Shown one piece after another: positions 1 through 35,745 of a stretch of 35,745 nucleotides of DNA. The translations under genes were made by a program, and so were the position numbers. The stretch is taken from assembly GCA_025356475.1 (NCBI GenBank), contig JANXSX010000006.1, positions 1-35,745 of the forward strand. Direction: 5' to 3'. Numbering within the stretch: the stretch's first letter is position 1; every line of letters begins with the position of its first letter. The notes below the pieces were generated by a model. The model ran no database searches, was not told where the DNA came from, and saw only the letters and a program-made list of their open reading frames with translations. This stretch comes from Isosphaeraceae bacterium (GTDB taxonomy: Bacteria > Planctomycetota > Planctomycetia > Isosphaerales > Isosphaeraceae).

Positions 1-1545
1 TCTGACCCGTCGTTTGTCAGCCTGCTCGACGCCGCTCGTGATGGGCTCGTGACGGTCGACGCCGAAGGTGCCGACAACGGTAAGATCAACCTGGCGATCA
101 CCAACCAGTCGAACCGTCAACTCAACATTGTTCTTCCCCCAGGCCTCGTGGCTTCCGGTGCAACCGGCCAGTTCGGCGGTGGCATGGGCGGCATGGGCGG
201 CGGCGGTGGTGGTGGTATGGGTGGCATGGGCGGCGGTATGGGCGGTGGTGGTATGGGCGGTGGTGGTATGGGTGGCGGTGGTATGGGTGGTGGTGGTATG
301 GGTGGTGGTATGGGCGGCATGGGCGGTGGCATGGGCGGTGGTGGTATGGGTGGCGGTCAGCAACTCGTCATGCCCGCCTCCAGCGGTATGATGCAACTCG
401 CCCGCATGATCATGTTCCTGGCCGGCGACTACGAGTCGTGGGACCAGCGTGGTCTGATGATGGGTATGGGCGGCATGGGTGGCGGCGGCATGGGTGGCGG
501 TGGTATGGGTGGTGGCGGCATGGGTGGTGGTATGGGCGGCGGCATGGGTGGCGGTGGCATGATGGGTGGTATGGGTGGCGGGATGCGTTCCGTTCCTCCC
601 GGTGGCCTGCCCGTTGCCTCGTTCCGTCCCAACCAGAGCCGAACGATGCCGATCCAGGCTGTCAGCTACAACACGCCGACTGCTGAGGGGACTCCGGTCC
701 TTCCGGTAAAGGGCGAAAAGTTCCAGATTGGTGAAATCAGCCAGTTGACTCCCGACGCCCGGGTGCAGGCTGCTCAGTACAAGTTGGCTGCCGAGAAAGC
801 CCCCCAAGCGATCACTCAGCTTGTGATGTGGAACGTGGCCGCCAAGCTGGATTGGGCTGTGATCGCCAAGCTCTCGAAGTCTTGGGCTAACGGTCAGGAA
901 CTGTCACTGGCTCGTCAGTTTGTCGATCGCCTTGATAGTGATCGTGCCGACCTCTTCAAGTCAGAGTCCGGTCGGATCTTCGCTGAGGTCATTGGTACCG
1001 ACGCAACGGCGACCTCCCTCCGGGGAGTTTACGAAGCCAAGGACCAGACGATGCTCGGTCTTACGGTCAAAGCGGGTGTTCCCGCCAAGCCTGAAGGGCC
1101 GTCGATCGCCACCAAGATTCGCCTCTCTGGCGAAGGCGACAAAGCCGAAGCTTTGGTGACGATCTCCATCAGCGACGCGACCGCTTCAAGTTGGATCGAC
1201 GCTGGTAAGTTCACCTTGGCTGTTGGCTCGCTCAAGTCGAGTGAGATCAGCGACAAGGTTGCTGAAGGTGTTGTGGGTCGCTTGATCCGCACCCAACTCT
1301 TGAAGACTCGCGAACCGAACGGCAAGCTCTCTTACAAGATCAAGATCGAGAATTACTCGCCCTTGATCCTCAATGGGATGTCCGTTGTGGGTGCCGTTGA
1401 CGATAGCGAGAAGCCCCGAGATCTGATCGGCATGGCCCTTCCTCCTCGCCGAAGCCTGACGGTCTCGGCCACCTCCGAGATGGTCAATCAGCTCGGTCTC
1501 AAGAAGGGTATCAAGGTCTTCGCCGCCGATCTCAGTGGTCTTTGA
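1..1545 (+). CDS. Gly/Met-rich repeat protein of unknown function (5' end outside window)
   Basis: The reading frame is open from the first base, so the true start lies upstream; 514 codons are visible. After about 55 ordinary residues there are two low-complexity blocks of Gly-Met-Gly-Gly type (about residues 58-120 and 152-196), separated by a helical stretch containing MMQLARMIMFLAGDYESW. The remaining ~310 residues are of normal composition: a probably helical segment around QAAQYKLAAEKAPQAI, then a beta-rich C-terminal half ending in VFAADLSGL. No enzyme motif was recognised. Gly-Met-rich proteins of this kind are common in planctomycete genomes and are often exported, but the N-terminus that would show a signal peptide is missing. 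A GC-rich hairpin follows the stop codon. The existence of the gene is near certain; its function is unknown. Confidence 0.85.
   Translation, partial: SDPSFVSLLDAARDGLVTVDAEGADNGKINLAITNQSNRQLNIVLPPGLVASGATGQFGGGMGGMGGGGGGGMGGMGGGMGGGGMGGGGMGGGGMGGGGMGGGMGGMGGGMGGGGMGGGQQLVMPASSGMMQLARMIMFLAGDYESWDQRGLMMGMGGMGGGGMGGGGMGGGGMGGGMGGGMGGGGMMGGMGGGMRSVPPGGLPVASFRPNQSRTMPIQAVSYNTPTAEGTPVLPVKGEKFQIGEISQLTPDARVQAAQYKLAAEKAPQAITQLVMWNVAAKLDWAVIAKLSKSWANGQELSLARQFVDRLDSDRADLFKSESGRIFAEVIGTDATATSLRGVYEAKDQTMLGLTVKAGVPAKPEGPSIATKIRLSGEGDKAEALVTISISDATASSWIDAGKFTLAVGSLKSSEISDKVAEGVVGRLIRTQLLKTREPNGKLSYKIKIENYSPLILNGMSVVGAVDDSEKPRDLIGMALPPRRSLTVSATSEMVNQLGLKKGIKVFAADLSGL
173..585 (+). repeat. Tandem GMGG-coding low-complexity repeats
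   Basis: Two blocks, about 173-357 and 457-585, are built from short units such as ggtggtatgggc and ggcggcatgggc. They encode iterated Gly-Gly-Met-Gly. Third codon positions of glycine vary between T and C, so the array is degenerate at DNA level while strict at protein level. The 100 bases between the blocks encode non-repetitive sequence. Confidence 0.9.
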
Positions 1546-1574
1546 TCCTCTGAGATGACGATTGATTCAGCCGG

Positions 1575-1605
1575 CTGCCCCGGGAGACGCGTTCTCCTGG
1601 GGCAG
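1575..1605 (+). terminator. Possible terminator hairpin after the Gly/Met-rich gene
   Basis: A 13-bp stem (1575-1587 with 1593-1605, one G-U pair) closes a 5-base loop, 29 bases after the stop codon. It is followed by ttgcgtttc rather than a clear T-run, so it may act as a weak intrinsic terminator or an RNA 3'-end stabiliser. Confidence 0.5.
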
Positions 1606-1672
1606 TTGCGTTTCGAAGTGGTTTTCTTCGGAGTTACGCCCTTACAGAGCTTGAATATGCCGGTATGTGTTT

Positions 1673-1725
1673 CCCCCAGGGCGGTGCCCTGAGCTATTAT
1701 GTGTCGCCCCTTCGGGGCTGAAAAC
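1673..1725. repeat. REP-like double hairpin element
   Basis: Two perfect small hairpins lie 14 bases apart: 1677-1682 with 1686-1691 (cagggc/gccctg, loop ggt) and 1706-1710 with 1714-1718 (gcccc/ggggc, loop ttc). The second is followed by tgaaaacacgcg. From memory, similar strings with a gccccttcggggc core recur in intergenic DNA of planctomycetes and some other bacteria. Only one copy is present here, so repetitiveness cannot be shown from the window. It sits between convergent genes, just beyond the TrmL stop codon. Confidence 0.45.
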
Positions 1726-1745
1726 ACGCGTTCGGACTCACCAAC

Positions 1746-2234
1746 TCAGACACCCAGAAACCCGATCTGGCGGGTGGCTTCGAAGGCACCGATCGCGACG
1801 GCGTTGGAGAGATTCAAGCTGCGTGCTTCAGCGTAAATGGGGATTCGAAGGGCACGGTCTGCTCGTTGGTTAAGCAGGTCGGTGGGCAGGCCGCGACTTT
1901 CGGCACCGAAGACGAGTGCGTCGCCAGGACTGAAGGTTGCCTCGTGATAGGGCCGCGTGGCCTTGGCACTGAAGAGCCAAAGTCGCTCCCACCCGAGTAC
2001 TTCCGCCACTTCATCAATATGATTGACCACGCACCAGGCGAGGTGCTCCCAGTAGTCCAGGCCAGCGCGACGTCGGCGTCGATCGTCGATCTGGAACCCC
2101 AGCGGTCGGACAAGCCAGAGACTCGCGCCGACTGCGACGCAGGTCCGACCAATGGCCCCCGTATTGCCGGCAATCTCCGGCTCCACGAGGACCACGTGCA
2201 ATCGAGCCTGCGTCGGGTCAAGGATTGAAGTCAT
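1746..2234 (-). CDS. trmL: tRNA (cytidine/uridine-34-2'-O)-methyltransferase TrmL (SpoU family)
   Basis: TrmL transfers a methyl group from S-adenosylmethionine to the 2'-O of the wobble nucleotide (position 34) of certain tRNA-Leu isoacceptors. The 162-aa product has the normal length of this minimal SPOUT enzyme. It shows the three SpoU motifs: NTGAIGRTC near the N-terminus, VFGAESRGLP in the middle, and RSLNLSNAVAIGAFEA at the C-terminus, which form the trefoil-knot cofactor site. The ATG at 2234 is preferred; an in-frame TTG at 2243 would add three residues. It begins 14 bases after the stop of the upstream ACT-domain gene, so the two are probably co-transcribed. The family call is secure; the exact tRNA target is inferred from the family. 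Confidence 0.88.
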   Translation of the reverse strand: MTSILDPTQARLHVVLVEPEIAGNTGAIGRTCVAVGASLWLVRPLGFQIDDRRRRRAGLDYWEHLAWCVVNHIDEVAEVLGWERLWLFSAKATRPYHEATFSPGDALVFGAESRGLPTDLLNQRADRALRIPIYAEARSLNLSNAVAIGAFEATRQIGFLGV

Positions 2235-2248
2235 CCGGTCCAACTCAC

Positions 2249-2695
2249 TTAACGCGAGTGCAGAGGGTGACGTCCGTTCGAGCCCGTCGCCCCAGTGGCT
2301 GCCGGCTCGTCGAGAATCTTCCAGGCACGCTTCGGGTTCGAAGTGTGAAAGATCCCGATGGTTCGGCCCGGAATTCGACCGCTCGAAACGTAGGCGTACT
2401 CGATATTGATATGCTCTTCAGCGAGCTTCTCAAGCACTTTGGCGATCGCGCCTGGCTTGTTTTCGAGTTCTACAGCAAGAACCTCTGCGTGAGAGTGTTC
2501 CGTGCCGAGCGAGGTCAGCACTTTGGTCGTGGGCTCCAGGTCCTCGGTCACCAACCTGAGGACGCTCTTGCCATTGGAATCCATGACCGACATGGCTCGG
2601 ACATCGATCTTCTCGTGCGCGAGGGCCGAGCAGATCTTCGCCAGGCGCCCCGGCTTGTTTTCCAGGTGCGCCGTGACTTCGTGAACAAATTCCAT
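2249..2695 (-). CDS. Tandem ACT-domain protein, probable amino-acid-responsive regulator
   Basis: The 148-aa protein consists of little more than two ACT domains, about residues 2-70 and 72-125. Each opens with the typical pattern: EVTAHLENKPGRLAKICSAL in the first and AVELENKPGAIAKVLEKL in the second. ACT domains bind amino acids or other small ligands at dimer interfaces. With no catalytic domain attached, the protein probably acts as a sensor or partner subunit. The start at 2695 (MEFVHEV) has a ggagg ribosome-binding site 5 bases upstream on the minus strand; the frame extends further but the extra residues are low-complexity and Arg-rich. It leads a two-gene unit with trmL. The ligand and partner are unknown. 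Confidence 0.8.
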   Translation of the reverse strand: MEFVHEVTAHLENKPGRLAKICSALAHEKIDVRAMSVMDSNGKSVLRLVTEDLEPTTKVLTSLGTEHSHAEVLAVELENKPGAIAKVLEKLAEEHINIEYAYVSSGRIPGRTIGIFHTSNPKRAWKILDEPAATGATGSNGRHPLHSR

Positions 2696-3005
2696 CGACA
2701 ACCTCCGATCGGAGACATGACGAAACGGGGTAGCACGGTCAGCTCTGGGATAAAGCCTCAGGCGAGGCAGAGCCAAGCGGCCTGGAGACACGAACACCTC
2801 CCAGGAGAGAAAGCGACGGCCCGATTGATGCCAATGCTCCTCCCCTGGAAACTCTGATAGCGAACGCCGCGCCGAAATCCTGCTGATTCCGAAAGTAGCC
2901 TAGCTCACGCAGTGTTCGCTATTGGAAGTCTGTTCGCCCTTCATCAAAAATACAAGATGAAGGGCGAGTTGTGTCAGAGATCTGCCGGATTGGCAGGTTT
3001 CGAGA
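2696..3005. other. Intergenic region between two minus-strand genes
   Basis: This 310-base gap contains no credible gene. It holds the leader of the ACT-domain gene, with ggagg just before the start, and the inverted repeat at 2934-2967 annotated separately. No convincing -35/-10 pair was found. Confidence 0.6.
2934..2967 (-). terminator. Inverted repeat, probable terminator of the 760-aa protein gene
   Basis: A perfect 12-bp inverted repeat (2934-2945 with 2956-2967) has a 10-base A/T-rich loop. It lies 38 bases beyond the stop codon of the minus-strand gene that ends at 3006. No long T-tract follows on either strand, so the terminator role is inferred from position and stem strength. Confidence 0.5.
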
Positions 3006-5288
3006 TCAGTCGGGAATCCGACCGCCAGCACCCGCTGGGCCTGGCCGGGGCCGACCACCCGGAGGAGCCGCCGGTGGTGGGACAGCCCCGGGACCGGCTG
3101 GAGCCAATCCAGCGGGACCTGGTGCGCCATCCGCAGGAAGCCCTGCCGCTCGCCTCGCCGCCGCTCGAGCAGCTTGAACTGCCGGCAGGAGAAGGGCGGT
3201 CGCAACCGCAGTCGATGCGGAGGAGCTAACAAGGTCGGGGAACGACTCCCGTGTCAGGATCGTGATTCCTGTCTTATCGACCGAGACCGAGGTCGTGGCC
3301 GGGAAGATCTTGGGGGCGATGTCGGTCACAGCCGGGATTTTCGAGGGGTCGACCCCGATCGTGACAGGTCCGGCGGCGGCTCCCTCTGCGCCCGGTTGTC
3401 CGGTCGCAGCGGCTCCTCCCGACAGTCCGATCGTACCTGGCCCACCGGACGCACCTGAACCGCCCGGGCGACCACTAATCGATAGAGCCATTTCATTGCC
3501 CGCTGCATTGGGTCCAGCTCCACCGGGCATCCCCGGAGCCGCTTTCCCAGACATCTGAGCTTCAATCTGTGCAATTGTCGCCGATGCTATGGTCGGAAGG
3601 CTGACCAGGGTCGCTGGAAGATATCCCGAGGGGTCACTTATCGACAGAAAAATGAGCCCCTTAGGGACCTTGGCAAAGGAAGTGGCCATGGCGTCGACCG
3701 GCTTGAACTGATCGGCGGGCTTGATATCGAGCGCCAGCCGAGCCACTTCGGGGGAACTCGCAATAACCAGGTGCTTGGGACCGAGCCGAACCGTTGGTTT
3801 CAGGCCAGGTAGAGGTACAGGAAAACTTCCTGCGGGGAGATCGAGTACGTAGGATTTCGTCCCACCCGTCACGAGCCGAAAGTTCGGGATCGAGGGGTCG
3901 ACCGGGCCAGCACGCTTGGTCGGAGTTTTCCTGGTCGGTGGAGCAGCCCCTTTTGTGGCGGGGTCGGCTGGATTTGTAGCGGCCATTGCCCCGTCACGAG
4001 CCTTCTCAACAGAGTCGCGAATGGAACTGTTCACGACGATCATGAGTTCATCAAGGGCTCGACCAAAAGCCACGGAATCGTCGATCTCTGCGACAAGCAC
4101 GACCTTCGGGATGCTCAAGGCGTTCGCTAATACACTGCCGCCCGTGTTGGGGGCAATGTAGAACGCCATCTTGGGTCCCAGGTGGGCAAGGATATCCTCC
4201 TTGAGCTTGAGCCTGGTCCGGTCTTTGACCATCGCTTCGAACGCTTGAATCTGGTTGCCACCGTCAGGACTCATCGCCTTCCCGAGCTTGGTAACCGAGT
4301 CATAAAGTGTTGCGGGCGAAGCCGAAATTACGGTGAAACCCGTCAGGTTGCCGGGCAGAGGGGGCAGTTCGTCTGAGCTAAAACTGGGCTGGTCGAACAT
4401 CGCTAGCAGACCCGTTCTCGGGCTTGGTGCGACGATCCGTGTCACTGTCATGAGGGCGTTGTCTTGGAATCCCCACCGGTAGTCGACCAGGTCTAGGCCA
4501 GCCAGGCCCAATTCGGGTGGGGCACCCGGAGCCCCTTTTACGGGTTCAAGATATCCAATTGCGACCGGTACGAAACCGTCCTTCGCGGCGAATAGATCGG
4601 TCCGGCGTGAGGATTCGGCCATGGTCGGGACCTTCTTATCGATCGCCCCCATAACTGCGCTCGCACTGTCATGAGTCGCTTGACCGAAGGCGAACACCAG
4701 GTCCCCCTTCTCAGCCCACCAGACCGCGACGGCCTTGGTTGGGGTCGTGACCTGGACGACGGACCGCCCATTCTTCTTATCCCCTTTCGACTGAGATCCT
4801 GGCGGAGTCACGCCGCCAATCACCTTGCCGAACAACGGAAGCGCATCTTTCCGTGACCCGCCCCGAACGACCAAGGTGGCGAAGCTGGGGTTCGGGTCTT
4901 TCGATTCGCCACCAATCGCGACAACAAACCCATACTTCATGATGTGTTTGTAGAGGGCGATTGCATCAGACCCAGAAATCTTGATATTCGGATTCGTTGC
5001 GGCAAGCTTGTTGATCAGTTGAGCCCCGAGTTCTTCAAGCATGCCACCCAACTTGGTCTCGGCCAACAACGTATAGGCGTTGGTTTTGGTCCAAGCATCG
5101 CGCTGGGAGTCAAGGCCTGCTAACTCGAAGTAGAACATCCTCTCGGCCTGAGGGATGTAACGCCCCAGCGGTGAAGTATCGAGCGGAATGACGGTGGCTG
5201 TCTTGGCGGCGGGAGCCTGCGCCAGAGACGGCGAACACAGGCCGACCGCCACGGTGAATACTAATGCGAAGGGAACGATCTGTCTCAT
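3006..5288 (-). CDS. Secreted 760-aa protein of unknown function with LLLPAVQAAR-type C-terminal segment
   Basis: The start at 5288 is preferred because it gives a clear signal peptide (MRQIVPFALVFTVAVGLCSP, followed by SLAQA) and has ggaag upstream; the frame runs 25 codons further without one. The mature part is beta-rich, with DTSPLGRYIPQAERMFYFEL near the front. It has two Pro/Gly/Ala-rich low-complexity linkers, at about residues 575-640 and at the extreme C-terminus (APPGGRPRPGPAGAGG). Near the C-terminus lies LLLPAVQAARAAARRAAG, nearly the same as the segment after the prepilin helix of planctomycete DUF1559 proteins, here without a prepilin N-terminus. No catalytic motif was recognised. 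The 91-aa DUF1559-tail gene lies just upstream on the same strand. Confidence 0.8.
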   Translation of the reverse strand: MRQIVPFALVFTVAVGLCSPSLAQAPAAKTATVIPLDTSPLGRYIPQAERMFYFELAGLDSQRDAWTKTNAYTLLAETKLGGMLEELGAQLINKLAATNPNIKISGSDAIALYKHIMKYGFVVAIGGESKDPNPSFATLVVRGGSRKDALPLFGKVIGGVTPPGSQSKGDKKNGRSVVQVTTPTKAVAVWWAEKGDLVFAFGQATHDSASAVMGAIDKKVPTMAESSRRTDLFAAKDGFVPVAIGYLEPVKGAPGAPPELGLAGLDLVDYRWGFQDNALMTVTRIVAPSPRTGLLAMFDQPSFSSDELPPLPGNLTGFTVISASPATLYDSVTKLGKAMSPDGGNQIQAFEAMVKDRTRLKLKEDILAHLGPKMAFYIAPNTGGSVLANALSIPKVVLVAEIDDSVAFGRALDELMIVVNSSIRDSVEKARDGAMAATNPADPATKGAAPPTRKTPTKRAGPVDPSIPNFRLVTGGTKSYVLDLPAGSFPVPLPGLKPTVRLGPKHLVIASSPEVARLALDIKPADQFKPVDAMATSFAKVPKGLIFLSISDPSGYLPATLVSLPTIASATIAQIEAQMSGKAAPGMPGGAGPNAAGNEMALSISGRPGGSGASGGPGTIGLSGGAAATGQPGAEGAAAGPVTIGVDPSKIPAVTDIAPKIFPATTSVSVDKTGITILTRESFPDLVSSSASTAVATALLLPAVQAARAAARRAAGLPADGAPGPAGLAPAGPGAVPPPAAPPGGRPRPGPAGAGGRIPD

Positions 5289-5308
5289 GGTGGGTCTTCC
5301 TATTCGAA

Positions 5309-5340
5309 GGGGCCGGGGAACCGATGACTGCCCCGGCCTC
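5309..5340 (-). promoter_or_regulatory. GC-rich hairpin in the leader of the 760-aa protein gene
   Basis: An 8-bp perfect stem (ggccgggg at 5311-5318 with ccccggcc at 5331-5338), extendable by two pairs, encloses a 12-base loop. It lies about 20 bases upstream of the ATG on the minus strand and just ahead of the ribosome-binding site. It could be a 5'-UTR control or stability element, or the terminator of the upstream 91-aa gene. Confidence 0.4.
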
Positions 5341-5483
5341 AAGGTCAGGATCACGGAAGGCATACTCGAATCCTAACCCGCGCGTCGCGGTCGCGCCAAT
5401 CACTTGGATTCGCCGACGGACAGAACAGGGGCCGACTTACTCTGGCCGGCCATACTCGCGGGTTTTTCATGAGACTTACAGCC

Positions 5484-5759
5484 TCAGAAGTTGTTCGGAT
5501 TGATCACTTCACCGCCGTTACGAGTGGTGAGAGCCTTCATGACCTCACGGTTCACCGAGTTCTTGATAAACCGGACCGATCCATCCGCAAATAAAGCGTT
5601 AAAGCCCCCCGGCCACTTGAGGCCTCCGAACAAAGGCAAGTCGATCACGTAGGCTGCAAGATTCTCGGCAGGGATATACGCAGCGGGCTCGCCGGCCTGA
5701 ACGACCCCAGCGAGCACCAAACAAGTCACGAAAGCGACGCCAAAATGGTCTCGACGCAT
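5484..5759 (-). CDS. Small secreted protein made of a DUF1559 C-terminal tail
   Basis: The 91-aa product has an N-terminal signal peptide (MRRDHFGVAFVTCLVLAGVV, followed by QAGEPA). It then contains only the end of a DUF1559-type protein: FNALFADGSVRFIKNSV followed by ALTTRNGGEV. Normal DUF1559 proteins are about 300-400 aa, with an N-terminal prepilin-like helix and this H-X9-DG-type tail. Here the whole central region is absent. The ATG at 5759 has aaggagt 6 bases upstream, a strong ribosome-binding site, so the short form looks like a real expressed gene rather than random debris. The frame is open further upstream, but that extension does not resemble protein. Role unknown. Confidence 0.7.
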   Translation of the reverse strand: MRRDHFGVAFVTCLVLAGVVQAGEPAAYIPAENLAAYVIDLPLFGGLKWPGGFNALFADGSVRFIKNSVNREVMKALTTRNGGEVINPNNF

Positions 5760-5901
5760 CCGAGTACTCCTTGCCAGCGATACGCAACCCCGAACTCCCT
5801 CACACGAATCGTAGCCGCGAGCCACGACAAAAGTCACGGTATCAAAGTCAGGTTTGCCCGCCAAATGAATTCTTTCGGGTTGAACCTCACGCTTGTCGTA
5901 G

Positions 5902-5931
5902 TTGACAAGAGAAGTGCTGGGGCCATAGCCT
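5902..5931 (+). promoter_or_regulatory. Candidate sigma-70 promoter for rsgA
   Basis: An exact TTGACA (5902-5907) is followed after 18 bases by TAGCCT (5926-5931), a poor -10 match. It ends 23 bases before the rsgA start codon. It is offered only because the -35 is perfect and the position fits. Confidence 0.3.
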
Positions 5932-5954
5932 GAGTTCAGCAGGGGGCGAATCGA

Positions 5955-7082
5955 TTGGCCAAGAAGAAGAAAGTCCGGGTCGCGTTCAAGAAGAACCGGC
6001 AGAAGCGGACCCGCACAAACGACTTGACACGCGAGTTCAACCAGGGCGGATCGAATGAATCCGTCACAGGTGAGCGAATCCGCGCCAAGGGAGAGCTCTC
6101 CCGGCGCCGGACTGTCATTGCCGAAGATAATGGCGAAGGTGCGCCAGTTCAACTCTCGGTGGATCTTACCCATTGTGAGCTTGGCAAGGTTGTGCGAATT
6201 CACGGCCTGATCTCGGTCGTCGAAGATTCGGAAGGGCGAGAGGTGCGCTGTGGGGTCCGGCGGATTCTCAAGACGATGTCCATCGAAGGGCGTAACGTCG
6301 TCGCAGTGGGCGACAAGGTCTGGTTCCGCCATAGCACGACGGGCTCAGAAGGGATGATCGAGAAGGTCGAGGCCCGGAAGGGCTCGATCACGCGCGGGTA
6401 TCGATTACGTGAGCATGTCATCGTCACGAATGTCGATCAGCTCTTGATCGTCTCCGCCCTCGCCGAGCCCGGCCTCAAGCTGCCGTTGATCGACCGCTAC
6501 CTGATCTCAGCCGAGAAGGGGGGCGTCCGACCCATCATCGTGCTCAACAAAGCCGATCTTGTCGATGTGAGCAAGTTTCAATGGGTGATCGGCCTCTATA
6601 GCCAGCTCGGCTACGAGACGATCTTCGCCTCGGCCGCAGATAAGCGGGGCATCGGCCGACTGAAAGAACTGCTCAGTAGCGGAGCAACCGCCTTCTCGGG
6701 CCAGAGTGGGGTCGGCAAGAGTTCGCTCTTGAATGCTATCCAGCCGGGCCTGAATTTGCGAATTGGTGAGGTTTCCGACTGGACCTTCAAGGGCAAACAT
6801 ACAACCACGACTGCCGAACTCATCCGACTCAAGGAGGGGGGGCACGTCATCGATACGCCCGGCTTGAGGCAGTTTGAACTCTGGGGTGTCGAGCCCGCAG
6901 AGGTGGAAGGCTACTTCATCGAGTTCCGGCCCTACATTCCCAAGTGTAAGTTTCCCGACTGTACCCACACACACGAAGGTGAATGCGCGGTCAAAGACGC
7001 AGTCGCCGATGGACAGATCCACTTCGGACGCTATGAAAGCTATTTGAAGCTGTACTTCGGTCACACGATCGAAGAGTCATAA
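5955..7082 (+). CDS. rsgA: Small ribosomal subunit biogenesis GTPase RsgA
   Basis: RsgA is a circularly permuted GTPase that binds the 30S subunit late in assembly and releases maturation factors. The 375-aa protein has an OB-fold region (about 65-140). The G motifs appear in permuted order: NKAD (198-201, G4), GQSGVGKSS (249-257, G1) and DTPG (300-303, G3). A zinc knuckle follows with Cys331, Cys336, His338/340 and Cys344. The N-terminal 30 residues are very basic (MAKKKKVRVAFKKNRQKR), as in other planctomycete copies as I recall them, and probably contact rRNA. The start is a TTG at 5955, with agggggc 8 bases upstream; no ATG gives the basic tail. It is transcribed alone, convergent with the large biosynthetic operon. 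Confidence 0.93.
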   Translation: MAKKKKVRVAFKKNRQKRTRTNDLTREFNQGGSNESVTGERIRAKGELSRRRTVIAEDNGEGAPVQLSVDLTHCELGKVVRIHGLISVVEDSEGREVRCGVRRILKTMSIEGRNVVAVGDKVWFRHSTTGSEGMIEKVEARKGSITRGYRLREHVIVTNVDQLLIVSALAEPGLKLPLIDRYLISAEKGGVRPIIVLNKADLVDVSKFQWVIGLYSQLGYETIFASAADKRGIGRLKELLSSGATAFSGQSGVGKSSLLNAIQPGLNLRIGEVSDWTFKGKHTTTTAELIRLKEGGHVIDTPGLRQFELWGVEPAEVEGYFIEFRPYIPKCKFPDCTHTHEGECAVKDAVADGQIHFGRYESYLKLYFGHTIEES

Positions 7083-7150
7083 CAGAATCAACCTGTGCGT
7101 GACATGCCCATGCCAACGCTTGCTTATAAATCAAGCACGAAGACTCGTTC

Positions 7151-8140
7151 CTAGGTTCCTTCCGAGCGAAAACTTGCTGCCAGTCGCTTGAGCCCTTCTT
7201 CGATCGACACACGGGGCTCATACCCAAGATCTCGCATGGCGGCCGAAAGGTTAAACCAATGCGAGGTCGAGAGTTGTTCAACCATGAACTTAGTCATGGG
7301 TGGCTCGTCCGTCCTTCCAAGCAGACTGTAGATCAATTCCATTGCGGAGGCTGCGGCATAGGCGACCGAGGTCGGTACTGTCTTACGAACTGGTGGGAGG
7401 CCTGCGGCATTGAGGATTCGATTGACCAGAGTCCACACCGCAATCGGCTCGTTATTGGCGATGAAATAGGCTTTACCGGCGATGGGTGACGAATACGCCA
7501 ATCGATCCGCCGCGAGTAGATGGGCATCCGCCGCGTTGTCGATATAGGTCGAATCGATAACATATTCGCGGCTTCCAATCCGTCGCAACCTTCCCGACTT
7601 AGCCTTGGCGATGATTCGCGGCACCAGATGATTATCGCCCGGCCCCCAGATGAGGTGGGGACGGAGAGCCACCGTGGCCAAGCCTGGTCGATTCGCCGCG
7701 AGAATGCGCCGTTCGGCCTCGGCCTTAGTCGCTGGATAGGCGGCTCCGTGATGAGTAGGGTAGGGGGCGGACTCATCGATATTTACCATGTCACCGCCTG
7801 CATGAACCACGCTTGGCGACGAGGTATAGACCAGCCGTTTGACCCCCGCCCGGAGGCATGCATCAATCACATGCTGAGTTCCGTCGACATTGATCCGGTG
7901 GTAGTCGGAATAGGGGCCCCACACGCCCGCCTTGGCCGCGACATGGAACACCACGTCGCAGCCCTCAAACGCTTGGGTGAGGTCATCGTTGAGATCGGCC
8001 TGCACCGTGGTCACCCCTAGGTCTCGCAACCAGGGATAGTCTTGACGCGATAGGCTGCGGACTGATTCACCGCGCTCGACGAGTTGCCTGACAATCGCTC
8101 CCCCCAGGAAGCCCGCCCCACCCGTCACGAGTGCGATCAT
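7151..8140 (-). CDS. oleD: OleD, 2-alkyl-3-oxoalkanoate reductase
   Basis: OleD is an NAD(P)H-dependent short-chain reductase of the extended epimerase type. It reduces the 2-alkyl-3-ketoacid made by OleA to the 2-alkyl-3-hydroxyacid. The 329-aa protein (ATG at 8140) has the nucleotide-binding GGAGFLG at residues 7-13, the catalytic Tyr135-x3-Lys139 (YPATK) and an upstream serine cluster in VYTSSPSVVH. Length and motif spacing are normal. It is the last gene of the seven-gene operon; its ATG overlaps the oleC stop codon as ATGA, so the two are probably translationally coupled. On its own it could be taken for any sugar-nucleotide epimerase, but the order oleA-B-C-D fixes the call. Confidence 0.9.
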   Translation of the reverse strand: MIALVTGGAGFLGGAIVRQLVERGESVRSLSRQDYPWLRDLGVTTVQADLNDDLTQAFEGCDVVFHVAAKAGVWGPYSDYHRINVDGTQHVIDACLRAGVKRLVYTSSPSVVHAGGDMVNIDESAPYPTHHGAAYPATKAEAERRILAANRPGLATVALRPHLIWGPGDNHLVPRIIAKAKSGRLRRIGSREYVIDSTYIDNAADAHLLAADRLAYSSPIAGKAYFIANNEPIAVWTLVNRILNAAGLPPVRKTVPTSVAYAAASAMELIYSLLGRTDEPPMTKFMVEQLSTSHWFNLSAAMRDLGYEPRVSIEEGLKRLAASFRSEGT

Positions 8141-9846
8141 CGCACTTGCCTCGCTGCCCAAATAGCTAGTTTCTCGCGAAAGATCTTCGAGTTGTGCCGG
8201 ATATCGACGGGGAAACTCTTGTGAAATAAGAGTGTGCGAATATCGTTAGTATGATTGAACTTGGCCCCTATCTCCAAGAGTTGCCGCCGGATCGACTCGT
8301 GTTTGGAGATCTCGATTCCGGGCCAAAGCTCGACGCAGAGCACCGGTCTCTGTGCTCCTGGTCTCCCGATTCCGACCAGGGCTGTCCGAAAGACGTCTGG
8401 GTGAGTGTTGAACACACCCTCACATGGTATTGTATACATCGTACCGGAAGACGTGATCACTCGATGTGACTTGCGACCACAAAACCAGATTCGGCCCCGG
8501 GCGTCTCGATAACCGAGGTCTCCCATCCGGTGGAAGGATTTGCCGGTCTGGGGGTCTGCAATCTTGGCCAGTTTGTCAGCGACGTCGCGATGGAAATAGC
8601 TTGATGTGACGACTGCGCCTTGTGCCACAATTTCACCGATCTCACCATCGGGCATGCTCAATGTAGGAGACCAACTCATAATGGCATCATCCGAGATCGT
8701 GATGATCTCGATCCGCATGCCCAGCACTGGCTGACCGACACAGACTCCTTGTCCGGTATCGGTACCGAGGCTCGTCTCAGCCAGAATCTCATCGGAACCG
8801 ATTGAGCACACCGGGAGAGCTTCGGTTGAACCATAAGGGGTGAAGATCTGAACATGAGGTTTGACCAGCGTCTTGAACCGCTTGAGCACTCTGGCCGGCA
8901 CAGGTGCACCTGCGGAAATCACTCTCTTGAGAGATGTGAGCTGAGTCTCACTTTTACTCAGATCCAATCCGACCCGATTGAGCAGAGCCGGTGAGCCGAA
9001 CATATTGGTGACGCCGAAATCCTCGATCGCACTGAGGATTTTCCAAGCATTAACCTGGGCTGGACGGGTCGGGTTCATCTCGGGGATGACCGAGGTCATT
9101 CCGAGTGCAGGCGCGAACAGCGCGAAGAGGGGGAAGGTGCAGAGGTCGATTTCCCCGGGTTCGATATGGTAAAGCGTCCTCAGTTGGCGGACCTGTTCTT
9201 CGAAGATCGCGTGGGAATAAACGACCCCTTTGGGTGGGCCAGTGCTCCCACTCGTAAAGAGGATCGCGGCCGTATCCTCAGCCTCCGTCGCGGCGAGTTG
9301 GGGAGGGCACTCTTCGTGGGCTTCTCCAGCCCCTTGCTGGTTCTCATCTTGCGTGAACCAATCCAAACGGAGTTCATTCAGCGTTATATATCTGGAAGAA
9401 AGACCAATGCCTCCGACTTGCACAACGGTCCGGATCGTCTTCCGGCCCCAACCCAAAATGCGTTGGGCGAGAACGGCCTTGCGAATCCCGATGAACGCTT
9501 CGGGCTCAGCTTCGCGAAGACATGCACCAATGTTCCTGAGACCCATTCCCGGATCGATCAGGATCGGCACAGCCCCAGCTTTAAAGAGGGCGAATGTGAC
9601 CGAAAAAAAGTCGAGACTGGGCTTCACCATCAGAACTGTGCGGACACCTCGACCGATCCCACGTTTCTGGAGGCTAAAGGCGATCCGGTCGCTGTCTCGA
9701 TCCAGTTGGGCAAACGATAAGTGAGTGTGCCGGGTCCGACCCTGACAATCTTGACCCTCGGGTGCGTAAACGGCAATTGCGTCCGGTCGTTCGCGTGCAA
9801 TCTTTGGCAAATGTGAAGCAATGTTGACAAGCTTAGACGTGTTCAT
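8137..9846 (-). CDS. oleC: OleC, ATP-dependent beta-lactone synthetase
   Basis: OleC belongs to the acyl-adenylate-forming superfamily. It activates the 2-alkyl-3-hydroxyacid from OleD with ATP and closes it to a cis-beta-lactone. The 569-aa protein has the P-loop-like ILFTSGSTGPPKG (about 195-207), the adenine-site YGSTEALP, the hinge-region MGDLGYRDARGRIWFCGRKS, and the C-terminal PVDIRHNSKIFREKLAIWAA, which is characteristic of OleC rather than of fatty acyl-CoA ligases. The ATG at 9846 is preferred over a GTG at 9849 because agga lies 6 bases before it. It follows oleB by only a few bases and overlaps oleD by four. OleC is separate from OleB here, not fused as in some actinobacteria. Confidence 0.93.
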   Translation of the reverse strand: MNTSKLVNIASHLPKIARERPDAIAVYAPEGQDCQGRTRHTHLSFAQLDRDSDRIAFSLQKRGIGRGVRTVLMVKPSLDFFSVTFALFKAGAVPILIDPGMGLRNIGACLREAEPEAFIGIRKAVLAQRILGWGRKTIRTVVQVGGIGLSSRYITLNELRLDWFTQDENQQGAGEAHEECPPQLAATEAEDTAAILFTSGSTGPPKGVVYSHAIFEEQVRQLRTLYHIEPGEIDLCTFPLFALFAPALGMTSVIPEMNPTRPAQVNAWKILSAIEDFGVTNMFGSPALLNRVGLDLSKSETQLTSLKRVISAGAPVPARVLKRFKTLVKPHVQIFTPYGSTEALPVCSIGSDEILAETSLGTDTGQGVCVGQPVLGMRIEIITISDDAIMSWSPTLSMPDGEIGEIVAQGAVVTSSYFHRDVADKLAKIADPQTGKSFHRMGDLGYRDARGRIWFCGRKSHRVITSSGTMYTIPCEGVFNTHPDVFRTALVGIGRPGAQRPVLCVELWPGIEISKHESIRRQLLEIGAKFNHTNDIRTLLFHKSFPVDIRHNSKIFREKLAIWAARQVR

Positions 9847-9854
9847 CACAGATC

Positions 9855-10751
9855 CTAACTGATCGCCGACTTCGCCAGAAACCGGACAATCTGCGGAATG
9901 ACCTCCTCCGCCTCATCTTCCAAGATATAATGACCTGACTTCTCAAAACGGTGGACTTCAGCGTCCGGGAAGCGCCTCTCCCACTCGGCCAAGAAGTGCG
10001 CGTCGAAGACCGGGTCCTTCAGCCCCCAAGCGATAAACATCGGTCGATCTTGAAACAAGCTCAGCTTCGACTCAACGTCCGACACCAGGTCGTATGCCCG
10101 ATCTCCCGGCTTGAGCGGGATATCCTGGACGAATCGATGTACAGCAATCCGGTTCGCATAGCTGTTATACGGTTCGGCATAAGCCGACCGCACATCAGCA
10201 GACATAGGATGATGGGTACAACCAAGATTGGCGGTACCGCTGACGAACATGTTCAAACCACGAACAAGCCAACCGCCAACCGCCGATCGACAGACCGTCA
10301 ACTGCCAGGGCATCGGCTTCGATTTGGGGAGCTGGAAGGCCCCTGTGTTCAGTATCACGAGTCGTCGGATTCGTTCGGGGAACCGGGCGGCATAGGCCAT
10401 GCCGATCATGCCACCCCAGTCGTGCAAGACTAGCGTTATCTTGGAATTGATCTGGAGGCGGTCGAGCAGGCGTTCTAAATCATCGACACGCGACTTAAGC
10501 GTATACTCATAACGGGCGTCCGACGGCTTATCCGACCGTCCACAACCGACGTGATCAGGAACGATCACTCGATAGGTCGGGCTCAACGCATTGATCAGGT
10601 TCCGGTAGTAAAACGACCAGGTTGGGTTGCCATGGAGCATCACCACCGGGTCGCCTTGGCCCTCATCAATGTAGTGATAGCGAAGGCTACCGAGGTCGAG
10701 ATCCCGGCCCGGATGTTTGGTGATGAAGTCGGTATAGGCAGCGGCTGTCAT
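9855..10751 (-). CDS. oleB: OleB, beta-lactone decarboxylase (haloalkane dehalogenase fold)
   Basis: OleB is an alpha/beta hydrolase that opens the cis-beta-lactone from OleC and releases CO2, giving a cis-olefin. The 298-aa protein (ATG at 10751) has HGNPTW at 40-45 for the oxyanion region, the nucleophile Asp111 in VLHDWGG (Asp instead of Ser, as in haloalkane dehalogenases), an acid in the GLKDPVFD region, and the catalytic His274 in SGHYILED. The ATG is 8 bases after the oleA stop. A longer frame adds 12 residues but overlaps oleA. Read without its neighbours it would be annotated as a haloalkane dehalogenase; the operon context makes lactone decarboxylation the better call. Confidence 0.92.
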   Translation of the reverse strand: MTAAAYTDFITKHPGRDLDLGSLRYHYIDEGQGDPVVMLHGNPTWSFYYRNLINALSPTYRVIVPDHVGCGRSDKPSDARYEYTLKSRVDDLERLLDRLQINSKITLVLHDWGGMIGMAYAARFPERIRRLVILNTGAFQLPKSKPMPWQLTVCRSAVGGWLVRGLNMFVSGTANLGCTHHPMSADVRSAYAEPYNSYANRIAVHRFVQDIPLKPGDRAYDLVSDVESKLSLFQDRPMFIAWGLKDPVFDAHFLAEWERRFPDAEVHRFEKSGHYILEDEAEEVIPQIVRFLAKSAIS

Positions 10752-10759
10752 AGTCGAAG

Positions 10760-11815
10760 TCACCACTCTACGCCGAGCATCAAACAATTCAGCCCCGAAC
10801 CGATGCCGAGTAAGCCGACCCGATCGCCAGGGTTCAAAAATCCACGTTCTTCCGCGAGTGCCGCCGTCAGCGGGAGCGACACGGTGCCGATATTCCCGAG
10901 ATGAGAGAATGTCGAAAACGTCTTCGCAGCCTCAAGGCCGAGCATCTGCAAGATCGTGTCGCGATGCCCGATCCCCACCTGGTGGCAGATGACCTTATCG
11001 ACATGATCCGAGAGCCAGCCAAGTTTGCGGAGGAACGCAGCCCACGTCCGTGCGCCGAGGTCGACTCCATTCTTGAGCACCGCCACCGAATCCGTCGACA
11101 TATACTGCCCAAACGTGTCGAGTCCCAAACCGAGCGGCTTGATCACCTCAAGACCCCAGCGACAGAGGGCGTGAAACTGCGCCGCGTTCTGGGTCACGCC
11201 CCCCAGGAGCCGCCGGCGATCACTGCCGAATGAGCCGTCGGTGAGCAGCATGGCCACCGCACCCGATCCCCCGGTAAGCGTCGCGAGCGAGGTCTTGAAA
11301 AGTTCCATGCTGCGGTCGCGAAGCATCTTATCGATCATGATGTCGTTGATCTCGCGAGCAGTCTCGCAAGAGACAACAAGGCCTGCGCGAATCTGACCAA
11401 GTTCGATCCGGTTAGCTACGTCGATCATACCGTTCAGAACGCCCAAGCAGGCGTTGCTCAGGTCATAAACTGCGGCGTCGGAACTGATGCCGATCCCAGC
11501 GGCGACCCGGCAGGCGGTCGCGGGCTCGAATAGCTCGCGGCAGACACCGGCGTAGATCAAAACATCGACATCCCGGGGGTTGATGTCGGCCAGGTCGAGT
11601 GCGTGTTTTGCTGCGACCGTCGCACCTTCGGAGAGAGGATATCCCTCGTCCCACCAGCGCCGCTCGGTGATCCCGGTCAAGGCTTCGAGCTGACCCTTGG
11701 GGATGCGCAGAGTCTCGTACAAACCGGTCAATCGCGTTTCGAGTTCCGTCGAGGTCACGACCACGGGCGGGAGTTCGTAACCAATTGCATCGATAAAAAC
11801 TCGCGAATAATTCAT
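10760..11815 (-). CDS. oleA: OleA, head-to-head acyl-condensing thiolase
   Basis: OleA carries out a non-decarboxylative Claisen condensation of two acyl thioesters to a 2-alkyl-3-ketoacid, the first committed step to the olefin. The 351-aa protein has the KAS III/thiolase fold with Cys123 in LSNACLGVLNGM, His278 in VICHQVG, Asn308 in HLGNIGTVSLP, and Glu97 in ELFEPATA, the equivalent of the Glu that acts as base in the Xanthomonas enzyme. Its ATG overlaps the pfaC stop codon (ATGA), so it is translationally coupled to the PUFA synthase. This coupling suggests that it takes polyene acyl chains directly from that synthase, either as acyl-ACP or acyl-CoA; the donor form is an inference. Confidence 0.94.
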   Translation of the reverse strand: MNYSRVFIDAIGYELPPVVVTSTELETRLTGLYETLRIPKGQLEALTGITERRWWDEGYPLSEGATVAAKHALDLADINPRDVDVLIYAGVCRELFEPATACRVAAGIGISSDAAVYDLSNACLGVLNGMIDVANRIELGQIRAGLVVSCETAREINDIMIDKMLRDRSMELFKTSLATLTGGSGAVAMLLTDGSFGSDRRRLLGGVTQNAAQFHALCRWGLEVIKPLGLGLDTFGQYMSTDSVAVLKNGVDLGARTWAAFLRKLGWLSDHVDKVICHQVGIGHRDTILQMLGLEAAKTFSTFSHLGNIGTVSLPLTAALAEERGFLNPGDRVGLLGIGSGLNCLMLGVEW

Positions 11816-14800
11816 CGAGTCTCCGCGTCCAGCCGCAACGTAAAGTCTATCATCTGATACACTTGCCTACCATCGACGCTAAGGATACCGTCGGCCTTGA
11901 TGATCTTACGCTCGTCGTCAATCGCCGTAATCACCGCTTCCGTGGTCATCCACTGCGACGTCGGCAGGACTTGACCACGATAGACCCAGCGGTGCAGATC
12001 GCCGAGCCCCACCGATTCAAAGACGCTGGAGGGAGAGTCCCCCCACCGATCCGAAGCTATTACTTTAAGCGCTTGCTGCAATGATTCCAACCCCAACGAG
12101 CCCGGTACAACGGGGTCCTGATGGAAGTGAGCCTTGAAGAACCAAGCCGATGGGTCGACTCGCTTTGTGGCACGAAGGTAGCCAAAACCAGCGGGGCCGC
12201 CATCTGGGAGGTAGGCGTCGACTCTGTCGAGCATCCGCAAAGTGTCGTCTGGGAAAGGAAAACGGGTTGGGAATTCGAACGACTTGGCTAGGGAAAGCTC
12301 CCCCTCCGTGGGGCGAGCGAAGTTGACGTCCCGCAAGCCAACCTGGTCGGAGAGCGCCGCCTTGCTGAAGAATCCGAAGTACGTGTCCCCTTCATAGACC
12401 ACGCCCACTCGGTCGCGAACCTGGAAATCGTAATTCTGGATGATCATGCCCGCCGAGTGCGACACCTTGGTGATCTTGATCCGGGTGGTCAAGGTCCCCG
12501 ACTGCGAGTCGATCAGGCGGAATTGGGTCGCCGAGCCTCCCAAATTTCGGAACGAGAGGTCAATTTCACTGTTGAGTGCCGAACCCAGGTACGCAGCCAA
12601 CCAACCGCAGGGCTGAAGTGCGACCTCAAGCAAGATCCCGAAAGTCATTCTCGGTTGGCGGTCAGCCGTAAAGTACCATGCATCCGGGGGGACGTCGTAC
12701 TCCGCCTCGATCACCCCCCCCGTGACCATCTTCCAGGGGGCACAATCGATCTTGGTGATCCGGTCCAAAAACTGATACGGAGGGCCGGGTAGGCGAGCAA
12801 TTATCCGATCATGATCGAAGATCTTATAAGGATCTCCGAACGCATCGGACGGATTCCCAATTGCGAAAGCGGTGATCCTGTCGGTGTCGAAGAGGGGCTT
12901 ACTGGCGAGATTCGGCTGATCGGCCCAGAGCTGGCGAATGCGTTCGCGAGTCAGCCCGGTCATTCGCAGTGACATCTCACTGATTTCCACAATCGGTTTA
13001 CCATCCGCGAGCATGAGCGCGTCGCAGATCACGTAAGGCTCGGGCCGGTAGCCGATCTCCTTGATGGTGACCTCGTAGGTAACGACCCGGGTCGATTCGA
13101 TCACCTGCCCACGACACTTTAGCCGGCTGGCCACACCGGGAACGGGCTCGCAGACGGCCTCAGAAGATTCGCCAACCCAGCCCATTCGGGTCAAGAAGAT
13201 CCGAAGCGTATGTAAGCAACACTCATACATAAGTGTGCCTGGCATCACTCGGTCATCGACGAAGTGGCATGTCATGAACCAGGCGGAAGGATCAATATCG
13301 GCTTCTGCACGAATGAATCCCAGGCCGAATTTGCCCCCGTCGGGCTCGATCCGAGTGACCCGATCGACAAGTGTCATCAGCCCACCCGGTAGTCTCATCG
13401 GATGGACGATCTGCAAATTCGCAAATGAGTGGCCAAAGGCGGCGACCAGATTCCCCTCGCGAAGTGCCGCTATCTGTGCGTTGTTGAGAGCTTCGATCCT
13501 CATCGGCACGAATGTCTCACGCTCCGCAGGCCGAACCTTCGACCCCTCGCGAGCCACTGCCGGGGTGACGATTCCTTGGCCGGCGGCCAGCGCTGTCTCT
13601 GTAAAAAAGCCCGCGCAGCCGTCACTCATCGTTAAGAGAGGTTCACCATTCACCGTTCCTTCAAACCGGAATCGGAACAGATGGGCATCACCTTGTTGGA
13701 AGAAATGATCAATATGAATGTCGTAGTGGATCGTGTCGCCTGGTCCCGGCAGGCTTCGGTGGAAGGTTACGACAGCATCGAGCAATCGATAGACCGCCAA
13801 TCCTTTGGTGAGGAAGTCAATTCCGAGATAACCTGACAGAAAGAGGTCAGCCTGGCCAGACTCGACAGCAATGCAGGTGGGAATCCGACCGTTATCCAGA
13901 TACCAGCGATTTTCGTCAATGTCGTGTTCGGTAACAACCCGGCCACTTGTCATGGAACGGGCTTCGCCTTCAATACGCATGATGCGATCGACGAGCATCA
14001 AGGGTTCGTCCGGCAAGCGAACTCGCGTTGGGTAGGTGTCGATTAATGCGAACTCTGGGCCGAGGACCTTGGCAATCGATCCCACGGCGAATTCCAGACA
14101 GGCCAGGCGGTCGAGCTGAAGCTGAGGTCGAACGACCGCCGTAGGCTCGACCTGGCCGATGGCGACGCCAGCAAGGGCCTCGATCAGCTTCATCTGATAG
14201 GAAATCTGGTCGGACATCGACGTAGAAAAGTCGGCGGAGAGTTTGAGGTAGGCCTGATGGGCGTCCCCAACTGCTGTCGATGTCGACATCCACTGAGTTG
14301 AGATGCGATCAAGTGCTGGCATAGGAGTCTTTGAGGGCGGGCTCGGGAGTGGTAACGGAGTAGGATCTCTTTGAGCGACCGGTCTCGGCACGACAGGGGC
14401 TTCAACTCGCGTGGAAATCGTCTGTCGGGCGACGGGGATCGGAGGAATGACGAAGGGATCTCCTCCGACGGGTATTCTGACCATGCGTGCCGCGGTCGTC
14501 GTTGGAATGATTGCACTGGGCGACGAAAGTTTTGAGATATCGACATGTACGCGTTCTGAGATTAGTCGCCCCAACAGGCTCAATAGCCCCGCGACTGGCT
14601 CACCTTCGGCGGGCGTGGCACTCGCGGCTAGATGAGGACGCCCCGAAAGGATCGTGCTAATGATCCGGCTACACGAAGTTCCCGGTCCGATCTCCACAAA
14701 ATGGCGGACGCCATCAAGGTACGCCTGCTCGATCACTCTTGAAAAGTCGAAGCCGTGCAGAGCATGGTTGACGATCGATTCCGCAGCCGATTCTCTGGTT

Positions 14801-17800
14801 AACTCGAAGGAATTTTCAGAGAATCCGCCATAGAATCGCACATTCTTGGGAGGTGTTGTGTTCAAAAGGTGAAGATCACGATACTCGTGCGCGACCTCAC
14901 CGACGATTGGACAATGGACTGTTGAGACAATGGACAGAGGGATGAAGGCGACGCCCAAACGCGTGAGAATATGTTGAATTGCAGGTCGCTGTCCACCGAT
15001 GACCGTTTCTTCGGCGGAGTTCACGATAAGTCGATAAGCTCGCTCGATGCCTGAGAGCGCTCGATCGACCGATAAGGAAGAAGCGGGGACAATACCGGCG
15101 ACCCAGTCCACCGGCTCATCCAGCCCGAGTTTCCAGAATCGACGTGCCGCGTTGCACGGACCGGCAAGGTCGGTTGCGAACAAGCTTGAAGCGTCAAGGC
15201 GTTGGAGCATCACGTCGCGTTCAGTCCAGGCCTGAAGCGCGAAAAGGGCGGCAGTCTCACCCAAGCTATAGCCGATGGCGGCATTGGGTTCCACGCCCAA
15301 TATGCGGACAAGATCACTCACGAACGTGCCGAACGCGACCTGCCCGAGGATCGCTGCGCGATGATCCGGGAACGATGTCGGCAGGTCGCAATTCCACCAG
15401 GTTCCAGGCGCAAGTTGACTTTTGAGATGAAGATTCGATTGTTCTTGCTGGAGCAGGACCTCGGGCCAGTGCGCGGACAGTGCCCGGCCCATCCCAGCGA
15501 ATCCAGCGCCCGAGCCGGGGAACACGAACGCCACTTCTGCAGGCCCGATCGGTGTCGGATTGAAGAAGACCCGTTCGCTAGTTCGGTCGCGATGCCCCCC
15601 GGGGTCGCGAAGCCGCTTGCGAGCCTCAGCAAGTCGCCGATCCATTGGGACAGCGACTTCGGCGACGATCGACACAGCAAGCCTGGCGTCGGGCCGACGC
15701 GGGTGCAAAAGATCCCAGCGGGCCGCGAGTTGAACGATGGAGATCTCACGATCGAGCCCAACCAGTGTCTCAAGCTGATCAAGCCCCTGTTGGATTCCCT
15801 GCTCGTCATCGGCTTCGATCACGAGCAGAGACGCGGGGGGCTCACCCAACGCCGGTGGCCCATTGATCTCGAGTTTCGCTCGCACGGGCGATTCCGAGAG
15901 TCGAACTCGCATCGCGTTTTCGTCGAGCCCGTGAATGTCGACATGAGCACGCCTCGGCCCCTCCGACCGGTTGTGCAGCCAAAACTGGGTGTCGAGCGTT
16001 CCACCCACCCCGGGAGGTAGCAGGCAGGAGTCTAGGGCGAGGACCGCTCGACTGAGTGCAAGTAGCCCCGAGGCCGCTCCACCATAACCGACAAGGTCGT
16101 CAACAGGTGCAAAGCTGAGCGATTGATCTTGGCTGAGATCACACGCAAGTGCTGAAGTGTTATCGTCAACGGCTTCAATCACTGCAAGAATGTGGTTGTC
16201 ATCGTTCTGAGCATCGACAAGCCGCTTGAGCACGAGTGTGACGGAAGCGTCGGCACCGGCGATGGGAAGTCCCAACTTCGCACGAGCGAGCGTCAGTCGC
16301 GGGTCATTCGCCAGGTCGACGGCCCCCACGATCGCGTCATCGATCTCGCCTTGTGCAAGCATCTGGCTAGCGATTTTGAGAGCCTTTAGCCCCGATGTCT
16401 CATCCGCAGAAACGGTAAAGCTTGGCCCACCGATCCGGAACTCGCGTGCAAGTCGACTGGCGACGATCCCCCCCAATGCCCCCATCGTTCGATCGGCTGT
16501 CAGTGCGGGACCTGTCGCCTCACGAATTTCGTCGGCCCACTCGGCTACCTGCGCTGGATCGAGTCCCAGGTTCAGCTTTAGATTCCAGTCAGTGACCGAA
16601 TCACCCAGAGACCAGCGAACATGAAAGTTGGTGCTGTTGAGGTCGAGCCCGATTCCCACGAAAACGCCGGTCCGGAGCCTCGGTTCTGAACCAGTCCAGC
16701 CGGCCTGTTCGATCGCCGCTGAGGCTGTCTCCAGCATTAATGCCTGTTGGGGAAGCATCGTTTCAAGTTCCTTGGGGGGAATTCGAAACTGTCCTGCGGG
16801 GAGGTCGACCTCCAACAAGGGTGAGCCTAATGGATGCGTCGATGTTGCGCCGAATGTTGAAGGATCGACCCCCCACCAGCGAGAACCTCGGTCGTCGGCG
16901 TCGCGAGTTTGTCCCGACAGGAGCCGGGCACGAACTTCGTCACGTGTTGCGTCTGCCCCGAGGTGTGCTCCCAACCCGACGATTGCAATCTGACAGTGTG
17001 TGCGATTGGGTAGGGTCTCAGAACTTAAAGCAGGAAGATATTCTTCAATGATGGCATGAGCGTTAATACCACCGAACCCGAATCCACTAATGGCCGCCTT
17101 ACGTGGGCTCCCGTCCTCAGGCTGGGGCCAGGACTCAGCTTTGGTTAGGACTCGAAATGGCGTGCCAGCCTCCGCTAAGGCTTGGGCAGGTTTGAGGAAG
17201 TTAGCAGTCGGGGGGAACGTGTGATGCCGGATCGCCAGCAGGACCTTGAGGAGGCCAGCCGCATTTGCTGCGGTAAGAGCGTGGCCAATATTGGATTTAA
17301 CCGATCCGAGCACGCACCTTTTCGAGGTCTCCTCGTCCCAGAGTGCGTGAAGACTAGCAAGCTCGACGGCGTCGCCCACGGGGGTCCCGGTTGCGTGACA
17401 TTCGATCAGATCGATCTCATTGGGTCGCCAATTTGTCTGATTGTAGGCAGCCCGCATCGCCCTGAGTTGCCCTTCGGAGCTAGGGGCAAGCAAGTTGCCT
17501 TGAACATCATTGGAGAGACTGATCCCAGCGATAACGCCGTGGATTGTGTCGTGGTCGCGGACCGCGTCACTCAGCCGCTTAAGGATGAACATTCCTGCAC
17601 CTTCGCCCACGACCAACCCATCGGCATCTGCAGACAAGGGTGAGGCTTTGCCGCGTGGGGAGAGGGCGCGGAGTTGGGAGAATCCCATCTGTGTGTAGAG
17701 CGGGTCGGGACGAGAGAGTCCCCCTGTGATCATCGCGTCGGCTCGACCGGACAGAAGTTCGTCGGCGGCGAGCTTGAGAGCGTACAGGGACGAGGCGCAG

Positions 17801-18366
17801 GCGGCATCGAGCGTAAAAGTTCCCCCACCCAGGCCTAGGTCTAGGGCGATCAGGTGGGCGGGAAGCCCAGCGGGCAAGGCATTCCAGGGCTCGAATGGAG
17901 CTTGCGAATGAGGTGTTAACCCCAGCTTCGCCTCGAAGGCACCACCGAGAACCGACCGGGCGATTGCGGAGGCCGTCTCGGTTGGCAAGATCAAATGACC
18001 GATGATCACACCTACACGCGTGCAATCGATGTTGGACGTCTGGGCGGACTCCCAAGCCTGGCGGGCAGCGTGCATTCCCAGGAGATATGCAGGGTCGAGT
18101 CGCTTGAGCAGATCTGGATCGACATGATGTCGGTTGGGGTCGATCTGAAAATTGGTGACGAATCCCCCTCGGGTCGCATAAACCTTGTCGGGTTGACCGA
18201 TACGTGGGTCGAAGGCGGATTCGGGCGTGAGACTCCAGCGGCCCTCGGGGACCTGGGTCGTGGAATCGATACCGGCTGCGATGTTTGACCAGAATTGATC
18301 AAGGTCTCGCGCTCCCGGGAAAATCCCACCGAGCCCGACGATCGCTACGCGTTCGGTCGATGCCAT
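11812..18366 (-). CDS. pfaC: PfaC-type PUFA synthase subunit, KS-CLF-AT-DH-DH
   Basis: A 2184-aa multidomain subunit of a PUFA synthase. The KS (about 5-445) has Cys190 in DAACASS, His324 in ECHATGTP and His362 in KSNIGHA. The second KS-like domain (about 455-760) is a chain-length factor: the active Cys is replaced by Glu656 in SADETSG. The AT (about 940-1240) has Ser1034 in GYSLGE and ends with HFVEIGPG. A Pro-rich linker leads to four hot-dog repeats (about 1445-2180), two FabA-like dehydratase/isomerase pairs, with catalytic His in CHFVDDRVMPG and AHFHQDPVVPG. The embedded AT makes this resemble myxobacterial Pfa3 more than marine PfaC, but the C-terminal glycerophosphate acyltransferase of Pfa3 is absent. 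ATG at 18366 preferred; an in-frame TTG at 18426 would overlap pfaA. Confidence 0.92.
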   Translation of the reverse strand: MASTERVAIVGLGGIFPGARDLDQFWSNIAAGIDSTTQVPEGRWSLTPESAFDPRIGQPDKVYATRGGFVTNFQIDPNRHHVDPDLLKRLDPAYLLGMHAARQAWESAQTSNIDCTRVGVIIGHLILPTETASAIARSVLGGAFEAKLGLTPHSQAPFEPWNALPAGLPAHLIALDLGLGGGTFTLDAACASSLYALKLAADELLSGRADAMITGGLSRPDPLYTQMGFSQLRALSPRGKASPLSADADGLVVGEGAGMFILKRLSDAVRDHDTIHGVIAGISLSNDVQGNLLAPSSEGQLRAMRAAYNQTNWRPNEIDLIECHATGTPVGDAVELASLHALWDEETSKRCVLGSVKSNIGHALTAANAAGLLKVLLAIRHHTFPPTANFLKPAQALAEAGTPFRVLTKAESWPQPEDGSPRKAAISGFGFGGINAHAIIEEYLPALSSETLPNRTHCQIAIVGLGAHLGADATRDEVRARLLSGQTRDADDRGSRWWGVDPSTFGATSTHPLGSPLLEVDLPAGQFRIPPKELETMLPQQALMLETASAAIEQAGWTGSEPRLRTGVFVGIGLDLNSTNFHVRWSLGDSVTDWNLKLNLGLDPAQVAEWADEIREATGPALTADRTMGALGGIVASRLAREFRIGGPSFTVSADETSGLKALKIASQMLAQGEIDDAIVGAVDLANDPRLTLARAKLGLPIAGADASVTLVLKRLVDAQNDDNHILAVIEAVDDNTSALACDLSQDQSLSFAPVDDLVGYGGAASGLLALSRAVLALDSCLLPPGVGGTLDTQFWLHNRSEGPRRAHVDIHGLDENAMRVRLSESPVRAKLEINGPPALGEPPASLLVIEADDEQGIQQGLDQLETLVGLDREISIVQLAARWDLLHPRRPDARLAVSIVAEVAVPMDRRLAEARKRLRDPGGHRDRTSERVFFNPTPIGPAEVAFVFPGSGAGFAGMGRALSAHWPEVLLQQEQSNLHLKSQLAPGTWWNCDLPTSFPDHRAAILGQVAFGTFVSDLVRILGVEPNAAIGYSLGETAALFALQAWTERDVMLQRLDASSLFATDLAGPCNAARRFWKLGLDEPVDWVAGIVPASSLSVDRALSGIERAYRLIVNSAEETVIGGQRPAIQHILTRLGVAFIPLSIVSTVHCPIVGEVAHEYRDLHLLNTTPPKNVRFYGGFSENSFELTRESAAESIVNHALHGFDFSRVIEQAYLDGVRHFVEIGPGTSCSRIISTILSGRPHLAASATPAEGEPVAGLLSLLGRLISERVHVDISKLSSPSAIIPTTTAARMVRIPVGGDPFVIPPIPVARQTISTRVEAPVVPRPVAQRDPTPLPLPSPPSKTPMPALDRISTQWMSTSTAVGDAHQAYLKLSADFSTSMSDQISYQMKLIEALAGVAIGQVEPTAVVRPQLQLDRLACLEFAVGSIAKVLGPEFALIDTYPTRVRLPDEPLMLVDRIMRIEGEARSMTSGRVVTEHDIDENRWYLDNGRIPTCIAVESGQADLFLSGYLGIDFLTKGLAVYRLLDAVVTFHRSLPGPGDTIHYDIHIDHFFQQGDAHLFRFRFEGTVNGEPLLTMSDGCAGFFTETALAAGQGIVTPAVAREGSKVRPAERETFVPMRIEALNNAQIAALREGNLVAAFGHSFANLQIVHPMRLPGGLMTLVDRVTRIEPDGGKFGLGFIRAEADIDPSAWFMTCHFVDDRVMPGTLMYECCLHTLRIFLTRMGWVGESSEAVCEPVPGVASRLKCRGQVIESTRVVTYEVTIKEIGYRPEPYVICDALMLADGKPIVEISEMSLRMTGLTRERIRQLWADQPNLASKPLFDTDRITAFAIGNPSDAFGDPYKIFDHDRIIARLPGPPYQFLDRITKIDCAPWKMVTGGVIEAEYDVPPDAWYFTADRQPRMTFGILLEVALQPCGWLAAYLGSALNSEIDLSFRNLGGSATQFRLIDSQSGTLTTRIKITKVSHSAGMIIQNYDFQVRDRVGVVYEGDTYFGFFSKAALSDQVGLRDVNFARPTEGELSLAKSFEFPTRFPFPDDTLRMLDRVDAYLPDGGPAGFGYLRATKRVDPSAWFFKAHFHQDPVVPGSLGLESLQQALKVIASDRWGDSPSSVFESVGLGDLHRWVYRGQVLPTSQWMTTEAVITAIDDERKIIKADGILSVDGRQVYQMIDFTLRLDAETR

Positions 18367-18412
18367 CCTGAGTCTCGTGCGGGGATTGTTGCGACCACGA
18401 ACCGTGCTGGTC

Positions 18413-21400
18413 TCAGTGGGCGTCAAACTGGGCAGTGCGGTTGCGGCGGAATGCCTGGTTCAGCGATTGATCAATCACGCATTGATAATCATCGATTCGT
18501 GCGATCAATGCACCTGTCGTCGTGTTGAGGAATTCAATGTCGGCCACGGCTCGATGAGCCCCCGACTCGGTGACACGGGCGACGATGCGAACGCCATCGG
18601 TGGGGAAGCTCCGCTCGAATTGCCGGTACCGACCGATGATCGTGGGAAGTGAGCCTGCCCCGAAGCGTTCCACGCTCCAGAGGATAAGCAACTGGAAGGC
18701 TCCGTCGATCACCAGGGGGTCGGTCAACCAGCTCTGACGTAAGGGTTTGTCGATCCAGGTCGAAGGTGCAGGGGCCGACGAAACCCTGGCGACGATACCA
18801 TTCTCGCCACATCCCTCGATCGCTCGGATGCACTGGAGGGCAGGGCCATGAAACAACACGTCGCGGTAGACTTCACGAGGGCTGAGGGCATAAGTCGGCA
18901 AGGTCAGATCGTCGAGAGCAGGAACTTCGGACGGGTAAGCATCCGTCAACACAACTTCTGCCCGAGCATGCAGCACGTCTCGCCCGTCTGCAAGTTTCCC
19001 GCGAAGTTCGACCGGAACGACGGAGACATCGTCTTTGCGGATCGCCTTGCCAGCGACCACACGGACCGTCTCGGCAGCCCCTTCGCGAACAATCACACCT
19101 TTCAGTAGCTTTAACTCATCAATACCAACGCATACCAACCCAGGATGCTTATGGAGCGCTCCTTGAGCGAGCCATTCGAGGATCAGGGCGAGCGGAAGCA
19201 CGGGGCGACCGTCGATCACATGCGAATGCAATACAGGCATCGTTACGAGATCAAGCGTCCGTTCGAATACGGTCGAATAACTCGTAGTGATATGACCATT
19301 CGTTGGGGCTGATTTGGGACCAGGCTCGGCAGGCTGTGTCGGCTCAAGGATTTTCGCAGTGGGGACGATCGAGCCAGCGCCGAGGACAACGACCTCGACT
19401 GCGGCGTTGGGTATCTCGTGGAGTGACTCGACAAGGAACCGTGCGCCCGAGGAGAGGGGGATGAGTTGGATCCCTTCGGCCAGGAAGTGAGGCTTGAGTG
19501 CGACGGTCACCATCCCACCGTTCCAGGGGCCCCAGTTGGCCGCAAGGACCCGGCAGTTTGGCCGACGCCTGGCCTCGGCTTGGGCCAGCTTATTCATCAC
19601 TTCGTTTGCGGCGGAATACGCCACCTGGCCCGTACGACCGAATCGCGCGGTCGACGATGAGAAAACAACGAACGCTTTCAAGTCATCATCTTGAGTTGCG
19701 CTCACAAGTGCCCGGAGTCCGTGTACCTTTGTTTCATAGACCTTGAGGAATTGTTCATCCGTTTGATCAACGATCGATCGATCTGCGAGCACCCCAGCGC
19801 CATGAACGAGCCCACGGATCGGCCCGAACTCAGCGCGAATCTGGCTGAGAACATTGGCGACCGCATTGGAGTCACGGACGTCGACCGATCGGTAGATTGC
19901 CTTCGCACCGAGAGCCTCAATGGCGTGGAGTGTGGTCACAACCTCGCGATCGGCAGCAATTCGCCGGAATTCGTCCCCGACCGCTTGAAGCGTCGTATGC
20001 CCGTTACCTCGACTGATCAACTCGCGTTTGATCTCCGATTCCTTGCTGAGTTGGGTCAGCCAAACGGGCTCTTTTTGAGGCAAGGAACTCCGACCGAGCA
20101 GGACCAACGTCGGCTGGAACGCTTGAGCAAGGGCGATCGCCACAGCGGCCGTCACCCCTCTCGCACCGCCACTCACGACCATCACGTCCCCACGTTTGAT
20201 ACTGGACGAGCCGAGTTCGCGAACCTGCGGCCTTAACTCGATCCCAAAAAGACCAGATTGGCGAATTCCCACCTCGACCGGGCCAGTTGAGCCAAGGATC
20301 GCAAGGATCAGGTCCGCAGCTCGAGATGGCTCGATATTGATATCAAGATCAATCACCTTACTCGTCACTTCGGGCCACTCACAGGCGGCCGTCTTAGCAA
20401 GCCCTGCGAAGCCTCCCGAGAGAGGGTCAGTGAGAGTGGTGGCGGATCCCCCGAAGCCAAACCCACCGTCGAGATGTTCGACCAGAGCGAGAATCCCTTG
20501 AGCCTTGCGCAGACCAGGGGCGGCGGCACGTACAAAGCGAAACGCATCGAGAATCGAGTGGTCCTGAGTGCCACCCGATGGCGGAAGGATCAAGAGGCCG
20601 GCCAAATGCTCGGGACAGTGAAGTTCGCCGCTATCCTTGAGATTGAACTGTCTGAGATGAACACTAGAGGATTCTAGATTCGAGGACAGGTTCGATGCCA
20701 ATAAGGATTCGTCACCGATCAGCCAGAACTCACCGCTCTTGAGCTTGTCGGCGAGTCGTTGGTTCAGGACCAACGGCGACAGTGTTGGTACAAGGCTCAA
20801 GACATCGGCTTCGACCTGTTCGGGCTGGACGACGGGGGTCGTGGACGGGACCGGCGGAGCGGTTTCCGTCGTTCCCCCGTTCAGAAAGTCTGCGATCTGG
20901 CCCAAGGTTCGGATCGTGCCGAGATGCTCTGGACCTAGCACAGGGGCGTGGGGCAGGCGTTCTTGAACCGCTGCGAGGATCTCGACGCGCTTGATCGAAT
21001 CGATCCCGAGATCAGCGTCGAGCTGCATTGTCGGTTCGAGAACTTCGATCGGATACCCCGTCTTGTCGGCAACCACTTCCATCAACACAGAGGTGATCGA
21101 GTCATTTGGAGGGGATTGAGAGGCGACAGCAACAGGCGGGAGATCAGCCCCCAAGAACTCCGCAATCTGGCCGAGGGTTCGGATCGTACCCAGGTGCTCA
21201 GGCCCGAGGAGAGGCGCCTTGGGCAGCCGTTCTTGGACCGCAGCCAGGATTTCAACCCGTTTGATGGAGTCGATACCAAGGTCGGCGTCGAGCTGCATTG
21301 AGGGTTCGAGAACATCGACCGGGTAGCCGGTCTTATCGGCAACCACTTCCATCAAGATACGTCGGACGTGGTCATGATCGGTCGCGACCGGCTGTCCAGC

Positions 21401-24400
21401 GGGATGTTGAGTTGAGCCCGCGCTCAGGAACTCGGCAATCTGACCAAGCGTCCGGATCGTGCCGAGGTGCTCGGGTCCAAGAAGCGGAGCGTTTGGCAAT
21501 TTCTCCTGGACAGCCGCGAGGATCTCGACCCGTTTGATGGAGTCGATGCCAAGATCGGCGTCGAGCTGCATCGAGAGTTCGAGAACCTCACTGGGATATC
21601 CGGTCTTATCGGCAACAACAGATCTCAACACTTCTTCAACTTGTGAGATGCTTACGTCAGTAAGTGCCGGTGCCGGTGCCGGTGCCGGCAGTTGACGTTG
21701 GGGAGCGATCGGGGTCGGTCGGGGGATGACCGGGGCGGGCGTCCTGGCCACGACCGGTTCTGGGTGAGCGACTGGCTGTACGTATGCAGGTCGGGTTTCG
21801 ATCGCAGCGGGCAGGGTTGGCATCGAAATGCCAAGTCCGAGACTTGAGAGTGTTAGCGTCTGTTGATGTTGGAGCAGCGATTGGAAACTGCGCTGGGCAA
21901 TATCTTGCCCTTCGAGGAACTGACGATGGAGCGACGCCGTTTGCTCAGCGACTTTTTGAAGAGCGACGAGGTTCTCTTGCGCGGTCCTGAGTGCATCGGC
22001 GACGAAGCTAGACGAGGCCGGCGCGACCCGGGGTGGCGACGACGGCGGAATCGCAACCGGGGTGGTGGATGGGCTTGTCACGACTCGGGGCGGAGGCTGA
22101 GGGGCAGTCATGGTGGGGCCGGCGACAGGGGGGCGAGGCGTAAAGGGCTGAGGCGCGGGGGTCGGATGAGCCCCCGAGACCGGCACGGTGAGGGAAGGCT
22201 TGCGGGCTGGAGCGGGCGTGGAGGCGAAGGGGTGATCCCAGGCGGTGAGTCGCACCGAATGCCCAAGGGCGGAGAGGTGACCGAGAGTCCGCGCGAGATC
22301 AACTAGGCCAGGGCGGGTCCCTCGTGAGGCGTCCAGGGCAAGGGCGGTGTGCTCTTGGCCTGCCAGAATCGCACTCACCATCCCCGTCAATTTGCTATCG
22401 GGACCGACTTCCAGGAAGGTTGTCGAGCCGGCGAGCGACATCGCCTCAACCTGGCGGACGAACTCGACAGGCGAAGCAAGTTGGTTCGCAAACAAGTGCT
22501 TCGTATCCGCACTTGAATCAGGATATGTTGTGGCAGTTGTGTTGGAGTAAACAGGAATTCGCCCATGGGCCATGTCCACATGAGCAAGTTCCTGCAAGAG
22601 TGGCCCCGCAGCGTCCGCCACAAGTTCGCTGTGAAATGCAGCCGACACCGCAAGCTTGCGAGTCTTCATGCCCAACTGTTGCAGGACCTGGTCCGCTCGT
22701 TCGATTGCTGACTTCACGCCAGACAAGACAACCTGAGCAGGTGTGTTCACATTCGCGAGGGTGACATCCAATTGGTGCGATGCGATCGCAGCCTTGACCT
22801 CGGCGATCGGTGCGAGCACGGCGAGCATCGCGCCTCGATCGCCCGACTGTTCCGCCATGAGCCGACCTCGGACCCTCGCAACTCGATGAAACTCAGGAGG
22901 AGTGAGTCGACCGGCGGCACACAGGGCGGTCAGTTCACCAAAACTATGGCCACCGACCATGACGGGCACGACGCCAAACGAGTGGAGAACTCCGAGCATG
23001 CTCAGGCTGACCGCCCCGAGTGCCGGCTGAGTTGCGTCCGTGGCACGGAGCGCGAGTTCTTGATCAGCCTTAGCCTCGGCGGTGTATGCCGAGGTAGGAT
23101 AGATCAAGTTGTTCAGGGATATGGAGTGGATCGGCCCCAACGCATTGGCATCAGTGACCGACTGCATCGCTTGAGGGAAGAAACAGGTGAGGTCACGTCC
23201 CATCCCTACATATTGCGATCCCTGTCCAGGGAAGAGGAATGCCAATTGGCCGCGAGCTGGGCCGCACCCGTAATAGATCCCATCAGGGTGGCTTGCAAAC
23301 GGCTTGCCCTTGGTGGAGTCGATCAATGTGATCGCACGCTCAACCAGTTTCGCAATGTCGGAGACCCCCCGATCGACAACCAGGATGAGACGCTCGGCGT
23401 CCTCAACCCGAAAGCTTGCCCGAGATTCGGCGGCAACTCGGCGGAACTCCGACTCTTTGAGAGCCGTCGTGAGAGGCTTGAGCTTGAGCTTGAGCTTTAA
23501 TCCCTGCGAATTTGAGGCGGAGAAGGCCAGGATCTGGGTTGCGCCGTCCCAGGGCGCTTCGGGGAGCGTCGCATCGACTTCTTCCAGAACACAGTGGAAA
23601 TTACTGCCCCCAAATCCAAAAGCGCTCACTGCTGCCCGACGCGGATGGTCAGCGCTGGGCATCCAAGGGCGACTCTCGACGTTCACATAAAACGGAGAGC
23701 TCGGCTCGGCAAGGATCTCGGTTGGGGTCGTGATTTTTGCAGTCGGTGGGATCACTTTATAATGGAGTGCCAATGCCGCTTTGATCAGCCCGGCGACTCC
23801 GGCGGCGGCCTTGGTGTGGCCGATTTGCGACTTGACCGAGCCGACCGCACACCACTTGTCCGACCGACCGGTCGAGCGGTAGACCTGATCGAGCGCCTTG
23901 AGTTCGGTGGCGTCCCCGACTTTGGTCCCGGTCCCGTGGGCTTCGACCATTTCGATCGTGGCCGGCGAGACATCGGCAATTGCATAGGCTTGCCGGAGCG
24001 CTTTGGCCTGACCAGCGGCCACCGGGGCGTAAACGGCTTGTCCTTTGCCGTCGCTGGAGGAGCCAACTCCTTTGATGACCGCGTAAATTTTGTCGCCGTC
24101 ACGACGGGCGTCATCGAGCCGCTTGAGGGCCAGAATTCCCAGGCCTTCCCCGAGGATCGTGCCATCACCACTTGCGTCAAAGGGACGCGCATCACCTGTG
24201 GGTGAAAGTGCAGGTGTTTTACTGAAGCACATGTACATGAAAATGTCGTTAAACGTATCTAGCCCACCGGTCAGCACCATATCGGAGCGACCGGTGGCGA
24301 GTTCGAGGAGGGCCAGGTGGAGGGCTCCTAGCGAGCTGGCGCAGGCGGCGTCGATCACGCAGTTGGTGCCGCCCAGGTCCAATCGGTTGGCGATGCGTCC

Positions 24401-24973
24401 AGCGGCGACGTTGCCGAGTAGACCCGGGAACGAATTCTCCTGCCAACCGACATAGCTATTAGCAATCCGATCGACAACTTCGTCGGCAATTGGGCCAGTG
24501 ATCCCCGACGCGGTGAGAGCCCGCCTCCAGATGGGATGGCCCAGTCGAGCCCCCAGCGGGATCACCAATTCCAGGGTTCCCGTCACACCCAAGATGACGC
24601 TGACCCGGTCCCGATCGAACTCGCGCGAACCACCGTAGCCCGCGTCATCGAGCGCGGCCTTGGCGACCATTAGGCCGAGCAGTTGAGTTGTGTCGGTGGC
24701 ATCGATATTTGCAGGGGCGATGCCGTAATCAAGCGCTGGGAAATCGACGGGGCTGAGGAAGCCCCCCCGGCGTGCATATGTATGGTCGGGGCTCTTGGGA
24801 TCGGCGTCGTAATAGTCTTCGACCCGCCAGTGGGTTGCCGGAACCTCGGTTATCGCATCAACACCATTGCGGATGTTGGACCAGTACGTGGCGAGATCGC
24901 CCGCCTTGGGGAACAGGCAGCCAATGCCGATGATCGCTACCGGTACCGAGGGGGTCTTATCGGCCGAATTCAA
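18413..24973 (-). CDS. pfaA: PfaA-type PUFA synthase subunit, KS-AT-ACP3-KR-DH
   Basis: A 2186-aa iterative synthase subunit. The KS (about 8-465) has Cys211 in DAACASS, His346 in EAHGTGT and His386 in KSQIGHTK. The malonyl AT (about 575-880) starts at FPGQGSQ and has Ser677 in GGHSFGE. A Pro/Ala-rich linker (about 930-1105) leads to three tandem ACPs, each with LGIDSIKR; the phosphopantetheine serines are Ser1145, Ser1236 and Ser1326. The KR (about 1590-1850) has VVSGGARG and a catalytic Tyr near 1786 in AYSAANE. A polyketide-type DH with HVIDGRPVLP (about 1917) ends the protein. This is the standard PfaA order with fewer ACPs than the five or six of marine gammaproteobacteria. The start is TTG at 24973 with aaggaa upstream; no ATG fits. 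Confidence 0.95.
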   Translation of the reverse strand: MNSADKTPSVPVAIIGIGCLFPKAGDLATYWSNIRNGVDAITEVPATHWRVEDYYDADPKSPDHTYARRGGFLSPVDFPALDYGIAPANIDATDTTQLLGLMVAKAALDDAGYGGSREFDRDRVSVILGVTGTLELVIPLGARLGHPIWRRALTASGITGPIADEVVDRIANSYVGWQENSFPGLLGNVAAGRIANRLDLGGTNCVIDAACASSLGALHLALLELATGRSDMVLTGGLDTFNDIFMYMCFSKTPALSPTGDARPFDASGDGTILGEGLGILALKRLDDARRDGDKIYAVIKGVGSSSDGKGQAVYAPVAAGQAKALRQAYAIADVSPATIEMVEAHGTGTKVGDATELKALDQVYRSTGRSDKWCAVGSVKSQIGHTKAAAGVAGLIKAALALHYKVIPPTAKITTPTEILAEPSSPFYVNVESRPWMPSADHPRRAAVSAFGFGGSNFHCVLEEVDATLPEAPWDGATQILAFSASNSQGLKLKLKLKPLTTALKESEFRRVAAESRASFRVEDAERLILVVDRGVSDIAKLVERAITLIDSTKGKPFASHPDGIYYGCGPARGQLAFLFPGQGSQYVGMGRDLTCFFPQAMQSVTDANALGPIHSISLNNLIYPTSAYTAEAKADQELALRATDATQPALGAVSLSMLGVLHSFGVVPVMVGGHSFGELTALCAAGRLTPPEFHRVARVRGRLMAEQSGDRGAMLAVLAPIAEVKAAIASHQLDVTLANVNTPAQVVLSGVKSAIERADQVLQQLGMKTRKLAVSAAFHSELVADAAGPLLQELAHVDMAHGRIPVYSNTTATTYPDSSADTKHLFANQLASPVEFVRQVEAMSLAGSTTFLEVGPDSKLTGMVSAILAGQEHTALALDASRGTRPGLVDLARTLGHLSALGHSVRLTAWDHPFASTPAPARKPSLTVPVSGAHPTPAPQPFTPRPPVAGPTMTAPQPPPRVVTSPSTTPVAIPPSSPPRVAPASSSFVADALRTAQENLVALQKVAEQTASLHRQFLEGQDIAQRSFQSLLQHQQTLTLSSLGLGISMPTLPAAIETRPAYVQPVAHPEPVVARTPAPVIPRPTPIAPQRQLPAPAPAPALTDVSISQVEEVLRSVVADKTGYPSEVLELSMQLDADLGIDSIKRVEILAAVQEKLPNAPLLGPEHLGTIRTLGQIAEFLSAGSTQHPAGQPVATDHDHVRRILMEVVADKTGYPVDVLEPSMQLDADLGIDSIKRVEILAAVQERLPKAPLLGPEHLGTIRTLGQIAEFLGADLPPVAVASQSPPNDSITSVLMEVVADKTGYPIEVLEPTMQLDADLGIDSIKRVEILAAVQERLPHAPVLGPEHLGTIRTLGQIADFLNGGTTETAPPVPSTTPVVQPEQVEADVLSLVPTLSPLVLNQRLADKLKSGEFWLIGDESLLASNLSSNLESSSVHLRQFNLKDSGELHCPEHLAGLLILPPSGGTQDHSILDAFRFVRAAAPGLRKAQGILALVEHLDGGFGFGGSATTLTDPLSGGFAGLAKTAACEWPEVTSKVIDLDINIEPSRAADLILAILGSTGPVEVGIRQSGLFGIELRPQVRELGSSSIKRGDVMVVSGGARGVTAAVAIALAQAFQPTLVLLGRSSLPQKEPVWLTQLSKESEIKRELISRGNGHTTLQAVGDEFRRIAADREVVTTLHAIEALGAKAIYRSVDVRDSNAVANVLSQIRAEFGPIRGLVHGAGVLADRSIVDQTDEQFLKVYETKVHGLRALVSATQDDDLKAFVVFSSSTARFGRTGQVAYSAANEVMNKLAQAEARRRPNCRVLAANWGPWNGGMVTVALKPHFLAEGIQLIPLSSGARFLVESLHEIPNAAVEVVVLGAGSIVPTAKILEPTQPAEPGPKSAPTNGHITTSYSTVFERTLDLVTMPVLHSHVIDGRPVLPLALILEWLAQGALHKHPGLVCVGIDELKLLKGVIVREGAAETVRVVAGKAIRKDDVSVVPVELRGKLADGRDVLHARAEVVLTDAYPSEVPALDDLTLPTYALSPREVYRDVLFHGPALQCIRAIEGCGENGIVARVSSAPAPSTWIDKPLRQSWLTDPLVIDGAFQLLILWSVERFGAGSLPTIIGRYRQFERSFPTDGVRIVARVTESGAHRAVADIEFLNTTTGALIARIDDYQCVIDQSLNQAFRRNRTAQFDAH
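20867..21646 (-). repeat. Three tandem acyl carrier protein repeats within pfaA
   Basis: Three units of about 270 bases (approximately 21646-21410, 21373-21137 and 21103-20867) encode near-identical ACP domains with serines 91 and 90 residues apart. Strings such as gtcggcgtcgagctgcat recur almost unchanged in more than one unit. This indicates recent duplication or continuing gene conversion. The linkers between units are short and more variable. Confidence 0.9.
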
Positions 24974-24988
24974 GGGACTGATTCCTTC

Positions 24989-25001
24989 GGTTCGTCGAAC
25001 C
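24989..25001 (-). promoter_or_regulatory. Small hairpin just ahead of the pfaA ribosome-binding site
   Basis: ggttcg and cgaacc form a 6-bp inverted repeat around a single base in the 75-base pfaD-pfaA gap, a few bases before the aaggaa site and the TTG start. It may modulate pfaA translation; it may also be chance. Confidence 0.25.
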
Positions 25002-25048
25002 AGACGGCGGGCTAGGAGATCGGCAACGTCGGTTGGAGGGTGATTTAA

Positions 25049-26644
25049 TCAGGCAGAGAAGGGGGCCAAACGCGTGTCGAGTTCGGTCCGAGACAAAGGA
25101 GAAAGCCTAGGGACACTCGCCGGCAGAGCGATGCCCTGGACTTGCAGCAGTTGGGCACGGATCAGAACCGCAGCGCCATAGAGCAGGTTGCGGGCGACGT
25201 CGGCCACATGCCGCGACTCAGGGCGTTCCAGTTCCGATCCTTTGACCCACTCATTGAACGCGGCCATGGCGGGCCCACACCAGACTTGATAATCAACCGC
25301 GCGCCCTACCTCGCCCGAATTCGCCCAGTGCGAGCTTTGACCGAGATACCATCGGAAGCAAAGCGCCATCTTGTGTCGAGGCTCGCGCTCGGCCCGTTCG
25401 ATCTGGCGAGGGTCGCGCCGCTCGAAGTAGCTGCGAGTTTGCTCCCAGATCGTGGCCAATGGGGCGCGAAACACGGTCTTTTCCAAGGAGGCTCGCTCGG
25501 TTGCGGGGATCTGGTCGATCGACTCGCAGGAGCGATAGAGTTCGTAGAGCTTGGCGGCACGCATGGCGAACATTGTACCACGCTTGAGGACCTGGACCTT
25601 CACACCCATCTCAAACATATCCGCAGCGGGTGCCATCGCGATATCGGCTTGCTGCGCCTGGCAGAGCATGGTCCGCACTGTATCCGAGGTGCCGGATTCC
25701 ACACACGACTGGTGGACACTGCCGACCACCAGATAGTCGGCACCCATTGCGAAGGCGGCGGTCGCTGACCACGGGGTCGCGATCCCGCCGGCAGCCCCGA
25801 TGCGGACAGGGTTGTCGAAGCCAAATTCGCGCTGGAGGCGGTTCCGGAGTGAGATCATGGTTGGGATCAGAACGATGGCCGCCTGATTGTCGGTGTGGCC
25901 GCCGGAGTCGGCCTCTGCGGTCAGGTCGTCGGCCATCGGAACGTATTCCGCCCAGTTCGCCTGTTCAGGCGTGATTTGGCCCGATTCGACGAGTGGTTTC
26001 AACAGGCGACTTGGAGCCGGTGCCAGAAACTTGGCGGCGACTTCCACACGTGAAACCTTGGCCATTACTTTGTTGTCGGCCACGATCGTACCCGACGGCT
26101 CACGACGTAGTCCTGCGGCTCGGTATCGTACGACCTGGGAGGTCAGATCAAGGTAGGCGGAGGCTTCAACCAGCCGGATCTGATGTTTGAGATAAAGGTC
26201 AACCACGGCCGATTCGAGGTCGGGCTCATTGGGGCTATGAATCAGGTTGAAGCCAAAGGGGGACGAGTTCCCTAGCGAACTCTGGAGGCGAGTGATTGCC
26301 GCCTCAACGCGCGGGATTGGCAGTCCGGCGGCTCCGAAAATGCCGAGCATGCCGGCCTTGCCCATGGCTTCGGCAATCTCGACCGAACCAATCCCGTTCG
26401 CCATCGCGCCCGAGACATAGGCATACTTGAGCCCATGGTCGCGACGAAAGCTGGCGCTACCGATCTGTTCGGGATTGACGGGGGGCAGGTATCCGAGCAC
26501 CCGATCGACATCGGTAGGAGGGGTGGATGGGTCACCCTCGGCGAACTCGACCGCTCCGCCGCGTTCGACGATCCAAAAGGGGTCGCGAACCCGTTCGATC
26601 GCTCGCTCCAAGGTCTCAGCGTGCGTCGTCGGGACCACCACCAT
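25049..26644 (-). CDS. pfaD: PfaD-type trans-acting enoyl reductase
   Basis: PfaD is an FMN-dependent enoyl reductase of the nitronate monooxygenase/FabK superfamily. It works in trans on acyl chains held by the PfaA ACPs and decides where double bonds are saturated. The 531-aa protein has the family's N-terminal YVSGAMANGIGSVEIAEAMG, then SSPFGFNLIHSPNEPDLE, the flavin-phosphate region RIGAAGGIATPWSATAAFAM, and GADYLVVGSVHQSCVESG. The C-terminal third (FRWYLGQSSHWANSGE) is characteristic of PfaD and missing from FabK, so the call is specific. The ATG at 26644 starts the operon. The next upstream gene, purN, ends 287 bases away on the same strand, so the operon promoter is expected in between, unless there is read-through. 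Confidence 0.94.
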   Translation of the reverse strand: MVVVPTTHAETLERAIERVRDPFWIVERGGAVEFAEGDPSTPPTDVDRVLGYLPPVNPEQIGSASFRRDHGLKYAYVSGAMANGIGSVEIAEAMGKAGMLGIFGAAGLPIPRVEAAITRLQSSLGNSSPFGFNLIHSPNEPDLESAVVDLYLKHQIRLVEASAYLDLTSQVVRYRAAGLRREPSGTIVADNKVMAKVSRVEVAAKFLAPAPSRLLKPLVESGQITPEQANWAEYVPMADDLTAEADSGGHTDNQAAIVLIPTMISLRNRLQREFGFDNPVRIGAAGGIATPWSATAAFAMGADYLVVGSVHQSCVESGTSDTVRTMLCQAQQADIAMAPAADMFEMGVKVQVLKRGTMFAMRAAKLYELYRSCESIDQIPATERASLEKTVFRAPLATIWEQTRSYFERRDPRQIERAEREPRHKMALCFRWYLGQSSHWANSGEVGRAVDYQVWCGPAMAAFNEWVKGSELERPESRHVADVARNLLYGAAVLIRAQLLQVQGIALPASVPRLSPLSRTELDTRLAPFSA

Positions 26645-26931
26645 GCGTACACCAACCTGAGAAACGAGAAAGGTTCAAGTTGCAGGCTCTTCCAGCTTCG
26701 CTCACTGTCTTAACGAGACAACGGGAGTCGAGCGCATCGCCTCAATCGCCATGAATTTCCCAGATCGGCACGCGGCCGAGGTGGGTTACCTATCGAGGTT
26801 GTCGGCAGGGATGACGGAGAAGGCGGGAGGAGCGGAGCGTACTTCCGACACGTTCCACCACGATTAAGGAACGTAATTATGGCCGAGAACGAGGCCCAAT
26901 TGCAACTGCCCGCCGTCCTGAACGCTCCTTT
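26645..26931 (-). other. Intergenic region upstream of the pfa-ole operon
   Basis: These 287 bases separate purN from pfaD on the same strand and should contain the operon's promoter. No clear sigma-70 pair, riboswitch or strong terminator hairpin was found. A TTGAAC string about 40 bases before the pfaD start has no acceptable -10 partner. Confidence 0.4.
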
Positions 26932-27615
26932 TCACCCCAATCGCGCCAGGTTTTCCTCCACGCTGACATGGACGATCCGGCCCTCGACACGCAGGCGACC
27001 GGCCGCGAAAAGCTCGATCGCCTCAGGAAGCGCCTGGCACTCGGCTTCGAAGACGCGGGCGGCCAGTGTGGTCGGGTCATCGGTCGCGAGGACCGGGACT
27101 GTCTTCTGAAGGATGATCGGGCCGGTGTCGAACGATTGGTCGGCAAAATGGACGGTGCAGCCTGAGACTTTGACCCCTGCGGCGATTGCGGCCTCGTGGA
27201 CAAGGTGCCCATAGGCACCATGCCCACAGAAGGCGGGAATCAGCGAGGGGTGGATATTGATCACTCGGGCGGCGTAGTCAGCGGGAATGTCGAGCAGGGC
27301 CAGAAAGCCGCCCAGGACCAGGAGGTCGGCCTGGGCATTGCGGACGGCGGTGAAGATCTCGCGACCGAAGTTTTGGACTGACTTGCCTTTGCGTTCGATG
27401 ACCGAAGTCGGAATCCCCGACTTCTTGGCTCGCTCGAGCGCGCCGATACCTGGCTTATTGCCGATGACCAGAACGATCTCGGCCACCAGGCGACCGTCGG
27501 CAATCCGGTCGATCAGATTCTGAAGGGTGGTCCCTCCCCCCGATGCCGCCACTGCCAAGCGGATCGGGGGGGTAGTGAAGGGAGGGTTGCGGGGCGGGCT
27601 TGACGGCATGCTCAT
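26932..27615 (-). CDS. purN: Phosphoribosylglycinamide formyltransferase
   Basis: PurN transfers a formyl group from 10-formyltetrahydrofolate to GAR in the third step of purine synthesis. The 227-aa protein has SGGGTTLQNLIDRI (25-38) for the phosphate of the substrate and the catalytic triad Asn120, His122 (INIHPSLIPAF) and Asp163 in FDTGPIILQ. After HPSLIPAF the usual glycine-rich loop reads CGHGAYG, a variant I associate with planctomycete and related copies. The ATG at 27615 overlaps the ileS stop as ATGA; a second ATG at 27609 is possible. Its coupling to ileS is a local arrangement with no obvious functional link. Confidence 0.93.
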   Translation of the reverse strand: MSMPSSPPRNPPFTTPPIRLAVAASGGGTTLQNLIDRIADGRLVAEIVLVIGNKPGIGALERAKKSGIPTSVIERKGKSVQNFGREIFTAVRNAQADLLVLGGFLALLDIPADYAARVINIHPSLIPAFCGHGAYGHLVHEAAIAAGVKVSGCTVHFADQSFDTGPIILQKTVPVLATDDPTTLAARVFEAECQALPEAIELFAAGRLRVEGRIVHVSVEENLARLG

Positions 27616-30431
27616 GCCTCGCTAGTGAAGGCTGCGAGCACTCGGACGCAACGATCGCAAAGGCTCGGGTGCCGGGCTGAGCCACCGACCGTTTGTCGAT
27701 AGTTCCAACACCGTTCGCACTTGAGATGGGTGGACTTGGAGGCGTGCACGGTCAACTTTTGGTTGTCCTCGCCCGACCGATGCACGATGACCAGGTCAGA
27801 GACCATGCAGATGGTCAATAATGTGGCCCGATTGGATTCGAGGAGTTGGGCTAGTTTGGCGTCGGACGTCACGATCGCGACGGCTGCTTCCTGGGCGCTG
27901 CCAATTTCCTTCTCCTTGCGGAGCCCTTCGAGGGCGACTAGGATCGACTCGCGAGCCTCACGCAACGTGTCCCAGCGGGCGGCGAGTTCCGCGTCCTCAA
28001 AACTCGGGTCGGGAGTCGGCCAGTATGCCAGGTGGACACTCGCGGGCTTGGTCGCCGATCTTGGGGTCAGATCGAAGATCTCCTCGGCCGTGTGAGGCAT
28101 GATCGGGGCGAGCATGGTGACGAGGGTCTCGTGTAGCTTGGCCATCACGAACTGAGCGGCTCGCCGCTCGGCTCCTTGGGCAGCTTCGGCGTAGAGGCGA
28201 TCCTTGAGGACGTCGAGGTAGAAGCTCGACAGGTCGACCGAGCAGAATTGATAAATGCGTTGTGAGGCCCGGTAGAAGTCGAACGTCTCATACGCTGCTG
28301 TGACGTCGCGGATCAAGGCGTTCAACTGACCGAGCATCCAGCGATCGATCTCTTGAAGGTCGGCGACCTCGAAGCTAGCTGGGTCGAAGCTGGCGTAATC
28401 TTCCAGGTTGCCGAGCAGGTATCGGAACGTATTGCGGATCTTCCGGTAGGCTTCTGAGGCCTCCTTGATCCCTTTTTCGCTCATTCGGACATCTTCAGCA
28501 TAGTCCATGCTCGCCACATAGAGCCGGAGGACGTCGGCCCCATATTGCTCGGTCGCTTTGACGGCGGAGATGGCGTTTCCGCCCGATTTGGCCATCTTCT
28601 TGCCGTGCTCATCGACGACAAAGCCGTGGGTCAGCACGGTCTGGAACGGGGCGACCCCATTCGCAGCGACCGAAGTAAGGATCGAGGATTGGAACCAGCC
28701 CCGATGTTGGTCGGACCCCTCGAGATAGAGATACGCCGGTCGGTTGAGCCCGTAGGTCGGCTCGTCAAGAACCGCTCGGTGGCTCGATCCCGACTCGAAC
28801 CAGACATCGAGGATATCGGTCCCCTTCGTCAAATTTTCGACAGGGTACTTGGTCGTGTCGAGGTCGGGGGGGACGAGTTCGGCGACCGATCGCGAATACC
28901 AGGCGTTTGCCCCTTCGTTGCGGAAGAGGTCGCGGTAGAACCGGACTGAGGTGGCGGTCAGGTGTTGGTAGCCGGTTAGCTCGCAGGTCAGCACGGGGAT
29001 TGGGACTCCCCAGGCGCGCTGGCGACTGATGCACCAGTCGGGTCGACCGCCGACCATGGCATCGATCCGCGACTTCCCCCAACTTGGCAGCCAGCGGACG
29101 CCGTTGATCGCGACTAGTGTCTGTGCCCTGAGCCCCTGATGCTCAACGGAGATGAACCACTGCGCGGTCGCTCGAAAGATGACCGGCTTCTTACTCCGCC
29201 AGCCGTGGGGATAGCTGTGTCGTAGCGGCATTTGATGATAGAGGACACCAAGTTCTTCGAGCTTGGCGACAACCTCGGGATTGGCGACAAACACCCCTTT
29301 CCCGACCAGCCAATCTGGGGCCTCGTCGGTGAATCGACCGGTCGCATCGACGGGGCTCAAGGTCGGCAGGCCGTACTTTTGGCCAGTCATATAATCTTCG
29401 GCACCGTGGCCAGGAGCGGTATGGACCAGTCCTGTGCCGTCCTCCGCGCTCACGTAGTCGGCCATGACGAGTCGACCGGTCCGGGGCAAGAACACATGCT
29501 GGTATGTGGACGATTCGAGTTCAGCCCCTTTGAACCGGGCAACTTCGGTGACCTCGGTGATCCCCCGTAAGCTGAGGACCTTATCGACCAGAGCTGCGGC
29601 GAGAACCGCCTGGATCGTCTTGCCTGTGGTGGGATCGACGAATCGGACGCCGACATAATCAAGGTTGGGGTGGGCGGCGATGGCGACATTGGCGGGCAAG
29701 GTCCAAGGGGTGGTCGTCCAGATCATAGCGCTCCAGGGTCCATCGCCAAGGGCCGACGGCATCCCGGTTTTGAATGGGAACAGGACGAAAACGCTGGGCG
29801 AAGTGACCTCTTCGTATTCGAGTTCGGCCTCGGCGAGAGCGGTTCGGTCGTGGATATCCCAATGGATTGGCTTGAGCTGGCGGAAGACATAGCCCTTTTC
29901 GACAAGGTCAGCGAGGACGTCGAGAATACCCGCCTCGTAGCGACGGTCGAGTGTGAGGTAGGGGTGATCCCAGTCGCCCGAGACGCCGAGGCGTTTGAAC
30001 TGGTCGCGCTGGATGCCGACCCACTTCATGGCCTCAACCTGACAGAGGGCCCGGATCTCGGTGGCCGCCATTCCAGCCGCTTTTGAGCCCAGATCCTTGG
30101 CGACCTTGTGTTCGATCGGTAGCCCGTGGCAGTCCCAACCGGGAACATACGGGCTATCATATCCACGCATTGTCAGATAACGAACGACAATATCCTTGAG
30201 CACCTTGTTGAGAAGGTGTCCCATGTGGATCTCGCCGTTGGCGTAAGGGGGTCCATCGTGCAGGACCCGCATCTCCTGGCCTTTACGAGCCTCGCGAATC
30301 TGTCCGTAGAGGTCTTGGTTCGCCCACCGAGCCTGGAATAGGGGCTCCTTGACCGTCAAGTTCGCCTTCATGTCGAACTTGGTGATCGGCAGGTTCAAGG
30401 TCTCTTTGTAAGGCTTAGCGTTGGTGGACAT
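27612..30431 (-). CDS. ileS: Isoleucyl-tRNA synthetase
   Basis: IleS charges tRNA-Ile and edits misactivated valine. The 939-aa class I enzyme has the HIGH-type HMGH (69-72), the KMSKS-type KMAKS (612-616), a CP1 editing domain between them, and the C-terminal zinc finger with Cys905, Cys908, Cys925 and Cys928 of the bacterial (mupirocin-sensitive type) lineage. The start at 30431 (MSTNAKPYKETLNLP) is chosen because the family begins just before YKxTLNLP; the open frame continues 21 codons upstream with hydrophobic residues of no family resemblance. No strong ribosome-binding site is visible. It leads the ileS-purN pair. Confidence 0.96.
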   Translation of the reverse strand: MSTNAKPYKETLNLPITKFDMKANLTVKEPLFQARWANQDLYGQIREARKGQEMRVLHDGPPYANGEIHMGHLLNKVLKDIVVRYLTMRGYDSPYVPGWDCHGLPIEHKVAKDLGSKAAGMAATEIRALCQVEAMKWVGIQRDQFKRLGVSGDWDHPYLTLDRRYEAGILDVLADLVEKGYVFRQLKPIHWDIHDRTALAEAELEYEEVTSPSVFVLFPFKTGMPSALGDGPWSAMIWTTTPWTLPANVAIAAHPNLDYVGVRFVDPTTGKTIQAVLAAALVDKVLSLRGITEVTEVARFKGAELESSTYQHVFLPRTGRLVMADYVSAEDGTGLVHTAPGHGAEDYMTGQKYGLPTLSPVDATGRFTDEAPDWLVGKGVFVANPEVVAKLEELGVLYHQMPLRHSYPHGWRSKKPVIFRATAQWFISVEHQGLRAQTLVAINGVRWLPSWGKSRIDAMVGGRPDWCISRQRAWGVPIPVLTCELTGYQHLTATSVRFYRDLFRNEGANAWYSRSVAELVPPDLDTTKYPVENLTKGTDILDVWFESGSSHRAVLDEPTYGLNRPAYLYLEGSDQHRGWFQSSILTSVAANGVAPFQTVLTHGFVVDEHGKKMAKSGGNAISAVKATEQYGADVLRLYVASMDYAEDVRMSEKGIKEASEAYRKIRNTFRYLLGNLEDYASFDPASFEVADLQEIDRWMLGQLNALIRDVTAAYETFDFYRASQRIYQFCSVDLSSFYLDVLKDRLYAEAAQGAERRAAQFVMAKLHETLVTMLAPIMPHTAEEIFDLTPRSATKPASVHLAYWPTPDPSFEDAELAARWDTLREARESILVALEGLRKEKEIGSAQEAAVAIVTSDAKLAQLLESNRATLLTICMVSDLVIVHRSGEDNQKLTVHASKSTHLKCERCWNYRQTVGGSARHPSLCDRCVRVLAAFTSEA

Positions 30432-30543
30432 GATTGAATGGATCGGTATTAAGGTGACAAGAAGGAGTATTTGTCGAGCTAGAAGGGCGGTCACAGATCA
30501 GATCAGCCCAGCTCAGGGCATCGTCCTGGGGAATGATGGCGGA

Positions 30544-30603
30544 GGTGCCGTCCTGGTTTTTCGGCGGCACCGCCCCTTTCCCTAGGCTGATCTGTTAGGG
30601 AAA
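30544..30603 (-). terminator. Two hairpins between pnp and ileS, probable terminator of pnp
   Basis: A perfect 8-bp stem (tttcccta 30577-30584 with tagggaaa 30596-30603) lies 11 bases after the pnp stop on the minus strand. A second stem (30544-30550 with 30565-30571) follows. T-rich sequence precedes rather than follows the first stem, so termination is plausible but not certain. Confidence 0.4.
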
Positions 30604-30614
30604 AAACGAATCAA

Positions 30615-31442
30615 TCAATCCATCCGTTCCAGGACCTTTGTAACGATCGTCCGAAGCTTCCCTTCCGCAGATCGAGCGACGGCTAGAATATCTTCCAGCT
30701 TAGCCGGCTGAAGTGCATCGGGTAGGCAGAGGTCGGTGACGATCGAGAAGCCAAGAACCTTGAGGCCAGCGTGGACGGCAACCAGGACCTCCGGGACGGT
30801 CGACATGCCGACGACATCGGCTCCGATTGCGCGAAGGAAGCGATACTCCGCCCGCGTTTCGAGGTTTGGCCCGGTCACACCGACGTAGACACCGCGATGG
30901 GCGACGACGTTCTCTTCGAGTGCGATTTTGAGGGCAAGGTCCTGCAAACCACGGTCGAAAGGAGCACTCATATCCGGAAATCGGGGGCCAAGCCGTTCAT
31001 CGTTGGGGCCGACAAGCGGGTTCACCGCCATCAAGTTGATCATGTCTTCGATGACGATCAGGTCGCCCTTATCGTGGAGCGGATTCATCCCTCCCGCCGC
31101 GTTCGAGACGATCAGTGTGGTGCAGCCAAGCTCTTTAAGGACACGAACCGGGAAGGTCACCTGGGCGGCGGAATACCCTTCATAGAGGTGGAACCTCCCC
31201 TCCATGGCCACAACCGACTTGCCCGCCAGGGTCCCTGCGACCAACTGACCGCGATGGCTCGTGACCGTCGAATGCGGAAAGTGGGGGATCTCGGAGTAGG
31301 GTATCGTGGCTTCGGTGAGGATCTCTTCGGCGAGTGCCCCGAGGCCAGTCCCTAGAATGATTCCTACGCTAGGGGTGCCATTCCAGCTCGACCGGATCGC
31401 GTCCGTGGCTTGATGAACTTCGTCCCACTTGTGGTAATGCAT
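30615..31442 (-). CDS. Purine nucleoside phosphorylase, trimeric family
   Basis: This enzyme splits purine nucleosides with phosphate to base and ribose-1-phosphate in purine salvage. The 275-aa protein matches the trimeric PNP/MTAP family: GTGLG (31-35), TSHRG (61-65), [10 protein letters not shown] (81-90), SNAAGG (113-118), [13 protein letters not shown] (188-200) and VGMSTVPEV (211-219). At the position of mammalian Asn243, which selects 6-oxopurines, the sequence has Asp237 ([10 protein letters not shown]); Asp here is typical of enzymes that accept adenine nucleosides or methylthioadenosine. So adenosine or methylthioadenosine phosphorylase activity is possible. The gene begins 31 bases after the stop of the TPR gene and is probably co-transcribed with it. 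No clear ribosome-binding site. Confidence 0.9.
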
Positions 31443-31473
31443 GGAGGCAAACGCTCAAGGGGAGGAGACGGAG

Positions 31474-31911
31474 TTAAGCCTCGGCGGCATGCCGGAGGAG
31501 TCGGAGGAAGCGAGGATCATTCCTGAGCGACTTCAGATCGGGGTCACGAGTCAGGTGTTTGAGGTGGCTATAGCCGAGTTCGAGCGCGCGTTGAAGAGCG
31601 GAGAGAGCAGGCTCGGCCATCCCCAGCATCGCGTAGCTGCAAGCTAAGTTGTACCAAGGGATTGGCCGTTCGGCCTGCAAGCGAACGAGCCGGCGATCGA
31701 GTGCCAGGGCCCGATTATACTGGCCTTTGGCGGCCAGGTTATTGGCGTGAACGCGAAGCGCATCGGTGTAAAATGGGTCACGGTCGAGAACCTTGGCGAG
31801 AAACTCGATCTCAAAATCGAGCTGAGACTGTTCGCGAAGCCGACGCGTGGTCGTGTCGCGGTCGCGGTTCTCAGCCGGCGAGTCATCGGGACGGTCGGAT
31901 GCAGCGGCCAT
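31474..31911 (-). CDS. Small TPR-repeat protein
   Basis: A 145-aa soluble protein with a charged N-terminal tail followed by two to three tetratricopeptide repeats: one around DPFYTDALRVHANNLAAKG and one around IPWYNLACSYAMLGMAEPAL. The C-terminus carries the FLRLLRHA motif (DPDLKSLRNDPRFLRLL) often seen at the end of bacterial TPR proteins. TPRs bind protein partners; none is indicated. The ATG at 31911 has gggagag 8 bases upstream, better than the GTG/ATG 21 bases earlier. It stands directly upstream of the purine nucleoside phosphorylase gene. Confidence 0.75.
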   Translation of the reverse strand: MAAASDRPDDSPAENRDRDTTTRRLREQSQLDFEIEFLAKVLDRDPFYTDALRVHANNLAAKGQYNRALALDRRLVRLQAERPIPWYNLACSYAMLGMAEPALSALQRALELGYSHLKHLTRDPDLKSLRNDPRFLRLLRHAAEA

Positions 31912-32072
31912 AGGTGCGACTCTCCCGGGCAAGCCAAGCGAGACGAAGTCGATGACGGAGCCAACGGTCAGGAGGGCCGCTCGGATTCCGGTCGTCGACT
32001 CATCTTAAGATCATAGCCGATCGTGGGCTCGGGCGCAAGGGGTCAACCTTGAAATCCGAGCGAAGGGGGGCG

Positions 32073-32098
32073 GGGAGGGCCATCTGATGACCCCTCCC
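32073..32098 (-). terminator. GC-rich hairpin after the acidic-protein gene
   Basis: A 7-bp stem (gggaggg 32073-32079 with ccctccc 32092-32098) with a 12-base loop lies 17 bases beyond the stop codon on the minus strand. No T-tract follows. Position suggests a 3'-end signal. Confidence 0.35.
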
Positions 32099-32115
32099 GC
32101 ACTCCGAAACATCAC

Positions 32116-32481
32116 TCAGAGATCCTCAACCTCGTCATCTTCTTCTTCATCGTCGAAGTCGAGGTCATCGTCGTCGTCGTCATCATCGTCGAGGTCATCG
32201 TCATCCTCGTCGAGTTCGATCTCATCGATCTCGCTCATGTCGTCGTCTTCGAGGTCGTCATCGTCTTCGTCGATCTCGTCCTCCTCGTCGTCATCAAGGT
32301 CGAGGTCATCGTCGACATCGTCATCGAGATCCTCGGTGTCGTCGGCATCGTCTTCGAACGCCTCCTCCTCCTCGCCGGGATGGCGTGCGGTCAGGGGAGA
32401 GGTCGAGGGGAATTCGAGTAGTCCGACAATGCCTGTGTCCGCGCCTTCGAAGGTCGCGAGCATCTCCTCACGGTCCCGCAT
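32116..32481 (-). CDS. Small highly acidic protein with Asp/Glu-rich tail
   Basis: The 121-aa product has a normal first third (MRDREEMLATFEGADTGIVG, then LLEFPS). The rest is about 80 residues made almost only of Asp and Glu, with a few Leu, Ile and one Met. No fold or catalytic site is expected in the acidic part; it may bind cations, basic proteins or rRNA, but this is speculation. The start at 32481 is chosen because agga lies 8 bases upstream; an ATG 15 bases earlier and a distant TTG at 32634 also fit the frame. Similar small Asp-rich proteins occur in other planctomycetes as I recall. Its DNA is an array of gac/gag triplets. Confidence 0.65.
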   Translation of the reverse strand: MRDREEMLATFEGADTGIVGLLEFPSTSPLTARHPGEEEEAFEDDADDTEDLDDDVDDDLDLDDDEEDEIDEDDDDLEDDDMSEIDEIELDEDDDDLDDDDDDDDDLDFDDEEEDDEVEDL

Positions 32482-32665
32482 CACGTCAGTCCTCATGCCA
32501 AGGGTTCGGTGTGGATTCAAACCACTATTCTTCTGTCGCGGTCGAAGGTTCATACTCAGTTTTACCTTGTGTCCTGGGAACGAGGTCCCCAGATCGGAGC
32601 AATACAGGTAGTCGGGGGCACGTACGATTGTCAAGTCGGGAAACTCATCACTCAGCGGATTTTAA

Positions 32666-32681
32666 CGGTCAGGGCCGACCG
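32666..32681 (-). terminator. Weak hairpin after the oxidoreductase gene
   Basis: A 5-bp stem (cggtc/gaccg) with a 6-base loop starts 12 bases after the stop codon and is followed on the minus strand by ttaaaat. Short, but correctly placed for an intrinsic terminator. Confidence 0.3.
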
Positions 32682-32693
32682 CTCACCTGTTCG

Positions 32694-33677
32694 TTAAAGT
32701 CGCACAAGCTGACCTGTCGCCACCGAACGAGCGATCGCTTCGAGGAGCCGAACCGTGTCGAGAGCCGCTTCGCCAGGGCAGCAAAGTGGCCGGTCTTCCA
32801 CGATCGCAGCGACAAAATTCCCATCAATTGTCTCCACCGGCTCACCCAGGGGAACTGTCCGAGCCGGTCGGCCATCGATCGCCTCTTCAAACGTGTGCTC
32901 GTCCACTCGCAATCGGCCACGCTCCCCGTAGTACTCCAGTTCAAACCTGGAACCGTCGGTAACTCCCGATAATGCCAGTGTCGCCGGAGTCCCATCGGCC
33001 AGGCGGATTGCCGCCGCAGTCACCACGTCGAGCCCCGAATCGAGGCGACTCTGGATCGCCGCAACCTCGTGAGCTGACTGTCCGGTACTCCACAGGAGCG
33101 CGTCGAGCAGGTGGTCACCGCTGTCCGCCAGGATGCCGCCGCCAGCCACTTTGGGGTCAAACCGCCACGAGTGCTCCGCGCCCGAATGCATCGTCAGCCA
33201 GGGCTGAGCTAACGTGGCGGTCACCAGGCGGATCGGCCCGATCGCCCCTTCCGCAATCCGAGCTTTCGTGGCAGCAAGACTCGGTAAGAGTCGGAACTGG
33301 TGTCCCACCCCAACTTTACGTTGACGACCTCTCGCCAGGTTAACGATATCAGCCGCCTCTTGCGGGTTGGTCGAGAGGGGCTTCTCTATAAAAATGTGAC
33401 AACCGGCCCTCAATGCATCCATGGCGGGATGGTAGTGAGCCAAGTGGGGAGTAAAGATGGCCAGAGCTTCAGGCTTGGTGGCGCGAATTAGCTCGAGGTG
33501 GTCGGTGAACGAGGGGATATCCGGGCCGGCCTTCGCGCTGAGGGCGAGGGCTGCAGCCTGGTCGGGGTCGGCGGTCCCAACAATGCAGACGCCGGGGATC
33601 TGCCGGAGCCGGTCCAGGTGGACACGCGCCGCATGACCGCAACCGACGATCCCGATCCGTAACTCGCGAGCCGCCAT
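32694..33677 (-). CDS. Gfo/Idh/MocA family NAD(P)-dependent oxidoreductase
   Basis: The 327-aa protein has the N-terminal Rossmann motif GIVGCGHAARVH (9-20), the family signature EKP (98-100) in HIFIEKPLSTNPQEA, and a C-terminal alpha/beta domain with GGGILADSGDHLLDALLW. Such enzymes oxidise or reduce sugars, inositols and related polyols. The substrate cannot be read from sequence. The family is greatly expanded in planctomycetes. There is no signal peptide, so it should be cytoplasmic. The ATG at 33677 has gaggg about 10 bases upstream. It stands alone, with no sugar transporter or isomerase beside it. Confidence 0.88.
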   Translation of the reverse strand: MAARELRIGIVGCGHAARVHLDRLRQIPGVCIVGTADPDQAAALALSAKAGPDIPSFTDHLELIRATKPEALAIFTPHLAHYHPAMDALRAGCHIFIEKPLSTNPQEAADIVNLARGRQRKVGVGHQFRLLPSLAATKARIAEGAIGPIRLVTATLAQPWLTMHSGAEHSWRFDPKVAGGGILADSGDHLLDALLWSTGQSAHEVAAIQSRLDSGLDVVTAAAIRLADGTPATLALSGVTDGSRFELEYYGERGRLRVDEHTFEEAIDGRPARTVPLGEPVETIDGNFVAAIVEDRPLCCPGEAALDTVRLLEAIARSVATGQLVRL

Positions 33678-33858
33678 AAAAACAAACCCTCGAACACCGC
33701 GACTCTCTTTCGCCTAAACTCGGAATGACCATAGCATCAATCCCTCGTCCGCGCGTCAAGAGATTATCCGCGAGGGTCAAGTCCTCAATTGCCGAATTTG
33801 AGAGAGGGTTGCGATTCCGGAGCCCGACAGGATCGACCGACCGTCGCTCTCGGCCCGC

Positions 33859-33888
33859 TTGACGTGGGCTCCCGACGGGCTATATGAT
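33859..33888 (+). promoter_or_regulatory. Sigma-70 promoter of the tRNA-His gene
   Basis: TTGACG (33859-33864) and TATGAT (33883-33888), each one mismatch from consensus, are separated by 18 bases. The expected transcription start near 33895 is about 13 bases ahead of the mature tRNA. This is the best promoter in the window. Confidence 0.75.
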
Positions 33889-33907
33889 AAGGATTCACCC
33901 GAAAGAT

Positions 33908-33981
33908 GGTGCGTGTGGCCTAGCGGTTAAGGCACCAGATTGTGGATCTGGATATCGCGGGTTCAAATCCCGTCACGCACC
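33908..33981 (+). tRNA. tRNA-His (anticodon GTG)
   Basis: The cloverleaf can be folded by hand. The 7-bp acceptor stem is gtgcgtg/cacgcac, with the extra G(-1) at 33908 opposite C73 at 33981, the hallmark of tRNA-His. The D-arm is gcc/ggc. The anticodon stem ccaga/tctgg encloses the loop ttGTGga, and the T-arm contains the gttcaaat loop. The 3' CCA is not encoded (the next bases are ctg), so it must be added after transcription. A near-consensus promoter precedes it. Confidence 0.97.
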
Positions 33982-34057
33982 CTGAATGAGATGGGTCTGG
34001 GGGCTCGCTCGGCTCCCTGGTGAGAGCTTCCGAATTGTCAAAGAGTAGAGCGTTCTC

Positions 34058-34858
34058 TCAAAGTTCCGAATCGGGCAGATGTGGTGCCCCGCCTTGGTCG
34101 TTGATCTCATCTGTCTCGTTTTGAGAGGATGTTGAGTCTGGATTTGCGGGCTTGGGCAGGGTCTTCAAGCGTTTCTCGGACTGATCTTTCAGCTTTTCCA
34201 GACTTCGGATCCGCCGCTCGCGGCTCGAAACTTCGCGTTCCCACTTCGTAAGTTCCTTATCGGCCACGTGGAACTCGCCTTGCATGGCTCGCTGGTGCTG
34301 CTCGTGGTTCTCGTCCTTAAGGACCTCCACGCAGGCTTGGAGATCTTCGAGTTGCTCCAGGATCAGTTTTCGGATTTGGGTCCGAGCCTTTTCGAGCCAG
34401 TCGGGCTCCTCTTGGTGGAGATGATCGGGGTCGAAGGGGTACGAACTATTGTCGAGCCACTCATCGCGTGGAACCCCCAGGAGTGCGAGCGCCTTCTGTC
34501 GAGGCCCCAGTGCAAGGACCCCTGTGAACTTCTCGGACTCGACCAGCCCGAGCAGGAGTCGCCATCGCTCGATCAGATAGATGGTCCCGTGAGCCGTCGT
34601 CTTGAGCCGAGCCACGACCATCCCCGGCTGCCTCATGATCCTCAGGGCCAGCTTCTCCACCCGATCCCGCTGATCCACATCCCAAAGCTTTTCCACCCGA
34701 CGAGCCAACCAATCCCGCCGCTCTTGGGCTTTCCTAGAGGCACGCCCGAGGTATGCACGCTCGATAACGAGAGCCTCGGCATAATGACGAAAGGACAGAT
34801 CCGGGAACGCCTTCAATAAGGCATCGGAGTGGCAAGAGCAGATTCTGAGTGACATCAT
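34058..34858 (-). CDS. Hypothetical protein with C-terminal coiled coil
   Basis: A 266-aa protein that I do not recognise. The first half is rich in Arg, Lys and aromatic residues (AEALVIERAYLGRASRKAQE, then RRDWLARRVEKLWD) and mostly helical. A stretch with GTIYLIERWRLLLGLVES follows. The last ~100 residues are strongly charged with heptad-like spacing (ILEQLEDLQACVEVLKDENH, SRERRIRSLEKLKDQSEKR), predicting a coiled coil, and the end is polar and disordered. There is no signal peptide or membrane segment. The start is uncertain: ATGs at 34858 and 34855, or upstream in frame at 34885, 34921 or 34981, none with a good ribosome-binding site. It lies next to the tRNA-His 3' end and before restriction-modification-type remains, so it may belong to an acquired segment. 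Confidence 0.6.
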   Translation of the reverse strand: MMSLRICSCHSDALLKAFPDLSFRHYAEALVIERAYLGRASRKAQERRDWLARRVEKLWDVDQRDRVEKLALRIMRQPGMVVARLKTTAHGTIYLIERWRLLLGLVESEKFTGVLALGPRQKALALLGVPRDEWLDNSSYPFDPDHLHQEEPDWLEKARTQIRKLILEQLEDLQACVEVLKDENHEQHQRAMQGEFHVADKELTKWEREVSSRERRIRSLEKLKDQSEKRLKTLPKPANPDSTSSQNETDEINDQGGAPHLPDSEL

Positions 34859-35282
34859 CGTAGTCCCGTAAAAGAGGTGCAACATCGCACTTTCTGAAAA
34901 TTTGATCGGCTTGCGGTACATCGGGGCTTTGGGATATCTGGAAATTTTGCTGGGATTGTTCGTTTGATTACTATGAATCATGTTGGCATATTAGGTTTTG
35001 ATTGCGGCTATTTATCCCAGCGGTTGTCGCGCGTAGGAGAGTTGCGGATTGCCCAAATTCCCCCATCGCCCGTTCTGCGTCGAGTACTCGGAGGGCCCCC
35101 GCTGGCCTTCTCCCGATAGTGGAGACAGAACTTGGCATAGGGTTCCCGCCCGATCCGCCTGAACTATCGGAGCCAAATTTGCTCGGGGCAATAGGCAAAG
35201 CAGGTGACTTCTTGTACCGTTTTCAAATGATGCGGTCGCTGTCTTTTGTGTTAACGTTTCAGTTCTCGCGACTTGTTTGGGG
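34859..35282. other. No recognisable gene
   Basis: About 420 bases without a credible coding region. Short open frames exist on both strands in the GC-rich part (35000-35200), but none has a ribosome-binding site or a family-like sequence. From about 35220 the DNA becomes clearly richer in A and T than the rest of the window. Confidence 0.55.
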
Positions 35283-35627
35283 ATCGTCAAATTGATTGTC
35301 ATCCGCATCGTGTATTCCCTGCGTTATTGTCACAGGTAGCATTGTCGGACCTTACGAGGCAACATGAAACTGGTTTTCTAGAGTTTCCACTTGGTAATCT
35401 TGATCCATGTTTGTTTTTGGCATCGTCATGGCATTGGTTGGACCCTAATGCGGATTTCTAAATCGAGGTTGGAGTTTTGGACTGAGAAACTGGAGAACAA
35501 CGATCGACCTGATCCGGAAAAGCGGGCGTCATTGCATGCCATTGACTGGGATTTCTTGATTATTTGGGAATGTGAGTTGAATGATCTAGATGGCTTGGTC
35601 GTTCCTGTTCATGATTTCTTAGGACGA
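35283..35627 (+). pseudogene. vsr: Decayed very-short-patch repair endonuclease (vsr) remnant
   Basis: Vsr nicks DNA 5' of the T in T:G mismatches that arise by deamination of 5-methylcytosine. One frame reads VILIHVCFWHRH, then LEFWTEKLENN, then LIIWECELNDLDGL and HDFLG. This aligns in order with the Vsr core (GCFWHxHxC, EFWxxKxxxN, VxWECxL). The same frame upstream gives LRGNMKLVF where Vsr has LPGxPDxVF with the catalytic Asp, but there it is interrupted by TAG at 35337-35339 and 35379-35381. The catalytic Asp and one zinc-ligand Cys (the C after CFWHxH) are lost. The frame has no stop before the window ends, although Vsr should end near 35627. It lies directly upstream of a C5-methyltransferase, the usual partner. 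Read as a pseudogene, not an active enzyme. Confidence 0.65.
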
Positions 35628-35632
35628 TGCCG

Positions 35633-35745
35633 ATGCGTACGCTTGAATTATTCGCTGGTGCGGGTGGGTTGGCCCTGGGGATCTCCAGGGCTGGCTTTCG
35701 GCATTCGGCAGTGCTTGAGAAAGACAGGAACGCATGCGAGACCAT
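35633..35745 (+). CDS. C5-cytosine-specific DNA methyltransferase (N-terminus, cut by window edge)
   Basis: Only the first 37 codons are present. They read MRTLELFAGAGGLALGISRA followed by GFRHSAVLEKDRNACET, which contains motif I of C5-cytosine methyltransferases (FAGAGGLALG, the S-adenosylmethionine loop) and motif II (the acidic residue in VLEKD). These enzymes methylate cytosine at C5 within a short recognition sequence, as orphan (Dcm-like) or restriction-partner enzymes. The ATG at 35633 has agga 8 bases upstream; an in-frame ATG at 35627 is too close to it. The catalytic PCQ motif and the target-recognition domain lie outside the window, so specificity and intactness cannot be judged. 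It follows a decayed vsr. Confidence 0.85.
   Translation, partial: MRTLELFAGAGGLALGISRAGFRHSAVLEKDRNACET

Follow-up and report, generated by a model that had tools for sequence, protein, structure and literature searches.

The question raised by this locus is how a finished polyunsaturated chain leaves a Pfa synthase whose last protein ends at a hot-dog domain and is followed at once by oleA. An earlier note assigned no visible release domain to this protein, its internal acyltransferase (AT) notwithstanding, and proposed that OleA had taken the place of the lipid acyltransferase (AGPAT) that ends myxobacterial Pfa3. The window, that is, the whole stretch of 35,745 nucleotides from an Isosphaeraceae bacterium, was analysed together with relatives of the locus in other genomes.

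Organisation and distribution of the pfa-ole operon

The gene order is pfaD-pfaA-pfaBC-oleA-oleB-oleC-oleD, with pfaD and pfaA upstream of pfaBC and oleB, oleC and oleD at the downstream end. The features are as follows.

25049..26644 (-): pfaD, enoyl reductase (NMO/FabD_helical_ins)
18413..24973 (-): pfaA, KS-MAT(GHSFGE)-ACPx3-KR-DH
11812..18426 (-): pfaBC, a PfaB/PfaC fusion (the PfaC of the earlier note); TTG start at 18426, alternative ATG start at 18366
17017..18354 (-): KS domain of pfaBC, residues 25-470; C210, H344 and H382 invariant among relatives
16057..17001 (-): CLF domain of pfaBC, residues ~476-790; Ser at the active-site Cys position
14527..15561 (-): apparent PfaB-type acyltransferase (terminal or off-loading AT) of pfaBC, residues 956-1300
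15265-15267 and 14914-14916 (-): predicted AT catalytic residues of pfaBC, Ser1054 and His1171, respectively
12952..14106 (-): DH2 of pfaBC, first FabA-like double hot-dog, residues 1441-1825; active-site His1721
11827..12876 (-): DH3 of pfaBC, second FabA-like double hot-dog, residues 1851-2200; active-site His2100
10760..11815 (-): oleA, non-decarboxylative condensing enzyme; Glu97, Cys123, His278 and Asn308 conserved; ATGA overlap with pfaBC
9855..10787 (-): oleB, alpha/beta hydrolase, a beta-lactone decarboxylase by position and family
8137..9849 (-): oleC, AMP-binding, olefin beta-lactone synthetase family
7151..8161 (-): oleD, 2-alkyl-3-oxoalkanoate reductase family

Profile searches bear out the domain order KS-CLF-AT-DH-DH given by the earlier note for PfaBC, which is 2204 aa long. 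The ATG at 18366 from which that note read the protein exists, and the full open reading frame is 11812-18426(-). The chain does stop after the last hot-dog, which ends four residues before the C-terminus. A hidden AGPAT or thioesterase at this end was considered and rejected: the C-terminal domain search gave no AGPAT (PF01553) and no thioesterase in Pfam, NCBIfam was equally negative, and BLAST with the AGPAT of a relative was empty for PfaBC and for its Type I relatives. No pfaE (PPTase) was found within the window; two PPTase-family matches lie elsewhere in the genome, on other contigs. The flanking open reading frames (49-1545, 3006-5363, 5484-6332 and 34058-34981) have no Pfam matches and no visible link to the operon, and that at 5484-6332 has an H-X9-DG motif at its end.

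A search of planctomycete genomes and a named genome collection yielded 140 loci; once near-copies and unlike proteins had been dropped, 121 Type I (pfaBC-fusion) proteins remained. The pfaBC stop overlaps the oleA start as ATGA (11812-11815), and this coupling, pointed out in the earlier note, is real rather than a chance juxtaposition: oleA lies at most 330 bp downstream and on the same strand in 85 of the 106 dereplicated loci with enough sequence to judge, and the same 4-bp overlap recurs in 24 relatives. All ten tested genomes in which pfaBC is unlinked to OleA hold an OleA elsewhere; nine of these are close to the linked OleAs (57-73% identity) and the tenth is distant (40%). One locus with a Type I pfaBC (L162, genome G647) belongs to a genome that shows only the distant kind of OleA (40% identity). 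No PfaBC-OleA protein fusions were seen, and C-terminal extensions of Type I proteins reach at most 21 residues. Type I pfa-ole operons in this survey span Planctomycetota, desulfuromonads, Acidobacteriota, Gemmatimonadota, Elusimicrobiota, gammaproteobacteria and others.

The acyltransferase domain inside PfaBC

The internal AT is apparently a long-chain acyltransferase of the PfaB type whose active site is intact, as judged from sequence comparison and a structure model. Its score with the generic acyltransferase model of Pfam is 27.2 bits, under the cut-off of 32.7, and for this reason the domain can look weak. TIGR02816 (pfaB_fam) matches it at 7e-20 with 71.2 bits, under the 144.3 cut-off of a model that covers the whole KS'-AT protein and of which PfaBC matches only positions 164-529 of 534. 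The closest solved relative by sequence is PfaB of Shewanella baltica (9ry8, 4e-26). The same structure is the best match of the AlphaFold model of the domain (pLDDT 93.5, built from 56 sequences) in a structure search of PDB chains, with Z 42.3 over 356 residues; the runner-up has Z 33.5. The active site comprises a GYSLG motif with Ser1054 and His1171, together with Tyr1053 and its partner Asn1136. The malonate-binding Arg is absent, Ala standing at that position, in contrast to PfaA of this operon, whose AT has the malonyl-type GHSFG(E).

These residues are strongly conserved among the 121 dereplicated relatives: Ser1054 in 120, His1171 in 121, Tyr1053 in 113 and Asn1136 in 119. The CLF Cys position, which serves as a built-in control, is replaced in most of the same 121 proteins. 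A vestigial AT was rejected on account of this residue conservation and of the structure model. In other PUFA synthases PfaB is reported to be the terminal acyltransferase for long chains and to determine the product; an off-loading role has been proposed for it, and hydrolysis has been seen with homologs under some conditions. Because the AT of PfaBC is of this type, with its Ser-His dyad intact, it is incorrect to say that the protein shows no release domain, and the reading of KS-CLF-AT-DH-DH proteins of this kind as devoid of one needs correction. The earlier note had itself named an acyltransferase domain in PfaC as a finding that would speak against its reading; the PfaB-type AT is such a domain.

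The sole pfaBC of the set without the AT serine is that of L087 (7322-14404), a protein on a long branch in which the motif reads GLPLGE, with Ser replaced by Pro. Its oleA lies 3 kb downstream, with unrelated open reading frames between, and among those listed in this interval no compensating acyltransferase or thioesterase gene is apparent. Since this locus lacks the AT serine yet keeps oleA 3 kb away, loss of the AT may be tolerated, or the AT dispensable, in some lineages.

OleA and the route of the polyene chain

The OleA of the window matches the structures of X. campestris OleA at E 4e-58 and has the catalytic Cys, His and Asn as well as the second-subunit Glu. These four residues are conserved across 86 linked OleAs, with one exception at the Asn. 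In a tree, a 99% branch splits the OleAs of pfa-bearing genomes from those of Xanthomonas and of planctomycetes without pfa genes, a separation that is consistent with partner specificity but no proof of it. A loop at residues ~228-243 of the window OleA (gene 10760-11815) varies widely in length among pfa-linked OleAs, from 16 to 73 residues, compared with 10 in X. campestris. As a marker of Pfa linkage this loop was rejected: it is not diagnostic, most unlinked planctomycete OleAs having a longer loop too.

Earlier in vitro work on OleA used acyl-CoA as substrate (discussed in PMC6463001). When oleA and pfaABCDE were expressed together in E. coli without fadD, a 31:8 ketone was obtained, from which the authors concluded that OleA uses acyl-ACP in vivo, with competition for ACPs (Allemann 2019, PMC6463001). 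By analogy, ACP-bound chains may be the substrate here as well. A role of OleA as the sink of the Pfa pathway is plausible and not new. Thus the off-loading function that the earlier note assigned to OleA holds in one respect, as consumption of Pfa-made polyenoyl-ACP is supported by the literature and was already known, and fails in the other, as a stand-in for a missing release domain.

We consider it likely that this is a Type I operon making a long polyunsaturated olefin such as C31:9, in which the AT transfers the chain and OleA joins two, working beside an intact AT. By homology, PfaA, PfaBC and PfaD would build a polyenoyl chain on the three ACPs of PfaA. The AT of PfaBC would probably set the product length and transacylate the finished chain off the elongating ACP, a role suggested by the biochemistry of PfaB, from which both the direction and the acceptor of the reaction are taken by analogy. 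OleA, probably translationally coupled, would then join two polyenoyl thioesters head to head, in all likelihood while they are still attached to ACP, as has been reported for Shewanella, after which OleD, OleC and OleB would complete the olefin. OleA would thus be the pathway sink, not a replacement for a release function. C31:9 as the product in this organism is proposed by analogy, on the strength of Geobacter and Shewanella; no report of C31:9 in planctomycetes was found in the literature searched.

A more specific and only tentative idea is that the PfaB-type AT of Type I proteins is a dedicated hand-off domain that accepts the completed polyene from the ACPs of PfaA and passes it to OleA or to CoA. 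If true, this would explain an intact AT next to OleA while AGPAT-bearing relatives are often without AT. The survey turns any dependence of OleA on the conserved PfaB-type AT for its supply of chains into a question that can be tested.

The acceptor could also be CoA. PfaB moves palmitoyl from CoA to ACP in vitro, the off-loading direction being only proposed, and a reversal of this measured reaction would let the AT pass the chain from ACP to CoA and OleA condense two polyenoyl-CoA molecules. The earlier description of OleA with acyl-CoA and the conservation of the AT where OleA is a neighbour are in keeping with this scheme, which is nevertheless doubtful, given that the work of Allemann 2019 (PMC6463001) argues for acyl-ACP, though in a system with a separate PfaB.

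It is unlikely that the AT acts as a thioesterase, freeing a polyunsaturated fatty acid from which a separate ligase makes the acyl-CoA for OleA. In the Thraustochytrium synthase an AT-like domain does hydrolyse acyl-CoA, and the host genome holds other AMP-binding ligases. However, the present AT conserves the Tyr and Asn to which the suppression of hydrolysis in PfaB has been attributed, the operon has no ligase apart from OleC, the route costs ATP, and the 31:8 ketone was formed in E. coli without FadD.

The likely reading, an OleA working beside an intact AT, differs from one in which PfaBC is devoid of a working release domain and the off-loading of two polyenoyl-ACP chains falls to OleA alone, as successor to the AGPAT present in an ancestor resembling myxobacterial Pfa3. 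The missing AGPAT, the ATGA coupling and the use of Pfa acyl-ACP by OleA in E. coli without fadD are all compatible with such a history, but the near-invariant Ser and His of the AT and its PfaB fold speak against it, and so does the distribution of AGPAT. Two planctomycetes (L069, L070) have AGPAT-bearing proteins, as do genomes of the phylum around L164, a Myxococcus-labelled MAG. A quick tree built on KS and DH columns has a 100% branch with the Type I proteins, including those of Geobacteraceae/Desulfuromonadales, on one side and the AGPAT proteins, with a second Pfa-like protein of the host, on the other. In a PfaA-rooted KS tree, also a quick tree and with one faulty outgroup row (L164_PfaA, branch length 10), Type I forms a sister lineage and does not arise from within the AGPAT proteins. 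The PfaC of M. marina has a long branch, and the exact placement of gamma PfaC is unsure. The AT is undetectable in five of the seven AGPAT-bearing proteins that cover the region, and Sorangium pfa3 lacks it according to a published remark, whereas OleA-linked proteins keep it; therefore absence of the AT goes with AGPAT and not with OleA. An AGPAT-to-OleA replacement was thus rejected, the OleA-linked proteins being nested among AGPAT-bearers in neither tree: replacement of the lipid acyltransferase by OleA is not supported by the sequence comparisons, and off-loading by OleA alone seems very unlikely.

Two further proteins were observed in the course of this comparison. The host's own genome (L072, contig C63:36366-56365) has a second Pfa-like pair, whose PfaC-like protein lacks AGPAT, has the AT motif SVSSGE, is followed by a separate 389-aa gene resembling DH4 of AGPAT-type proteins, and groups with the AGPAT lineage. 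In the AGPAT protein of L070 (genome G081) the open reading frame runs into a dispersed repeat, as its C-terminal ~45 residues have matches at more than 100 other sites of that genome.

Finally, a synthase making a stand-alone polyunsaturated lipid, with the ole genes as mere neighbours using other acyl chains, was given as possible by Shulse & Allen 2011 (PMC3098273) and is highly improbable here in view of the adjacency of OleA (85/106 loci), its presence in all ten unlinked genomes tested and the lack of an AGPAT domain.

Relation to known systems

The pfaBC-fusion Type I cluster was defined by Shulse & Allen 2011 (PMC3098273), who proposed that it feeds the Ole pathway and reported it from Geobacter, Desulfuromonas and the planctomycete Gemmata obscuriglobus. 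The locus in the window is a cluster of this already described kind, and its arrangement is ordinary: the AT lies in PfaC between CLF and DH, pfaD and pfaA are upstream, and the protein groups with pfaBC of Geobacter and Desulfuromonas. With the Type I secondary lipid synthase it shares pfaD, pfaA and a fused pfaBC followed by tandem oleABCD, and the absence of AGPAT. Geobacter bemidjiensis, which makes a C31:9 polyene (PMC4882568), has a tandem pfaDABC-oleABCD-pfaE, whereas the window is without pfaE.

The order KS-CLF-(AT)-DH-DH is shared with Type L myxobacterial Pfa3 (Aetherobacter, Minicystis). Unlike PfaBC, in which Pfam finds no C-terminal AGPAT (PF01553), Type L Pfa3 has AGPAT at its end, and some have an extra DH4. 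With the Shewanella Pfa-Ole pathway to C31:9 (PMC6463001) the locus has in common a Pfa synthase feeding OleA, the OleABCD set and the OleA catalytic Cys123; there, however, PfaB stands as a protein of its own and EPA is a further product, whereas here the AT is fused inside PfaC. The AT itself shares with PfaB (Lofeudo 2026, PMC12895367; PDB 9ry8) the fold, the GYSxG motif, the Ser-His dyad and the lack of the malonate Arg. It lies between CLF and DH, whereas the AT of PfaB lies behind a KS' pseudo-domain, and at the position of the Tyr partner Gln is replaced by Asn, as in DHA-type PfaB.

Follow-up and report, generated by a model that had tools for sequence, protein, structure and literature searches.

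The closest described systems to the locus presented here are the restriction-modification systems of the Eco29kI type, which are associated with the sequence CCGCGG. The methyltransferase M.Eco29kI methylates the second C of this sequence (PMC3039593). Moreover, CCGCGG m5C restriction-modification systems accompanied by a Vsr-like V element have been described (PMC10855626), and a gonococcal Vsr has been assayed on a CTGCGG/CCGCGG substrate (PMC6116569).

The nearest relatives of our locus share the gene order vsr, C5-methyltransferase, and GIY-YIG endonuclease of the Eco29kI family. One of them, found in a genome of the same bacterial family (G027), encodes in this order Vsr (135 aa), the methyltransferase (387 aa), and an RE_Eco29kI endonuclease (PF09517, 117.7 bits), with an ATGA common to the stop of vsr and the start of the methyltransferase gene. 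We examined 81 loci in which Vsr comes first, i.e., 80 loci plus that of G027, counting a methyltransferase at an identity of at least 50%. The three genes occur in order in 25 of them, vsr and the methyltransferase occur with no endonuclease detected in 8, and 48 have other arrangements. The G027 methyltransferase also shares 52–54% identity with its counterpart on plasmid pECO29, which adjoins the Eco29kI endonuclease there.

The locus described here lies at the end of contig C79, which is the whole window, i.e., the stretch of 35,745 bases that was analysed, in a genome of 5.9 Mb that is assembled in 232 contigs and is 99.98% complete. The vsr relic and the start of the methyltransferase gene lie in the last 460 bases of this contig, and the features of the region are the following:

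34982–35288, no strand: spacer, the would-be site of the vsr N-terminus, none of which is detectable in the part tested (35121–35290)
35289–35624, + strand: decayed vsr frame of 112 codons, aligning with no indel to residues 24–135 of the intact 135-aa relative L031
35337–35339, + strand: first in-frame TAG, at a column that is a 92%-conserved Leu
35361–35369, + strand: lost catalytic motif region, N-M-K here and x-P-D in relatives, with Lys in the catalytic Asp column
35379–35381, + strand: second in-frame TAG
35621–35624, + strand: AGGA, a putative ribosome-binding-like sequence, 8 nt upstream of the ATG at 35633
35625–35627, + strand: expected stop of vsr, now CGA; in L031 it is the TGA of the ATGA overlap with the methyltransferase start
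35627–35745, + strand: start of the C5-cytosine methyltransferase gene, truncated where the contig ends; its ATG is that at 35627 or 35633

Compared with the Eco29kI-type systems that have a V element, our locus has a pseudogene in place of vsr and a methyltransferase truncated at the end of the contig, and no endonuclease is seen in it. The Eco29kI system of pECO29 is like our locus in the lineage of its methyltransferase and in having no functional vsr, but its endonuclease gene comes first and no remnant of vsr was found in it. The C5-methyltransferase that adjoins the relic belongs to the M.Eco29kI lineage, sharing 72% identity with the G027 protein over its 39 codons, and the pair would represent, judging by its relatives, the first part of a cassette made of vsr, a C5-methyltransferase, and an Eco29kI-type endonuclease, with a CCGCGG specificity predicted by homology. 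The preliminary description of this DNA had spoken of a Dcm-Vsr pair, which in its E. coli form joins a solitary CCWGG methyltransferase to vsr; judging by the nearest relatives, which are accompanied by an Eco29kI-type endonuclease, this label should give way to that of an Eco29kI-type cassette. We consider it probable that the locus is a vsr pseudogene heading a former type II restriction-modification cassette of this type, which comprised vsr, the C5-methyltransferase, and the endonuclease.

The frame at 35289–35624 on the forward strand is a true vsr relic. It is 49% identical to the intact Vsr of G027 over 112 residues with no indel (E 4e-31), and it scores 107 bits with a Vsr profile built from 83 sequences, namely those of the 80 Vsr-first loci plus G027, G015, and G004, one of which (L056) is broken by a stop; with the same profile, the best score among 500 Markov-shuffled copies of the stretch, each read in six frames, was 6.0. 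Membership in the Vsr family (PF03852 / TIGR00632) is also indicated at the curated cut-off, since a whole-genome profile search with stops read through places PF03852 at 35292–35429, with two TAG codons inside, at 27.5 bits against a cut-off of 27. The profile named in the preliminary description therefore does recognize the frame, and the core motifs listed there (CFWHxH, EFWxxK, and WECEL) are present in order as CFWHRH, EFWTEK, and WECEL. The span given there, 35283–35627, was right in pointing to a real relic and slightly too wide for the frame that is supported. The closest solved structure to the intact G027 Vsr is that of E. coli Vsr (PDB 1cw0, 1vsr, 1odg), which has the same conserved motifs, whereas the copy in the window carries two stops and is missing its N-terminus as well as the catalytic Asp and one of the zinc-binding Cys residues.

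The same frame is a pseudogene that has decayed past function. At the 35 columns with at least 90% conservation in the 83 rows, it retains 20 residues and has the other 15 replaced; among the other Vsr rows, the median retention is 1.0, the lowest value is that of the broken L056 (0.03), and the second lowest is 0.886. The replaced residues include those that correspond to the catalytic Asp and a Glu of the E. coli enzyme (in the 83 rows, 98% conserved and, as rounded, 100% conserved, respectively), both of which are now Lys, as well as one of the zinc ligands expected from the E. coli structure (Cys, His, Cys, and Cys), of which three out of four are kept and one Cys has become Trp. Also replaced are the Gly of HGCFW and the Pro-x-x-Pro that precedes the Asp. 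The N-terminus, about 23 residues, is undetectable at 35121–35290 even with frameshifts allowed, as 203 of 300 shuffles do equally well, and the same search works on an intact control (70 versus 11.6). At the opposite end, the relative has CTAGGATGACG where the window has TTAGGACGATG, so that GGA-TGA has become GGA-CGA and the stop is gone. Hence, with two TAG codons, no N-terminus found, and no stop, the frame has no uninterrupted reading. The two TAG codons, the loss of the catalytic Asp region and of one zinc ligand, and the missing stop at the expected end had all been pointed out beforehand, and each is borne out by these comparisons. The composition of the frame has drifted too: its GC is 0.438, against 0.59 in the methyltransferase start alongside and 0.57 in a sample of the genome, and its GC at codon positions 1 and 2 is 0.46 and 0.33, against 0.56–0.66 and 0.40–0.50 in six relatives.

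Since the vsr frame falls in the last 460 bases of the contig, one might ask whether its stops are errors of sequencing or assembly in a gene that is intact. We reject this reading as very improbable, because errors would have to account for the many replaced residues (15 of 35, including the Glu, the Pro-Asp, and the zinc Cys), the undetectable N-terminus, the lost stop, and the drifted codon-position GC, while the 117 bases after the frame, even nearer to the contig end, are without such damage. Even less credible, and likewise rejected, is that a Vsr protein is made by decoding TAG as an amino acid: both in-frame stops are TAG, as is the one in the broken vsr of Rubripirellula obstinata (L056), but of 15 larger ORFs of the window that were checked, two end in TAG, and the catalytic Asp, one zinc Cys, and the N-terminus are absent regardless of how TAG is read. 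The R. obstinata gene (L056, 4929–5306) is another vsr, otherwise well conserved, with its single in-frame TAG near the start; the stretch fetched around it has no match to an Eco29kI-type methyltransferase.

Regarding the second gene of the pair, the frame from 35627 matches the C5-methyltransferase family PF00145 at 31–32 bits, although only 39 codons precede the contig end. These codons keep 12 of the 12 columns that are 90% conserved among 39 aligned unbroken orthologs (40 were found, and one with an internal stop was set aside). The vsr relic indeed adjoins a C5-methyltransferase start, as had been proposed. The retention of conserved residues, 12/12 here versus 20/35 in vsr (Fisher p 0.005), lends support to the view that the methyltransferase may have been under selection after vsr was not, and is not proof of it, as the two proteins are different and only 39 codons are compared. 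An intact Vsr elsewhere in the genome was sought and none was found in the assembly with PF03852 at E 0.001, the match described here being the only one.

Taken jointly, these observations make it reasonably probable that vsr went off selection before the methyltransferase, that the latter is functional now or was so recently and starts at its own ATG, and that very-short-patch repair is gone from the cell. The vsr frame has lost its N-terminus, gained two stops, and lost catalytic and zinc-binding residues together with its stop codon, and most likely gives no DNA-cutting product. The methyltransferase, if complete, would start at the ATG at 35633, with AGGA 8 nt upstream, or at 35627, uncoupled in either case from the stop of vsr, and the T:G mismatches arising at its sites would presumably be left to general repair. 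The stronger proposition, that the cell has an active CCGCGG C5-methyltransferase and has lost every Vsr, is one that we put forward tentatively.

Opposed to a functional methyltransferase, though compatible with the vsr pseudogene, is the possibility that the whole cassette is dead, with the methyltransferase also broken past the contig end, for instance through an insertion, and this would also account for the break in the assembly at that point. Searches with the profile and with the G027 protein did not find the remainder of the methyltransferase elsewhere in the assembly, and no RE_Eco29kI (PF09517) endonuclease was found in it, the contig ending before the expected place of this gene. 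That both are missing from an assembly that is 99.98% complete speaks for a dead cassette, as do the neighbouring ORF, which is of a dispersed and partly decayed family with some copies at contig ends, and the frame break in a second C5-methyltransferase, on contig C65. Conversely, the 39 codons keep all 12 of their conserved residues and have a GC of 0.59, unlike vsr, and the last 29 bases of the contig occur a single time in the genome with up to three mismatches allowed, with no shared contig end seen. We therefore hold the death of the whole cassette to be a possible but somewhat doubtful outcome.

The gene on C65 is no continuation of the truncated methyltransferase: it belongs to another subfamily, and its identity to the G027 protein is 24% in the part that matches. 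This second C5-methyltransferase (G000:C65, L016, 535–1696, reverse strand) is broken into two frames close to its N-terminus and lies on a 3.6-kb contig; in the relatives G013, G028, and G036, methyltransferases of its subfamily are followed by a Vsr-like gene.

The ORF next to the spacer (34058–34981, reverse strand) encodes a 307-aa protein with no Pfam or NCBIfam family above the cut-off. It has 28 matches in its own genome at E 1e-5, itself included, many of them with internal stops and several at contig ends, and 10 of the 12 copies fetched share DNA with at least one other, at 71–91% identity and over up to 1.2 kb. This family has the appearance of an element that is dispersed in the genome and decaying. 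The two copies tested show no clear terminal inverted repeats, and REP-like palindromes lie near two copies. Elsewhere in the window, 11812–26644 on the reverse strand likely holds polyunsaturated fatty acid synthase genes, namely:

11812–18426, − strand: FabA-rich synthase
18413–24973, − strand: PfaA-like protein (TIGR02813, 1525 bits, over the cut-off)
25049–26644, − strand: NMO plus FabD-insert protein

If the methyltransferase acted without Vsr, C-to-T mutation at methylated sites should be raised, and the preliminary description had made this prediction. Words were counted against a Markov expectation in a 292-kb sample of the genome, made of the window and the starts of contigs C1–C20 (at most 20 kb from each). 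CTGCGG, the product of deamination, shows no excess in these 292 kb, with an observed/expected ratio of 1.07, close to those of three relatives (1.01 in G027, 0.90 in G018, and 0.99 in G022), so that the prediction finds no backing in what is a weak test. CCGCGG itself is rare, its ratio of 0.29 being the fourth lowest of 61 palindromes, and its ratio is 0.71 in G027, where the system is intact; in G018 (0.35) and G022 (0.65), the methyltransferase has no match at E 1e-20. However, the reversed word GGCGCC is rarer still in the same genome (0.21), and this, together with the ratio of 0.35 in the methyltransferase-less G018, means that the avoidance of CCGCGG is not specific and is no proof that the system acted here. 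In the window and the sampled contigs of this genome (G000), G027, and G022, CAGCTG is almost absent, with, counting both strands, 2 observed versus 87 expected in G000, 2 versus 49 in G027, and 10 versus 96 in G022.

Cassettes of this kind that have no vsr are common. Of 37 plasmid records with an Eco29kI-type methyltransferase, 12 were opened and their flanks, up to 1.5–3 kb, were searched by tblastn: vsr is present in four (H2, H3, H8, and H9), and neither vsr nor a significant remnant was detected in the flanks of the other eight (H1, H4, H5, H6, H7, H10, H12, and H19). Among 392 genomes of the phylum, the methyltransferase occurs in two (E 1e-40), both with an upstream vsr match that is full-length. 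Cytosine methyltransferases have also been noted in genomes without a vsr gene (PMC12907096); these genomes and ours have in common a C5-methyltransferase sequence with no functional vsr found, and differ in that here the relic is still readable beside the methyltransferase. The locus had been called an informative intermediate in the decay of the pair; because vsr-less cassettes are common, such an intermediate is not exceptional, and the window seems to offer a mid-way view of what is commonly met as an end point.

What the locus records is the ordinary decay of a gene within a restriction-modification cassette of a known kind. It is a clear case in which a methyltransferase cassette, of a type that occurs naturally with and without vsr, has lost its repair gene and, since methyltransferases without vsr are already known, it leaves the general understanding of these systems unchanged, while it may serve as a data point on how such cassettes shed vsr. 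If the methyltransferase is indeed active in a cell with no Vsr, this lineage would be a natural test of the effect of m5C on a genome without very-short-patch repair, with the relic of the lost gene still readable.
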